Positions 1 to 64,000 of a DNA stretch of 64,000 nucleotides are shown in pieces. Position 1 is the first letter of the stretch, and every line of letters starts with the position of its first letter. The stretch spans positions 1 through 64,000 of the forward strand of contig NZ_JAQTMS010000020.1 of NCBI RefSeq assembly GCF_028714215.1, in the 5' to 3' direction. Under the pieces are notes generated by a model. The model made no database searches. It was given only the letters and a program-made list of their open reading frames with translations, and was not told the DNA's origin. This DNA is from Rhodoferax sp. Lineage in GTDB: Bacteria; Pseudomonadota; Gammaproteobacteria; Burkholderiales; Burkholderiaceae_C. The translations under genes and the position numbers were made by a program.

Positions 1-172
1 CGTTCACATAGCCCAGTGGCAGCGTGCCGCCGGGGCCACTTTGGACAACCCGGTCGGCGCCGTCGTAGTAGCGGTAGTCGACCTGCACGCCATCGCGCTC
101 GATGCTGCGCAGGCGGTTCAGGCCCCACCCCAGCACCCACAGCTTTAGCGGCTGGCTGAGGTTGTTGGTACT
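1..172 (-). pseudogene. RHS/YD-repeat protein fragment, truncated and running off the left edge
   Basis: Minus-strand translation reads TNNLSQPLKLWVLGWGLNRLRSIERDGVQVDYRYYDGADRVVQSGPGGTLPLGYVN, which resembles YD repeats. An in-frame TAA lies just upstream and no start codon is evident. Confidence 0.45.
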
Positions 173-230
173 CTTTTATCGAGGTTTTCGAAATTCACGA
201 CACTGTTGCGCAGGAACGGATGCGGCGTTG

Positions 231-286
231 TCATTGCGGGCCTGACCCGCAATCCATGGATGCCGGATCAAGTCCGGCATGACAGC
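231..286. repeat. Short dispersed REP-like repeat (TCATTGCGGG..CCCGCAATCCATGGATGCCGGATCAAGTCCGGCATGACA)
   Basis: Contains internal inverted repeats (TTGCGGG/CCCGCAA and TGCCGGA/TCCGGCA); a related copy is at 35486-35578. Confidence 0.7.
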
Positions 287-474
287 GTGTTTCTTGTGCG
301 TGCCATGATTTATGAAAATCTCAATAGTTGCTATTGGATTTGTAGCCCGCTGCGCATGCAATAACCTGAAACTCGCCCGGTCCGGCATCACTGACCACAG
401 CAAGCCTTTGGTCTTGTCGAAACACAGCCAAGCGGCACAGGCCAGCGATTCTGGCCTGTGCCGCCAGCTTGGGA

Positions 475-3216
475 TCAGGAAACAGGGTTGCCCAGCACCG
501 CGTTCCAGAGCGCCAGCACGGCGTCGCGTTGTTCCTGCAAATCGGGCAACAAGACCTGCGTCGGTGCCTCATCGAGGCGCGCCCGGTGCTGCACCCGGCG
601 CAGCTCACGGTAGGCGCCGGCGGCGGCGTGGCCTATGCCCTTGGGCAGCAGGGCGATCACCTCGGAATGCTCCAGCAGGGCGATGGTGCCGGTGTTGTCC
701 ATCAACTCGGGGTGCGCCGCCGCGTTCGAGAGCACCAGGTATTGCATGACGAATTCCACGTCCATCATGCCGCCGGCGCTGTGCTTGACGTCGAAGTACT
801 GCTCCTTCACCGGGTGCGCCGCGCGTACCCGGTTGCGCATGCTGACGATCTCGTTTTTCAGCTCCCGGGCGTCGCGCGGTGCCGCAATGACGGCTTTGCG
901 GATCGTATCGAAGCGCTGCCTCAAGGCCTCGTCGCCCAGCACGAAGCGGGCCCGCGTCATGGCCTGGTGCTCCCAGGTCCAGGCGGTGTTGGAGCCGCGC
1001 TGCTGCTGGTAGTTGGCGTAGGCGTCGAAGCTGGTGACCAGCAGGCCCGAGTTGCCGTTGGGGCGCAGCGCGGTGTCGATCTCGTACAGATCGCCTTCGC
1101 CGGTCTTCACCGTCAACCAGTTGATCAGCTTGCGCACCAGGCTGGGGTAGACCTCGCTGGCTCGTTCGTCCGCGTCCTGATAGACAAACACGATGTCCAG
1201 ATCGCTGCCGTAGCCAAGCTCCTTGCCGCCCAGTTTGCCGTAGGCGATGATGGCAAGCTGCGGCTGCTCGCGGTGCTTGCTGCCCAGGCGGCTCCAGCAC
1301 CAGCGGGTGGTCACGCGCAACACCGCGTCGGCCAGCGAACTCAGGTCGTCGGCCACCTGCTCCACCGTCAGGCGGCCTTCCAGGTCGCGCGCCAGGGTGC
1401 GAAAGACCTCGGCGTGATGGGCGCGGCGCAGCAGATTGAGCAGCGTCTCGTCGTCCTCGTCCTCGCCGGTGCCCACCAGCGCGGCGCGCCGGTGCTCCAG
1501 TTCATGCTCGAAGTCGGCGGCATTGAAGCGCTCATCGAGCATGGCCGCATTGGCCAGCTCGTCGATGACGCCCGGGTGCAACAGCAGGTAGCGCGCCGGC
1601 CAGCGCGCGGCGCCCAGCAACCGCAGCAGGCGCTCGTGCACCTTGGGCCGCTCCAGCAGCAAGGCCAGGTAGCTTTCGCGCCGCAGCAGCGGCTCCATCC
1701 AGTCGGCCAGCCGGACCGCGGCGGTTTCGCTGACCAGGCCCTCGCCGACCCACTGCGCGGTGCGTGATATCAGCCGCAGCAAGCGGGCGCGCGAGTCCTC
1801 GCGCAAGGCCAGCACCCGTGGATGCTCGCGCCAGCTGGCCACGCGGGCGCGAAATTGTTCCGGCAACTGCTTTAGCAATTCGTCGAAGCCGGGTGCGCTG
1901 GCGCCACCCTTGCCACCGTTGCAGCCCTTGCATTCCTTGTCCGCGCCGCCCCCCAGCAAGGCATCGAACTCCTGCGCCACCAATTCGCGGTGGCTGTCGA
2001 GCTGGTGCAGCAGTGGCGCTGAGCTGGCATAGCCCATGGTGCTGGCAATCCAGTCCAGGTCATGGTCCTGGGTGGGCAGCACATGCGTTTGCTGATCGTC
2101 CAGGTACTGGATGCGGTGCTCAACCCGGCGCAGGAATTCATAGGCCTCGGCCAGTGCCTGGGCGCTGGCCGCTGGCATCAGGCCGGCCTTCACCAGACGG
2201 GGCAGGGCGCTCAGGGTGGGGCGGGTTCGGAGTTCGGGAAATTGTCCGCCGCGCACCACTTGCAGCAGTTGCACGATGAATTCGATTTCGCGGATGCCGC
2301 CGCGCCCCAGCTTGACGTCGTTGGCGCGCTCCGGGTGGCCGCTGCTGCGTTTGCCGGCATGGTCGCGGATTTGCCGGTGCAGCACGCGCAGCGAGTCGAA
2401 CACGCTGTAGTCCAGGTAGCGCCGGAAGACGAACGGCAGCACTACGCTGCGCAGGCTCTGGGCGGCGCTGCGGTCGGCACTACCCAACTGGGCCACGACG
2501 CGGCTTTTCAGCCAGGCAAAGCGCTCCCACTCGCGGCCCTGCACATGAAAATACTCTTCCAGCGCGCCCAGCGACACCGCCGGCGGGCCGGAGTTGCCGT
2601 TCGGCCGCAGCGCCAGATCGACCCGAAAGACAAAGCCGTACTCGGTCACATCGCCGATCAGGGCGTACAGGGCGCGCACCGCCTTGGCATAGTATTCCTG
2701 GTTCGAGATGCGCCCACGCCCCTGCGCGTCGCCGCTGCTTTCGCCGTCCTGGTCGTACACGTAGATCAGGTCGATGTCGCTGGAGACATTGAGCTCGCGG
2801 GCGCCCAGCTTGCCCATGCCGACGACCCACAGCTGCGCCGGCTCGCCGCTGGCGCTGCCGGGCAAGCCATGGTATTGCGCCAGCGTCTGCTGCACCTCGG
2901 CGCAGGCGCGTTCCAGGGCAAACTCGGCCAGCTCGGTCATCGCCTGGGTGATTTGCGCCAGGCTGGCCTGCTGCTCGCAGTCCAGACACAGCAGGCGCGC
3001 CAGCACCAGTTGCCGGACCACCCGCAAGGCGCTGCCGAGGCCCAGGCCGCTGGCGCCCAGGGCCGCCAGGGCCTGCGCCATGGCGGCCTTGTCGGGCACG
3101 CCGGGCGGCAATAAGTGCAGTTGATCGTCAAAGCGGCGCCGCACCCGCTGGTACCAGCGCGAGTGCGAAGACAAAGCGGGGCCGGTCATAATTCCTGTCA
3201 TGTCCATGGGTTCCAA
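475..3216 (-). CDS. glnE: Bifunctional glutamine synthetase adenylyltransferase/deadenylyltransferase
   Basis: 913-aa ORF with two nucleotidyltransferase halves (GMGKLGARELNVSSDIDLIYVYD and AYGKLGGKELGYGSDLDIVFVYQ). The exact start is uncertain (TTG at 3216 or ATG at 3207). Confidence 0.96.
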   Translation of the reverse strand: MEPMDMTGIMTGPALSSHSRWYQRVRRRFDDQLHLLPPGVPDKAAMAQALAALGASGLGLGSALRVVRQLVLARLLCLDCEQQASLAQITQAMTELAEFALERACAEVQQTLAQYHGLPGSASGEPAQLWVVGMGKLGARELNVSSDIDLIYVYDQDGESSGDAQGRGRISNQEYYAKAVRALYALIGDVTEYGFVFRVDLALRPNGNSGPPAVSLGALEEYFHVQGREWERFAWLKSRVVAQLGSADRSAAQSLRSVVLPFVFRRYLDYSVFDSLRVLHRQIRDHAGKRSSGHPERANDVKLGRGGIREIEFIVQLLQVVRGGQFPELRTRPTLSALPRLVKAGLMPAASAQALAEAYEFLRRVEHRIQYLDDQQTHVLPTQDHDLDWIASTMGYASSAPLLHQLDSHRELVAQEFDALLGGGADKECKGCNGGKGGASAPGFDELLKQLPEQFRARVASWREHPRVLALREDSRARLLRLISRTAQWVGEGLVSETAAVRLADWMEPLLRRESYLALLLERPKVHERLLRLLGAARWPARYLLLHPGVIDELANAAMLDERFNAADFEHELEHRRAALVGTGEDEDDETLLNLLRRAHHAEVFRTLARDLEGRLTVEQVADDLSSLADAVLRVTTRWCWSRLGSKHREQPQLAIIAYGKLGGKELGYGSDLDIVFVYQDADERASEVYPSLVRKLINWLTVKTGEGDLYEIDTALRPNGNSGLLVTSFDAYANYQQQRGSNTAWTWEHQAMTRARFVLGDEALRQRFDTIRKAVIAAPRDARELKNEIVSMRNRVRAAHPVKEQYFDVKHSAGGMMDVEFVMQYLVLSNAAAHPELMDNTGTIALLEHSEVIALLPKGIGHAAAGAYRELRRVQHRARLDEAPTQVLLPDLQEQRDAVLALWNAVLGNPVS

Positions 3217-6200
3217 ATGATTGACGCGACGCCTGCCCCTTCATCACGGCTGAAAGTAATGACGACCGTAGCACGTTGGTCGCTCTGGTTGACCGTGACG
3301 GCGTGGTTTCTTTGTGGGGCGACCTGGGGCGCGTTGCACTGGTTGATTGTGCCGCGAATCGGCGAGTTTCGCCCGTTGCTGGAAGCGCGGGCCACACATA
3401 TCCTGCGGGTACCGGTGCGCATTGGGGCCATCGTGGCGCATTCGACCGGCATGATTCCGTCGTTTGAAATCAGCAATGTCCAGTTGTTCGATGCGCAGGG
3501 CCGCGAAGCCTTGCTGCTGCCGCGCGTGCTGGCTTCCTTGTCGCCGCGCTCGCTCTGGTACCTGGGTTTCGAGCAGCTCTATGTGGATCGGCCCGAGCTC
3601 AATATCCGGCGTGGCCTGGATGGAAAAATAAGCGTCGCCGGGCTCGATTTTTCGAAAGACGGCGGTCCCGACGATGCCGCCGCCGACTGGTTTTTTTCGC
3701 AGATCGAGTTTGCCATTCACGACGGCACCATCCGCTGGACCGATGAGTTGCGCGCGGCGCCGACGCTGGAACTCAAGCAGGTCGATCTGGTGCTGCGCAA
3801 CCGCTTGCGTCGGCACGACCTGCGGCTGGACGCCACGCCGCCGGCCTTGTGGGGCGAGCGCTTCAGCCTGCGCGGCCTGTTCCAGCAGCCTTTGCTGTCG
3901 CGCAACAACGGCCGCTGGCAGGATTGGGAAGGCCAGCTGTACGCCGCTTTCAGCCGGGTCGACCTGTCCGAGTTGCGGCGCTATGCCGAACTGGGCATCG
4001 ATCTGCGCCAGGGTGATGGCGCGCTGACGGCCTGGGTCGACGTCAAAAAGGGACAGGTGCAAGGCGGCGCGGCGGACGTGGCCCTGCGGCAGGTCAGCGT
4101 TACCCTGGGGCGGGAGTTGCAGGCGCTGGAGTTGCAATCGGTGCGCGGCCGGCTGGGCGGCAAGTTGCTGGCCTCGGGCTTTGAATTCTCGACCCAGGCG
4201 CTGCAATTCGACAGCGCCGACGGCTTGCACTGGCCGGGCGGCAATGTCAGCGTCAGCTACCTGGGTGCCGAGGGCAAGCTGGCGGCGCGCGGCGAGCTCA
4301 AGGCCGACAAGCTCGATCTGAGCGCCTTATCGCAGATTGCCAACCGCTTGCCGCTGGACGCCGCCGTGCGCACCGCCCTGCTGGCCTATGCGCCCAAGGG
4401 GCTGGTGGAGCGGATACAGGCCAGTTGGCAGGGGCCGCCGGAGGCCTTGAGCAAATATGAGATCAAGGGGCGGGTCAGTCAACTGGAACTCGACAGCGTG
4501 GCCGACAGCCCCGGCGTGCGCGGCGCCAGCATCGATTTTGACTTCAACCAGGCGGCCGGCAAGGCCAGCATCAGCCTGGCCAATGGCTCGGTCGCGTTGC
4601 CGCAAATATTCGATGAACCGGTGATTGCCGTGACCCAGGCCTCGGGCGAGGCCCGGTGGCAGCTCAGCGGAGAACGCATTGCGGTGCAGGTCGCCAACCT
4701 GAAGTTCAGCAACGCCGACGCACAGGGCGAGGCGCAGCTCAAATGGGAAACCAGCGACCCGGGCAAATCCAGCGGCCGCTCGCGCTTCCCCGGCGTGCTT
4801 GATCTGCAGGGCACGCTCAGTCGTGCCGACGGTACCCGGGTGCACCGCTATCTGCCCAGCATCATTCACCGGCCGGCGCGTGACTATGTGCGCGACGCGA
4901 TTCAAGCCGGCAGCGCCAGCGCGGTCCGGTTCAAGGTCCGGGGCGACCTCAACGACATGCCTTTTGCCGACCCGAGGCAGGGCGAGTTCCGGATTGCGGC
5001 CGATGTGCAGAATGCCCGCTATGCCTATGTGCCGCGCAACCTGCAGCCGGCCGATGCCCTGCCCTGGCCGGCGCTGCTGCAACTCGGCGGCGAACTGGTG
5101 TTCGACCGCACCCAGTTGCAGGTCCGCGGCGCGCGGGCCAGGATCGGCCCCGGCGCCGGTCTGCAGGTCAACAAGGTCGATGCCCTGATCCCCGATTTGC
5201 GGCACGCCCAGGTGACTGTCACGGCCGACGTTCGGGGTGCCTTGGCGGACGGCCTGGCGCTGGTCAACGGCTCGCCGCTGGGCGCCATGACCGGGCAGGC
5301 CCTGGCCCGCGCCGTGGGCAGTGCCAGTGCCGATTACAAATTGAAATTGACCTTGCCGATTGCCAACCTTGAAAAATCCACGGTCCAGGGCAGCGTCACG
5401 CTGTCCGGCAACGACATCCAGATGACGCCCGACACGCCGCGCCTGAGCCGCTCCCGGGGCGTCGTGAATTTTTCCGAAAGCGGTTTTTCCATCGTTGGCG
5501 GCCAGGCCCGCATGCTGGGTGGCGAGATGCGGCTGGAGGGCGGCTCGCTGGCGGCCCTTGGTGCCAACGGCAATGCCGCCAGAGTAGCGCCTGCCATTAC
5601 CTTGCGCGCCAGCGGCACGGCGTCCGCCGAGGGCTTGCGCCAAGCCCGGGAGTTGGGCTTTGTGGCGCGTCTGGCGCAGCAGGCCAGCGGCAGCGCCGCC
5701 TACACGGCTGTGCTGTCGTTTCGCCGCGGCGAGCCCGAGTTGCTGGTGTCCAGCAATTTGCAGGGGCTGGGCTTGAGCCTGCCGGCGCCGTTGACCAAGA
5801 GCGCCGAGAGCGCCTTGCCGTTTCGGCTGGAGACGGCACTGCTGCGCGAGTCGCTGCTGAGTTCGCCACTGCGGCTGCGCGACCAACTGACGCTGGACCT
5901 CGGGAAACTGGCGTCGCTGGTGTATTTCCGCGATTTGTCGGGACCGGAGCCGCGCGTCACGCGGGGCAGCCTGGCGGTTGGTCTGACGCCGGCCGAGTCG
6001 GCCCCACTGCCGGAAGAGGGGGTGGTTGCCAACATCAGCCTGAACGCCTTCGACCTGGATGCCTGGGGCGCTGTTTTGTCGCAGGCCACTGGCGCGACTT
6101 TGACCGGTGGCGGCGCCGGTGCGGCCGCGCTGGGCTATCTGCCCAGCAGCGTGGCGCTGCGGGCACGGGAACTGACCTTCGGCGGGCGCAAGCTCCACAA

Positions 6201-7320
6201 CGTGGTGGTGGGCGGTTCGCGCGACGGACTGCTGTGGCGCGCCAACGCGGATGCCAGCGAATTCAATGGCTACCTGGAATACCGCCAGTCCTCGGACGCC
6301 GGTGCCGGTCGCCTCTATGCGCGGCTGGCCCGCTTGACCATCGCTCAAAGCGCGGCCAGCGAGGTCGAGGCGATCCTGAGCGAGCAGCCGGCCAGCATTC
6401 CGGCGCTGGACGTGGTGGTCGATGACTTCGAGCTGCGCGGCAAACGGCTGGGACGGCTGGAGGTGGAAGCGATCAACCGGGCGGCGGCGCGCGACGGCGG
6501 CGCGCGCGAATGGCGGCTCAACAAATTCAACGTCGTGACGCCCGAAGCGGTGCTGACCGCCAGCGGCAACTGGGCCAGCATCGCGGCCCAGGGCGGGGCC
6601 GCCCCGTCGCCGCGCTATGGGCCCGAGCGCCGCCGTACCGTGCTCAATTTCAAGCTCGAGATGGCAGACGGCGGTGAGTTGCTGGGGCGTTTCGGCATGC
6701 GTGACGTGGTGCGCAAGGGGCGCGGCCAGATGGAGGGCCAGATCGCCTGGCTGGGCTCGCCCTTCAACCTCGACTACCCGTCCCTGACGGGCGCCTTCAC
6801 GGTCAACGTGGAGAGCGGCCAGTTCTTGAAGGCCGACCCCGGCATTGCCAAGTTGCTGGGGGTGCTCAGCCTGCAAGCCTTGCCGCGGCGCCTGACGCTG
6901 GACTTCCGGGATGTTTTCAGCGAGGGCTTCGCCTTCGATTTTCTGCGCGGCGATATCGCCATCGAACAAGGCATCGCCAAGACCAACAATCTGCAGATGA
7001 AGGGCGTCAATGCCGCCGTGCTGATGGAGGGGCGTGCCGACATCGCCCGGGAAACACAGGACATCAAGGTGGTGGTGGTGCCCGAGATCAATGCCGGTAC
7101 CGCCTCCTTGATTGCCTCGGTGATCAATCCGGCGGTCGGCCTGGGCACTTTTCTGGCCCAGTTGTTTTTGCGCAAACCGCTGGCCGAGGCGGCGACCCAG
7201 GAGTTTCACATCGACGGCAGCTGGGCTGACCCGAAAATCAGCAAGGTGGCGCACAAGTCGGCCGCTGGTGACGGCAAGAGCGACGGCGCCAGCGGCACTT
7301 CGGGCGGGCCGGCACGTTGA
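3217..7320 (+). CDS. yhdP: YhdP family / TIGR02099-like large AsmA-like protein (phospholipid transport)
   Basis: About 1367 aa from ATG 3217. N-terminal TM, AsmA-like C-terminal region (DFRDVFSEGFAFDFLRGDIAIEQGIAKTNNLQMKGVNAAVLMEGRADI). Located next to glnE. Confidence 0.88.
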   Translation: MIDATPAPSSRLKVMTTVARWSLWLTVTAWFLCGATWGALHWLIVPRIGEFRPLLEARATHILRVPVRIGAIVAHSTGMIPSFEISNVQLFDAQGREALLLPRVLASLSPRSLWYLGFEQLYVDRPELNIRRGLDGKISVAGLDFSKDGGPDDAAADWFFSQIEFAIHDGTIRWTDELRAAPTLELKQVDLVLRNRLRRHDLRLDATPPALWGERFSLRGLFQQPLLSRNNGRWQDWEGQLYAAFSRVDLSELRRYAELGIDLRQGDGALTAWVDVKKGQVQGGAADVALRQVSVTLGRELQALELQSVRGRLGGKLLASGFEFSTQALQFDSADGLHWPGGNVSVSYLGAEGKLAARGELKADKLDLSALSQIANRLPLDAAVRTALLAYAPKGLVERIQASWQGPPEALSKYEIKGRVSQLELDSVADSPGVRGASIDFDFNQAAGKASISLANGSVALPQIFDEPVIAVTQASGEARWQLSGERIAVQVANLKFSNADAQGEAQLKWETSDPGKSSGRSRFPGVLDLQGTLSRADGTRVHRYLPSIIHRPARDYVRDAIQAGSASAVRFKVRGDLNDMPFADPRQGEFRIAADVQNARYAYVPRNLQPADALPWPALLQLGGELVFDRTQLQVRGARARIGPGAGLQVNKVDALIPDLRHAQVTVTADVRGALADGLALVNGSPLGAMTGQALARAVGSASADYKLKLTLPIANLEKSTVQGSVTLSGNDIQMTPDTPRLSRSRGVVNFSESGFSIVGGQARMLGGEMRLEGGSLAALGANGNAARVAPAITLRASGTASAEGLRQARELGFVARLAQQASGSAAYTAVLSFRRGEPELLVSSNLQGLGLSLPAPLTKSAESALPFRLETALLRESLLSSPLRLRDQLTLDLGKLASLVYFRDLSGPEPRVTRGSLAVGLTPAESAPLPEEGVVANISLNAFDLDAWGAVLSQATGATLTGGGAGAAALGYLPSSVALRARELTFGGRKLHNVVVGGSRDGLLWRANADASEFNGYLEYRQSSDAGAGRLYARLARLTIAQSAASEVEAILSEQPASIPALDVVVDDFELRGKRLGRLEVEAINRAAARDGGAREWRLNKFNVVTPEAVLTASGNWASIAAQGGAAPSPRYGPERRRTVLNFKLEMADGGELLGRFGMRDVVRKGRGQMEGQIAWLGSPFNLDYPSLTGAFTVNVESGQFLKADPGIAKLLGVLSLQALPRRLTLDFRDVFSEGFAFDFLRGDIAIEQGIAKTNNLQMKGVNAAVLMEGRADIARETQDIKVVVVPEINAGTASLIASVINPAVGLGTFLAQLFLRKPLAEAATQEFHIDGSWADPKISKVAHKSAAGDGKSDGASGTSGGPAR

Positions 7321-9332
7321 ATCCGGCACCGCTCGAGCAACGCCCGCCGGCAACCCTGCGCCGGAGAACGCTGTGGGTGGCGCTGCTGTTGCTGGTGGCG
7401 GCCTTGCTGACCATGCTGGTCTGGCTGGCCGGGGTCTATGAAGCCAGCCAGGTGCAGAGCCGGCTGGAGCGCGACACGGCGCAAGCGGTGGGCGACCTGC
7501 AGGCCGCGTTGGGGCGCAATGTGCAGGGCTTGCAGGCCTTGCAGTACAACGATCCGACGCCCAGCTCCTGGGCCATCGAGGCGGCCGGCCTGTTGCGCGA
7601 GCACCGCGAACTGGTGCGCGTCGAGTGGCGCGACAACGCCTTGCAGTTGCGCGCGTTTGCCGACACGCCGTTTCGACCTCCGGTGTTCGAACGCATCGGC
7701 CGCGACCATGCCCAGTCCGAGGTCGCCTTGGCCTGCGCCAACGCGCGCCGGATCAGTGGTCCGGCCTATGCCAGCAGCAACTTTGTGCCCATGATGGATG
7801 GCTTGGGCATGGAGGTGATGGAACTGTGCCTGCCCCTGGAGACCGGCGGCAAGATCGTGGGTTATCTGGTCGCCAGCTACGCCTTGCCGGAAGTGCTGGA
7901 AGGCTTGATCGGGCGCCAGAACATGCGCAGCCATGAAATATCCTTCACCGAGGGCGATGGCACGCGTCTGGCGGTGCGCGGACTGGGACACCGGGGCAAT
8001 CGTGTTTTCACCGCCCAGCAACTGATGGATTTGCCGGGCACCACCCTGGTGTTTCGGGTCGACAGCTGGCGCGCCGCTCCCGATCTGTTTCCCAATGTGC
8101 TGACGGCGCTGGTGACGGCCATGTCGATCGCCCTGGTCTCGGTGCTGGCGCTGTTGGCCAAGGACATGAGGCGACGCCTGAAGGCGGAACACGATCTGGC
8201 CGATGCCCTGGCGTTTCGCAAGGCGATGGAGGACTCCCTGGTGACCGGCATGCGGGCGCGCGATCTGCAGGGCCGCATCACTTATGTCAACCCGGCTTTT
8301 TGCCAGATGGTGGGCTTCTCGGCCGCCGAGTTGTTGGGCCATGGCATGCCGCAGCCCTACTGGCCACCCGAGTTGGTGCAGGAATACCAGCGCACCCAGG
8401 TGATACGCCAGGCCGGCACCCTGCCGCCGCGCGAGGGCTTCGAGTCGCTCTTCATGCGCAAGGACGGCAGCCGCTTTCCGGTGCTGGTGATCGAGGCGCC
8501 GCTGATCGACGCGCAGGGCGTGCACAGCGGCTGGATGAGTGCCTTGATCGACATCAGCGAGCAGCGCCGGGTCGAGGAACTCTCGCGCACCAGCCAGGAA
8601 CGGTTGCAGGCCAGCGCCCGGCTGGCGACGCTGGGCGAGATGGCTTCCCTGCTGAGTCACGAACTGAACCAGCCGCTGGCCGCCATTTCGGGCTACGCCG
8701 CCGGCTCCATCAACCTGCTGCGCAGATGGCCCGACGGGGCGCCGCAGCATGGCGCCGATCTGGCCACCGCCATGCAGCGCATTGCCGAGCAGGCGGAGCG
8801 GGCCGGCAAGGTGATTCGCAGTGTGCACGGCTTTGTGCGGCGGCGCGACCAGGTGCGTGAAGCGGTGACGCCGCAGGCTTTGCTGGACGACATCCTGCCG
8901 CTGGTCAATTTGCAGGCGCGCCAGCTTTCGGTGCGGGTCCAGACCGAGGTCGAGCCCGACCTGTCGCCGGTGCTGTGCGACCGGACCATGGTGGAGCAGG
9001 TGCTGCTCAACCTGACCCGCAACGCGATGCAGGCGATGGATTTTGCGCACATCGTGGAGCGCCTGCTGCTGTTGCGGGTGCGCCGGGCCAAGGGCGGCGA
9101 CCGCAAGAAATGGATCGAGTTTGCGGTGGCCGACCTGGGTGAAGGTATCGCGCCCGAAGTGCGCCAGCAATTGTTCAATCCGTTCTTCACCACCAAGGTC
9201 GAGGGCATGGGTCTGGGTTTGAGTCTGTGCCGCACGGTGGTGGAACAGCATGGCGGTGCCCTGGCGTTCGAGCCCAACCTGCCGCGCGGCACGATTTTCA
9301 TATTTACCCTGCCGGCCGACAGCGTGGCTTAA
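7317..9332 (+). CDS. PAS-domain sensor histidine kinase
   Basis: TM region, PAS (ITYVNPAFCQMVGFSAAELLG), H-box (LATLGEMASLLSHELNQPLAAISGYA), N/G boxes (NLTRNAMQAM, GLGLSLCRTVVEQHGG). Confidence 0.93.
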   Translation: MNPAPLEQRPPATLRRRTLWVALLLLVAALLTMLVWLAGVYEASQVQSRLERDTAQAVGDLQAALGRNVQGLQALQYNDPTPSSWAIEAAGLLREHRELVRVEWRDNALQLRAFADTPFRPPVFERIGRDHAQSEVALACANARRISGPAYASSNFVPMMDGLGMEVMELCLPLETGGKIVGYLVASYALPEVLEGLIGRQNMRSHEISFTEGDGTRLAVRGLGHRGNRVFTAQQLMDLPGTTLVFRVDSWRAAPDLFPNVLTALVTAMSIALVSVLALLAKDMRRRLKAEHDLADALAFRKAMEDSLVTGMRARDLQGRITYVNPAFCQMVGFSAAELLGHGMPQPYWPPELVQEYQRTQVIRQAGTLPPREGFESLFMRKDGSRFPVLVIEAPLIDAQGVHSGWMSALIDISEQRRVEELSRTSQERLQASARLATLGEMASLLSHELNQPLAAISGYAAGSINLLRRWPDGAPQHGADLATAMQRIAEQAERAGKVIRSVHGFVRRRDQVREAVTPQALLDDILPLVNLQARQLSVRVQTEVEPDLSPVLCDRTMVEQVLLNLTRNAMQAMDFAHIVERLLLLRVRRAKGGDRKKWIEFAVADLGEGIAPEVRQQLFNPFFTTKVEGMGLGLSLCRTVVEQHGGALAFEPNLPRGTIFIFTLPADSVA

Positions 9333-9341
9333 CATTGTCTT

Positions 9342-9974
9342 ATGCAGCCCGTGATTGATGCCCTGATTTTTGTCGTCGACGATGACGCCAGCGTGCGCGA
9401 GGCCTTTGCCTGGCTGTTGCGCTCACGCGGTTTGACCAGCGAGGTGTTCGACAGCGCCGAGGCGTTTCAGAGCCAGCTGGCCAGTGCCGTGGCGCGGGAG
9501 CGGCCCAGTTGCCTGCTGCTCGATGTTCGCATGCCCGGCATGAGCGGTCTGGCGCTGTTCGACTGGCTGATCGAGCGCCAGTTGCACCTGGCCATGCCGG
9601 TGATCTTCCTGACCGGTCACGCCGACGTGCCGACGGCGGTCGATGCGGTCAAGCGCGGCGCCTTCGATTTCTGTGAGAAACCGTTTTCCGACAACGCCCT
9701 GGTGGACCGGGTCGAGCAGGCGCTGGCGCAATCGCAGGCGTTCCTGCAGGCGCGCCGCGCGGCCGCCCTGGTGCGCCAGCGCCAGGCTGAACTGACCGAG
9801 CGCGAACGCGACGTCATGCGGCTGGTGGTGGACGGCCTGCCCAACAAGTTGATTGCCGACCGGCTCGCCATCAGCGTGCGGACGGTGGAAGTGCACCGGG
9901 CCCGCGTATTCGACAAAATGGAAGTCAAATCAGCGGTCGAGCTTGCCAATCTGCTGCGCAGCGCCGCCGGATGA
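9342..9974 (+). CDS. FixJ/NarL-type response regulator (REC + LuxR HTH)
   Basis: REC domain (VDDDASVREAF..LLLDVRMPGMSGL..KRGAFDFCEKPF) and LuxR-type HTH (LTERERDVMRLVVDGLPNKLIADRLAISVRTVEVHRARVFDKM). Confidence 0.94.
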   Translation: MQPVIDALIFVVDDDASVREAFAWLLRSRGLTSEVFDSAEAFQSQLASAVARERPSCLLLDVRMPGMSGLALFDWLIERQLHLAMPVIFLTGHADVPTAVDAVKRGAFDFCEKPFSDNALVDRVEQALAQSQAFLQARRAAALVRQRQAELTERERDVMRLVVDGLPNKLIADRLAISVRTVEVHRARVFDKMEVKSAVELANLLRSAAG

Positions 9975-10112
9975 AGCGGTGTTGGCGCTCTCGTCCGGCT
10001 GTGCCGGGGGCTGCGGCAATTCACCCCGCGGGCGTCCGGCAAACATGGTCCACCAGACAATCAGCAACAGCAGCAGCAAGGCTCCCAGTGCCTCAAGCAA
10101 CAGCAAACTCAT
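9930..10112 (-). CDS. Putative 60-aa single-TM small protein
   Basis: Minus-strand reading MSLLLLEALGALLLLLLIVWWTMFAGRPRGELPQPPAQPDESANTASSGGAAQQIGKLDR. Its ATG (10112-10110) overlaps the divergent mltA ATG (10111), and it fills the otherwise empty gap before mltA. Confidence 0.45.
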   Translation of the reverse strand: MSLLLLEALGALLLLLLIVWWTMFAGRPRGELPQPPAQPDESANTASSGGAAQQIGKLDR

Positions 10113-11262
10113 GAACCGACTCCTGTCTACCGTGGTGATGGGCCTGATTGTAGGGATGCTGGCCGCGTGCGGCAGTGCGCCGCGCCAGTTGCCCGCCGGC
10201 AGTCCGCCGGCTGCCGGCGTGGCGCCGGAGCGGCGCGACGCCGGCGCCGCCTTGCCGGCCCCCATCTTGCAGAGCAAAAGCCGCTGGACCGCGGTGCGCT
10301 GGGCCGAGTTGCCCGGTTTCGAGGAAGACGCCTTGCACGAGGCCTGGAACGCCTGGCTCAAGAGTTGCGAGCGGCCGGGACCGGTGTTTGCGCCCTTGTG
10401 TGCCGAGGTGCGGCGCCTGAGCATTGGCGAGCTTGCCGAGCAGCGGGCCTGGCTGATGGCGCGCCTGCAGCCCTACCAGGTGGAGGCCTTGGTGGGCGGC
10501 ACCGAAGGTTTGCTGACGGCTTATTACGAGCCCTTGCTGGAGGCCTCGCGCAAGGCCACGGCCGAATTCTCCGTGCCCTTGTACCGCCCACCGCCCGGTC
10601 TGGCGCAACGCAAACCCTGGTTTACGCGCCAGGAGATCGATACCCTGGCGCCGGTGCAGGCGCTGCTGAAGGGGCGCGAGATCGCGTTTCTAGCGGACCC
10701 GGTGGACGCGCTGATTTTGCAGATCCAGGGCTCCGGGCGCTTGCGCATCACCGAGGACGATGGCACGCAGGTGCTGGTGCGGCTGGCCTATGCCGGCTCC
10801 AACGAGCAGCCGTACAAAAGCGTCGGTCGCTGGCTGCTCGACCAAGGCCAGGTGCGCGATGCCTCCTGGCCGGCCATCAAGGCCTGGCTGGCACGCAATC
10901 CGGGGCGCACCAACGAGTTGCTGTGGAGCAATCCGCGCACCGTGTTTTTCCGGGAAGAGCCGTTGTCGAAGCAGGATGCTGTCTGGGGCCCGAAAGGGGC
11001 GCAGGGCGTGGCGCTGACGCCGGGGCGCTCGATTGCGGTGGACCCCGGCAGCATTCCCTACGGCACACCGGTCTGGCTGGCCTCCAGCGGCGCTGCCGCG
11101 AACCTGCAAAAACTGGTGCTGGCGCAGGACACCGGCAGCGCCATCACGGGCGGCGTGCGAGCCGATTATTTTGCCGGCTGGGGTGCCTCCGCGGCGGAAC
11201 TGGCGGCGCATCTGAAACAGCCGTTGCGGCTTTGGGTGCTGTGGCCGCGTCAGGGATTGTGA
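10111..11262 (+). CDS. mltA: Membrane-bound lytic murein transglycosylase A
   Basis: Lipoprotein-like N-terminus (MLAACGS) and MltA/3D motifs (EGLLTAYYEPLLEAS, ILQIQGSGRL, SIAVDPGSIPYGTPVWL, QDTGSAITGGVRADYFAGWG). Start trimmed from the longer ORF. Confidence 0.95.
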   Translation: MNRLLSTVVMGLIVGMLAACGSAPRQLPAGSPPAAGVAPERRDAGAALPAPILQSKSRWTAVRWAELPGFEEDALHEAWNAWLKSCERPGPVFAPLCAEVRRLSIGELAEQRAWLMARLQPYQVEALVGGTEGLLTAYYEPLLEASRKATAEFSVPLYRPPPGLAQRKPWFTRQEIDTLAPVQALLKGREIAFLADPVDALILQIQGSGRLRITEDDGTQVLVRLAYAGSNEQPYKSVGRWLLDQGQVRDASWPAIKAWLARNPGRTNELLWSNPRTVFFREEPLSKQDAVWGPKGAQGVALTPGRSIAVDPGSIPYGTPVWLASSGAAANLQKLVLAQDTGSAITGGVRADYFAGWGASAAELAAHLKQPLRLWVLWPRQGL

Positions 11263-11340
11263 AGCCGGCCCGGTTACGAGCACGTTACCATTGACACCGG
11301 AGAGGCCGCAGGCCTCAAGCAGCATTGAACGGATGAACCC

Positions 11341-12294
11341 ATGAGCACAGACTTGCGTGAAATCGACGAGCGGACCAATCTGGCCGGCAGCAGCATGTTC
11401 GAGTTGCTGTTGTTCCGTCTGGGGCAGGCGCCGGGCTCGGACCGGCATGAACTGTTTGGCATCAACGTGTTCAAGGTGCGCGAAATTCTGGTGATGCCCG
11501 AGATCACCATGCTGGCCAATGCGCCGCCCAACATCATGGGTGTGGCCAATATCCGGGGGCAAATGATCACGGTGATCAACCTGCCGCGCATCATGGGCTG
11601 CCAGCCCAACAAGGGCCCGGGTATTTTGATGGTCACCGAGTTTTCCCGCACGACCCAGGGTTTTGCGGTGGAAGAGGTCAACGAGATCGTGCGGCTGGAG
11701 TGGAAGCAGGTGCTGTCCGCCGCCGGCACCGGCGGCAGCCTGGTGACCAGCATTGCCCAGCTCGATGGCGATGTGGAGAACGCCCGTCTGGCGCAGGTGC
11801 TGGACGTGGAGCAGATCCTGCGCGATGTGCTGGGACAGGAGCCGCCAGCGGTGCAGGACCCCGAACTCGGCTCCAGGGTTCACTTGCCGCCCGGCACCGT
11901 GATTCTGGCGGCGGACGACTCGGCGCTGGCCAGAATGATGATCGAGGACGGACTGAAGGCCATGAATGTGACTTACATCATGACCCAGACCGGCCAGGAA
12001 GCCTGGGATCGCTTGCAGCTCATGGCTCAGCAGGCCGAGGCCGAAGGCAAGACCATCAAGGACAAGGTTGCCCTGGTTCTGACCGATCTGGAAATGCCCG
12101 AGATGGACGGCTTCACGCTGACGCGCAACATCAAGCAGGACCCGCGTTTCAGGAGCCTTCCGGTGATCATCCATTCGTCCCTGACCGGCACCACCAACGA
12201 GGCGCATGTGAAAAGCGTGGGCGCCGATGCCTACGTCGCCAAGTTCGTGGTGGAGGAACTGGCGGCCACCATTTACCGGGTGCTGGCGCGCTAG
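11341..12294 (+). CDS. CheV-like chemotaxis protein (CheW + REC)
   Basis: CheW-like domain (ELLLFRLGQ..FGINVFKVREI..MGVANIRGQMITVINLP) followed by a REC domain (ILAADDSALARMMIEDGL..LVLTDLEMPEMDGF). Confidence 0.92.
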   Translation: MSTDLREIDERTNLAGSSMFELLLFRLGQAPGSDRHELFGINVFKVREILVMPEITMLANAPPNIMGVANIRGQMITVINLPRIMGCQPNKGPGILMVTEFSRTTQGFAVEEVNEIVRLEWKQVLSAAGTGGSLVTSIAQLDGDVENARLAQVLDVEQILRDVLGQEPPAVQDPELGSRVHLPPGTVILAADDSALARMMIEDGLKAMNVTYIMTQTGQEAWDRLQLMAQQAEAEGKTIKDKVALVLTDLEMPEMDGFTLTRNIKQDPRFRSLPVIIHSSLTGTTNEAHVKSVGADAYVAKFVVEELAATIYRVLAR

Positions 12295-12388
12295 TACTCA
12301 GGAACAGAGGTATCGGAACAAAACACCGTTCCAGCCGAGCTTGCCTGATCTTTCGCAAGTCAAGAACTGAGGCTCAAGCGTGAGTGGC

Positions 12389-12498
12389 CCGAGGGCGCTG
12401 GGGTGAGTGACTCCGCGAATGTCACCCGGCCTGCGGCCTCCTTCTTTATTTGGCAAAACCCCAAGTCCACGCCGCGCCACCCACCCCAGCGCCCTCGG
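12389..12498. repeat. 21-bp inverted repeat (20/21) with 68-nt loop in an intergenic region
   Basis: CCGAGGGCGCTGGGGTGAGTG at 12389-12409 and CACCCACCCCAGCGCCCTCGG at 12478-12498. Confidence 0.75.
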
Positions 12499-12815
12499 CA
12501 ACGAGCGTCTGTGGTTCGCGCAGTCCGCACACCACCCTGCTTGAATGATCTGGCTGGCGGGGCGCTCAGCGCAGCGGCATAAAGGAGGAGTCCGAAGGTC
12601 GGGGGACAGCTGCGGAGCCGAGTGCCCCACCAGCCTGATCCTCCCACTATGCTGAACTGGGTTTGGCATGTCTTTATTTCGGGAAAAATCCAGTACTTGG
12701 AGCATAGGGGTCGATGGGGACCAGGCACGCCGAGCCGGGAAGGCCTACACTTCGCCAGCAAAAATGAGACTGCCGATGCGCTTTGGCGCTGGGCGGCATT
12801 ATGGAGACTTGATCG

Positions 12816-15800
12816 ATGAACGCACCGCTACCCGAACACCTGCGCCTGGCGCTGGAAACTGTGACGCTGGACGACAAATACGCGCTGGACTATGGACCGG
12901 CTTTCATGAGCGGCGTGCAGGCGCTGGTCAAGCTGCCCTTGTTGCAGCGTCTGCGCGATCAGCGCCAGGGCAAGAATACGGCCGGTTTCATCAGCGGCTA
13001 CCGCGGCTCGCCGCTGGGCGGCTACGACCAGGCGCTGGTCAAGGCCAGCAAATACCTGAAGGCGCAGAACATTGTTTTTCAGCCGGGCGTCAACGAAGAA
13101 CTGGCCGCCACCGCCTTGTGGGGCACCCAGCAACTGGGGTTTGCACCGCCCGGCAGCAATAAATTCGATGGTGTGTTCGGTATCTGGTACGGCAAGGGGC
13201 CGGGGGTGGACCGCTGCGGCGATGTCTTCAAGCACGCCAACATGGCCGGCACCACCCCGTGGGGCGGCGTGATCGCGGTGGCGGGCGACGACCACGTGTC
13301 GAAAAGCTCCACCGCGGCGCACCAGAGCGACCACATCTTCAAGGCCTGCGGCACGCCGGTCTTTTTTCCGGCCACGGTGCAGGAGATTCTGGACCTGGGG
13401 ATTCATGCGTTTGCCATGAGCCGTTTCTCGGGGGTCTGGGCCGGCATGAAGACGATTCAGGAAATTGTCGAATCCAGCGCCAGCGCCATGATCGACCCGG
13501 AGCGGGTGCAGATCAAAATCCCGACCGACTTCGAGATGCCACCCGGCGGCGTGCATATTCGCTGGCCCGATCACGCTCTCGATCAGGAAGCCCGGCTGTT
13601 CCATTACAAGTGGTACGCCGCGCTGGCCTATGTGCGCGCCAATCGGCTCAACTACAACGTGATCGAAGGCCCGCACGACCGCTTCGGTCTGATGGCCAGC
13701 GGCAAGGCCTACAACGACACGCGCCAGGCGCTGCTGGATCTGGGGCTGGACGACGACAGTTGCCGGCAACTGGGCATCCGCCTGCACAAGGTGGGTGTGG
13801 TGTGGCCGCTGGAGGCGCAATTGACGCGCGAATTTGCCACCGGCTTGCAGGAAATCCTGGTGGTGGAGGAAAAGCGCCAGGTCATCGAGTACCAGCTCAA
13901 GGAGGAGCTCTACAACTGGCGCGCCGACGTGCGCCCCAATGTGCTGGGCAAGTTCGACGATCTGGGTGGTGATCACGCCGGCGGCGAATGGTCCATGTCG
14001 AACCCGACCGCCAATACCTTGCTGCGCGCCAATGCCGACCTGTCGCCGGCGATCATTGCGCGCGTCATCGCGCAGCGCCTGAAGAAGCTGGGCGTCGACG
14101 CCTCCGTTGCGGCTCGCATGGACGCGCAACTGGCCCTGCTGCAGGCCAAGGAGAACGCCATGCAGGCGATCGAGCTGGGCGCCGGCAAGACGGCGGAGCG
14201 CCAGCCCTGGTTCTGCTCCGGCTGCCCGCACAACACCTCGACCAAGGTGCCCGAAGGTTCGCGTGCCATGGCCGGCATCGGCTGTCACTTCATGAGCATC
14301 TGGATGGGCCGCGCCACGGTCGGCTTTACCCAGATGGGGGGCGAGGGCGTGCCCTGGGTCGGCCAGCAGCCGTTCAGCACCGACCAGCACATGTTCGCCA
14401 ATCTGGGCGACGGCACCTACTTCCACAGCGGGCTGCTGGCGATTCGCCAGAGCATTGCGGCCGGCGTCAACATCACCTACAAGATTTTGTACAACGACGC
14501 GGTCGCCATGACCGGCGGCCAGCAGGTCGGCGAGCGGCCGGAAGGCCACGCGGTGACGCAAATCGCCCAGAGCATGCGGGCCGAGGGCGCGGTCAAGATC
14601 GTGGTCGTCACGGACGAACCCGAGAAGTACCAGGGCGTCAAGCTGGTGGAGGGGGTGGCGGTGCGCCAGCGCGACGAACTGGACCGCATCCAGCGCGAGT
14701 TCCGGGAGATCAAAGGCACCACGGTCATCATTTACGACCAGACCTGTGCCACCGAGAAGCGCCGGCGCAGGAAGCGCGGCAGCCTGGTCGACCCGGCCAA
14801 ACGGGTGTTCATCAACGAGCTGGTGTGCGAAGGCTGTGGCGACTGCGGCGTGCAAAGCAACTGCCTGAGCGTGGAGCCGCTGGAGACCGAGTTCGGCCGC
14901 AAACGCAGGATCAACCAGAGCACCTGCAACAAGGACTATTCCTGTCTCAAGGGTTTTTGCCCCAGCTTTGTCACCGTGGAGGGCGGGCAACTGCGCAAGA
15001 AAGCCAAGGGCAAGGGGCTGTCGCCGTTCGAGCTGGGCGCTTTGCCGGAGCCGCTGCTGCCGACTGTGGAGGGCGCGAACGCCACGGTCTGGGGCATTGT
15101 GGTGGCCGGCGTCGGTGGCACCGGCGTCATCACCATCGGCCAGTTGCTGGGCGTGGCGGCGCACCTGGAGGGCAAGGGCATCGTGACCCAGGATGCCGGC
15201 GGTCTGGCGCAAAAAGGCGGCGCCACCTGGAGCCATGTGCTGATCGGGGCGACGCAGGAGGCCATTCGCACCAGTCGCGTCAGCATGGCGGCGGCCGACC
15301 TGGTCATCGGCTGCGATCCGATCGTGGCGGCGGCCAAGGACACCGTGCTGCGCATGCGCCAGGGGCGCACCCGGGTGGCGCTGAATTCGCACGCGGCGCC
15401 GACGGCGGCTTTTGTCGGCAACGCCAATTGGCAGAATCCGGCAGCCGCCTGCGTCAGCGCCATCGCCGGCAGCGTCGGAGCGGCGGCGCTGGGCGCCTTC
15501 AACGCCGATGCGGCGGCCACCGAATTGATGGGTGACAGCATTTACACCAACCCGATCATGCTGGGCTATGCCTGGCAGAGAGGCTGGATTCCGCTGCAAC
15601 AGGCCTCGTTGCTGCGCGCCATCGAACTCAACGGCGTGGCGGTGGAGGCCAACAAGACCGCCTTCGAATGGGGCCGCCGGGCGGCGCACGATGCGGTCGC
15701 GTTCGAGCAACTGCTCAGTCCGGCCCAGGTCATGGTATTTGCCAAACGCAGCGCGCTCGATGAGCTGATTGCCAGGCGAGTCGAGTTCTTGACGGCTTAC

Positions 15801-16430
15801 CAGAATGCCGCTTATGCCGAGAGCTACCAGCGGTTTGTGCAGCAGGTCAGAAGCGTCGATCAGTCGCTCGGCCAGAAGGGGTTGGCGCTGACCGAGGCGG
15901 TGGCGCGCTACCTGTTCAAGCTGATGGCCTACAAGGACGAGTTCGAGGTTGCGCGCCTGCATGCCGACCCGGCGTTCCTGGCCGGCATCAACGCGCTGTT
16001 CGAAGGCGACTTCAAGCTGCACTACCACCTGGCGCCGCCCCTCTTGGCCAGGAGAAATGAAAAAGGCGAATTGCAGAAGCAGCAGTTCGGCCCCGCCACG
16101 CTGGGCGTATTCAAGGTGCTGGCCCGGCTCAAGGGCTTGCGCGGCGGCTTGCTGGATATTTTCGGCAAGACCGCGGAGCGGCGCCAGGAACGCGCCCTGA
16201 TCGGCGACTACCGGGCCGCGATCGAGGAAATTCTTGGCCTGCTGCGCAACCCGGGCGATGAAGCCGGCAACCGGGAGCGCTATGCCCTGGCGCTGGAGTT
16301 TGCCCGCATCCCCGAGCAAATCAAGGGTTTTGGCCATGTGAAGGAGCGCAACCTGAAGCTGGCCCGGCAAAATTGGGACGCTCAGCTGGCGCGCTTGCGG
16401 CAGCCGCAGGCCCAGCCGAAAGCGGCCTGA
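12816..16430 (+). CDS. Fused indolepyruvate ferredoxin oxidoreductase (alpha/beta) family protein
   Basis: 1204 aa with TPP-dependent oxidoreductase motifs (FCSGCPHNTSTKVPEGSRAMAGIGCHFM), Fe-S cysteines (CEGCGDCGVQSNC) and a C-terminal gamma-like domain (GVGGTGVITIGQLLGVAAHLEGKG). Confidence 0.93.
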   Translation: MNAPLPEHLRLALETVTLDDKYALDYGPAFMSGVQALVKLPLLQRLRDQRQGKNTAGFISGYRGSPLGGYDQALVKASKYLKAQNIVFQPGVNEELAATALWGTQQLGFAPPGSNKFDGVFGIWYGKGPGVDRCGDVFKHANMAGTTPWGGVIAVAGDDHVSKSSTAAHQSDHIFKACGTPVFFPATVQEILDLGIHAFAMSRFSGVWAGMKTIQEIVESSASAMIDPERVQIKIPTDFEMPPGGVHIRWPDHALDQEARLFHYKWYAALAYVRANRLNYNVIEGPHDRFGLMASGKAYNDTRQALLDLGLDDDSCRQLGIRLHKVGVVWPLEAQLTREFATGLQEILVVEEKRQVIEYQLKEELYNWRADVRPNVLGKFDDLGGDHAGGEWSMSNPTANTLLRANADLSPAIIARVIAQRLKKLGVDASVAARMDAQLALLQAKENAMQAIELGAGKTAERQPWFCSGCPHNTSTKVPEGSRAMAGIGCHFMSIWMGRATVGFTQMGGEGVPWVGQQPFSTDQHMFANLGDGTYFHSGLLAIRQSIAAGVNITYKILYNDAVAMTGGQQVGERPEGHAVTQIAQSMRAEGAVKIVVVTDEPEKYQGVKLVEGVAVRQRDELDRIQREFREIKGTTVIIYDQTCATEKRRRRKRGSLVDPAKRVFINELVCEGCGDCGVQSNCLSVEPLETEFGRKRRINQSTCNKDYSCLKGFCPSFVTVEGGQLRKKAKGKGLSPFELGALPEPLLPTVEGANATVWGIVVAGVGGTGVITIGQLLGVAAHLEGKGIVTQDAGGLAQKGGATWSHVLIGATQEAIRTSRVSMAAADLVIGCDPIVAAAKDTVLRMRQGRTRVALNSHAAPTAAFVGNANWQNPAAACVSAIAGSVGAAALGAFNADAAATELMGDSIYTNPIMLGYAWQRGWIPLQQASLLRAIELNGVAVEANKTAFEWGRRAAHDAVAFEQLLSPAQVMVFAKRSALDELIARRVEFLTAYQNAAYAESYQRFVQQVRSVDQSLGQKGLALTEAVARYLFKLMAYKDEFEVARLHADPAFLAGINALFEGDFKLHYHLAPPLLARRNEKGELQKQQFGPATLGVFKVLARLKGLRGGLLDIFGKTAERRQERALIGDYRAAIEEILGLLRNPGDEAGNRERYALALEFARIPEQIKGFGHVKERNLKLARQNWDAQLARLRQPQAQPKAA

Positions 16431-16549
16431 GGCCTTTCTTCGGGCTGGCGCCGCCCGCTTACAATGACGGGCTGCCCGTCTTTGGCACGGACCTGTGCGG
16501 GAAAGCACACGGCGTCTCGTTTTCCTGATTCAATATTCTGGAGTTTCTT

Positions 16550-16876
16550 GTGTTTATTTCTTCTGCTTTTGCTCAAACCGCCCCCGCTGCCGGCGGGGAT
16601 ATGCAATCTTCGCTCATGAGCATGCTGCCGCTGGTGCTGATGTTCGTGGTGCTCTATTTCGTGATGATCCGTCCGCAAATGAAAAAGCAGAAGGAACATC
16701 GCGCCATGATCGATGCCCTGGCCAAGGGCGACGAGATCGCCACCGCCGGCGGCGTGCTGGGCAAGGTGAGCAAGCTGGGCGACAGTTATCTGACGCTGGA
16801 GGTGGCGGCCGGCGTCGAGCTGCAAATCCAGCGCAGCGCCGTGGTGCAGGTGCTGCCCAAGGGAACCATCAAGTAA
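16550..16876 (+). CDS. yajC: Preprotein translocase subunit YajC
   Basis: 108 aa, single TM, YFVMIRPQMKKQKEHRAMIDALAKGDEIATAGGVLGKV; located directly before secD. Confidence 0.97.
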   Translation: MFISSAFAQTAPAAGGDMQSSLMSMLPLVLMFVVLYFVMIRPQMKKQKEHRAMIDALAKGDEIATAGGVLGKVSKLGDSYLTLEVAAGVELQIQRSAVVQVLPKGTIK

Positions 16877-16912
16877 TTCCGAAGCGTCACAGCAATCTAC
16901 AAAGGCGCGATC

Positions 16913-18793
16913 ATGAATCGTTACCCGGTATGGAAGTACGTGATCATTGTGATCGCGCTGCTGGTGGGGTTTTTCTACACCTTGCCCAATTTTTTTGGCG
17001 AGGCGCCGGCGGTCCAGGTGTCGTCGGCCAAAGTCACTTACAAGGTCGACGCCAGCACCAAGGCGCGGGTTGAGGAAGCCCTCAAGTCGGCCGGCCTGAC
17101 GGCCGATCTGGTGAGCTTGGACAATGCCTCGGTGAAGGCGCGTTTCGGCAACACCGAGGATCAGCTCAAGGCCAAGGACGCGATTCAAAAAGCGCTGATC
17201 CCGGATACCGCCAACGCCCGCTACGTGGTGGCGCTCAATTTGCTGTCGCGCTCACCGGTCTGGCTCACCTCCTTGCGCGCCTTTCCCATGTACCTGGGGC
17301 TGGATTTGCGCGGCGGCGTGCATTTCATGCTGCAAGTCGACATGCAGGCGGCGCTGGCCAAGAAGGCGGAATCGCTGGCTGGTGACATCCGCACCAGTCT
17401 GCGCGAGAAGAATGTGCGGCACAGCGGCATCAACCGCAACGGCCAGACCATCGAAGTGCGGTTTCGGGATGCTCCGACACTGGCGGCTGCCAAGGCCCTG
17501 ATCCTGGAGCAGTTCACCGACCTGCAAACGGTGGAGGGCGTCGACGGCACCGATTTGAAATTGACGGCCAGCATCAAACCCGAGGCGGCACGCCGGGTGC
17601 AGGACCAGTCGCTCAAGCAGAACATCACCACCTTGCACAACCGGATCAATGAACTGGGCGTGGCCGAGCCGGTCATTCAGCAGCAGGGGCTGGACCGCAT
17701 TGTGGTGCAGTTGCCGGGTGTCCAGGACACCGCCAAGGCGAAGGACATTCTGGGCCGCACCGCGACGCTGGAAGTGCGCATGGTCGACGAAAGCAGTGAG
17801 GCGAGTGCCGCGGTGGGTGGAGCGGCGGCGGTGCCGTTTGGTTCCGAGCGCTATCTGGAACGCAACGGCCAGCCGGTGATTGTCAAGAAACAAGTCATTC
17901 TGACCGGTGAAAACCTGACCGATGCGCAGCCCGGTTTCGACAACCAGACGCAGGAAGCGGTGGTCAACCTGACCCTGGACGCCAAGGGTTCCCGGGTGTT
18001 CCGGGACGTGACGCGCGAGAACATCGGCAAGCGCATGGCCATTTTGCTGTTTGAAAAAGGCAAGGGTGAAGTGGTGACGGCACCAGTGATCCGCTCCGAG
18101 ATCGGCGGCGGTCGGGTGCAGATCTCGGGCCGCATGACATCCATGGAAGCCAACGACACGGCCTTGCTGCTGCGCGCCGGCTCGCTGGCGGCGCCGATGG
18201 AAATCATCGAGGAAACCACCATTGGCCCGAGTCTGGGCGCCGAAAACATTGCCAAGGGCTTTCACAGCGTGACCTGGGGCTTTGCCGCGGTAGCGGTCTT
18301 CATGTGCCTGTACTACGTCTTGTTCGGGATGTTTTCCAGCATCTCGCTGGCGGTCAATCTGCTGCTGCTGGTGGCGGTGCTGTCGATGCTGCAGGCCACC
18401 CTGACCCTGCCCGGCATGGCCGCCATGGCGCTGGTGCTGGGCATGGCGATTGACTCCAACGTGCTGATCAATGAGCGGGTGCGTGAGGAACTGCGCAACG
18501 GCGCCTCGGCGCAGGCCGCCATCCACGCCGGTTATGACCGGGCCTGGGCCACCATCCTGGACTCCAATGTCACCACCTTGATTGCGGGGCTGGCGCTGCT
18601 GGCTTTTGGTTCCGGGCCGGTGCGCGGCTTTGCGGTGGTGCATTGCCTGGGCATTTTGACCAGCATGTTCTCCGGTGTCTTCTTTTCCAGAGGCCTGGTC
18701 AACCTGTGGTACGGCCGGCAAAACAAGCTCAAGAGCTTGTCCATTGGCACCGTGTGGCGCCCCGAGTCCGAGACCCCGGTGAAGTCCAACTAG
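16913..18793 (+). CDS. secD: Protein translocase subunit SecD
   Basis: GLDLRGGVHFMLQVD, C-terminal SecD TM domain (AMALVLGMAIDSNVLINERVREELRNG). Confidence 0.98.
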   Translation: MNRYPVWKYVIIVIALLVGFFYTLPNFFGEAPAVQVSSAKVTYKVDASTKARVEEALKSAGLTADLVSLDNASVKARFGNTEDQLKAKDAIQKALIPDTANARYVVALNLLSRSPVWLTSLRAFPMYLGLDLRGGVHFMLQVDMQAALAKKAESLAGDIRTSLREKNVRHSGINRNGQTIEVRFRDAPTLAAAKALILEQFTDLQTVEGVDGTDLKLTASIKPEAARRVQDQSLKQNITTLHNRINELGVAEPVIQQQGLDRIVVQLPGVQDTAKAKDILGRTATLEVRMVDESSEASAAVGGAAAVPFGSERYLERNGQPVIVKKQVILTGENLTDAQPGFDNQTQEAVVNLTLDAKGSRVFRDVTRENIGKRMAILLFEKGKGEVVTAPVIRSEIGGGRVQISGRMTSMEANDTALLLRAGSLAAPMEIIEETTIGPSLGAENIAKGFHSVTWGFAAVAVFMCLYYVLFGMFSSISLAVNLLLLVAVLSMLQATLTLPGMAAMALVLGMAIDSNVLINERVREELRNGASAQAAIHAGYDRAWATILDSNVTTLIAGLALLAFGSGPVRGFAVVHCLGILTSMFSGVFFSRGLVNLWYGRQNKLKSLSIGTVWRPESETPVKSN

Positions 18794-18805
18794 AACGAGG
18801 CAGTC

Positions 18806-19759
18806 ATGGAATTTTTCAAAATCAAGCGCGACATTCCGTTCATGCGGCATGCCATCGTTTTCAATCTGGTGTCCCTGGTGACTTTTTTGGCCGCCGTCTT
18901 CTTCCTGTTCAGCCGGGGTTTGCATCTGTCGGTGGAATTCACCGGCGGCACCTTGATGGAGGTGACCTACGCGCAACCGGCCGACTTGAATCTGGTTCGC
19001 GCCACCGTGGCCAAGCTGGGCCTGAATGACGTGCAGGTGCAAAACTTCGGCACCGCACGCGACGTGTTGATCCGCCTGCCGGCGCAAAAAGGCGTGAGTT
19101 CGGCGCAGCAAAGCGAGCAGGTGATGAACGCGCTCAAGGCTGCCGATGCGTCGGCTGCCATGCGCCGTACCGAGTTCGTCGGACCCCAGGTGGGGGACGA
19201 ACTGGCGACCGACGGGCTGAAGGCGCTGGCCTCCGTGGTGATCGGCATCATGCTTTACCTGGCGCTGCGCTTCGAGTGGAAATTTGCCGTGGCCGCCATC
19301 ATCGCCAATCTGCACGACGTCGTCATCATTCTGGGCTTCTTTGCTTTTTTCCAGTGGGAGTTTTCGCTGCCGGTGCTGGCCGCCGTGCTGGCGGTGCTGG
19401 GTTACTCGGTCAATGAGTCGGTGGTGATTTTCGACCGGATTCGGGAGAATTTCCGGCGCTACCGCAAGATGACCACGGTGCAGATCATCGACAGCTCGAT
19501 CACCTCGACCATCAGTCGAACCATCATCACCCACGGTTGCACGCAATTGATGGTGCTGTCGATGTTGCTGTTCGGCGGCGCCACGCTGCATTACTTTGCC
19601 CTTGCGCTGACCATTGGTATTTTGTTTGGTATCTACTCCTCGGTCTTTGTCGCGGCCGCCATTGCCATGTGGCTGGGTATCAAGCGGGACGATCTGATCA
19701 AGGGTGGCGCCAAGAAAGAGGAAGACCCCAATGATCCCAATGCAGGTGCCACCGTCTGA
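18806..19759 (+). CDS. secF: Protein translocase subunit SecF
   Basis: VEFTGGTLMEV, GYSVNESVVIFDRIRENFR; adjacent to secD. Confidence 0.98.
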   Translation: MEFFKIKRDIPFMRHAIVFNLVSLVTFLAAVFFLFSRGLHLSVEFTGGTLMEVTYAQPADLNLVRATVAKLGLNDVQVQNFGTARDVLIRLPAQKGVSSAQQSEQVMNALKAADASAAMRRTEFVGPQVGDELATDGLKALASVVIGIMLYLALRFEWKFAVAAIIANLHDVVIILGFFAFFQWEFSLPVLAAVLAVLGYSVNESVVIFDRIRENFRRYRKMTTVQIIDSSITSTISRTIITHGCTQLMVLSMLLFGGATLHYFALALTIGILFGIYSSVFVAAAIAMWLGIKRDDLIKGGAKKEEDPNDPNAGATV

Positions 19760-19773
19760 TTAGAATTTCAAGC

Positions 19774-22254
19774 ATGGTCACTACCGCATCTGTTACGCAG
19801 CGCAGCCTGCTGTCGCAGGAAACGCGCAAGCGCTTTGTGACCGAGGTCGGGCGTGCCATGGTGGAACTCGGCAGCGCGGTGCAGGAGCGGCTCGGCACCT
19901 TGATGAACGAGGTTGCGCCGTCGCGTGAAATGCAAAGCCGGCGCGACGCCTGGACTTTGTACCAGCATAGCCAGACGGCTTGGGTGGAGGGTACCCTGAA
20001 GTCCTGGCAGGAGGCGTTGAAACCGGTGGCAAAACCGAAAAAGACGCCGGATGCTGCCTTTGCCTTTGAGTTGGTTGCCACCGATGTCGCGGAGAACAAG
20101 ATCCTGGCCTCGCGCCTGGCCCTGGGTGTGATGGAAAAGGCGGCGGCCGAGGTCAATGACCTGCACTTGCGCATCCGGCATCTGGAAAACACGCAGGAGC
20201 TTGAAAACCAGGATATTCTGCGCCCCGAAATTCTGCTGCTCCCCATGGTCGAGCGCTGGGCCGGCGTCGGCTTGTCGCGCGAGGTGTGGCAGATGGTCAA
20301 CGATTCGGCCGCCAAACTGCTGACCGAGCGTCTGCAACAGGCGTATGCCAATGGCAATGCGTTTTTGATCAAGCAAGGTGTGCTGCCCACCATTGAGCTG
20401 GCGGACCGCGTCACCCGCGTGCCGACCGCCACGGGGCGGCCGGTTCAGCCGGGAGCCAAAGCGCCGGCGGACGCCGTTCCCGCCGCGCCCACGGAAGCCG
20501 AAAAAAGGGGGGAGCCGCCGGGCTATGCCGGTGACGCCGGAGCGCGCTCCGCCCCGGGCCAGCCGATGCGGGGGCAGGAGTTTGCCGGGCGTCCGGGGGC
20601 GCCCGGTCAGCCGCGTTCCGGGGCGGCTTTTGGCGGACGCTTGGGATGGGATAACGGTGCCGCCACAGGGCAGCCAGACCAGCGCCCGGCCCAGCGCTAC
20701 AGCTCCGACATGGCCAGCGCGGCCGAAGAAACCCGCATGATGACCGGCACCACGCCGCTGGCCCGGGCGCGCAGTCGCGCCATCGGCGTTGTCGGTCAGC
20801 TCAGGCGCTTGTTGGTGACTACGACGGGAACGAATTTCGAGACCACCGCGCACCAGGCGCCTTCGCCGGCGTTGGCGGCGGCCATCGCGGTGCCGCCGGC
20901 CGGACCGGCCGCGCCGGGGCCGGCCCATGCCGCGGTGGCGGAAGACTACAGCCAGGCCGGCGTGGCCCGGGTTTCGGCCGACTTGCGCCGCCGAACCACC
21001 GACCTCAAGAACAAAGCCGAAACCAAAAACGAAAAGGCGGTGATCGAAATTGTGGCGCTGATGTTTCAGGCTATTTTGCAGGAAGATCGGATACCGCCGG
21101 CGATCCGGGTCTGGTTTGCGCGCCTGCAAATGCCGGTGCTGCGCGTCGCCCTGATGGAACCGGATTTCTTTGGTACGCTGGATCATCCGGCGCGCCAGTT
21201 GATCGACCGCATGGGTTCTTGCGTCATGGGTTTCGATGCCAGCGGCATCAACGGCAGTGCGCTGGAGACTGAAATCAAACGGATAGTGCAGGTGATCGAG
21301 CAATACCCGGAGACCGGTAAACGGGTTTACCAACTGGTCTATGACGAGTTTCAGACCTTTCTGTCCCAATTTCTGACCGGTCGGGGTTCGACCCAGAAAG
21401 TGGTGGGTGTGGCGCAGCAGGTGGAGCTGAAGGAAACGCTGACGATCCAGTACACGATCGAAATGCGCAACATGCTCAAGGACATGCCGGTGCGCGAGTC
21501 GATTCGCCAGTTTCTGTTCAAGGTCTGGGCCGAGGTGCTGGCGGTGGCGGCGGTGCGCAAGGGTCCGCAGCACGCGGAGACCCTGGGCCTGAAAAAACTG
21601 GCGACCGATCTGATCTGGGCCGCCAGTGCCAAGCCCAATCGCAGCGATCGCACCCGCGTGATTCGGGACTTGCCGCTGATCCAGCAAAAACTGCGCGCCG
21701 GCATGACGCTGCTGGGCGTCACGCCGGCGGAGCAGGAGGCCCATATCAAAACCGTCAGCGACACCTTGGCCGATGCCTTCGTGTCCAAGACGCAGGCGAT
21801 TCCGAACGAGCAGATCGCCGCCATGGCGGAACGCCTGACCCATCTGGAAGACTTTGTCACAGATGAGGGCATGGGCGATTTGCCGCTGGACGCTCAGGGT
21901 ATCGAAATGATGCTGGGGCTTGACGCCTCGAATATTGATGTGGTGACCGATGGCGGCTCCAAGCCGACCGCGGCCATGCTGGCGTGGGCGCAGGAATTGC
22001 AGGTAGGGGCCTGGTTTACGCTGGACCATAACGGACGGGTGGCCCAGGTGCAGTTTGTCTGGCGCAGCGAGCGCAAGCATCTGAACCTGTTTGCTTCCAG
22101 CGATGGGCGCAGTTACCTGATACAGGCCAGGCGCCTGGCGGCCTACCTGCAGGCCGGTCTGCTGTTGCCGCAGGAACAGGAAACGCTGACCGTGCGCGCG
22201 ACCCGTGACGCCTTGGGCAAGCTGAGCGCCAATCCTGAGCGTTTGCTCGGCTGA
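19774..22254 (+). CDS. DUF1631 family protein
   Basis: 826-aa ORF; family call by recognition of overall sequence (RDVWQMVNDSAAKLL-like and WFTLDHNGRVAQVQFVWRSERKHLNLFASSDGRSYLI regions). Confidence 0.75.
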   Translation: MVTTASVTQRSLLSQETRKRFVTEVGRAMVELGSAVQERLGTLMNEVAPSREMQSRRDAWTLYQHSQTAWVEGTLKSWQEALKPVAKPKKTPDAAFAFELVATDVAENKILASRLALGVMEKAAAEVNDLHLRIRHLENTQELENQDILRPEILLLPMVERWAGVGLSREVWQMVNDSAAKLLTERLQQAYANGNAFLIKQGVLPTIELADRVTRVPTATGRPVQPGAKAPADAVPAAPTEAEKRGEPPGYAGDAGARSAPGQPMRGQEFAGRPGAPGQPRSGAAFGGRLGWDNGAATGQPDQRPAQRYSSDMASAAEETRMMTGTTPLARARSRAIGVVGQLRRLLVTTTGTNFETTAHQAPSPALAAAIAVPPAGPAAPGPAHAAVAEDYSQAGVARVSADLRRRTTDLKNKAETKNEKAVIEIVALMFQAILQEDRIPPAIRVWFARLQMPVLRVALMEPDFFGTLDHPARQLIDRMGSCVMGFDASGINGSALETEIKRIVQVIEQYPETGKRVYQLVYDEFQTFLSQFLTGRGSTQKVVGVAQQVELKETLTIQYTIEMRNMLKDMPVRESIRQFLFKVWAEVLAVAAVRKGPQHAETLGLKKLATDLIWAASAKPNRSDRTRVIRDLPLIQQKLRAGMTLLGVTPAEQEAHIKTVSDTLADAFVSKTQAIPNEQIAAMAERLTHLEDFVTDEGMGDLPLDAQGIEMMLGLDASNIDVVTDGGSKPTAAMLAWAQELQVGAWFTLDHNGRVAQVQFVWRSERKHLNLFASSDGRSYLIQARRLAAYLQAGLLLPQEQETLTVRATRDALGKLSANPERLLG

Positions 22255-22281
22255 AACGCTACGCCGATCCTTTGATCGCTT

Positions 22282-22353
22282 GGGGACAGAGCTGAAGGTC
22301 TGTGCCGCAAGTCTTTAATCGGTTGAGGACAGAGCTAAAGGTCTGTCCCGCAA
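22282..22353 (-). repeat. Two units of the GGGACAGA/TCTGTCC hairpin repeat family
   Basis: On the minus strand one unit reads TTGCGGGACAGACCTTTAGCTCTGTCCTCAACCGATTAAAG; a second, degenerate unit lies at 22282-22311. Confidence 0.75.
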
Positions 22354-22357
22354 ATTT

Positions 22358-23566
22358 CTAAGTGGGTGTCAGTCGCTGGAACAGTCCGCCGGGCAGGCGC
22401 GCCACCAGGCCGTCAAGTTCCAGTGCCATCAATTGGGCTTGCAGCTCCGCCGTCTCCAGGCTGGAACGGGCTTGCAGTGCTTCCAGTCCGACTGGATCAA
22501 AGCCGAGGACTTCCAGCAGCCTGTGTGCCGGGTCGGTTCGGTCCTGCGCCGCGCTGCCATCCGCCTTTAAATCATGGGTCATGGTCGGCGCGAACCGGAT
22601 GTTCATCTCTTCGAGCACGTCCTGCGCCGATTCCACCAGCTTGGCACCTTGCTTGATCAGCGCGTGGCAGCCGCGCGCCTGGCTGGAGTGAATCGAACCG
22701 GGAATGGCAAAAACATCCTTGCCCTGCTCGGCCGTCAGCCGGGCGGTGATCAGCGAGCCCGACTGCACGGCCGCTTCCACCACCAAAGTGCCTTGTGCCA
22801 GACCGGCAATGAGGCGGTTGCGCTTCGGGAAATTGGCCGCCAATGGCGCTGTCCCCAGCGGGTACTCGCTGACCAGCAGCCCGTGTTGGGCAATCCGATG
22901 GGCCAGTGCAAGATGGCGTTTCGGATAGACCCGGTCCAGTCCGGTGCCGACCACGGCCACCGTCGCCAGCCGCACCGAGCCGGCTTCGACGCTCTCCAGG
23001 GCACCTTCATGGGCGGCGCCGTCCACCCCCAGGGCCAGGCCCGAAATCACGGTCAGACCGGCCTGTCCCAAGGCCTTGGCAAAATAGCGCGCGTTGGTCG
23101 CCCCCTGTGGGCTAGGGTTGCGACTGCCGACCACGGCAATGCTGTTGGCCAGGCTATTTGCTGGCAGATGGGTGGCAGGTGGCGTGCCGTTCTGGGTCGC
23201 CATCGAAGGGTCGCAGGAAAATTTTCCGGCACCCAGCAGGTACAGCAGCAGCGGTGGGTCCTCGATCGCCAAAAGCGAAGCCGGGTAGTCGGCGTCGCCC
23301 AACACCAGGATCCGGCGCTGGGCACTGCCCGGGCCGGACTGCTGCAGCCAGTTCCAGGTGGTCTCAAGCAGGGCGGCCAGTTCCGGCGGCTCGCTGCGCA
23401 ATGCCGCCGCCAGTGGCGCACTGACGACCTGTCGCAGGGCCGTGGCCGACTGCTGGAACACTGCCTGCGGCAGCCCGAATGCCGCCAGCAATTTGCGCGC
23501 CGTCTGATTGCCGACGCCGGGTGTCAAGGTCAGGCGCAGCCAACTGCCCAGTTCAGCGTGCTCCAT
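22358..23566 (-). CDS. dprA: DNA-processing protein DprA
   Basis: Rossmann-like core (IAVVGSRNPSPQGATNARYFAKALGQAGLTVISGLALGVDGAAHEGAL), C-terminal winged-helix-like region. Confidence 0.96.
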   Translation of the reverse strand: MEHAELGSWLRLTLTPGVGNQTARKLLAAFGLPQAVFQQSATALRQVVSAPLAAALRSEPPELAALLETTWNWLQQSGPGSAQRRILVLGDADYPASLLAIEDPPLLLYLLGAGKFSCDPSMATQNGTPPATHLPANSLANSIAVVGSRNPSPQGATNARYFAKALGQAGLTVISGLALGVDGAAHEGALESVEAGSVRLATVAVVGTGLDRVYPKRHLALAHRIAQHGLLVSEYPLGTAPLAANFPKRNRLIAGLAQGTLVVEAAVQSGSLITARLTAEQGKDVFAIPGSIHSSQARGCHALIKQGAKLVESAQDVLEEMNIRFAPTMTHDLKADGSAAQDRTDPAHRLLEVLGFDPVGLEALQARSSLETAELQAQLMALELDGLVARLPGGLFQRLTPT

Positions 23567-23587
23567 CGCCGGTTTTTGCGTCCGCTG

Positions 23588-24835
23588 TCAGCGCGGGTTG
23601 ACCAGGCGGTCTCCCACCTTGACGCTGTCGGTGATTTCCAGCACCAAGCCGTAGGAGAGGCGCTCGAAGGTCCGGAACACCATCAGCAAGCCGTTGCGCT
23701 CATCCGGCAATTTCAATTCAGGTCGCGCTTCGTCAGTCTTGTCCAGCAGGCGGGCCCCGTCTTTCAGGATCGCCATGACATGCCCCCGCTGGACTCCGTC
23801 CCGGCTGCCACGATTGAGTACCACCACCTGGTTTTGTGCGGCATTGACGACCGCGTTGCCGTACACCGAAACGATGCGGGCTTCAAATTTCAGCGCTGCC
23901 GCATGCGGTACGTAACTCAGCAATTCGCGCTCGGATTCCGGCAGCAGCCGGTCACCCACGCGCATTTCCTCCTTGGCGGCAAGGATGTCAATGGTGGCCG
24001 GTACAAGGTCGGTGCGGAGCTGGCCGTCACTGTCGCTGGATTGCTGGGTCGACTCGCCGCGCACCAGCAAGGCCTTGCCAACGTACTGGGCCTCATAGCC
24101 CAGAACTTCACTGGTGAGCGGATCCTTCAGGGGCGTCGCATTGCGAAATACCCGGTACACCTTCTGTTTTTTGTCGGGTTCATCCTTCAGTACCGTGTTG
24201 CCCTGACCGCGCGCGTAGGCCCGGTCGCCACGGGTCAGCAAGACGCGGCCTTCCTGCGTCGCCACAATGCGCGCCGCCAACTGGAGCTCGTTCTCTTCGA
24301 CGATCACCGGTTCAGACAAAAAAGGCTCGATCAAATGGTTTTTCAATGTCGGCAGCGCTGCATCGCCCAGGGTCTCGTAACGGGTGCGTGGCGACAGGCG
24401 CACGGTTGGCGGCAGCGCCGGCTCGTCGGTGGCCGACGCTGACGCCGTGGTGCGCAACAGGGCACGTCCGTTTTTCTTTTCCAGGTACAACTTTTGTCCC
24501 GGGTAGATCCGATGCGGATTCTTGATTTCGGCCAGGTTCATGCCCCACAGCTCGGGCCAGCGCCACGGGCTCTTGAGGAACAGACCAGCGATGCCCCACA
24601 GCGTGTTACCGCGCTCAATGGTGTAGCTGTCGGGTGCATTGGCGGCCAGCTCGCTCAGCGGCACACCGGCTTGCGCGACCTGCGTCGCTGTCGCCTTTTG
24701 TTCTGGTGTCACGGGAAAGTTCTGGGCCCAGATGGACGGCGCCGCCACCAGGGTGCTGCTCAGCACGGCGACGCTGAGCGCCTGGCGCGCCAGCCTGAAT
24801 TCCGCTAGCGTCGTTTTTGTCATGTTTAGCTGCAC
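23588..24835 (-). CDS. LysM domain-containing periplasmic protein
   Basis: Signal peptide and LysM motif (DSYTIERGNTLWGIAGLFLKSPWRWPELWGMNLAEIKNPHRIYPGQKLYL). Confidence 0.9.
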   Translation of the reverse strand: MQLNMTKTTLAEFRLARQALSVAVLSSTLVAAPSIWAQNFPVTPEQKATATQVAQAGVPLSELAANAPDSYTIERGNTLWGIAGLFLKSPWRWPELWGMNLAEIKNPHRIYPGQKLYLEKKNGRALLRTTASASATDEPALPPTVRLSPRTRYETLGDAALPTLKNHLIEPFLSEPVIVEENELQLAARIVATQEGRVLLTRGDRAYARGQGNTVLKDEPDKKQKVYRVFRNATPLKDPLTSEVLGYEAQYVGKALLVRGESTQQSSDSDGQLRTDLVPATIDILAAKEEMRVGDRLLPESERELLSYVPHAAALKFEARIVSVYGNAVVNAAQNQVVVLNRGSRDGVQRGHVMAILKDGARLLDKTDEARPELKLPDERNGLLMVFRTFERLSYGLVLEITDSVKVGDRLVNPR

Positions 24836-25008
24836 TGGGTTGCCTTTTGAACTGTTCTGGAGGACGCGTTTCGGCCGTGCCAGGGCTCGAAAAATCTTGA
24901 TAAATCAGGTGCGATTTTGCACTCAAGCCCTTGATAGGGCAACGCTTTTGGAGTTGAAGCGCTGCCGGACTCTTGAAAAGTGGCGAAAATAGCGACATTT
25001 CGAAACCC

Positions 25009-25062
25009 TGTCGGACAGACAATAGTTACACGCAGTAACAAGCGCTGTCCTGAACCGATTAA
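25009..25062 (+). repeat. Unit of the GGACAGA hairpin family abutting the def start codon
   Basis: TGTCGGACAGACAATAGTTACACGCAGTAACAAGCGCTGTCCTGAACCGATTAA directly before ATG 25063. Confidence 0.7.
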
Positions 25063-25572
25063 ATGGCTTTACTTCCTCTTCTTTACTATCCCGACCCCAA
25101 ACTGCACACGGTGGCCAAACCGGTGGCGGCGGTGGACGACCGCGTGCGCACGCTGATTGCCGACATGCTTGAAACCATGTACCAGGCCAAGGGCATTGGT
25201 CTGGCCGCCACGCAGGTCGATGTGCACCAGCGCTTGATTGTGATGGACGTTTCGGAAGAGCGCGATCAGCCGCTGGTGCTGATCAATCCGCAACTGGTCT
25301 GGACCAGCCCGGAGACCCATCTGAACGAAGAAGGTTGCCTGTCGGTGCCCGGCATCTATGACGGTGTCGAGCGCTTCGACGCGGTCAAGGTGAGCGCCCT
25401 GGACGGCGAGGGCAAGTCCCGCATCGTCGAAGCCGAGGATCTGCTGGCGGTGTGCATTCAGCACGAGATGGACCATTTGATGGGCAAAGTGTTCGTCGAA
25501 TACCTGTCGCCGCTGAAACGCAACCGGATCAAGAAAAAGATGCTCAAGGCACAGCGTGAGGAGCAGCGGTGA
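25063..25572 (+). CDS. def: Peptide deformylase
   Basis: Motifs [31 protein letters not shown]. Confidence 0.98.
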
Positions 25573-26561
25573 GGCTGATTTTTGCCGGCACGCCCGAGTT
25601 TGCCCGTGTCGCGCTGGAGCAGTTGCACGCCGCCGGTCATGAGATTGCGCTGGTGTTGACACAGCCGGACCGGCCGGCCGGGCGCGGTCTGAAACTGCAG
25701 GCCTCCAGCGTCAAGCAATTCGCACTGCAGCACGCTCTGCCGATAGCGCAACCACGCAGCCTGCGGCTGGACGGCAAATACCCCGACGATGCGTTGGCGG
25801 CGCGCGTGGCGCTCCAGGCGGCGCACGCCGAGGCGATGGTGGTGGCCGCCTACGGCCTGATTCTGCCTCAGTGGGTGCTGGACATACCGGCGCGCGGCTG
25901 CTTCAATATTCACGCCTCGCTGCTGCCTCGCTGGCGCGGCGCGGCGCCGATTCACCGGGCCATCGAAGCGGGCGACCGCGAGACCGGTGTCACCATCATG
26001 CAAATGGACGCCGGGCTTGATACCGGCGCCATGCTGCTGGCGCACACGACCCCCATCATGGCCAGCGATAGCACCGGCAGCTTGCAGGAACGACTGGCGC
26101 TGCTGGGCGGGCGCTTGATGCTGCTGGCGCTGGAGCAGGCCGCTGCCGGCAAATTGAAGCCGCTGCCGCAAGCCTTGATGGGCGTCACGTACGCCCACAA
26201 AATTGAAAAACATGAAGCAGCCATCGACTGGGCGCAGCCGGCTGCCCGGATCGCGCAGCGGGTGCACGCCTTCAACCCGTTCCCTGGTGCCACGGCGACG
26301 CTGAACGGTGAAACCCTGAAGATCTGGATGGCGGCTCTGGTGCCGGGCGTGCCGCCGGCCGCAACAGAACCCGGCAGCGTGCTGCTGGTGGGACCGCAAG
26401 GCATCCTGGTGGCGGCCAAGGATTCGATGCTGGTGCTCACCGAACTGCAGCGTCCCGGTGCCAAGCGCATGCCAGTGGCCGATCTGCTGCATGGTTTCGA
26501 TCTGCGTCCCGGCATGGTCTTTGAAACGCGCAGTGCACCGCCGGTGTCAGCCCGGACTTGA
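25569..26561 (+). CDS. fmt: Methionyl-tRNA formyltransferase
   Basis: [51 protein letters not shown]; overlaps def by 4 bp. Confidence 0.98.
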
Positions 26562-27307
26562 GCTGCCGGCGATCCGTGTTTTTCCTGCCCCGCAACTACC
26601 GGCACGCCGAATTTCGCCAGGGTCTGCTTGACTCGCTGGCGGTGGCGCCGGGCATCGCCGCCTGGGGTTTGATGACCGGTGTGGCGATGATGAAATCCGG
26701 CATGAGCAGCATCGAAGCGCTGCTCATGAGCGTGATCGTTTTTGCCGGCAGTTCGCAGCTGGCCGCGATTCCGCTGCTGACGGCAGGGGCTCCCATGTGG
26801 GTGATCCTGGCGACCGGCTTTTGTGTCAATCTGCGCTTTGTCGTGTTCAGTGCCCACTTGCGACCCTACCTCATGCACTTGCCGCGCTGGCAGCGATTGG
26901 TCTGCGGTTATCTGACGGCGGATTTGAGTTACGTGCTGTTCACCCAACGCTACCCCCATCACGGCGGTGACGGCGCGCAGCTGCAGGCCCAGCAGGCGTA
27001 TCTGGCCGGCAACTGCGGCGTCAGCTGGTTGGGCTGGACCGGCAGCAGCGTGCTGGGGGTGGTGCTGGCCAATTTCATTCCGACAAACTGGGGTCTGGGT
27101 TTTGCTGGCATTCTGGCGCTGCTGGGTATCTTGTGCTCGCTGGCCGCAAGCCGCTTGCGACTGGTCGCGGTCGGGGTGGCGGGTGCGGCGGCAGTGGTCT
27201 CTTTTGCCTTGCCGTTCAAGCTCAATATCCTGGTCGCCATCGCGGCGGCGGTGGCCTGCTGCCTGCTGCTGGAGCAGACGCCCGCGGCCGGGCGGGAAGA
27301 AGCATGA
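26558..27307 (+). CDS. azlC: AzlC family branched-chain amino acid permease
   Basis: Membrane protein with AzlC motifs ([44 protein letters not shown]). Confidence 0.9.
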
Positions 27308-27319
27308 GCGCCGCGCCGG

Positions 27320-27387
27320 GCCGCCCCAAGCAAGCTCGCGCCCCCTGGGGGGGCAGCGAGGACACGCAGTGCCGAGCGTGGGGGCAA
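27320..27387. repeat. GC-rich REP-like repeat between azlC and azlD
   Basis: GCCGCCCCAAGCAAGCTCGCGCCCCCTGGGGGGGCAGCGAGGACACGCAGTGCCGAGCGTGGGGGCA; internal CCCCC/GGGGG hairpin; type recalled as recurring in Burkholderiales intergenic DNA. Confidence 0.55.
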
Positions 27388-27389
27388 CC

Positions 27390-27740
27390 ATGAGCGGCAG
27401 CACCGATCCCTGGACGCTGGTCACCATCATCGGTCTGGCCGCTGTGACGGTGTTGACGCGCTCTTTCTTTTTTATTTCCAGCAAGCCCTGGAAGTTGCCG
27501 CACTGGGCCCAGCGCGGTCTGCAATACGCGCCGATTGCCGCACTGGCCGCCGTCGTGGTGCCGGAAGTGGTGATGACGCAAGGCCACTTCATCGGCAGTT
27601 GGCAAGATGCCCGTCTGTTTGCCGTTGCCGCTGGCGCCCTCTGGTTTTTCTGGCGGCGCGGTGCCGGGCAAGCAGTACTGGGGACCATCCTCGCCGGCAT
27701 GGCGGTGTATTTGCCCTTGCATTTGGGCCTGGGCTGGTAA
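27390..27740 (+). CDS. azlD: AzlD domain-containing protein
   Basis: Hydrophobic protein (MSGSTDPWTLVTIIGLAAVTVLTRSFFFISSKPWKLPHWAQRGLQYAPIAALAAVVVPEV) downstream of azlC. Confidence 0.85.
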   Translation: MSGSTDPWTLVTIIGLAAVTVLTRSFFFISSKPWKLPHWAQRGLQYAPIAALAAVVVPEVVMTQGHFIGSWQDARLFAVAAGALWFFWRRGAGQAVLGTILAGMAVYLPLHLGLGW

Positions 27741-27804
27741 TTTGACGGCGCTGCGGGCTTCTACAATCCGGGCTGGTATTTTTCATTACTGACAGGGTAA
27801 TTTC

Positions 27805-28998
27805 ATGAACGTCATCCGCTTCTCCGACCTGTGCGCCCAGGGCCAGGTCACTGGCAAACGTGTATTCATACGGGCCGACCTCAACGTGCCGCAAGACGAC
27901 GCCGGCCAGATCACGGAAGACACCCGGATTCGCGCCTCCCTGCCGTGTATCCGGATGGCGCTGGAGGCCGGTGCGGCGGTGATGGTGACCTCGCATCTGG
28001 GGCGTCCGACCGAAGGCCAGTTCAAGCCGGCTGACTCGCTGGCGCCGGTGGCCAAGCGGCTGGCGGAACTGTTGGACCGCGAGGTGCCGTTACGGTCCAA
28101 TTGGGTCGATGGTGTCAGCGTGTTGCCGGGTCAGCTGGTGCTGCTGGAAAACTGCCGCCTCAACAAGGGTGAAAAGAAGAACAACGAAGAGCTGGCCAAA
28201 AAAATGGCCGCCTTGTGCGATATTTTTGTGCATGACGCGTTCGGCACGGCGCACCGTGCCGAAGCTTCCACCTACGGTATCGCGCAGTTCGCCAAGGTGG
28301 CCTGTGCCGGTCCGCTGCTGGCGGCCGAGATGGACGCCATCGGCAAAGCGCTGGCGAATCCGAAACGGCCGCTGGTCGCGATCGTGGCGGGTTCCAAGGT
28401 TTCGACCAAGCTGACCATCCTCAAGAGCCTGGCGGAGAAGGTGGACCAGCTGATTGTCGGTGGCGGCATCGCCAACACCTTCATGCTGGCGGCCGGGCTG
28501 AAGATCGGCAAGAGTCTGGCCGAACCGGATTTGCTGGCGGAAGCCAAAGCCGTGATCGAGGCCATGAAAGCCAGGGGCGCGGCGGTGCCGATTCCGACCG
28601 ACGTGGTCACCGCCAAGACTTTCTCGGCCGAGGCGCCGGCCACTGTCAAGGCGGCCAGTGAGGTGGCCGATGACGACCTGATTCTGGACATCGGTCCGCA
28701 GACCGCGGCGGCGCTGGCCGCCCAACTGAAGCAGGCCGGCACCATCGTCTGGAACGGCCCGGTCGGGGTCTTCGAGTTCCCGGCCTTCGAGATGGGCACC
28801 AAGGTGATTGCGCAGGCGATTGCGCAGTCCAGCGCGTTTTCCATCGCCGGCGGTGGCGATACCTTGGCGGCCATTGCCAAGTACGGAATTGAAAAACAGA
28901 TCAGTTACATCTCCACCGGCGGCGGGGCGTTTCTGGAGGTGCTGGAGGGCAAGACCTTGCCGGCCTTCGAGATCCTGGCGCGCCGCGCGGCTGGCTGA
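27805..28998 (+). CDS. pgk: Phosphoglycerate kinase
   Basis: [48 protein letters not shown]. Confidence 0.98.
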
Positions 28999-29034
28999 CT
29001 GATCGGCGTCCCGGCACCGTCGGCACCAGGCCCA

Positions 29035-30234
29035 CTACCGGTTCCTGAAAATAATCGATTGCAGCCGTTTCAGTTTGGGCGACACCACCGGCACCGTCAG
29101 CATGGTGCTGGCGATCGCCATCAGCAACAACGCGGTGAAGGTTTCGCTGCTGATGATGCGCTTGTCCAGCAGCACGTTGACGAAGATGATCATGATCAAG
29201 GCCTTGGTTTGCAGCAGCCAGCCGATCAGTGAGCCCTCGCCGGCTTCCCAGTGGAGGATTTTTCCGGCCAGATGGGTGCCCAGCAATTTCCCGCCAACCG
29301 AGGCCAGCAGCAGGACGCCGGCGGCGAGAAACACACTGGCGCCGCCCAGGTTCCAATTGGTGCGCAGGCCGGTGCTCAGGAAGAACACCGGCATTGCGAT
29401 CAGCAGTACGTGGTGGCGCAAACTGTCCATCTGCTTCTGATCGAACCAGTGGCTGTCCAGCACGGCGCCGGCCAGGAAAGCGCCGACCATGAAGTGCAGG
29501 CCCGACCAGTCGGCGCCGAAGCCGCAAACGGCCAGCCAGATCAGCCCCACATACCAGCGGTCCCGTTCCGGCAGCCATTGCATGAGGCGGCGCAACAGGT
29601 AGGCCAAGACGGCAAAGGCCAGCAGAAATCCGAGCTGCCTGCCGATGCGTTCCCAATCCACCAGTATCACGGCCAGCACGGCCCAGATCGCGATGTCATC
29701 CAGGCTGGCATAGCGCAGGATGCGTTGGCCGATCGGCTGGCGCAGGATATCGAGCTTCTCCATCAGCAGGATCAGAATCGGCAGCGCGGTGACGGCGCAG
29801 GCCATGCCGACGCCCATGACAAATTGCCAGGTCATTGCTTTCGGACCGATCCAGCCCGGGTACGGCAACAGCGCCGCCGCGGCCAGGCAGCCCAGCAGCA
29901 GCGGTGTTCCCAGCGCCAGGCCGGCCGTGATGCCGCTTTCGCGGCGGTGTTCCCAGGCCTGCTGGAGATCGAGTTCGATGCCGGCGACCCAGACAAAAAT
30001 CATCACCGCCCACCAGGCAATCCCGTTCAACAACTGGATCACTTGCGGATTGAAGACAAAGTTGTAGTAGTCGGGGAAGGCGGCGCCCAGCACACCGGGG
30101 CCCAGCAAGATGCCGGTGATGATCTGCACCACCACCAGGGGCGCGTAGTATTCCGTTCGCCCGACGCGCCAGATCAGGTACGGCAGCGTAAAAATGAGCG
30201 TCATCGCAATCAGGAATATTTCAGTGGAGCTCAT
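29035..30234 (-). CDS. Cation:proton antiporter (CPA/Kef-type membrane protein)
   Basis: Multi-TM protein, about 399 aa from MSSTEIFLIAMTL, with antiporter-like motifs (GILLGPGVLG, FVWVAGIELDLQ). Confidence 0.85.
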   Translation of the reverse strand: MSSTEIFLIAMTLIFTLPYLIWRVGRTEYYAPLVVVQIITGILLGPGVLGAAFPDYYNFVFNPQVIQLLNGIAWWAVMIFVWVAGIELDLQQAWEHRRESGITAGLALGTPLLLGCLAAAALLPYPGWIGPKAMTWQFVMGVGMACAVTALPILILLMEKLDILRQPIGQRILRYASLDDIAIWAVLAVILVDWERIGRQLGFLLAFAVLAYLLRRLMQWLPERDRWYVGLIWLAVCGFGADWSGLHFMVGAFLAGAVLDSHWFDQKQMDSLRHHVLLIAMPVFFLSTGLRTNWNLGGASVFLAAGVLLLASVGGKLLGTHLAGKILHWEAGEGSLIGWLLQTKALIMIIFVNVLLDKRIISSETFTALLLMAIASTMLTVPVVSPKLKRLQSIIFRNR

Positions 30235-30457
30235 CGAGATAGGTCTGGTGCCGGCCAGTGGAAGTGATTGGGAGTGCCGAAGTGTGCCATAGGCGTTGAC
30301 CGTCCGGTGCTGGTGGGCCGTGGCCTGCCGGGCGGCCAAACCGGTGGTGCCGGGCACTCTGGTTTTGAAGGGTTGGGACGGTCGATGGTGCAAGCTGTTG
30401 CTGCCATGTAACCGCTTCCGTGTGAAAATGGAACGTTAACTACAAGGAGACCGCCTG

Positions 30458-31888
30458 ATGCCCCGTCGTGCCACCAAAATTGTCGCCACCCTTGGCCCGG
30501 CCTGCAGCGACCCCGCGTTGCTGGAACAAATGATTCGCGCCGGCGTCAACGTGGTGCGTCTGAACTTCAGCCACGGCAAGGCGCAAGACCATATCGAGCG
30601 GGCTCGTCTGGTGCGTGAGGTGGCCCAGCGCGTGGGTCGCGAAGTGGCCATCATGGCGGATCTGCAAGGCCCCAAGATCCGGGTCGGCAAATTTGCCGAG
30701 GGCAAGATTTTTCTGACGCCGGGTCAGAAGTTCGTGCTGGATGCGGCGCGCACCGAGCTGGGCAACATCGATGCCGTGGGGCTGGACTACAAGGCCTTGC
30801 CGCGGGAAGTCAAGGCCGGCGATGTGCTGCTGCTCAACGATGGCCTGATCGTGATCACGGTCGACGCGGTGCTGGGCGATGCGGTTCACACCACGGTCAA
30901 GCTGGGCGGCGAATTGTCCAACAACAAGGGCATCAACAAACAGGGCGGCGGGCTGACGGCGCCGGCGCTCACCGCCAAGGACATGGACGACATCCGCACC
31001 GCCATGAGTTTCCAGGCCGATTACGTGGCAGTGAGTTTTCCGAAGAACGCCACCGACATGGAAATGGCGCGCCAACTGTGCAACGTGGCGGCCGAAGACG
31101 GACCCAAACCGGGCTTGATCGCCAAGATCGAGCGCGCCGAGGCGATTCCCAAGCTGGAAGAGATTTTGCTGGCCAGCGACGGCATCATGGTGGCGCGTGG
31201 CGACCTGGCGGTGGAGGTCGGCAATGCGGCCGTGCCGGCCCTGCAAAAACGCATGATCAAGCTGGCGCGCGAGCACGACAAGGTGGTGATTACCGCGACC
31301 CAGATGATGGAGTCCATGATCACCAACCCGGTGCCGACCCGGGCCGAGGTCAGCGACGTGGCCAACGCGGTGCTGGACGGCACCGACGCGGTGATGCTGT
31401 CGGCCGAGACAGCGGCCGGGAAATACCCCTTGGAAACAGTGGTCGAGATGGCCAAGATCTGCCACGCCGCCGAAGGTGGCGAGGATTTCAAACTGGAAGC
31501 CGATTTCACCGGCAAGACGTTCCAGCGCATCGACCAGTCGATCGCCATGGGAGCCTTGTTTACCGCCCACCACCTGGGTGCCAAGGCGATCGTGGCCATG
31601 ACCGACAGCGGCTCCACCGCGCTGTGGATGAGCCGGCATCTGATTCAGGTGCCGATCTACGCCATCACCTCCAAGGTGGCGACGCAACGCCGGATGGCGC
31701 TGTACCGCAACGTGCGTCCGCTCTTCATAGACACCAGCACCGATCGCGACACGGCCCTGGCGGAGGCCGAGAACCATCTGAAAAGCCGTGGCATTGTGCA
31801 AAAAGGCGATGTCTATGCCATCACCTGCGGCGAACCCATGGGGGCACCGGGCGGTACCAATATGCTCAAGATTTGCCGGGTTTCCTGA
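30458..31888 (+). CDS. pyk: Pyruvate kinase
   Basis: RRATKIVATLGPAC, VRLNFSHG, ADLQGPKIRVG, IMVARGDLAVE, TATQMMESMI. Confidence 0.98.
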   Translation: MPRRATKIVATLGPACSDPALLEQMIRAGVNVVRLNFSHGKAQDHIERARLVREVAQRVGREVAIMADLQGPKIRVGKFAEGKIFLTPGQKFVLDAARTELGNIDAVGLDYKALPREVKAGDVLLLNDGLIVITVDAVLGDAVHTTVKLGGELSNNKGINKQGGGLTAPALTAKDMDDIRTAMSFQADYVAVSFPKNATDMEMARQLCNVAAEDGPKPGLIAKIERAEAIPKLEEILLASDGIMVARGDLAVEVGNAAVPALQKRMIKLAREHDKVVITATQMMESMITNPVPTRAEVSDVANAVLDGTDAVMLSAETAAGKYPLETVVEMAKICHAAEGGEDFKLEADFTGKTFQRIDQSIAMGALFTAHHLGAKAIVAMTDSGSTALWMSRHLIQVPIYAITSKVATQRRMALYRNVRPLFIDTSTDRDTALAEAENHLKSRGIVQKGDVYAITCGEPMGAPGGTNMLKICRVS

Positions 31889-31892
31889 AGTC

Positions 31893-32009
31893 TTGCGGGA
31901 CAGACCGCAGTTACACGAAGTGAACAAGCTCTGTCCCCAACTGATACCTGGATGTCGGAAGTCCATCTTGCGGGACAGACCGCAGCCGCGGTCTCCCCAA
32001 CCGATCAAA
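31893..32009 (+). repeat. Two units of the GGGACAGA/TCTGTCC hairpin repeat family
   Basis: TTGCGGGACAGACCGCAGTTACACGAAGTGAACAAGCTCTGTCCCCAAC (31893-31941) and TTGCGGGACAGACCGCAGCCGCGGTCTCCCCAACCGATCAAA (31968-32009). Confidence 0.8.
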
Positions 32010-33225
32010 CCGGATAACTGGCCGCCAGCACCGGCTGATTCTTTCCCTTGACGCGCAGGCTGATCTGCTCGCTGGCGGTCTCTGTCCAGCGGTCGACCGG
32101 ACCCACCAGCAACTGACCGCCCCGAGCCTGGTCGCAGAGCCGTTTGGCGGTATTCACGGTGTCTCCGATGACGTCGTGGACTTGTGCTGATTCGGTGCCG
32201 AAAAAACCTTCCACCACCGGCCCCAGCCACAGCCCGGCGCCGGCCGACAATTGCAGTGGTTGTACCGCTGCCATGGCGGCGCGCAAGGCGTTCTGCATGA
32301 TCGGCAGGGCTTGCTGGTCGGCGCGCAGCACCAGCAGCACTTCGTCACCGCTCAGCTTGGACTTGATCACCTCGGTGCCGCAGGATTCCAATACGGCGGC
32401 ATAAAAACGGTTCAGCATGGCGATCACTTCTTCCGGCTGGTGCACCTCGCTCCAGGCGGTGAAGCCGCGCACATCGATGAAACCGACGGCACGTTCCACC
32501 CGGCTGGTGGCATGGGTGCCGCTGTCGCGCAGGACTTCCTCCACGACCTGACTGCCAAAGCCCCAGCGCGACAAGGTCTTGAGTTGATGGAGTAGATCGG
32601 CGATGACTGTTTTCTGGCGTCGGTTGACCAGTGCCAGTGAGGCCCATCCGCCGATTTGGGTGATCGCCAGGGCCAGCAAAAAGGCGTGAGGCGCTGAACT
32701 GAAGAAGCTGGAAATTCCCTCGAACCAGGGTTTCCCCTTGAGGTCCAGTGCGATATAGAAAAAAAGTGGACCCAGTCCCTGTGCCGCGCGGGACAGGAAG
32801 ATGCCAGTCACGGCATGGTGGGGCTTGTGGTTACGTGTCTCCAGTGCCGCCCCCCAGGCGTAAATCAGCATCAGGATGATGAAAGTGAGGTGTTTGGGCT
32901 TGGTAAAAAACGAGCCGCCTTCGATCAGTGATTCGGCCAGAGCATAAAAAATCAGGCCCACCAGCCGGCTCCACCAGGGCAGCGCCAGTTCCTTGTAGCG
33001 GCGCCGTGCCAGCCAGGCGCTTTGCCCCAATGCCGTCACGATCAGCACATAGACGTCCGGTTTGCTGAACATGGCACCCCATTCCCAAACCGCCTCCAGC
33101 AGCAACAGCAGCAGCGCCAGTTGACCGACGCCTTCAAACAGTTCGGTCACGAACATGCCCAGGAAGGAGCCTTGCGAGGTGGTTTTTACCTGCTGATCAA
33201 GGGAGTCGGTCTTTTCCGTGTCCAT
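32005..33225 (-). CDS. Membrane-associated class III adenylate/guanylate cyclase
   Basis: N-terminal TM segments, C-terminal cyclase domain (AVGFIDVRGFTAWSEVHQPEEVIAMLNRFYAAV..KLSGDEVLLVL). Confidence 0.88.
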   Translation of the reverse strand: MDTEKTDSLDQQVKTTSQGSFLGMFVTELFEGVGQLALLLLLLEAVWEWGAMFSKPDVYVLIVTALGQSAWLARRRYKELALPWWSRLVGLIFYALAESLIEGGSFFTKPKHLTFIILMLIYAWGAALETRNHKPHHAVTGIFLSRAAQGLGPLFFYIALDLKGKPWFEGISSFFSSAPHAFLLALAITQIGGWASLALVNRRQKTVIADLLHQLKTLSRWGFGSQVVEEVLRDSGTHATSRVERAVGFIDVRGFTAWSEVHQPEEVIAMLNRFYAAVLESCGTEVIKSKLSGDEVLLVLRADQQALPIMQNALRAAMAAVQPLQLSAGAGLWLGPVVEGFFGTESAQVHDVIGDTVNTAKRLCDQARGGQLLVGPVDRWTETASEQISLRVKGKNQPVLAASYPV

Positions 33226-33437
33226 GGTTGGCGCTGCGTCGAAACGTGTCTAACGACTCTTCTTGGCGCGATGCGGGTCGGCTGGCGCCGACGCGTCAGG
33301 GCTGGTAAACAGGGCGAATCTTGCGGGCATGATGGAACCGGTTCGGGACGATCCCCGGATTGTGCTCCCAGCGCTGGGCCTTGTCGTTAAAATTCAAGCC
33401 AGTTGCAGACCGTTTACCACTTACAAAGGATTTCATC

Positions 33438-34502
33438 ATGGCTCTCGTTTCCATGCGCGAACTGCTCGATCACGCAGCCCTCAACGGCTACGGTATCCCG
33501 GCTTTCAACGTCAATAACCTGGAACAGGTGCAGGCCGTCATGGCGGCGGCCGACGAGGTTGGCGCGCCGGTCATTCTGCAGGCCAGCGCGGGAGCCCGCA
33601 AATATGCTGGCGAGGCTTTCATCAAACACCTGATCCTGGCGGCCATCGAGGCCTACCCCCACATTCCGCTGGTCATGCACCAGGACCATGGCCAAAGCCC
33701 GGATGTCTGCCAGGGCGCCATCAACCTGGGTTTCAGCTCGGTCATGATGGATGGCTCCTTGATGTCTGACGGCAAGACCATCTCCAGTTTTGAATACAAC
33801 ACGGAAGTCACGCGCAAAGTGGTGGCTATGGCCCACGCCGTGGGCGTCACGGTAGAGGGCGAACTGGGCTGTCTGGGTTCGCTCGAAACCATGAAGGGCG
33901 ACAAGGAGGACGGCCACGGCACCGAAGCCACGATGACGCGCGACCAGCTGCTGACCGACCCCGAGCAGGCGGCCGATTTCGTCAAGCGGACCCAGCTCGA
34001 CGCCTTGGCCATTGCCATCGGTACCAGCCACGGTGCTTACAAGTTCACGCGCAAGCCCACTGGCGACATTCTGGCCATCGAGCGCGTCAAGGAAATCAAC
34101 CGCCGCATTCCCAATACCCATCTGGTGATGCACGGCTCCAGCAGCGTGCCGCAGGAGTTGCTGGCCATCATTCGGGAGTTCGGTGGCAACATGAAGGAAA
34201 CTTACGGCGTGCCGGTGGAGGAAATTCAGAAAGCCATCAAGTTTGGCGTGCGCAAGATCAACATCGACACCGATATCCGCCTGGCCATGACCGGCGCGGT
34301 GCGCAAATACATGGTGCAAAACCCGGAAAAATTTGACGCTCGCGACTGGCTCAAGCCGGCCCGTGAAGCGGCCAAGCAGATTTGCAAGCAGCGCTATCTC
34401 GAGTTCGGCTGCGAGGGCCAGGCCGGCAAGATCAAGGGTAACAGCCTGTCGGTGGTGGCCGGACAATACGCGCGCGGCGAGTTGGCGCAAGTGGTGCAGT
34501 GA
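33438..34502 (+). CDS. fba: Fructose-bisphosphate aldolase class II
   Basis: [66 protein letters not shown]. Confidence 0.97.
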
Positions 34503-34566
34503 AGCCGATAATGGCACTGCCACCGATCCCTTGTTGCCTACTTTTCCACCGTCTGATTGCACTGCC

Positions 34567-35475
34567 ATGACTGCTGCCCTGCACACTTCCATGCTCACCT
34601 CGCTGCCGCTGCTGGCGCGCGGCAAGGTGCGCGACAACTACGCCGTTGGTGACGATCGCATCCTGATGGTTGCCAGCGACCGCTTGAGCGCCTTTGACGT
34701 GATCATGGGCGAGCCGATCCCCGGCAAAGGCGCGCTGCTGACGCAGATGGCGCTGTTCTGGTTCGACCAGCTGGGACCCAAGGGCTTGAACATCTGCCCC
34801 ATTCACCTCACCGGCGAAGCGCCCGAGAGCGTGGTGACGCCGGCCGAGGTGCCGCAAGTGGTGGGCCGCTCGATGCTGGTCAAGCGCCTGAAACCGCTGC
34901 CGGTGGAAGCCGTGGTGCGCGGTTATCTGGCCGGCAGCGGCTGGAAGGAATACCAGGCCAATCAGACCGTGTGCGGCGTCAAGTTGCCGGCCGGTTTGAA
35001 GAATGCGTCGAAACTGCCGGAGCCGATCTACACGCCGGCCGGCAAGGCGGCAGCCGGCGACCATGACGAGAACATCACGTTCGAGCAGACCGCCCTGCGC
35101 ATCGGCCTCGACCTGGCCACGCGCATGCGCGACATCAGCATTGCGCTGTACAAAGCCGCCAGTGCGATCGCCGCAAAGAAGGGCATCATCATTGCCGACA
35201 CCAAGTTCGAGTTCGGTCTGGACGCCGACGGCACACTGACCCTGATGGACGAGGTGCTGACGCCCGACTCCTCACGTTTCTGGCCGGCCGAGAGCTACCA
35301 GGAAGGCATCAATCCGCCCAGTTACGACAAGCAGTTTGTGCGGGATTGGCTGGAGCAGGTTCAGGTCGATGGCAAGCCCTGGAGCAAGACCCCGCCGGCA
35401 CCCCGCGTGCCCAATGAAGTGATTGCCAGGACAGCGGCCAAGTACCAGGAAGCGATGACGCGCTTGCTGGCTTAA
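34567..35475 (+). CDS. purC: Phosphoribosylaminoimidazole-succinocarboxamide synthase
   Basis: [61 protein letters not shown]. Confidence 0.97.
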
Positions 35476-35485
35476 TGCCTGACTG

Positions 35486-35578
35486 TCATTGCGGGCCTCA
35501 GATGTGTCATTGCGGGCCACGACCCGCAATCCAGTGCACGCCTACCATCGAGTTCCGGATCAAGTCCGGAACGACAAG
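35486..35578. repeat. Second copy of the TCATTGCGGGCC..GACCCGCAATCC REP-like repeat
   Basis: TCATTGCGGGCCTCAGATGTGTCATTGCGGGCCACGACCCGCAATCCAGTG...GTTCCGGATCAAGTCCGGAACGACAAG; related to 231-286. Confidence 0.7.
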
Positions 35579-35693
35579 CAGCAAGACCGTTCCGTAGGAT
35601 ATTGCGCCTTGCGGTCTTGCCGCCATCCATGTGCGAAGGCCTTGAAATTTGCGTCTGTATGTGTCACACTTGTACCACATTAGGAGTGTCGCC

Positions 35694-35960
35694 GTGTCCA
35701 CCACCACTTTACGCATAGAAGAGTCCTTGCGAGAACGCATCGTCAGCTTGGCTGGCGCCTTGAACCAGACGCCGCACAGCTTTATGGTCGAGGCGCTGGC
35801 GCAAAAGGCGGACGAAGCCGAGTGGCTGCTTGGTGTGCAGCGCGAGGCACAGCAACGCGACGCGGCTTTGCAGGCCGGTGAGACTGGGGTGGAGTGGCAC
35901 GAGATGAAAACTTACCTGCGTTCACGCGTTGCTGATGCTGCCAGGGCCAGGAAAGCGTGA
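35694..35960 (+). CDS. Ribbon-helix-helix (CopG-like) antitoxin
   Basis: N-terminal RHH-like segment (STTTLRIEESLRERIVSLAGALNQTPHSFMVEALAQKADEAEW); start GTG 35694; 4-bp overlap with the downstream toxin. Confidence 0.8.
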   Translation: MSTTTLRIEESLRERIVSLAGALNQTPHSFMVEALAQKADEAEWLLGVQREAQQRDAALQAGETGVEWHEMKTYLRSRVADAARARKA

Positions 35961-36253
35961 GCCGGATTATTCTGTCGCCTGCACTCAGGGGCGATTTTGA
36001 CCGGATATTTGATTTTCTCTTTGAGCGCGCACCGGAGTCCGCGGCAGCGCGAATCGAGGCCATCGTGGAGGCCCTGGATATTCTTGAAACCAGCCCTTTG
36101 ATCGGGCGACCGGCGGCGTTTGGCCTGCGCGAGCTGATCATCTCCACCGGGGCCAGCGGCTACCTGGCGCTGTACCGCTACGACCCCGCACAAGACACGG
36201 CGTTTGTGCTGGCGCTGCGCAGCCAGCGCGAGCGCAACTACAAAAGCTCTTGA
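35957..36253 (+). CDS. ParE/RelE-superfamily toxin
   Basis: IILSPALRGDFDRIFDFLFERAPESAAARIEAIVEALDILETSPLIGRPAAFGLRELIISTGASGYLALYRYDPAQDTAFVLALRSQRE matches ParE layout. Confidence 0.83.
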   Translation: MSRIILSPALRGDFDRIFDFLFERAPESAAARIEAIVEALDILETSPLIGRPAAFGLRELIISTGASGYLALYRYDPAQDTAFVLALRSQRERNYKSS

Positions 36254-36254
36254 T

Positions 36255-37163
36255 TCAACTCAGCACCACGCTGCTCAAGCGCCGCCGGTAGGTTGCAACG
36301 ACCGGATCGACCGGCGGAATCTGGCCATCGGCGACCTTAACCTTGGGCGGTTCGATGATGTCCAGGATGGCGATGTAAGTCTTGCGCGCCAGCTCGTCGG
36401 ACCAGCTCTTGTCGCGCATCAGGATTTCCAGCAACTCGTCCATGGCGGCGCTCCACTGCTGCGCTGCCATCAAGGTCTGGGCCTTGCCGAAGCGGGCGTC
36501 GAAGTCGCGCTTGTTGGCGGCAATCCTGGCGTCGAAGGCGGCTGTGGCCGCGCTCTGCTCGCTGCCAGTGGCGGCAAAATCGATGGCGTTGATCCAGCGT
36601 TGCAGCGAGTCAAAACGCCGCACCAGCGAGGTCTGGGCGATGACCGGCGCGAAGGCCACCTTGGCGTCATCGGTTTGCCCGCGTTGCAACAACAGCTTGA
36701 CGTAATCGAAGCGGGCGTCCTCGTCGTCCGGTTTTTTCAACACCGCCTGCTGCCGCGCCTCCAGGACCGCCTGCGGATCGTTGGCGTCGGGCGCGTCGCC
36801 GACTTCGACGCTGGTGACCTCGGCTTCCAGCACCTCGCCCTCGGGCAAGTGCTTGTCCAGGAAGGCCTTGATCTCGCCTTCGGGCAGCGCGCCCATGAAG
36901 CCGTCCACCGGTTTGCCCTGGAACAGCAGGACGCAGGTGGGGATGCTGCGAATGCCGAAGGCCTGGCTCAGCTCCTGTTCCTGGTCGGAGTCGATCTTGA
37001 CCAGTTTGAAGCGGCCGCCATAGGCGGTCTCGATTCTTTCCAGCAGCGGACCGATCACCTTGCAGGGACCGCACCAGGGTGCCCAGAAGTCGACCAGCAC
37101 CGGGGTTTGCATCGAGGCGGCAATCACCTCGGCATCAAAATTTTCAACCGTAACATTTATCAT
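36255..37163 (-). CDS. Thioredoxin-TPR protein (CnoX/YbbN-like)
   Basis: Thioredoxin fold with VLVDFWAPWCGPCKVIGPLLERI, C-terminal TPR-like region. Confidence 0.9.
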   Translation of the reverse strand: MINVTVENFDAEVIAASMQTPVLVDFWAPWCGPCKVIGPLLERIETAYGGRFKLVKIDSDQEQELSQAFGIRSIPTCVLLFQGKPVDGFMGALPEGEIKAFLDKHLPEGEVLEAEVTSVEVGDAPDANDPQAVLEARQQAVLKKPDDEDARFDYVKLLLQRGQTDDAKVAFAPVIAQTSLVRRFDSLQRWINAIDFAATGSEQSAATAAFDARIAANKRDFDARFGKAQTLMAAQQWSAAMDELLEILMRDKSWSDELARKTYIAILDIIEPPKVKVADGQIPPVDPVVATYRRRLSSVVLS

Positions 37164-37207
37164 TTGGGTCAGTTCGGGGTAGTTAAGTAAAATTCAACCT
37201 TATTAAC

Positions 37208-37326
37208 TTGCGGGACAGATCGCAGGCAGTTAAGCGTAGCGTACTGGCAAGCTCTGTCCTCAACACTTTAAGCTGCGGGACAGGCCGCCGGTGACGTCTG
37301 GCGCACCGGCAAGCTTTGTCCTCAAC
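37208..37326 (+). repeat. Two units of the GGGACAG/CTGTCC hairpin repeat family upstream of purE
   Basis: TTGCGGGACAGATCGCAGGCAG..GGCAAGCTCTGTCCTCAAC (37208-37264) and TGCGGGACAGGCCGCCGGTGACGTCTGGCGCACCGGCAAGCTTTGTCCTCAAC (37274-37326). Confidence 0.8.
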
Positions 37327-37329
37327 ACC

Positions 37330-37821
37330 ATGAAAATTCAAATCGGCGTCGTCATGGGTTCCAGTTCCGACTGGGACACCATGCAACACGCAATCCACAT
37401 TCTCCAACAGTTTGGCGTTGCGCATGAAGCGCGCGTGGTTTCGGCGCACCGCATGCCTGACGATATGTTTGCTTATGCCGAGGCTGCTGTCGGTCGCGGC
37501 CTCAAAGCCATCATCGCCGGCGCCGGCGGCGCGGCACACCTGCCGGGCATGTTGGCGGCCAAGACCACGCTGCCGGTGCTGGGCGTGCCGGTGCCCAGCC
37601 GGCATCTGTCGGGCGTCGATTCACTGCACAGCATTGTGCAAATGCCCAAGGGCGTGCCAGTGGCCACTTTTGCCATCGGCGCTGCCGGTGCCGCCAATGC
37701 CGCCCTGTTTGCCGTGGCCATGCTGGCCAACAACGACCCCACCCTGCGCGCCAAGCTGGAAGCCTTCCGTGCCGAGCAAACCGAAGTCGCCCGCGGCATG
37801 ACGCTGCCGCCGGTGCTATGA
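37330..37821 (+). CDS. purE: 5-(carboxyamino)imidazole ribonucleotide mutase
   Basis: [47 protein letters not shown]. Confidence 0.98.
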
Positions 37822-38990
37822 GCAGTCCAGTGCTTCTACCTGGCGGGGTGACCAGCGGGCAACAGACTACGCTGGGCGTCATGGGGGGCGGCCAACTGGG
37901 CCGCATGTTTGTGCAGGCGGCGCAGGCCATGGGTTACTTCACAGCGGTGCTGGACCCCGATCCGGCCAGCCCGGCCGGGCTGGTCAGCCACTACCACATC
38001 CAGACCGCTTACCTCGACCAGCAGGGCCTGGCGCAACTGATGCAACGCTGCGCCGCGATCACCACCGAGTTTGAAAACGTACCGGCGCCAGCGCTGTTGA
38101 CACTGGGCTCGGCCCGGTCCGTGGCGCCAGCGGCCGACGCGGTGGCCATTGCGCAGGACCGGGCTCGCGAGAAAGCGCATTTTGTCCGTTGCGGCGTGCC
38201 CTGCGCGCCTTATGCTGTGATAGCGACGGCGGCGCAACTGGCGGCCGTGCCCGATGATTTGCTGCCCGGCATCCTGAAAACAGCGCGTCTGGGTTACGAC
38301 GGCAAGGGCCAGCTGCGCGTCACGACCCGCGCCGAGCTCGCCAGCGCCTGGGACTCTCTCAAGGGCGTACCCTGCGTGCTGGAAAAAATGCTGGCGCTCA
38401 AGGCCGAGTGCTCGGTGATTGTGGCGCGTGGCCGCGACGGCTGCATGGTCAACCTGCCGCTGCAACTCAATCTGCACCGCGACGGCATTCTGGCGGTGAC
38501 TTCGGTCTATGAAGGAAATTTGCCTACGGCCCTGGTCGCGCAAGCGGTGGCGGCGGCCAGAGCGATCGCCGAGGAACTGCACTACGTGGGTGTGTTGTGC
38601 GTTGAATTCTTTGTTTTGCAGGACGACAGCTTGATCGTCAACGAGATGGCGCCGCGCCCGCACAACAGCGGGCATTACTCGCTGGATGCCTGCGACCTGT
38701 CGCAGTTCGACTTGCAGGTGCGTACGCTGGCCGGCCTGCCGCTGGTGCAGCCGCGTCAGCACAGTCCGGCCATCATGCTCAACCTGCTGGGCGATTTGTG
38801 GATCGATCAGTCCACTCCGCCCTGGGACCGGCTGTTGGCGCTGCCCGGTGCCCATCTGCACTTGTACGGCAAGCTCAAAGCCAGCAAGGGACGCAAGATG
38901 GGGCATCTGACCCTCACCGGCGCGACACCGGAGCAGGTCCGCGCCAGCGCGCTGGCGGCGGCCAGCATACTGGGTATCGAGGCCTTCTGA
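37818..38990 (+). CDS. purK: 5-(carboxyamino)imidazole ribonucleotide synthase
   Basis: [25 protein letters not shown]-grasp motifs ([23 protein letters not shown]). Confidence 0.98.
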
Positions 38991-39004
38991 GTGTCGCAGC
39001 CAGC

Positions 39005-40051
39005 ATGATTCTGGACGGTTCTGCCAGCGCAGCCATAGCCACCGCGGCCCAGGCGATCAGGGCCGGGGAGCTGTTGGGGCTGCCGACCGAGACGGTTTAC
39101 GGCTTGGCCGCCGACGCTGAAAATGACGCCGCGGTGGCGAAAATTTTCAGTGCCAAGGGGCGACCCAGCGAACACCCGCTGATCGTGCACGTGGCCGACG
39201 CCGCCAGCGTGTCGCATTTTGCGGCGAGCGTGCCCGACTTTGCGCGCCAGCTGATGCGGGCCTTCTGGCCCGGGCCGCTGACCCTGATTCTACCGCGCCG
39301 CGCCGGCGTTGCCGCGGCCGCCGCTGGTGGCCAAAACACCATCGGGCTGCGCTGTCCGTCGCACCCAGTGGCACAGGCGCTGCTGAGAGCCTGCCGCGAG
39401 CCGGCTGCCGGCCCGACCGGCGGGCAACACCCGGTTTGGGGTCTGGCCGCTCCCAGTGCCAACCAGTTCGGTCGCGTCAGTCCGACCACCGCACAGCACG
39501 TGCAAAGCGAATTTGGCGCCGATCTGCTGATTCTCGATGGCGGTGCCTGTACTGTGGGCATCGAGTCCACCATCATCGACTGCACGCGCGGTGTGCCGGT
39601 GCTGCTGCGCCCCGGCGCGGTGACGCGCGAGCAGGCGCAGGCGCGCTGCGGCCAACGGGTGTTCTCCGAAGAGGAACTGGCGGTGGCGGCGGCCGCACCG
39701 CGTGTCTCCGGCTCGCTGGCATCGCACTATGCACCGCATGCCAAAGTGCGCCTGATGGACGCCCCGGCTTTGCAGACGGCACTGGATTTGCTGGGTCCGC
39801 AGGTCGCTGCCAGGGCCGCCGGCGCCGCTCCTCTGATCGCGGCTTATGCGCGCACCTTTCTGAAAACCCGTTCCAGCCAGGTGCTGCTCAAACGCATGCC
39901 CGACGATGCCGGCGCCACCGCGCAGCAGTTGTTTGCGGTGCTGCGCGAATTTGACAATCAGGGCGTGCAACTGATCTGGATCGAGACGCCGCCCGATGCC
40001 CCGGCCTGGGACGGCGTGCGGGACAGACTGCAACGCGCCGCGGCGCAATAA
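39005..40051 (+). CDS. L-threonylcarbamoyladenylate synthase (Sua5/YrdC/YciO family, with C-terminal Sua5 domain)
   Basis: GLPTETVYGLAADAENDAAVAKIFSAKGRPSEHPLIVHV, FWPGPLTLILPRR, LASHYAPHA. Confidence 0.94.
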   Translation: MILDGSASAAIATAAQAIRAGELLGLPTETVYGLAADAENDAAVAKIFSAKGRPSEHPLIVHVADAASVSHFAASVPDFARQLMRAFWPGPLTLILPRRAGVAAAAAGGQNTIGLRCPSHPVAQALLRACREPAAGPTGGQHPVWGLAAPSANQFGRVSPTTAQHVQSEFGADLLILDGGACTVGIESTIIDCTRGVPVLLRPGAVTREQAQARCGQRVFSEEELAVAAAAPRVSGSLASHYAPHAKVRLMDAPALQTALDLLGPQVAARAAGAAPLIAAYARTFLKTRSSQVLLKRMPDDAGATAQQLFAVLREFDNQGVQLIWIETPPDAPAWDGVRDRLQRAAAQ

Positions 40052-40057
40052 AGCTGC

Positions 40058-40534
40058 TCAGTCTTTCGTCTGCCCCTGCCTGGCGTCTTTGTGGCAGGCA
40101 GCGCAGTCGCTCAGCGTCTTGAGCTGGCCTTTTTGCCACAGCCGGATGGCACCGCGGTGCCGGTTCACAAAACGGTCGCTGTGCGTGATGCGGGGCAGTT
40201 CCGGCGACCGAGCGGTGCTCTGGCGCTCAGGGCCGGCGTTGCGTTGCAGGTAATCCGAAATTTCCTGTTGTCTGCCGCTCTCCGGGCTGGCATCGGCGCC
40301 AAAATGCCAGTCAAGGCGCGCCATGATCTGGCGCCAGTCGCTGGCCGACAACAGTGCCGGCGGGAACGCCAGGTGACAACTGCCGCATTCGGCACGCCAG
40401 GCCGCGTTTTCTTCATGGGGAGTCCAGACTTGCTCGCGCGCCAAGGCGGCACCGCACCATGAGAGCGCCAGCAGGATCGCCATCCGCGCGGCTGTCCGAC
40501 GGCCGAATCCGCCGGGAAGGCGCTGGCCGGTCAC
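40058..40534 (-). CDS. Diheme cytochrome c (DHC-like)
   Basis: Signal-like N-terminus and two CXXCH motifs (CGSCH, CAACH); resembles the dihaem cytochrome c family. Confidence 0.85.
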   Translation of the reverse strand: MTGQRLPGGFGRRTAARMAILLALSWCGAALAREQVWTPHEENAAWRAECGSCHLAFPPALLSASDWRQIMARLDWHFGADASPESGRQQEISDYLQRNAGPERQSTARSPELPRITHSDRFVNRHRGAIRLWQKGQLKTLSDCAACHKDARQGQTKD

Positions 40535-41190
40535 TGCTTCTTCGGTGGCGCGAAGGCGGCCATGTAGTCGGCTACCGCTTCCAGCTCGCCCGAGCTGTAG
40601 GGTTTGATGACCCTGACCATGTCGGGATTGGCGTTGCGCCGGTCACCGTCGCGGATGAGTTGCACTTCCCGCAGCAGATAGCGGTAATGCTGGGCCGCCA
40701 CCATCGGGTAGAACTTGGCCGCATCGCCTTCACCCTGGCCGCCATGGCAGCCGGCGCAGTCCCGCTCGTAGAGCTGCTTGCCCTTGGCCAGGCCCAGGCC
40801 TGGTCCCTTGCCGTTTTCCGCCGCGATCGGCAAGCCCTGCAGATAGACCGCGATATCGGCGATCTCGAACGGCGTCAGCACGTGATCGTCAATGAAGGGC
40901 TCCATCTTCGGGTTGCTGCGCCGGCCCGAGCGGATATCGGCCATCTGCTTCATCAGCACGGTGGCATGTTGACCGGAGAGTCGCGGATAGGCGCCGCTGA
41001 CACGGCCCGACCCATCCTTGCGGTGGCAACCCTGGCAGGGTTCGAACGCAGCCGCGCCGCGCGCCATGTCGGCGTTGGCTTGCAAGGCGGTCTTGAGTTC
41101 GCCCTTGATCTCGTTCCAGGCCGGCACCTGGGCCGTGGCGCCGGCACACACTAGCGCTGCCAGCATCAGCATTGTCAGAAATTTTTTCAT
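40531..41190 (-). CDS. Diheme c-type cytochrome
   Basis: Signal peptide MKKFLTMLMLAALVCAGATAQ and CQGCH, CAGCH motifs. Start taken at 41190, not the 460-aa ORF start. Confidence 0.9.
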   Translation of the reverse strand: MKKFLTMLMLAALVCAGATAQVPAWNEIKGELKTALQANADMARGAAAFEPCQGCHRKDGSGRVSGAYPRLSGQHATVLMKQMADIRSGRRSNPKMEPFIDDHVLTPFEIADIAVYLQGLPIAAENGKGPGLGLAKGKQLYERDCAGCHGGQGEGDAAKFYPMVAAQHYRYLLREVQLIRDGDRRNANPDMVRVIKPYSSGELEAVADYMAAFAPPKKQ

Positions 41191-41219
41191 GGACTTCTTT
41201 TTCCTGTCTTGTCTTGCGG

Positions 41220-41897
41220 CTATTTGCTGTCGAGGTCGGCCAGGTAGGCGGCGACCGAGTCTATTTCTTCCTCGCTCATGCGTTTGGCGACCACCCGCAT
41301 GAAGCGGCTGACGTCGTTGGAGCGCTCGCCGCTGGCGAAGTTTTTCAACTGCTGCGTCAAATACTGAACGTGCTGCCCGCTGATGCGCGGATAAACCAGA
41401 TGGCCGGCGCCTTGCGGCTGATGGCAGCCGACGCAGGCCGGCACACCGGTCTCTTCGTTGCCTTCGAAATACACCATCTTGCCGAAGCTGGCCGCCTTCT
41501 TGTCGCCGGCTTCGCCCGGCTTGACCTTCTGGCCGCTGTAAAAGCTGGCCAGCGAGACAAAATCTTCCGGCTTCAAGGCCGCCACCACCGGCGCCATGAT
41601 GTCGCTCTTGCGCCGGCCGTTCTGAAAGTCGCGCAACTGCTTGATGATGTAGCTCTCCGGCAGGCCGGCGATCTTGGGGAACATCGGGATCGCACTGTTG
41701 CCGTCCTCGCCGTGGCAGGCCACGCAGACCGTGGCGGCGATGGTCTTGGCATCCTGGGCGCAGGCCAGGCCGGCCAGGCCGCAGCCCAGTGTCAGCAGGG
41801 CGGTGATGGCGCGAGCCCGGTAGCCGGTGCGGAATTTTGGCTGCTTGTCTTGGTGAATCATTTTCTTCAGCTCCTGCGGCAGGTGTGTGGCTGTCAC
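41220..41897 (-). CDS. Diheme c-type cytochrome
   Basis: CVACH and CVGCH; ARAITALLTLGCGLAGLACAQ signal. A start at 41861 (MIHQDKQP) is also possible. Confidence 0.88.
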   Translation of the reverse strand: MTATHLPQELKKMIHQDKQPKFRTGYRARAITALLTLGCGLAGLACAQDAKTIAATVCVACHGEDGNSAIPMFPKIAGLPESYIIKQLRDFQNGRRKSDIMAPVVAALKPEDFVSLASFYSGQKVKPGEAGDKKAASFGKMVYFEGNEETGVPACVGCHQPQGAGHLVYPRISGQHVQYLTQQLKNFASGERSNDVSRFMRVVAKRMSEEEIDSVAAYLADLDSK

Positions 41898-44800
41898 AGC
41901 TTGTACTGGACAAATAGCCCGATGACGTTGGCGCGGTAGTTTTGCGGTCCGGCGTCGAGCAGCAAAGTACTGTTGTCGTACGCTCCGACGGCCTTGGTGA
42001 TGACGCCGTCGTAGTGCCAGTCCTTGACCTGTCCCAGCTCCAGACGGTCGTACAAGCGCACCGAGAGCTTCTTGCTGAGCGGAATCAGCAGGTTGAAGCT
42101 CAGGGTCTGCTGCACAAAAGTCATGTCCGGCAGCGCGCTGCCGGCCAGCAAGGCGGCGGCGGCCTGATTCGCGGCAACGCCGCTGAAGGCGGTGCTGCCA
42201 TATTCGTAGGCGATCTTGCTGCTGCTGTTGGCATAGCTGTAGTCGATGCCGAACTGCAGGCTGCCGATGGCGCTCTGGAAGCCCAGCCCCAGCACATCGT
42301 TGCGGTCGTCGCTGCGGGAGGCCCAGGCATCCGAGGCCGGCCGCGAGCCGCCCACGCCATTGACGTTGTCGGAGCAGGCCGAATAACCGTAGCTGGCCAG
42401 ATTGGCCAGGGTGCAGGTGTTGTAGACGGGACTCAGGGCGGCGCCCGAGTTCAGCTTCATGGAACGCTGACCTTGCTGGTACGAGTAGAAGCCGTAGAAG
42501 TTCTTGCCGGAGGCCGGCTGGTAGTTGAACTCCAGGCTCAGCGAGTTCTGTTTGTCCTTGTCCTGGCCGTAGAAGGAATCCGGGTATTTGATGTCCTTGG
42601 TCTGCCAGGTCAGGCCCAGGTCCAGGTCTTCGCGGGCCTGGTAGTTCAGGCGTGCATTGAAGATCTTCTGGTCGCGGTCGGCCTGGTCGTATTTGCGGAA
42701 GTAGTAGGAGTAGCGGTTGAACAGGTTGGCGTTGTTGGCCACCGTGCCGCCGGCCGGACTGAAGGCGGTATAGCCCAGCGTGCCGGCCAGCGCGATCTGG
42801 GTGGTGGGGTCCAGTCCCGGCAAGCCGGTGCCCAGATCGGCGAAGGTGCGGTAGTTGTAATCGCTGCCGCGTTTGCGGTCGGTCTCGAAAGAAGTGCGCA
42901 AGCTGGCATCGCCCAGCGCGCGATTGACGTAGCCGATCTTGAGCTTGTCCTCCCAGGTTTTATCGCGCTCCCGAAAATCGCGTTTGAACTCCTCGCGCTC
43001 CAGGGCCGCGTTCAGGCTGCTGGTGCGGCTCAGGTCCAAGTCGCCGGACAGGCCGTAGTTGATTTGTTTGGTCGAGCGGGCCTGGCCGAAGACCGGAATG
43101 TTGGCGCCGTTGGCCACCGCGCCGACGCCGGCGATGGCGCCGAAGGTGCAGGCTGGAACCGCCGCATAGCCCGGCAACACGTAGCAGCTTCCCGCTGTGC
43201 CGGGGGTCGCGCCGGGCTGCAGTCCGACCACCGCATCCATGTTGACGTTGTTGCCATCGGCGAAACCGCGGCCGAACTGGCCGGTCAGCGGGTTGTAGGC
43301 GGTGTAGCCGCCTTTGTTGGCCGTGTCGTAGTAGCGCAGCGCGCCTTTCAGGCTGAGCGCGTCGCTGGGTCGCACCGACAAGCCGAGGTCCAGCAGTGTG
43401 TTGTCGATGCGCTGCCTGGCGCTCTGCTGGCTCAAGGCGGCCGTGCTGTTCCAGTTGGCTACCAGCGAGCTGCCCGCCGCATAGCCGGCATTGGTGCTGG
43501 TGCCGCCGAATTTGGTGACGCCGGCAGCCGCCAACTGGGCGTTCTGGGCGGCCGAAATAGGCGCCAGCAGCGTGTCATTTTGCTGGCTGCTGGCCCACGA
43601 CAGCGCCGCCGTGAAACGACCCTTGTAGAAGTCCGGCAGCGAGCGTGCAAACTCGCCTTTCAGGTTGAAGGCGTTGTTGTCGGGATAGAGGTCGTAGGTG
43701 GCGGTCTGTACGGCGCCAAAAGGCTGATTCGAGTTCAGCAGGGGATACTGGACGTTCAGCGTGCCGATGTTGTTGCGAAAGAGCGCCAGCGACGTGCGCA
43801 AATTGGCCTGGGTCAGCGCGTCGGCGTACTGCAAGCCGCCCAGAAATTCGTGGCTGGTGTAGTCGATCGGTTCCGCGATTTCAGTCGAGATGTTGCCCGT
43901 GTTCAAGGCAAACGGGCGCGCGCCGGTACGCCGCTCCTGGCTGTAGCTGGCATAGCCCTTCCAGTTGTCGGTGAAGACCTTGTCGAAGCGGGCGCCGCCT
44001 TTTTTGCGCACCAGGCTCAACTCGCTCTCAGGCAGGCTCGCCAGCTTGTCGCTGATGGCTTTGGCCATGTTGGACTGGAGCGCGCCGCTGGCGCCGGCAC
44101 CGGTTGCCGCGGCAATGGCACCGGTGGTGGCGTTGGGCGTGCCGGTGGTGCCATTGATGGCGGCCAGCGCCGACAGGTTGGAATAGATCTTGCCGGCGTA
44201 GCTCCAGCAGGGCGCGGCAGCGCTGCACGCCACCCGCGGGCTGGCGCCAACGCTGGGGCTGCCGCTGGTGACCATGGTCGGCGCCGCCAGCCCGGTGCTC
44301 AGTTCGCCGCTACCCTCGCCGGCGTAGAGCGACTTCCAGCTGTCGGTGAAGACGTGCAGCGTTTCGTTGTAGAACAGCTTCAATTTCCAGTCGTTGTAGC
44401 GGCCTTGCTGGAGCGCGTAGAACTGGTCGTTCTGGCCGCTGCCGCCGCCAAAGGACTGGATGTAGCGGGCGCTGTCGGCCTGGTTGGCTTCGACTTCGAA
44501 GTAGTTGAGATAAGCCCCGTTCTTCAGATCCTTGTACTTGCGGAACAGCGAGTTTTTGCTGTCCGCGCCAGCCCCCAGCAGACCGGCCTCGATACCACCG
44601 GAATACTCCCAACCGCCTTCGGTCTTGCTGCTGGCGCCGTTGGCGCTGTCGTAAGGCAGGCCGTACAGCTGGCCGGAGGGCGAGTGCCGCACGGTATCGA
44701 AGCCGTCGTCGGCCAGCGGGCGCGGCACCGCCGAGCGGCCCGGTGGATTGAGGGCGTTGCCAAGGGCCATGTCGACGCCGACAGCGGAATCGGCCAGGGC

Positions 44801-44914
44801 CGGACCGGCACCCCATTGGGCCAGGGCGACGCCGATGCCGGCGGCAAGGATTTTCATGCGGGGACTAGCGGTCATGCGAAATGTTCCTGATGGATTGAGC
44901 GAGGTCATTGCCAT
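41894..44914 (-). CDS. MtrB/PioB family decaheme-associated outer membrane beta-barrel protein (large variant)
   Basis: About 1006 aa from ATG 44914; signal region (KILAAGIGVALAQWGAGPALA), repeated amphipathic beta-strand pattern ending in ANVIGLFVQYKL; adjacent to the decaheme cytochrome. Confidence 0.88.
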   Translation of the reverse strand: MAMTSLNPSGTFRMTASPRMKILAAGIGVALAQWGAGPALADSAVGVDMALGNALNPPGRSAVPRPLADDGFDTVRHSPSGQLYGLPYDSANGASSKTEGGWEYSGGIEAGLLGAGADSKNSLFRKYKDLKNGAYLNYFEVEANQADSARYIQSFGGGSGQNDQFYALQQGRYNDWKLKLFYNETLHVFTDSWKSLYAGEGSGELSTGLAAPTMVTSGSPSVGASPRVACSAAAPCWSYAGKIYSNLSALAAINGTTGTPNATTGAIAAATGAGASGALQSNMAKAISDKLASLPESELSLVRKKGGARFDKVFTDNWKGYASYSQERRTGARPFALNTGNISTEIAEPIDYTSHEFLGGLQYADALTQANLRTSLALFRNNIGTLNVQYPLLNSNQPFGAVQTATYDLYPDNNAFNLKGEFARSLPDFYKGRFTAALSWASSQQNDTLLAPISAAQNAQLAAAGVTKFGGTSTNAGYAAGSSLVANWNSTAALSQQSARQRIDNTLLDLGLSVRPSDALSLKGALRYYDTANKGGYTAYNPLTGQFGRGFADGNNVNMDAVVGLQPGATPGTAGSCYVLPGYAAVPACTFGAIAGVGAVANGANIPVFGQARSTKQINYGLSGDLDLSRTSSLNAALEREEFKRDFRERDKTWEDKLKIGYVNRALGDASLRTSFETDRKRGSDYNYRTFADLGTGLPGLDPTTQIALAGTLGYTAFSPAGGTVANNANLFNRYSYYFRKYDQADRDQKIFNARLNYQAREDLDLGLTWQTKDIKYPDSFYGQDKDKQNSLSLEFNYQPASGKNFYGFYSYQQGQRSMKLNSGAALSPVYNTCTLANLASYGYSACSDNVNGVGGSRPASDAWASRSDDRNDVLGLGFQSAIGSLQFGIDYSYANSSSKIAYEYGSTAFSGVAANQAAAALLAGSALPDMTFVQQTLSFNLLIPLSKKLSVRLYDRLELGQVKDWHYDGVITKAVGAYDNSTLLLDAGPQNYRANVIGLFVQYKL

Positions 44915-44928
44915 ATTTCCTTTCCCGA

Positions 44929-45957
44929 TCAGCGCTGGAAGCGCGCGCCCGAAGGACTGTTGCTGCCGTGGATCGCCGAGTGGCAGTTCTGGCAGGAACG
45001 ACCGGTCATGCGTTTGCTGGCGAGTCCGGCGGTGGCGCCGGCGGCGCTGTTGGCTTGCCGACCGGCATTGTTTTGACCGAACGAGGTGGGATCGCCATTG
45101 ACCACCGTACCCAGGGTGTTGTTGCCCCAGACGGCGTGACCCATGGTGCCGGTGGTGCTGTGGCAAGCGGAACACAGGAACGGGCGGGTCTGGATCAGCA
45201 GTTTGTCGGCGTTGGAGCCGTGCGCACTGTGGCAGTTCATGCAGTTTTCCCGCACCGGGGCATGTTCCCACAGGAAGGGGCCGCGCTTTTCCGCATGGCA
45301 GGTGTAGCAAAGGTCGTTGATGCTGTCGGCCTTGAGCAGGCGCTTGGCGCTGGAGCCGTGCGGGTTATGACAGTCGACGCAAGTCATCTTGCCTTCGGGC
45401 ACCGGCATGTGCGACTTCTTGCGGAATTCGGCGCGCTGTTGCTGGTGGCAGGTCTGGCAGGTCTCGGTGATGCCGGCCTTTTTCATCAAACCGTTGGCGG
45501 AGAAGCGGGCCATCGGGTTGTGGCAGTCGGAGCAGGCCAGTTTGTTGGTGGCATGGATGGAGCCGGGCCAATGCAGGCGCTGGCCGCCCGCGTGGCAACT
45601 CAGGCATTGACCATTCTGGCGCTCGATCGGCGTATTCCATTCCTTGGAGAAACCGATGATCTTGCCCTTGTCCTTGGTGTCGGTAAGGTGCAGCGAGCCA
45701 TTGCCGTGGCAGGCCTCGCAGACCGATTTTTCGGTGTCGTTGCGCGGATTTTCCCGGAACACCCGGGCATGCTGGGTATGGCCGAAAAGACTCTTCTCGG
45801 TGTCATGGCACTCGCCGCAGCGTTTTTCGCCGACGAGTCTGGCGTTCGCCTGGGGATCGCTGTCGGCCAGCGCCGGACCGGCCGGCCACAGGACGCACAA
45901 CAGTGCCGCCGCCAAGGCGCGCCAGCCGGGAAACGGGAGTGAATTGTTCTTTGCCAT
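44929..45957 (-). CDS. MtrA/PioA/DmsE-type decaheme c-type cytochrome
   Basis: Ten CXXCH motifs: CGECH, CEACH, CLSCH, CSDCH, CQTCH, CVDCH, CYTCH, CMNCH, CSACH, CQNCH; signal peptide. Confidence 0.95.
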   Translation of the reverse strand: MAKNNSLPFPGWRALAAALLCVLWPAGPALADSDPQANARLVGEKRCGECHDTEKSLFGHTQHARVFRENPRNDTEKSVCEACHGNGSLHLTDTKDKGKIIGFSKEWNTPIERQNGQCLSCHAGGQRLHWPGSIHATNKLACSDCHNPMARFSANGLMKKAGITETCQTCHQQQRAEFRKKSHMPVPEGKMTCVDCHNPHGSSAKRLLKADSINDLCYTCHAEKRGPFLWEHAPVRENCMNCHSAHGSNADKLLIQTRPFLCSACHSTTGTMGHAVWGNNTLGTVVNGDPTSFGQNNAGRQANSAAGATAGLASKRMTGRSCQNCHSAIHGSNSPSGARFQR

Positions 45958-46190
45958 GGGTCAGATACCTCTTGCCAGATTCAGGTCGCAAATTGCTACA
46001 TTTGCAAGCAAGCGTAAGAAGTTAAACTGAGAATTAGCTTAAGGAACTTTGGCCAGATTAAGAGGCGCTAAGCTGGGGTCCAAAACCTGCCATTTCATCC
46101 GTACAAACCCTTGCGCTTTGATCGTTTCTCGGGGTAACTACTGTGTTTCATTTTTGTAACGGTTACGAGAATTGAAGTGAGTGAAGAACC

Positions 46191-46853
46191 ATGCGACTTT
46201 TAATTGTTGAGGACGACGCGCTGCTCGGTGCCGGTTTGCGCGCGGCGCTCAGTAAATGGGGTTTCACGGTCACCTGGGTGCGCCACGGCGCGGCGGCGCT
46301 GGACGTGCTGGCGAACGAGGAATTCGTTGCCATGGTGCTCGATATCGGCCTGCCCGATGTGAACGGTCTGGAGGTGCTGCGCAAGCTGCGCGCCGGTGGC
46401 AACAAGCTGCCGGTCATGATTCTGACGGCGCGCGACACGACGCGCGACAAGGTCGCCAGTCTCGACCTTGGTGCCGACGACTACCTGGTCAAGACCACCG
46501 ACATGGAGGAACTGGTGGCGCGTTTGCGCGCCCTGGTGCGGCGCTCCGGCCGCGGCGGCGGTGTGATCAGCGTCGGCGATCTGGTGCTCAACCTCGATTC
46601 CCGCGTGCTGACACTGAAGGGTGAAGCGGTCAATGTTTCCAGACGCGAATTCGATGTGCTGCGCGTCTTGATGGAGGGCGCCGGGCGCGTCCTCACGCGG
46701 GCCCAACTGGAGCAGTCGCTGTACGGCTGGAACCGTAACGTCGATAGCAACGCGGTCGAAGTCCACATCCATAACCTGCGCCTGAAGATTGGTGCGACGA
46801 CGCTTAAAACTGTGCGCGGTGTCGGTTACACCATCGCCAGGAACGAGGCGTGA
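46191..46853 (+). CDS. OmpR-family response regulator
   Basis: RLLIVEDDALLGAGLRAALSKWG..MVLDIGLPDVNGLEVLRKL..LTARDTTRDKVASLDLGADDYLVK and winged-helix C-terminus. Confidence 0.96.
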   Translation: MRLLIVEDDALLGAGLRAALSKWGFTVTWVRHGAAALDVLANEEFVAMVLDIGLPDVNGLEVLRKLRAGGNKLPVMILTARDTTRDKVASLDLGADDYLVKTTDMEELVARLRALVRRSGRGGGVISVGDLVLNLDSRVLTLKGEAVNVSRREFDVLRVLMEGAGRVLTRAQLEQSLYGWNRNVDSNAVEVHIHNLRLKIGATTLKTVRGVGYTIARNEA

Positions 46854-48334
46854 TCGCACGGCAACGCCAGTCCCTGAGTCGGCGCTTGATGGTGGGGCTG
46901 GTGATCGTCAGCTTCGCCTACTGGGCGGTGATCGCCTGGCTGACGATCAGCGACAGCATCGACGAGGTTTATCAGCTGTTCGATGTGCACCTGGCCCAGA
47001 CCGCGCTGGCTGTGCTGCATGTGGCCAATCCCGGCGGAACCGATCCGGTGGTGCTGCCGAGCCGGGTTCCGGCGCCCAAGTTCCGGGAAATCTTCAACCA
47101 ATGGCCGGAAATCCCGGAACGCTTTGCAACCGATCCGGCGCCGGCAAGCGCCCCCAGTGGAGCTGGTTCGGCAACTGCGCCCACGGTCACCGGATCGATT
47201 CCTTCGATGCATCAGGAATATGAGAAGAATCTGCGCTACCAGATCTGGAACGGCGACGGCATTCTGTTATTGCGATCCGCCAACGCCCCCACTGTGGCGA
47301 TGACCGATCAGGATGGCTATTCCGAGACCGTGGATGCGGAAGGCCGGACCTGGCGCCACTATGGTGTCTGGGACATGCAGCGCCACTTTCGGGTGGTTGT
47401 GTCGGAAGCCTACGATCTGCGCAATCACCTGGTGCGCAGCATTGCCTTGCACGTGGCCAGTCCGCTGGCGCTGGGGCTGCCGGTGCTGATTGTGCTGCTG
47501 TGGTTTTCCATCAACCGGGGTCTCAACCCCCTGGGTGTGCTGACGCGCGAAATCCAGATCAGAAAGCCCGACAACCTGCTGCCCATCGATGCCAGCAGCG
47601 CGCCGGGCGAGGTGCGGCCCATGGTTTTGGCCTTGAACGAGTTGTTGCAACGGGTGGCGCAGACGCTGGAGGGCGAGCGCCGCTTCACCTCCAACGCGGC
47701 ACATGAATTGCGCACCCCGCTGGCCGCGATTCAGGCCCAGTTGCACGTGGCGCGCTATGCCGACAATGAAGCCGAGCGCGAGCAGAGCATGGAGCAGTTG
47801 CAGCGCGGCGTCGAGCGGGGCATTCGGCTGGTCGGTCAATTGCTGACGCTGGCGCGGCTCGATCCGGACCGGCCCTTGCCGGATCCGCAACTGGTGAATT
47901 TCGGCGACATCGCGGAGGCCGTCTGTGCCGAGCTGGCGCCGCTGGCGCTGCAACGCGATCAGACGCTGGAACTGCAGGTCGAGCCTAATCTGGCGAAGCT
48001 GTCCGGCAATGCCGACATGCTGTCGATGCTGCTGTCCAACCTGATTGACAACGCCATCCGCTACACGCCGCGTGGCGGTCACATCAATGTGGCGGTCAGC
48101 CATTACCTGTTCGGCCTGATGTTCGAAGTCAGCGACGATGGTCCTGGCATTCCGAAAGCGCAACGCGAGCGCGTCTTCGAGCGCTTCTACCGGATTGCCA
48201 GTCAGGATCAGGCCGGCACCGGCCTTGGCCTGGCGATTTGCCGACGCATTGCGGACCTGCACAATGCCCGCATGACGCTGACCGAGGGACCCAACAGCCG
48301 CGGCGTCAGCGTCAGCGTATTCTTTTCCGGATAA
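46850..48334 (+). CDS. Sensor histidine kinase (QseC/PmrB-like)
   Basis: Two TM segments, RRFTSNAAHELRTPLAAIQAQLHVA, NLIDNAIRYTPRGG, DDGPGIP, GTGLGLAICRRIADLH; overlaps the regulator by 4 bp. Confidence 0.95.
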   Translation: MIARQRQSLSRRLMVGLVIVSFAYWAVIAWLTISDSIDEVYQLFDVHLAQTALAVLHVANPGGTDPVVLPSRVPAPKFREIFNQWPEIPERFATDPAPASAPSGAGSATAPTVTGSIPSMHQEYEKNLRYQIWNGDGILLLRSANAPTVAMTDQDGYSETVDAEGRTWRHYGVWDMQRHFRVVVSEAYDLRNHLVRSIALHVASPLALGLPVLIVLLWFSINRGLNPLGVLTREIQIRKPDNLLPIDASSAPGEVRPMVLALNELLQRVAQTLEGERRFTSNAAHELRTPLAAIQAQLHVARYADNEAEREQSMEQLQRGVERGIRLVGQLLTLARLDPDRPLPDPQLVNFGDIAEAVCAELAPLALQRDQTLELQVEPNLAKLSGNADMLSMLLSNLIDNAIRYTPRGGHINVAVSHYLFGLMFEVSDDGPGIPKAQRERVFERFYRIASQDQAGTGLGLAICRRIADLHNARMTLTEGPNSRGVSVSVFFSG

Positions 48335-48337
48335 AAA

Positions 48338-48359
48338 AAGCCCCGCCGGAGCGGGGCTT
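48338..48359. terminator. Rho-independent (possibly bidirectional) terminator
   Basis: AAGCCCCGC-CGGA-GCGGGGCTT stem-loop preceded by an A-tract, between convergent genes. Confidence 0.85.
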
Positions 48360-48376
48360 CAGGCTGCGCTGGCAGT

Positions 48377-49078
48377 TCAGAAACTGTAGCCCAGGGCGAC
48401 GGTGAAGACCGAAGGATGGAACACGATGTCGGCGGTGCGCTCTATGCCCAGCGTGTTGGTGGTCATCTTGGTCTTGACGCGCGCTGTCGACCAGACGCCA
48501 GTGATCGACCACGGACCGCCCAGCTTGGCGCTGATGCCCAGTTGTGCCGCCGGACCCACCGAGTCGGTCAGCTTGATGGTGGTCGGCCCGCCGTTGACCG
48601 CGTCGTTGACACTGGTCGACTCCGTCTTGTCGAACCGGGTGTAGTTGATGCCGAAGCCGACAAAGGGCCGAATCTGGCTGTTGCCGTCGCCGAATTTGTA
48701 GTTGGCGAACAGGGTCGGCGCCACTTGGCGAACCTTGGCAGCCAGAGCACCGTTCATGGCCGCGACGCTGCCCGGTACGGCGGCCGGGTTCAGGACCACC
48801 AACGACACGTCGTGCGTCGGCGGAACGCCCAGCGCCAACTCCGCTTCCCATTGGGCGTTGATCGGAGTTGCGGCGCTAAAGAAAAGCGTGGACTTGCTCT
48901 GCACCTTCAGGCTGAGCGCATCGGCCGGTGTGAAGGGGCCGCTGACGGCGCTGGCGGACGATTGCGGGTCGATATTGACCAGCCCAAGCTTGAGCGTTAC
49001 CGACTGCGCCTGGGCGTTGCCCGCTGCGGCCAAGGCCAGTGCAGCCACGACGGAGGCTGAAATAAATGCATTGTTCAT
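48377..49078 (-). CDS. OmpW family outer membrane protein
   Basis: Signal peptide, LKLGLVNIDPQSSA..PADALSLKVQSKSTLFFSAATPINAQWEAELALGVP..C-terminal FTVALGYSF. Confidence 0.88.
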   Translation of the reverse strand: MNNAFISASVVAALALAAAGNAQAQSVTLKLGLVNIDPQSSASAVSGPFTPADALSLKVQSKSTLFFSAATPINAQWEAELALGVPPTHDVSLVVLNPAAVPGSVAAMNGALAAKVRQVAPTLFANYKFGDGNSQIRPFVGFGINYTRFDKTESTSVNDAVNGGPTTIKLTDSVGPAAQLGISAKLGGPWSITGVWSTARVKTKMTTNTLGIERTADIVFHPSVFTVALGYSF

Positions 49079-49096
49079 TGTGTTTGCTCCGGCGAT

Positions 49097-50644
49097 TTAG
49101 AACTGCGAAAAGAAGCCACGCGCGGCCGCGTTGCAGAAGGGAGGGACCAGTCCGCCATGGTAGGCGGCGGTGACGGCGACCGCGGCATTGGGTCCGGCGG
49201 CGGCAATGGTGGCAGCCTTGGCGTTGGCAAAGCCCACTTTGGCGGCGGCAAACGGATCGCTGGGACCGGTGACGGCAGAGTCAACGTCCAGCACCGTAAC
49301 CAGGTGGGCGGCCACTTGCGGTGCCCACAAAGCGCCCATCAAGCCGGTGTTCAGGCTGTAGAAAACGGTCGGGTCGCCATTGCCGGCGCACAGCAGCACA
49401 GGTGCCGCGGGAGACCAGCCGCGCAAATCGTTTTTGGTGACCGCCAGACGCATCTTGTTTTGCGGATTGGCCGCCGGTGCACCGGTTGTGAAGGCCGGAA
49501 CCACGCCGTCCGGATTGGCCATCGCATCCATCAGATAGCTCAAGCGGGCACTGTTCTTGATCAGGTTGTTGGTGCCAAAACCCATCGCGAACAAGGCGTC
49601 GGTGGCGCCGGTGCCGGTGGGCGGCGTGATGGCCGCAAACGCGGGTGCCGGTGGCGTGCTGCTGAAGAGTGCCAACTGCGGCAGCTTGCCGCTGCTGACA
49701 ACCGTCGTGAAGTCGTAGTCGCCCGGCAGCAGGGTCTCGATGCCGGTGGCATAGGCCGCTTCATAGATGTCCGATGGGGCACTGTACAGATTGCCGTAGG
49801 CCTTCTGGTAGCTGGTGAAGATCATCGGCGTGAAGATGGTGCCGCCGGCATTCACGTTGCCATAGAAGGTGGCATCCGACTGCGCCGCCAGCGCGTAGGG
49901 GCCGGACATGGGGGCCGAGGCCGTGACCGGAATACCGGCGGCCTGCATGGCGCGGTGCGTCGCCATGGCAACGTGGCCGCCCTGGGAGTAGCCGGTGATG
50001 AACAGCTTGGTGCTGGCACTGGTGGGCGACATCAGTGTCGGCAGCGCCTTCTTGGCGGCGGCCAGTATGTCCATCATTTCCTTGGACTGCTGGTCGGCAT
50101 TCAGATACGGGTGGTAACTCAGTGTCGAGCTGTCGTAACCGGCGTAATTGGGGGCCACCACGATGTAGCCCTGGGCCGTGTACAAAGCGGCCAGCAGCGA
50201 AGCCTCGGAGTAAGCCGGATTGGTGCTGTCGCTGAAGTCGGCCAGGTTGTAGCGCTTGGTGATGTTGGTGCCGTGGGCATACAACACGATCGGGCGCGCA
50301 CCGGTGCACCTGGCGTCGCTGCCGGTGGGCACCATCAAGGCGCCCGAGGCGGTGGTGGCCTCATTGGCGCCACCGACGGTGCCGTACCGCAGGTATTGCA
50401 CATCGACGCCGCAGACCGGCGTGCCGGCAAGCTGCTGCAAGCCTTGCCCGGATGCGCTGGCCTGCAATTTGGCGGTGAAGTCGGCGGCCGTCATCGAAGT
50501 GATACGTGGCGGCGGAGTCTGCATCAGCGCGCCACGCGCCGGGTTCGCGTCCTGGGTACCCAGGGGCCCACCGTCTCCGCCACCGCAAGCCGCGACCAGA
50601 AGCGTCGCGCTCAGTGCCGCCCATGAAGCCTTGAAATAAGCCAT
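49097..50644 (-). CDS. Secreted alpha/beta hydrolase (secretory lipase-like)
   Basis: Lipoprotein-like signal (LLVAACGGGDGG), nucleophile motif ITGYSQGGHVAMATHRAM, start at MAYFKASWAALSA. Confidence 0.85.
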   Translation of the reverse strand: MAYFKASWAALSATLLVAACGGGDGGPLGTQDANPARGALMQTPPPRITSMTAADFTAKLQASASGQGLQQLAGTPVCGVDVQYLRYGTVGGANEATTASGALMVPTGSDARCTGARPIVLYAHGTNITKRYNLADFSDSTNPAYSEASLLAALYTAQGYIVVAPNYAGYDSSTLSYHPYLNADQQSKEMMDILAAAKKALPTLMSPTSASTKLFITGYSQGGHVAMATHRAMQAAGIPVTASAPMSGPYALAAQSDATFYGNVNAGGTIFTPMIFTSYQKAYGNLYSAPSDIYEAAYATGIETLLPGDYDFTTVVSSGKLPQLALFSSTPPAPAFAAITPPTGTGATDALFAMGFGTNNLIKNSARLSYLMDAMANPDGVVPAFTTGAPAANPQNKMRLAVTKNDLRGWSPAAPVLLCAGNGDPTVFYSLNTGLMGALWAPQVAAHLVTVLDVDSAVTGPSDPFAAAKVGFANAKAATIAAAGPNAAVAVTAAYHGGLVPPFCNAAARGFFSQF

Positions 50645-50811
50645 CCGAGTTCTCCAATAGAGTTGAAATTGCAAAAAATAGAACGGGTGTGCTATTTTTG
50701 ATTTAAATCATATAACCCATTGAAAGCCGGAAAAATCGGTGTAAACCCTCTGGCATTTCGGATCAATCCGGCGCTGATGACCGGTGGGGTTGGCCAACCT
50801 GTCCTGCGCTC

Positions 50812-51066
50812 TCACCGATAGCGCAGCTTCATCAGCAAAATGGCGGCCGCCAGCAACAGCGTGATGGTATTGGCGATGACCACGGGCCAGGCGCCCAGCA
50901 GCAAGCCATAGACCAGCCAGCACGCGACGCCAAGCGTGAAGACGCTGTACATGCCCAGCGAGATGCCACTGACGTCGCGCGTGCTGAAGGTGTGCCAGGC
51001 TTGCGGCACAAAACTGCCAGTGGTCAGGACGGCGGCGCAATAGCCGATGATTTCAGTGGCGGGCAT
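50812..51066 (-). CDS. SemiSWEET / PQ-loop sugar transporter-like small membrane protein
   Basis: 84 aa, three TM segments, VPQAWHTFSTRDVSGISLGMYSVFTLGVACWLVYG. Confidence 0.88.
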   Translation of the reverse strand: MPATEIIGYCAAVLTTGSFVPQAWHTFSTRDVSGISLGMYSVFTLGVACWLVYGLLLGAWPVVIANTITLLLAAAILLMKLRYR

Positions 51067-51076
51067 GTGTTCCTTA

Positions 51077-54000
51077 TCAGCTCATTCTTCGTTTGGTCGC
51101 CGGTGGCTGTGAGCAGTCCACCACCAGAACCGCAATTTTGTGTCGCAGTTCCTCCGGCACGGTGGCTGACAATCGTTGCTCCAACTCTTGCGGTGTTTTG
51201 GGCTTGGCGCCGCCGTCACGGGCGCCGGGCTTCAGCTTTCCAGAAAACCAGAAGACCAGGTAGATGCCAAAACCATCGCTGGCGGATTCACGTCCGTATT
51301 TGGCGATCAATTGTTCTTGGATGGCCTTCCACAAGTGCGCATGCCACTCGCACTTGATTTCAATGGCCAAGTGAAGCGACCCAGCGATGATCTTGATGTC
51401 GGCCCGCTTTGCATCGGCATAGTGACCCTCTCGCTCAGCCGCAACACCCAAAGTTGCAAGGCGCGTCTTTAAATCTGATAGCAGCGCGTCGCGGCAATCA
51501 TCTTCCAGTTTTGGTTTTTTGTTGGCCCAATACTGCCTGTAGTCATTGGTGCTGCCAAGGCGAATTTCGCTCGCCAGTTGTGTCAGATGATCTACCGTCA
51601 AGGCCCACAGGTCAGCCACATTGGCGGGCTGTAGATTCGCCAGCGTGGCGCAAACCTGCGTGACAGAGGGCTGTTGGAATAGCGCTTTGCGCCGCACGAT
51701 GCGCTGCTCGTAAATGGCGCGGTCAAAGGACTCTTTCCATTGTTTCAAGTCTTGCCGCTGCTGTAGGGAGGTCAGCGCCTGCAATGCGGTTTCGTCCGGG
51801 TTGCCTGCCAGCGTTGCGATGAGGCTTTCAACGTAGCGGCCCATCTCCATCTCCGGCGTTACCCGATACACGCCGGACTGTGTTGCCCTTGGGCTTACTC
51901 GTGGCCCCAACAGCCCAATCAGGAAAGCCTGTGCGGCGGTGCTCAGATTGACTTGGACGCCGCCAAATTCACGCTGTTCGTGGATCAAGTCAAACAGATG
52001 GCCGGCGCGTGCCTGGGTTTTTCCGATGTACTGGATGGCTGCATGCAGATAAAGGTCGGGGGCCAGTTGCACACCCGCTGTCAGCCAGTAAACGCGCTGC
52101 GCCACATCCATGCCGTTGGCCCGCAGTTTGCTGGCAATCAGTCGGAGCTGGGTGTTCCTGTCCAGCTGGCGCACCACGGATGAGACCAGGTTTCGCAGCG
52201 TTTGAAGGTGTTTCCTGCTGGCTTTCAAAGGGAAATCTGCAATGAGTTGGGGCACAATTTTCCTGGCCACTTCGGCATAGGTGGCGTCGTGCGCCAGCGC
52301 GGATGCGCCGTTCACATGCTCTTTTTTCCGGACAATCTGTGCGCTCATCATCTGTTGCATCACGCCTGCCAAAACAGTCGGTTGTTGTGCCAGCAACTGC
52401 TTGAACCAGGCCGGTGATTCGTTGTAGTCGTGGGTCAGCCGGAAGGCGATGATTGTTTCAAGTGTGGCAGGAGGCAGATCAAGCGCCGACAGTGGGTCTT
52501 CTGCGTAGCGCATTTCCATGGCGGCAAGGCAGGGCAGTGCCAAGTTGTGGCGTTGACCCTTTGCTTCGAGGTCAATGATGTCGGCGGCAGACGGCAGGTC
52601 AAAGCGAAACAATGTTTGCCGCAAGCCGTGAAGGGCCAGCTCTACCCATGCTTCGTTGGCATTGAGCAAGCTTCGCAAACGTTCATCAGGGGTTTCGCCC
52701 GTTGAATCACTGTAGATATCGAGGTAAGCATTCGCTACCTCGACCAACGCACCCAAGTGAGCCGGGCCTTTGACAAAACTCGGCAAGGTTTCGCGAAAGA
52801 ATGTGATCGTCTGGCGAGTCTCTTCTGCCTCCCGCGCGTTGTGCGCAATCTCAAAGTCAATGTCTTGTTGCACGGACTCTGACGGTGGATAGGGACATTG
52901 CAATTCATCTGCTACCCAAGCTGCGTCGACGGGGTGGTCTGTTGACCATTTCTCGAGCAGCTCAATCGCCGCGTCGGGTCCGCATCTGTGGCTGGTTAGC
53001 TGAGACGATTCGCGAATCAGATGCCGCTGCAAGTCAACATCTGCACAAGATTCGGCCAGCGACAAATACCACGAGCTGGCGTCCTCAGGCGGCGAAGCGC
53101 TATAGAGACGCGCGCGAATTCCCCAGAGATTGCGCCCACTTCGGTCGCCCATACTGGCTTGCGCACGGAGTTCGTACTCAAACACCGCCCGGTATTGAGC
53201 TGGGTTCGTCTCAAACCATTGCCTCAAAGCGGCCTTGTTTTCATGGTTTAGCCTACAGTGCAGGTGAGAGTCCAGACCAAGGGAGAGCCAGTTGTAGAGG
53301 CGTGGAACGTCAACTTGCGTCCCGTCCTGTGTCACGCCTCGCACAAGCAATTCGCCCACAATCTCCGATGAACGCAAGCGATCACGTTGGTTGGGCAGTC
53401 GGTAGCCTGTGGCATGCAGGGCATCCAACAAGGCCGACACGTCTGCTTCAGGTATATTTCCCTTAGCGAGCTGGCGCCAAAAACGCCTGTATGAACCCGA
53501 TAGAAATTCAGCCCTCGGTTGTCTGAAATGACGGAGGAGTTCGGTTGGCGAAATATGGGTCGGATACAGCGCTTGCAGCAGTGTGCCTAGAAGCTCGTCT
53601 TCCTGGTCTTCGACGACATTGGCATGAACATCCACCAGTAGCGTCTTGAGCGTGACCTTGTCGTCTTTCACCTGTGCATAGGTGACGACGACGCGCAAAG
53701 CTGCGATGCGTAATGGAGGCCAATAGGTTTTGTCCCGTACCACCTGTTCCAACTCCGGAGCCAGCGCCGGCATGTGCTGCCCATGCGCCAAGGCGTCCAG
53801 CATGCAATGGATCAAGGACTGGTGCGCAGGGCTGCGGTCCGTGGACTTGAGCAGGGCCTTGAAGTCTCCTTCCATGTCTGCCGTGGCCAAGGCACCAAAG
53901 GGGTAACCGGTCCAGTTTCCGCGGCGAAAGGATGGGTCTTGTTCGGCCTCGTGTTGCAAGGCGCTCAGCACGGCCAGCTTGTCCGTGCGATGGAAGGCGC

Positions 54001-55183
54001 GCACATCGCCGTTCAGGACCACACCCAAGGGGTCGTGCGCTATCAACTCCCTGCGCAAGTTCGCTGGCGCTACCGCAGCCAGCCAGGCATGCAGGCCGCG
54101 CAGCTCGGGGACTATGCCAGCGTCCTGACCCAGCATCAGGGCCAGAACGCGGCTGGCGGGCAGACCCAGATGGATGCGTTGGGCCAGATAGCGTGCGCCC
54201 AGGTACTCGGCAACGGTTCGGTGAACCGGGCTGAAATCGCTCGGACCCCGGAAAAGCCGGGAGTGAAGGGCGAACCGGCAAGTTGACAGTCCAGGGGCAG
54301 AGGCTGCACTGAGTAGTTCGGGAAGGCTCATCACGCCCGCGCGCGGCTCGCTCCGCCGTTGCAGGGCAATGGCCCCGCTGCCGGACAGCAGCATGACGGC
54401 GCTGAGATAGCCCGCCGCCAACAGCACTTGGTCGTCGGACGGCGTGCTGTCGCGGGTGTTGGCCAGGTGCTCGGGGTTGGGCTCGCGCACCAGTTGCGCG
54501 CAGGCCCTCTCATAGGTTTCCGTCTTGTTGTCGGGCCACCGCTTGCCCGCAGCCCCCATGGCCTTGACCAGCAGGCGCAGGGTTTGCGGGTTGTCCAGCA
54601 AGCCCCTGAGGTCCCGTCTTTCGGCCTCTTGCATAAACACTTCGGCCTGGGCCTCGGTGCAGGGTTGCCAATGTGCGATCAGGGTCACCGATTGCGCGTG
54701 AGTCAATGGGGCCAGATGCAGTTCTACAAACTTGCCACTGCCGACCAGGCGCTGAAGTGCCTCTCCGTCGGCATTGCCGCGCCAATCCGCCTCGCGGCAG
54801 GAGATGCGGAATTTGGGTGTGTCGAGTTGTCGTAGTTTTTGGCGTATTTGGTCAAACAGGGAGGCACCTTGTGAGCTGCCAGCGGTGATTTCATCAAGCC
54901 CGTCAATGAACAGCGGTTGCTGCCAATCGACTGGCAAGCCGCCCCCAACAAATTCGCGCGCGCTGACGCAGGTGCCGCCTTCTACCAGGCTGAGGGTGTT
55001 AAATACATCCGATTTCCCCGCGCCGGGGTCCGCCAGCAACACCCAGGCGGGTACGTCCCGGTAGTGGCTCAGGGGCCGCGGGGCTGTCAGGCTGTCGTCG
55101 TTTTCCCGCGCTCGGGCCACGCGCTCCAGCGGCAGGCGTTCCTCTTGAGGATGGGGCGCAAGGGTGTTCAAGGCGGGAGTCAC
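51077..55183 (-). CDS. Large NACHT-like STAND NTPase with C-terminal PD-(D/E)XK-like nuclease signature
   Basis: 1368 aa; Walker A WVLLADPGAGKSDVFN, Walker B QPLFIDGLDEI, sensor-like FRISCREADW, long helical middle, C-terminus KRADIKIIAGSLHLAIEIKCEWHAHLW. Domain calls are by motif only. Confidence 0.75.
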   Translation of the reverse strand: MTPALNTLAPHPQEERLPLERVARARENDDSLTAPRPLSHYRDVPAWVLLADPGAGKSDVFNTLSLVEGGTCVSAREFVGGGLPVDWQQPLFIDGLDEITAGSSQGASLFDQIRQKLRQLDTPKFRISCREADWRGNADGEALQRLVGSGKFVELHLAPLTHAQSVTLIAHWQPCTEAQAEVFMQEAERRDLRGLLDNPQTLRLLVKAMGAAGKRWPDNKTETYERACAQLVREPNPEHLANTRDSTPSDDQVLLAAGYLSAVMLLSGSGAIALQRRSEPRAGVMSLPELLSAASAPGLSTCRFALHSRLFRGPSDFSPVHRTVAEYLGARYLAQRIHLGLPASRVLALMLGQDAGIVPELRGLHAWLAAVAPANLRRELIAHDPLGVVLNGDVRAFHRTDKLAVLSALQHEAEQDPSFRRGNWTGYPFGALATADMEGDFKALLKSTDRSPAHQSLIHCMLDALAHGQHMPALAPELEQVVRDKTYWPPLRIAALRVVVTYAQVKDDKVTLKTLLVDVHANVVEDQEDELLGTLLQALYPTHISPTELLRHFRQPRAEFLSGSYRRFWRQLAKGNIPEADVSALLDALHATGYRLPNQRDRLRSSEIVGELLVRGVTQDGTQVDVPRLYNWLSLGLDSHLHCRLNHENKAALRQWFETNPAQYRAVFEYELRAQASMGDRSGRNLWGIRARLYSASPPEDASSWYLSLAESCADVDLQRHLIRESSQLTSHRCGPDAAIELLEKWSTDHPVDAAWVADELQCPYPPSESVQQDIDFEIAHNAREAEETRQTITFFRETLPSFVKGPAHLGALVEVANAYLDIYSDSTGETPDERLRSLLNANEAWVELALHGLRQTLFRFDLPSAADIIDLEAKGQRHNLALPCLAAMEMRYAEDPLSALDLPPATLETIIAFRLTHDYNESPAWFKQLLAQQPTVLAGVMQQMMSAQIVRKKEHVNGASALAHDATYAEVARKIVPQLIADFPLKASRKHLQTLRNLVSSVVRQLDRNTQLRLIASKLRANGMDVAQRVYWLTAGVQLAPDLYLHAAIQYIGKTQARAGHLFDLIHEQREFGGVQVNLSTAAQAFLIGLLGPRVSPRATQSGVYRVTPEMEMGRYVESLIATLAGNPDETALQALTSLQQRQDLKQWKESFDRAIYEQRIVRRKALFQQPSVTQVCATLANLQPANVADLWALTVDHLTQLASEIRLGSTNDYRQYWANKKPKLEDDCRDALLSDLKTRLATLGVAAEREGHYADAKRADIKIIAGSLHLAIEIKCEWHAHLWKAIQEQLIAKYGRESASDGFGIYLVFWFSGKLKPGARDGGAKPKTPQELEQRLSATVPEELRHKIAVLVVDCSQPPATKRRMS

Positions 55184-56442
55184 GCCAGCTCAAGCCAATG
55201 CGCCAGCGGATACGACAGAAATTCCGTCAGATCAACGCCACCCGTGCCCACCAGCAAGGGCTTGCAGGCTGGATGCTGTTTCACAAATTCATCGAGCCCG
55301 CTGAGCTTGCCGGTTGAGGCGCCGCTCTTCACCTCAATGGCAGTAATCCGCAAGGCATCGGAAATGACGAAGTCCACCTCATGCGGGCTCTCGCGCCAGT
55401 AACTAATTTCCTCGTTGCTGGTCGCGGTGTTGCAGAGATGCGCTCCCACCGTGCTTTCAACCAGACGCCCCCAGTAGCTGCGATCAGCCTGTGCCTGGGC
55501 AAATGTGTAAGGTGTGGCGCTGGACATCAGCGCGCTATTGAGTACGTTGAATTTCGGGGCCGAGGCACGTCGGCGCGCTGCGCCGACGTGGTATTTTTGC
55601 AGTCCCGTCAACAGGCCGGCGTTGCGAAGCAGATCGAGGTAGCCGGCCAGGGTGGTCTCGTTACCGGCATCCTGCAATTGCCCTTTGATTTTGCCCAGCG
55701 CCAGGATCTGACCTGAATAGCTGGCTCCCAATTCAAAAAGTTGCTTGAGCAAAGCGGGCTTGTCAACACGGGTCATCTGAAGAATGTCGGTATCTATGCT
55801 GGGTTGCACCAAGCTTGCCAGGACATAGTTGCGCCAGCGCTCTTCGTCGCGTATCAATCGGGCGCTGCCCGGGTAGCCACCGAAATAGATGTATTCGTTG
55901 AGCGTGAAATCAAAAGCCTGGTGCATCTCGATGAATGACCAATGCGTTGCACGCATCAGCTCGTAGCGCCCCGCCAGGCTTTCCGTCAGGCCTTTTTGCA
56001 TCAGCAGAGGAGAGCTTCCCAGCAAGATTACATGCATCTCCAGGCCTTGAGCCCGGTCTGCATCCCACAAGCCTTTGACAGTGTCTGACCAGCGTGGGAT
56101 TTTCTGAATCTCGTCCAGCACAAAGGCGAAAGGCTGCGTCGGGTGGTTGAGTTTGAAGGCTTTCAATTGACGCCTGGCGTTCTGCCAACTGCGTATCAGC
56201 CATGCGGCATCCCGAGGCGCGCCGTCCATCTCGCTGGTCTGCGAAGTGAAGTCTTCGAACGCCGTGGCAAGAGGTTCGGCGGGCTGGTCGACGGCGATAA
56301 ACAGATGTGCGCATTTCTCCAGGGCTTGACGCACCAGGGTGGTTTTGCCGACTTGCCTTGGCCCGGCCACAATCGTGATGAATTGAGGCGCTTCTTGCAA
56401 CCGGTCGCGCAGGGCTTGAACTTGATCTCTGTGAAACACCAT
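55180..56442 (-). CDS. AAA_14/DUF4143-type ATPase with C-terminal nuclease-like fold
   Basis: Walker A IVAGPRQVGKTTLVRQAL, Walker B AFVLDEIQKIPRW, LLGSSPLLMQKGLTESLAGRYELM, C-terminal EVDFVISDALRITAIEVKSG; 4-bp overlap with the downstream gene. Confidence 0.9.
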   Translation of the reverse strand: MVFHRDQVQALRDRLQEAPQFITIVAGPRQVGKTTLVRQALEKCAHLFIAVDQPAEPLATAFEDFTSQTSEMDGAPRDAAWLIRSWQNARRQLKAFKLNHPTQPFAFVLDEIQKIPRWSDTVKGLWDADRAQGLEMHVILLGSSPLLMQKGLTESLAGRYELMRATHWSFIEMHQAFDFTLNEYIYFGGYPGSARLIRDEERWRNYVLASLVQPSIDTDILQMTRVDKPALLKQLFELGASYSGQILALGKIKGQLQDAGNETTLAGYLDLLRNAGLLTGLQKYHVGAARRRASAPKFNVLNSALMSSATPYTFAQAQADRSYWGRLVESTVGAHLCNTATSNEEISYWRESPHEVDFVISDALRITAIEVKSGASTGKLSGLDEFVKQHPACKPLLVGTGGVDLTEFLSYPLAHWLELA

Positions 56443-56443
56443 A

Positions 56444-56475
56444 AATCATACTGAGTAAATTTACTCAATATGATT
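56444..56475. promoter_or_regulatory. 32-bp near-perfect palindrome upstream of the AAA_14/DUF4143 gene
   Basis: AATCATACTGAGTAAA|TTTACTCAATATGATT; arms match 15/16; lies 1 bp upstream of the annotated start codon. Confidence 0.8.
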
Positions 56476-56636
56476 GCAAAAATCTTGGAATGTGTCAAAT
56501 GCGGTGCCGGTAGCTCCTTGATTTGTTGCACCTTTTCCCACGAAAGCCTCGGTTTTGTGCTACCAAAAGAGTAGCTAATTGCGCATTTCCCTCGGGAGGA
56601 GATACCTGCTTGCTGGGTAAAATGGCGATCTAATCT

Positions 56637-57344
56637 ATGAACCTGCTCGCCTTTGACACCAGTACCGAGCTCATGTCCGTGGCGGTGCGGCGTGGCGGGA
56701 CGGGGGCTGGCCAGGTTTGGCAGCACAGCGGCCCCGGCGGGGCGCAGACCTCGACTCACCTGATTCCCGTGATTCAAGAGCTGATGGGGCAGGCCGATCT
56801 CGAATTCGAGCAGCTCGATGCCATCGTTTTTGGCATGGGGCCGGGCTCCTTCACCGGCTTGCGCACGGCCTGTTCGGTGGCCCAGGGGCTGGCTTTTGGC
56901 GCGCACGTCAAGGTGCTACCGATCAATACCTTGCTGGCGGTGGCGGAGGAGGCGCGTTTTCGACACGCCGCCGCTCTGGAGCGCTGCCAGGTGACGGCGC
57001 TGCTGGATGCGCGCATGGACCAGATGTATGCCGGCCGCTATGAGTTTCAGGACCGGCAATGGCGCCAGAGTGGGGAGCACCGCCTGCTGCGCCCGGAAGA
57101 CCTTATTTGCGAGGCCGGCGACCTGCTGGCCGGCAATGTGTTTGCCGCCTATGGCGCGCGCTTGCCGGCGTCAATGGCGCTGCGCGTCGATGCCCAGCCC
57201 AGCGCCACCGCCTTGCTGCGCCTAGCCCCGAGCTTGCTGGCCGCCGGTGCCGCACTGCCGGCGCAGCAGGCCTTGCCGCTCTACATTCGCGACAAGGTGG
57301 CACAAACCACCCTGGAGCGCGCGGCGCACAAGGCGGTGTTGTGA
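56637..57344 (+). CDS. tsaB: tRNA threonylcarbamoyladenosine biosynthesis protein TsaB
   Basis: MNLLAFDTSTELMSVAV, FGMGPGSFTGLRTACSVAQGLAFG. Confidence 0.97.
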   Translation: MNLLAFDTSTELMSVAVRRGGTGAGQVWQHSGPGGAQTSTHLIPVIQELMGQADLEFEQLDAIVFGMGPGSFTGLRTACSVAQGLAFGAHVKVLPINTLLAVAEEARFRHAAALERCQVTALLDARMDQMYAGRYEFQDRQWRQSGEHRLLRPEDLICEAGDLLAGNVFAAYGARLPASMALRVDAQPSATALLRLAPSLLAAGAALPAQQALPLYIRDKVAQTTLERAAHKAVL

Positions 57345-57808
57345 GTGCCGTGCTGAAACCAGTCGAGGCGCGCTTCGAACCGCTGACGGAGCGGTGTCTG
57401 GACACCGTCTTGAGGGTCGAACAGCGGGCTTATGCACATCCCTGGTTGCGCGCCAACTTCACCGATTCGCTGCAAGCGGGTTACCAAGCCCAGTTGCTGC
57501 TGGCCGATGACACCTTGCTGGGCTATTTCGTGGCCATGAAAGGCGTCGACGAAGTTCATCTGCTCAACATCACGGTGGCGCCCGAGTACCAGCGCCAGGG
57601 CTGGGCCCACGTGATGCTCGACGCCCTTTCGATCTGGGCCCGGGGGCAGGGCGCGGACTGGCTGTGGCTTGAGGTGCGCCTGGGCAACCAGCGCGCCATC
57701 GAGGTCTATCAGGCGCAGGGCTACCGCCGCGTTGGCGTGCGCAAGAACTACTACCCGGCGGCACAAGGTCAACGGGAAGACGCGCTGGTGATGAGCTTGC
57801 GTTTGTGA
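57341..57808 (+). CDS. rimI: Ribosomal protein bS18 alanine N-acetyltransferase
   Basis: GNAT motifs (LLNITVAPEYQRQGWAHVMLDAL, WLEVRLGNQRAIEVYQAQGYRRVGVRKNYYP); GTG start; follows tsaB. Confidence 0.95.
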   Translation: MSAVLKPVEARFEPLTERCLDTVLRVEQRAYAHPWLRANFTDSLQAGYQAQLLLADDTLLGYFVAMKGVDEVHLLNITVAPEYQRQGWAHVMLDALSIWARGQGADWLWLEVRLGNQRAIEVYQAQGYRRVGVRKNYYPAAQGQREDALVMSLRL

Positions 57809-57826
57809 GTCGGTGAGAATGCAGCC

Positions 57827-58663
57827 ATGAGTCTTGACCTTGATAGCCGCCAGCGCGCCATGTTGCAAGAGATGGGGCTGCGCGTCTGGTGGCCCGAAAC
57901 GGTCGCCGCGCCGCCGCTTGCCGCTGCTGAAAGCGCAGTTGTGCAACCCCTAAACACGTCTCCAGCCGACCTGACGCCGGTGCCGAGCCCGAGTCGGGGT
58001 CCGGTCGTCGTCGCTGCGCCAGCCGATGTGCTTGCCTTGCCCGACGGCATTGCCGGCATGGACTGGACTGCGTTGGCCCAAAGCGTGGCCCAGTGCCAGG
58101 CCTGCAAGCTGTGCCTGGGACGCCGCGGCGCGGTGTTTGGCGCCGTGCCACGCCAGGCCGACTGGCTGGTTGTGGGCGAACCCCCGGACGACAGCGAAGA
58201 GCGCCTCGGCAGCCCGTTTGCCGGTCAGGCCGGGCAGTTGCTGGACAACATGCTGAAAGCCGTGGGCGTCAGCCGAAGTGGCGTCGTGGGCGATGCTACC
58301 GACAGAGCCAGCGCGGCCTATGTCACCAACGTTGTCAAATGCCGCCCGTCGCCGCCGCGCAACCCGCAGCCGCAAGAACTTGCCGCCTGCGAAAACTACT
58401 TGCGCCGCGAGCTGGCCCTGGTGCAACCCAAAGTCATTTTGGCACTGGGCCGCTTTGCCGCCCAGACCTTGTTGCAAGGCAGTGTGCCCGGCGTCGCCGG
58501 CATTCCGCTGGGCAAGCTGCGCGGCCAAATCCACCGCTACCAGGGCATTCCGGTGGTCGTCAGCTACCACCCGGCGTACCTGCTGCGCACGCCGCAGGAC
58601 AAGGCCCGTGCCTGGGCCGACCTGTGCTTGGCGCTGGCGGCCGTCAAGAGCGCCGGTCTGTGA
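57827..58663 (+). CDS. Uracil-DNA glycosylase family protein (family 4-like)
   Basis: VGEPPDDSEERLGSPFAGQAGQLLDNML, AYVTNVVKCRPSPPRNPQPQEL, VVSYHPAYLLRTPQDK. Confidence 0.92.
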   Translation: MSLDLDSRQRAMLQEMGLRVWWPETVAAPPLAAAESAVVQPLNTSPADLTPVPSPSRGPVVVAAPADVLALPDGIAGMDWTALAQSVAQCQACKLCLGRRGAVFGAVPRQADWLVVGEPPDDSEERLGSPFAGQAGQLLDNMLKAVGVSRSGVVGDATDRASAAYVTNVVKCRPSPPRNPQPQELAACENYLRRELALVQPKVILALGRFAAQTLLQGSVPGVAGIPLGKLRGQIHRYQGIPVVVSYHPAYLLRTPQDKARAWADLCLALAAVKSAGL

Positions 58664-58721
58664 TCCGGGAATGGGGATGAGGGTTGGGACCGGCAAGTCA
58701 TGCAGGCGGGTGACGAATTAG

Positions 58722-58735
58722 TTGATATTGCTCAA
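58722..58735 (+). promoter_or_regulatory. FNR/Anr-like box upstream of the ArsR-type regulator
   Basis: TTGATATTGCTCAA, 9/10 to TTGAT-N4-ATCAA. Confidence 0.4.
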
Positions 58736-58795
58736 GTGGCGTATATTTGAATTTTTAAACTGAAGGTCCGGCTGCATGCAGACCACCTACTTCCC

Positions 58796-59131
58796 ATGAC
58801 AAAGCGTTCAGTACCCGAGACCCGGTCCGAGTTGGACCGACCCGACGCGGTATTTGATCTGGCGGCCGAGCTGTTTCAAATTCTGTCGGCGCCGATGCGG
58901 CTCAAAATCATCAGTTGCCTGCGCGACGGCGAACAGAACGTGAGCTACATGCTCAGCAAAATCGATACCACCCAGCCCAATATGTCGCAGCATCTGAACA
59001 TGCTGTACAAGGCCGGCGTGCTGGGCCGGCGCCGTGAAGGCGTGCAAATTCTCTACCGCATCGTGGACGAGCGGGTGGCGGCGCTGTGCCGTGCGGTCTG
59101 CTCGCAGGTGGAGACCAAGAGCGGTCGCTGA
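58796..59131 (+). CDS. ArsR-family HTH transcriptional regulator
   Basis: AELFQILSAPMRLKIISCLRDGEQNVSYMLSKIDTTQPNMSQHLNMLYKAGVLGRRREGVQILYRI. Confidence 0.92.
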   Translation: MTKRSVPETRSELDRPDAVFDLAAELFQILSAPMRLKIISCLRDGEQNVSYMLSKIDTTQPNMSQHLNMLYKAGVLGRRREGVQILYRIVDERVAALCRAVCSQVETKSGR

Positions 59132-59194
59132 GGGCCGCCTGCACGGTGCGTTAGAGAACCCTTTCTAATTTGTTTATAAGCAAGTAATGATGTA

Positions 59195-59208
59195 TTGATA
59201 TAAATCAG
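59195..59208 (+). promoter_or_regulatory. FNR/Anr-like box upstream of the octaheme cytochrome operon
   Basis: TTGATATAAATCAG, 9/10 to TTGAT-N4-ATCAA, about 97 nt before ATG 59305. Confidence 0.5.
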
Positions 59209-59304
59209 CACAACCCTTCGACGCTCGCAATAGGATAAACCCGTAGTGCTGGTAAATGCTTACCGCACTCAGGCGTAACGGCTTGTTTAGCGAAGGAAAA
59301 AGTG

Positions 59305-60906
59305 ATGCGAATTCGATACTTGATGGCTGCCGCTATGGTGGCCATTTTTTTTACCGGGTCTGCTTCGGCGGCGGTAACCACGGCGCCGGCCAAGTTGCTG
59401 AAGTCGACCGCCGATCACAGCAAGTTCAAGGAGCTGGACCGGGACTTCGCTTCGGGTCCCGAGGTCACCAAGGCCTGCCTGAGCTGCCATACCGAGGCTG
59501 CCAAGCAAGTCCAGAAAACCGAGCACTGGACCTGGGAGTACACCAATCCCGATACCAAGCAAGTGCTGGGCAAGAAGCACATCGTCAACAATTTCTGCAC
59601 CTCGGTGCGGTCGAATGAAGCGGCCTGCAACAGTTGCCATATTGGCTATGGTTGGCGTGACGACAAGTTCGATTTCAGCGTCGAGGAGAACGTCGACTGC
59701 CTGGTCTGCCATGACCATACCGGCAAGTACAGCAAGCCCAGCGGTTTTGCCGGTCTGCCGGTCGCACGGGACACCGAGTTCCCGGCCGGCTCGGGCAAGA
59801 TCATCAAGGGCATCAACCTGAAGGAAATCGCCCAGAAGGTGGGCCCCACCACGCGCAGTACCTGCGGTGCCTGCCACTTCAAAGGCGGCGGCGGAGACGG
59901 CGTCAAGCACGGGGACCTCGACAGTTCGCTCGAAGCACCGGGCAAAGCGCTGGACGTGCACATGGACGCCAAGGGCCTGAACTTTGCGTGCGCCACCTGC
60001 CACAAGACCGACGATCACAAGGTCTCCGGCAGCCGCTATGCGCCCACCGCCAAGGACAAGGCACCGGCGCACATGCGCGGCGAGGCCGACAAGACCAATC
60101 CCGACACCTGCCAGGCCTGCCACGGACAAGCACCGCACCAGATCGTCAGGCTGAATGAACACACGGCAAAAATCGCCTGCCAGACCTGCCATATCCCGGC
60201 CTTCGCGCGCGGCGGCAACCCGACCAAGATGTCCTGGGACTGGTCCACTGCCGGCAAGCTCGACAAGGAGGGCAAGTTTCAGACCCTGCGCGACGAAAAC
60301 GACTACGACACCTACATGACCATCAAGGGTGACTTCAAGTGGGCCGAGAACGTCAAGCCCGAATACGTCTGGTTCAACGGCACCAACCACTACACCCTGA
60401 TCAGCGACAAGATCGAAAAAGGCGACAAGCCGGTTCAGATCAACCACTTCGAAGGCAGCGCCACGGACGGCAAGTCGATGATCTGGCCGATCAAGGTGTT
60501 CCGCGGCAAGCAGCAATACGACCCGATCAACAAGTCGCTGGTCATCACCCACCTGGCGGGCAATGACGACACCGCCTTCTGGAAGAACCTGGACTGGGTG
60601 AAGGCGGTCACCGAGGGCATGGCCAAAGGCGGTGTCAAGTTCTCCGGCAAGGTCGACTTCATCGAGACCGAAAGCATGTGGGCGATCAATCACATGGTGG
60701 CGCCAAAAGAAAAAGCGCTGGGCTGCGTCGAGTGCCACGCCAAGGTCGGTCGTCTGGACAAGATCGACGGTGTCTACCTGCCGGGGCGCAGCCGGGATCA
60801 CGCGCGCTGGCTGGAGATCGGTGGCTGGGCCATCGCTCTGTTAACCCTGCTCGGTGTGCTCGGCCACGGCCTGGTCCGCGTCATCGCGCGCAAACGCAAC
60901 AGCTAA
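59305..60906 (+). CDS. Octaheme c-type cytochrome, tetrathionate reductase (OTR) family, with C-terminal TM anchor
   Basis: Eight CXXCH motifs (CLSCH, CNSCH, CLVCH, CGACH, CATCH, CQACH, CQTCH, CVECH); GKKHIVNNFC region typical of the OTR family; C-terminal WAIALLTLLGVLGHGLVRVIARKRN. Confidence 0.88.
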   Translation: MRIRYLMAAAMVAIFFTGSASAAVTTAPAKLLKSTADHSKFKELDRDFASGPEVTKACLSCHTEAAKQVQKTEHWTWEYTNPDTKQVLGKKHIVNNFCTSVRSNEAACNSCHIGYGWRDDKFDFSVEENVDCLVCHDHTGKYSKPSGFAGLPVARDTEFPAGSGKIIKGINLKEIAQKVGPTTRSTCGACHFKGGGGDGVKHGDLDSSLEAPGKALDVHMDAKGLNFACATCHKTDDHKVSGSRYAPTAKDKAPAHMRGEADKTNPDTCQACHGQAPHQIVRLNEHTAKIACQTCHIPAFARGGNPTKMSWDWSTAGKLDKEGKFQTLRDENDYDTYMTIKGDFKWAENVKPEYVWFNGTNHYTLISDKIEKGDKPVQINHFEGSATDGKSMIWPIKVFRGKQQYDPINKSLVITHLAGNDDTAFWKNLDWVKAVTEGMAKGGVKFSGKVDFIETESMWAINHMVAPKEKALGCVECHAKVGRLDKIDGVYLPGRSRDHARWLEIGGWAIALLTLLGVLGHGLVRVIARKRNS

Positions 60907-60919
60907 CCGGAGAACCCTC

Positions 60920-61546
60920 ATGTCACGCGTCTATCTTTTCAAGCCTTTCGAGCGCTTCTGGCACTGGTGCCAGGCGGCACTGATCCTCTTCATGCTGCTG
61001 ACCGGTTTCGAGGTGCACGGCACTTACCACGTTTTCGGTTTCGAAAAAGCGGTGGGCTATCACAGCATCGCCGCCTGGACCCTGGTGGGGCTGTGGATCT
61101 TCGCCATCTTCTGGCACATCACCACCGGTGAATGGCGGCATTACATCCCGACCACGCACAACATCGTTGTCATTGCGAAGTACTACTCGTCGGGCATCTT
61201 CAAGGATGAGGTGCATCCATTTCGGCCCAGCCTGAGCAACAAGCACAACCCGCTGCAACGCTTGACCTATCTGGCGGTCTTGACGCTGCTCAGTCCGCTG
61301 ATCTGGTTCACCGGCTGGCTGTACCTTTTTTATGCCAGCTGGGCAGCCTGGGGACTGGAAAAACTGCAGTTGCAGTGGATTGCAACGGCACACACGTTCG
61401 GCGCCTTCCTGATGCTGGCCTTCCTCATTTCGCACCTCTATCTGGCCACCACCGGGCACAAGCTGACCTCGCAGGTCAAAGCCATGATCACCGGCTGGGA
61501 AGACCTGGCCGAGAGTGAGGAACCGATGCCGGGCAAGCAGCGCTAG
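60920..61546 (+). CDS. Di-heme membrane cytochrome b (cytochrome b561/hydrogenase-type)
   Basis: FKPFERFWHWCQAALILFMLLTGFEVHG, IFWHITTGEW, multiple TM segments with conserved His. Confidence 0.92.
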   Translation: MSRVYLFKPFERFWHWCQAALILFMLLTGFEVHGTYHVFGFEKAVGYHSIAAWTLVGLWIFAIFWHITTGEWRHYIPTTHNIVVIAKYYSSGIFKDEVHPFRPSLSNKHNPLQRLTYLAVLTLLSPLIWFTGWLYLFYASWAAWGLEKLQLQWIATAHTFGAFLMLAFLISHLYLATTGHKLTSQVKAMITGWEDLAESEEPMPGKQR

Positions 61547-61591
61547 CACTGGCCGCCAAGTTTTTACTGTTGAACTACCTAGGAGAAGTTG

Positions 61592-63418
61592 ATGGACAAA
61601 ATGTTTAAGAAGAAATTGCTGGTGGCCCTGATTGCCAGCATGGTGTTGCCGCTGGCGGCCCACGCTGCCGACGCCGACCTGTTGAACAAGATCGAGGCCA
61701 TGTCGCGCGAACTCGAAGCCCTGAAGAATCAGGTCCGGGCCAACGAAGCCAAAACAGCGCAGACGGCGGAACAGGTCAAGGCCGTGGCTGCCAAGTCCGA
61801 GGGCGCGGCGCTGGACGACTTGAAGAGCCAGGTGACGAAGCTTGAAGGCAAGTCGCTCGGTAAATGGCTGACGGTGGGCGGTGACTACCGCTTCCGTGTG
61901 GACGCCCTGGAGGGCCAGACCCGGACCTTCACGGACGTCAACGCCACCTTCGCCAACGCCCAGCAGAAGCTGCAGGCGGACTTCTTTGCCAATCCATCCA
62001 CCGCGGCCGGCTCATCGAGCTATTTCGGCGCACCCCAGGCCGGCGGCATGTCGATCGCCGGTGCCTTGAGCGGGCTGATGGCTTTTTCGCAGAACATGAA
62101 CAAGGTCGCCACCTTCGATCAGGCGAACGCGTTCCTGGCCAACCCGATGAACGCCGGCATGGTGCAGGGCATCGGCGCTTTCGCCGCCACCGTCCCGGCC
62201 TACAAGCCCGAGAACAAAAGCCTGTACAGCAACCGCTTCGGTATCGATCTGAACGCCAAGGCGACGCAGGACATCAGCGTCAGCGCACGGCTGCAGATGT
62301 ACAAGGTGTTCGGTTCCCAGGACGACTCGGCCATTGTCAACGCCGGCAGCGCCCCCTTCTTCGCCGACCGTGTCGGCGTCTTCGACGGGACCCTGAGCCA
62401 TGTGCCATCGAACAGCTATCTCAACGTCGACCGTGTCTACGCCACCTGGAGCAACATTGCCGACAAGGAAATCTGGTTTTCCGTCGGTCGCCGGCCGACC
62501 ACCAATGGCGCCCCCAGCAATCTGCGCCTGAACAACCCGCGCCCCGGCAATGGCGGTACCCCCTCCTTGCTGATCGACTACGCCTTCGACGGCATGACGC
62601 TGGGCTACGCCCCGGACATCGACGCTCTGCCCGGTGCCTACGGCAAGTTCTGCTATGGCCGCGGCTTCGAGAGTGGTTTCAGCAAGGCCTCCGGCAACTC
62701 GCTGGTCGATACCGACATGGTTGGTTTCTCTGTCGTCCCGATTGACACCGACCCGCTGCGTGTCTGGCTGATGTGGGACCGCGGCATCAACATTTTCGAC
62801 GCCCCGACGATGAGCAATACCTATTTCGGCAACACCGCCGCCAAGGTCAATCTGGGCGATATCGACTGGTTCGGCCTGGGCGCCATGAGCACGTTCAAGA
62901 AAGTGGGTCCGGGTGATCTGACGGTGTTCGGTGACGTGGGCGTCAGCGTCACCCACCCGAACAACAACGTGTCGGCCCAGTTCGGCTTCCAGGGCTTGCT
63001 GACGGGCTCCTTCTTCAGCCCCGAAGCACCGACCAGCAAGACCGGCACGGCAGTCTACCTTGGCATGCGCTACGACTTGCCGTCCAGGACCAAACTGGGT
63101 TTTGAATACAACCATGGTTCCAAGGACTGGATCACCTTCGCGCCGGCATCGGACGATATGTGGACCTCCAAGGTCGGCACGCGTGGCGATGTCTACGAGG
63201 CCTACATGATCCAGGAGCTGGACCGGGCGCCGATTTCTTCCTTCTTCAGTCGCGCCTTCTTCCGCCTGGGTGTCCAGCGTTACCACTTCAACTACAGCGG
63301 CAGCAACAACTGGGTTGGCGCGCCGGTCGAGATGAGCAGTGTCAATGGCCAGATGATGACCACCACGCCACTGGATTCGGCCACCAACGTTTACGCCACC
63401 TTCGAAGTCAAGTTCTAA
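61592..63418 (+). CDS. DUF3373-like outer membrane porin with N-terminal coiled coil
   Basis: Signal peptide, coiled coil (LLNKIEAMSRELEALKNQVRANEAKTAQTAEQVKAV), WLTVGGDYRFRVDAL, WFSVGRRPTTNGAPSNLRLN, C-terminal barrel ending VYATFEVKF. Confidence 0.82.
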   Translation: MDKMFKKKLLVALIASMVLPLAAHAADADLLNKIEAMSRELEALKNQVRANEAKTAQTAEQVKAVAAKSEGAALDDLKSQVTKLEGKSLGKWLTVGGDYRFRVDALEGQTRTFTDVNATFANAQQKLQADFFANPSTAAGSSSYFGAPQAGGMSIAGALSGLMAFSQNMNKVATFDQANAFLANPMNAGMVQGIGAFAATVPAYKPENKSLYSNRFGIDLNAKATQDISVSARLQMYKVFGSQDDSAIVNAGSAPFFADRVGVFDGTLSHVPSNSYLNVDRVYATWSNIADKEIWFSVGRRPTTNGAPSNLRLNNPRPGNGGTPSLLIDYAFDGMTLGYAPDIDALPGAYGKFCYGRGFESGFSKASGNSLVDTDMVGFSVVPIDTDPLRVWLMWDRGINIFDAPTMSNTYFGNTAAKVNLGDIDWFGLGAMSTFKKVGPGDLTVFGDVGVSVTHPNNNVSAQFGFQGLLTGSFFSPEAPTSKTGTAVYLGMRYDLPSRTKLGFEYNHGSKDWITFAPASDDMWTSKVGTRGDVYEAYMIQELDRAPISSFFSRAFFRLGVQRYHFNYSGSNNWVGAPVEMSSVNGQMMTTTPLDSATNVYATFEVKF

Positions 63419-63439
63419 ACATTTTTCCAGGAGTTCAAC

Positions 63440-63760
63440 ATGAAATCGAAACTTTCAACCCTCATCCTGACGGCCGTGCTGGCCCTGTCCGGCGCGGCTT
63501 TCACCGGCAACGCCTACGCTGACGAAGGCAAGATGGTAGGCCCGGTCACCAAGATCAAGCTCGCGCCGGACGGCAAGTCAGCCACCGCCATCCTGAAGGA
63601 CAGCAAGAGCGCAGAGCTGGTCACCATCACCGTCACCGACGACCTGACCCTGGACAAGTTCAAGGACAAGCGCATCGTCGAGGGCGACGAGATCCGCGCC
63701 CGCTTCGAGAAGGACGGCAAGAACACCGCCAAGTCCTTCAAGAAGACCGCCGGCTGCTGA
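63440..63760 (+). CDS. Small secreted/periplasmic protein of unknown function
   Basis: 106 aa with clear signal peptide (KLSTLILTAVLALSGAAFTGNAYA) and C-terminal ..KKTAGC. Confidence 0.75.
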   Translation: MKSKLSTLILTAVLALSGAAFTGNAYADEGKMVGPVTKIKLAPDGKSATAILKDSKSAELVTITVTDDLTLDKFKDKRIVEGDEIRARFEKDGKNTAKSFKKTAGC

Positions 63761-63865
63761 GCCGGCAAACCGCGCGACCCGCCTGGCCCCGCCCCGGCGG
63801 GTCGGGGCTGCTCCGCCGGCCTGTCGTTTTGAATCAAAAAGTCCAACTTTGAAGAGGTGTCAATC

Positions 63866-64000
63866 ATGCAGAAATTCCGCTTGGGCAGGGTCGGCCTGGC
63901 CGCCGTTTTGAGCCTGGGACTTGTCTCGGTAGCCATGGCCGGCGAACTGACGGGAAGCGTCAAGACGGTTTCCAATGTTGCCCGGACGATCGCCGTCGAG
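63866..64000 (+). CDS. N-terminus of a secreted protein, truncated by the window end
   Basis: ATG 63866: MQKFRLGRVGLAAVLSLGLVSVAMAGELTGSVKTVSNVARTIAVE; signal peptide. Confidence 0.65.
   Translation, partial: MQKFRLGRVGLAAVLSLGLVSVAMAGELTGSVKTVSNVARTIAVE

Follow-up and report, generated by a model that had tools for sequence, protein, structure and literature searches.

What kind of system is encoded by two overlapping open reading frames in a 64,000-nucleotide stretch of Rhodoferax sp. DNA (hereafter the window), and what does each of the two proteins contribute to it? From the letters of the sequence, the original prediction proposed an undescribed, possibly anti-phage operon, in which an AAA_14/DUF4143 ATPase is coupled to a giant NACHT-like NTPase. 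Both reading frames were confirmed on the minus strand: gene B (55180-56442, ATG start, 420 aa; supported by the ORF list, Pfam and PADLOC) precedes gene A (51077-55183, GTG start, 1368 aa; supported by NCBIfam and models), and the two overlap by 4 bp (55180-55183), an arrangement indicative of translational coupling; 51 of 69 coupled loci have a possible start of A at -4 relative to the end of B. In favour of the prediction, the operon is real and probably defensive; the larger protein, however, is of an already known kind. What appears from the sequences to be new is a coupled subfamily that spans phyla, together with a candidate operator that points to B as a regulator, whereas the original prediction had assigned this partner no role.

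Results

Protein A is a full-length relative of the EruA family

Residues 32-1358 of A match positions 11-1318 of the 1318-position NCBIfam profile antiphage_EruA (NF058535; 3.8e-285, 949.7 bits), so A is of a known kind and the claim that it was undescribed does not hold. Its score falls short of the curated equivalog cut-off of 1000 bits and a same-genus relative reaches 1011 bits; membership is therefore borderline, and we call A EruA-like rather than EruA. The match to HyoA (NF058534) is weaker, a detectable relationship (5e-48, 163.6 bits) far below the HyoA cut-off of 1200 bits. Our literature search found no paper describing antiphage EruA or HyoA, and the label 'antiphage' is that of NCBI; a SlyA-type regulator called EruA in one paper is unrelated to A. 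A search of E. coli with an EruA-like gene from another genome gave no match, and neither A nor B had a convincing relative in the PDB by sequence.

In a Pfam scan of A no family passed and no NACHT match appeared up to an E-value of 1, so that the NACHT assignment is carried by fold and motifs. The motifs quoted in support of it (ADPGAGKS, FIDGLDEI, SCREADW and RADIKI..AIEIK) are all found in A and are conserved over 86 relatives. The NACHT NTPase and the helical/winged-helix region that follows it occupy approximately residues 46-340 (54164-55048), with aligned motifs at residues 51-58 (Walker A), 94-98 (Walker B, DGLDE) and from 321 (HRTVAEYLGA). The Walker A/B residues are kept in essentially all 86 clade members and, with the conserved HR..AEYL motif and an NLR-like fold, are the features by which A is recognized as a STAND/NACHT (NLR-like) NTPase. 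The AlphaFold model of residues 1-1105 (mean pLDDT 88.5) places the NTPase near the N terminus, as had been proposed, from about residue 46, followed by a helical solenoid of about 700 residues; its best PDB matches in Foldseek were NOD2, NLRC4, NLRP9 and NLRP3 (E-values of 2.7e-8 and up, probability 1.00), with secondary matches to the HEAT-type solenoids CAND1, karyopherins and FANCI. This all-helical solenoid, a putative sensor, spans residues 341-1095 (51899-54163) according to the model secondary structure and Foldseek.

The C-terminal nuclease of the original prediction was also borne out. The model of residues 1100-1366 (267 aa, pLDDT 90.5) has a predicted PD-(D/E)XK fold, and its top PDB matches, with weak E-values (best 0.008), were mostly to PD-(D/E)XK proteins (Hjc resolvases, Can1/Can2, PspGI and RecU). 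From alignment, model and Foldseek, the nuclease core was assigned to residues 1227-1356 (51116-51505), in which E1252, E1275, K1277 and Q1291 are found in 86 of 86 clade members and D1262 in 85. Elsewhere in the same genome, ORFs of 1527 and 872 aa at two further loci (L002, G000:C17:71589-71945, and L001, G000:C18:32707-32979) exceed the Pfam NACHT cut-off.

Protein B is a PDC-S01 protein with invariant ATPase and nuclease-like motifs

Protein B matches Pfam AAA_14 (4.5e-21) and DUF4143 (3.3e-24), and over its full length the PADLOC candidate PDC-S01 (PDLC04791; 3.1e-162), an identity that the original prediction had missed. The AAA_14 ATPase domain covers residues 22-173 (55924-56379), and the DUF4143 region, which carries a nuclease-like EVD(355-357)...EVK(370-372) motif, covers residues 218-374 (55321-55791). 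None of the residues of Walker A (GPRQxGK), DE.Q, EVD and EVK varies among the 71 paired B proteins examined, which agrees with the description of the partner as a coupled ATPase with a nuclease-like tail. A winged-helix-like pattern was read by eye from the alignment at residues 218-273 (55624-55791), in the N-terminal half of DUF4143; no model matched in a Pfam HTH scan of B, so that the putative DNA-binding domain is a pattern reading.

Coupled A and B genes form one clade found in several phyla

Scanning 85,462 species genomes yielded 80 named loci, and a tree was built from 103 full-length A proteins. EruA-like genes (E 1e-60) occurred in 24 of 399 genomes of the phylum sample, 7 of 369 of the class sample and 6 of 61 genomes of the genus. 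All 69 A genes with a full-length B directly upstream fell within one clade of 86 rows (SH-aLRT 99), the remainder of which comprised six with B fragments, four without room and seven without B; the 17 outer rows were all solo. The coupled loci belong to about eight phyla (Pseudomonadota, Acidobacteriota, Chloroflexota, Gemmatimonadota, Nitrospirota, Nitrospinota, Latescibacterota and Thermodesulfobacteriota), individual assignments being soft because many of the genomes are MAGs. The recurrent pairing that had been anticipated is far beyond chance; in the searched libraries it carries no name, and no characterized housekeeping family was found to fit it.

In the B tree, paired B proteins stand apart from A-less ones (SH-aLRT 99). 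Distances among A and among B proteins correlate strongly (r = 0.92, permutation maximum 0.17), as expected of linked genes that are transferred together, and are no proof of contact. Since a few A genes of the clade live without B, B is dispensable at least sometimes; at three loci an intact A adjoins a damaged B, which is frameshifted at L116 and has an internal deletion or survives as a remnant at L127 and L140. Judged by its sequences, the A-B pairing is a distinct subfamily of the known EruA-like kind. B and A also lie side by side on a 61.6-kb IMG/VR viral contig (L324:2027-7306), where the palindrome is degenerate.

The coupled pair lies mostly among housekeeping genes, and the context of some solo relatives is suggestive of defence

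The copy in the window lies outside any defence island, between a divergent tsaB on the B side (start at 56637) and a PQ-loop/SemiSWEET gene 10 bp past A. The pair adjoins tsaB in several Comamonadaceae; farther out are an EamA transporter and a D-Ala-D-Ala carboxypeptidase. The close Comamonadaceae copies share this one chromosomal site. In pair-free genomes of the same genus, EamA lies immediately at tsaB (G812, G817, G811, G813 and G816) or tsaB adjoins SemiSWEET (G806). The GC3 of the pair is 0.67 against 0.79-0.84 for adjacent genes, which is consistent with a foreign origin. At the other coupled loci the flanking genes vary and are mainly housekeeping. A defence island around the coupled pair was considered and set aside as main evidence: PADLOC matches in its nearest neighbours were few and only slightly above those in control genes, a weak trend. 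An Rfam scan of 48-59 kb of the window gave no match. On either side of the pair (41894-45957 and 59302-63418) are multihaem cytochrome-like and outer-membrane beta-barrel-like genes, suggesting that the host organism may carry out extracellular electron transfer or metal respiration.

Compared with that of the coupled pair, the context of the solo relatives is more suggestive of defence. One of them, on a Pantoea agglomerans plasmid (L222), has Ppl, a tyrosine recombinase and an Abi gene as neighbours, and another, on a P. ananatis plasmid (L226), adjoins a TrlF-family ATPase and a tyrosine recombinase; both EruA-like genes are annotated solely as 'hypothetical protein', and the sites are likely to be a plasmid defence hot spot. 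At a further locus (L068:5836-7236 and 1736-5839, minus strand), a B-less EruA-like gene overlaps a restriction specificity (HsdS)-like gene by 4 bp and may, from this arrangement, belong to a type I restriction operon.

A palindrome at the promoter of B is a candidate operator

One base before the ATG of B lies a 32-bp palindrome, AATCATATTGAGTAAATTTACTCAGTATGATT (56444-56475, core 56452-56467), which the original prediction had overlooked and which we regard as a candidate operator. A sigma-70-like promoter, TTGACA-17-AATCAT (56470-56498, minus strand), places its -10 box inside the palindrome. The consensus over 66 loci is TTACnnTAyTGAGTAAA/TTTACTCArTAnnGTAA. Counted from the dyad axis, these coupled loci share a TTG(A) around -39 and a TACnnT spanning -16 to -11, which correspond to the -35 and -10 boxes. 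The core TGAGTN6ACTCA is present in all 69 coupled loci with room for it (57 exact, 12 with one mismatch), almost always 18-35 bp upstream of B. The arms at offsets 9-14 and 16-18 are complementary beyond shuffled partners (p about 0.002-0.006), with bases that vary by locus.

The site is also rare. The palindrome has a single copy in the entire genome of 5.16 Mb, and no second exact copy of the core was found in 994 kb of coupled loci. Among 399 genomes of the phylum, ten contained a stricter form of the palindrome; four of these are known coupled genomes, and another has a B cut short at the end of a contig. The remaining matches (G711, G383, G793 and G657) had no adjacent B and were dismissed as chance-like. 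Exact 16-mers on 83 viral contigs were considered as phage decoy sites and rejected, there being no A or B on the stretches fetched. An RNA hairpin was dropped as the first choice because the start point, as predicted and partly by inference, falls inside the palindrome.

The candidate operator follows B rather than A

Within the clade, the site is absent from nine of nine A genes that lack B (L124, L135, L152, L163, L168, L062 and L048) or have a decayed one (L127 and L140; Fisher 5e-12), and L116, in which B is merely frameshifted, has kept the palindrome. No palindrome was found before solo A genes outside the clade. Upstream of A-less B genes, by comparison, related elements are frequent and share a spacing of 22 bp: TTGAGTAA is repeated at this interval in L090, L091, L092 and L094, and as three direct repeats on a Bacteroides plasmid (L322, upstream of 3001); L326 (upstream of 333) has three variant TTGAGAA direct repeats, and Collinsella (L323) has TACTCA motifs, likewise at 22-bp spacing. 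In L093, L095 (a degenerate site) and Thermus (L321) the elements before B are weaker or partial. The 13-mer TTGAGTAAAATTA has exactly one copy in each of three genomes with an A-less B, just 5' of B; in distant PDC-S01 relatives (22-24% identity) the half-site is absent. A second, distant AAA_14-type ATPase was noted near the A-less B gene of L095 (L095:13852-15054). As the site is lost with B, absent from solo A genes and represented by related repeats before most A-less B genes, the operator follows B, and we infer from these sequence patterns that B may be a sequence-specific autoregulator that recognizes its own operator and governs A.

Discussion

Gene order, folds, conserved catalytic residues, the co-inheritance of B and A and an operator-like palindrome whose distribution tracks B instead of A, all computed here, describe an operon that we are modestly inclined to read as a self-contained, autoregulated two-gene immune module, composed of an NLR-like NACHT-nuclease (A) and an operator-binding repressor ATPase (B). 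According to this model, B would bind a palindrome of 32-38 bp that overlaps both the start point and the -10 box of the B promoter, and would thereby repress the B-A operon, perhaps in a manner dependent on its nucleotide state; it may additionally gate A directly. Infection would then lift the repression, trigger A through its solenoid, or both. The solenoid would sense an invader, most likely through a phage product, A would oligomerize via its NACHT domain, and the C-terminal PD-(D/E)XK nuclease would cut DNA. The operon is probably defensive, and its proposed anti-phage role rests on the EruA database name and on context. For B-type PDC-S01 proteins more broadly, we give an even chance to the proposal that they act as autoregulators, driven by ATP and binding DNA sequence-specifically, and not as stand-alone defence effectors; that they evolved with a TTGAGTAA operator (a palindrome or 22-bp-spaced repeats, in several phyla); and that one branch captured an NLR-nuclease and so formed a switchable immune operon, which then reached further phyla.

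Alternatively, B may be mainly a second catalytic component, a helper ATPase or nuclease in complex with A, the palindrome then serving for B feedback or being bound by another factor. Such a role would suit the correlated divergence of A and B, their tight translational coupling, and Walker and nuclease-like motifs whose invariance (71 of 71) exceeds the needs of a pure repressor. However, related operators precede B genes that have no A, several lineages keep A without B and the solo EruA relatives need no B; we consider this mainly catalytic role unlikely. The palindrome could also be the target of an unrelated host transcription factor that controls the operon by chance, a reading that accords with the ordinary sigma-70 type of the promoter and with a B whose DNA-binding domain is an eye-read pattern without an HTH model match. 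Against this, there is a single site per genome, the palindrome is conserved in about eight phyla despite differing flanks, and it disappears with B yet is present at most A-less B genes; such a coincidence seems very improbable.

The operon might also serve a purpose other than phage defence, as a toxin-antitoxin-like, plasmid-competition or stress module. Its mainly housekeeping neighbours and the single chromosomal site by tsaB in close Comamonadaceae would fit such a module, although the EruA naming and the NLR fold, the patchy presence (6 of 61 genus genomes, with the same site empty in relatives) and the solo relatives on mobile plasmids by Ppl/TrlF-type and Abi genes, or abutting a type I specificity-like gene in one case, favour defence and make this alternative rather improbable. 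That A and B are chance neighbours or an artefact of gene calling is a negligible prospect, already refuted by the recurrence of the adjacent pair, which is found at 69 full-length A genes in distant taxa where the flanking genes are unrelated.

Among known systems, EruA (NF058535) has the same NACHT-to-nuclease architecture as A over the full profile, whereas the outer EruA loci that we fetched, which mostly score higher than A, have neither B nor the palindrome. Avs (AVAST) proteins are large STAND sensors with a nuclease effector and a helical sensor region, the effector being typically N-terminal; A likewise combines a large STAND protein, a nuclease and a helical region, but its effector is C-terminal, and the PADLOC Avs models did not match A. 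The bacterial NLR-related proteins of clade 6, including bNACHT25, share with A a NACHT module and a PD-(D/E)XK DNase effector. In the canonical bNACHT layout the effector is N-terminal, the NTPase central and the sensor C-terminal, and bNACHT25 accordingly has its DNase at the N terminus and its sensor at the C terminus (PMC12169576). Protein A reverses this order, with the NACHT N-terminal from about residue 46, the solenoid central and the nuclease C-terminal (1227-1356). PDC-S01 is an unvalidated single-gene candidate, the fourth commonest PADLOC system and among the commonest candidate defence families, the function of which is not known (PMC12988326); here, in contrast, B is one half of a two-gene operon, seemingly with its own operator. 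A dedicated single-copy operator that follows this B clade across phyla gives PDC-S01 a directly testable biochemical role, and, if our model is true, bacterial NLRs would gain a genetically encoded switch, with a C-terminal nuclease layout unlike that of Avs or bNACHT25.
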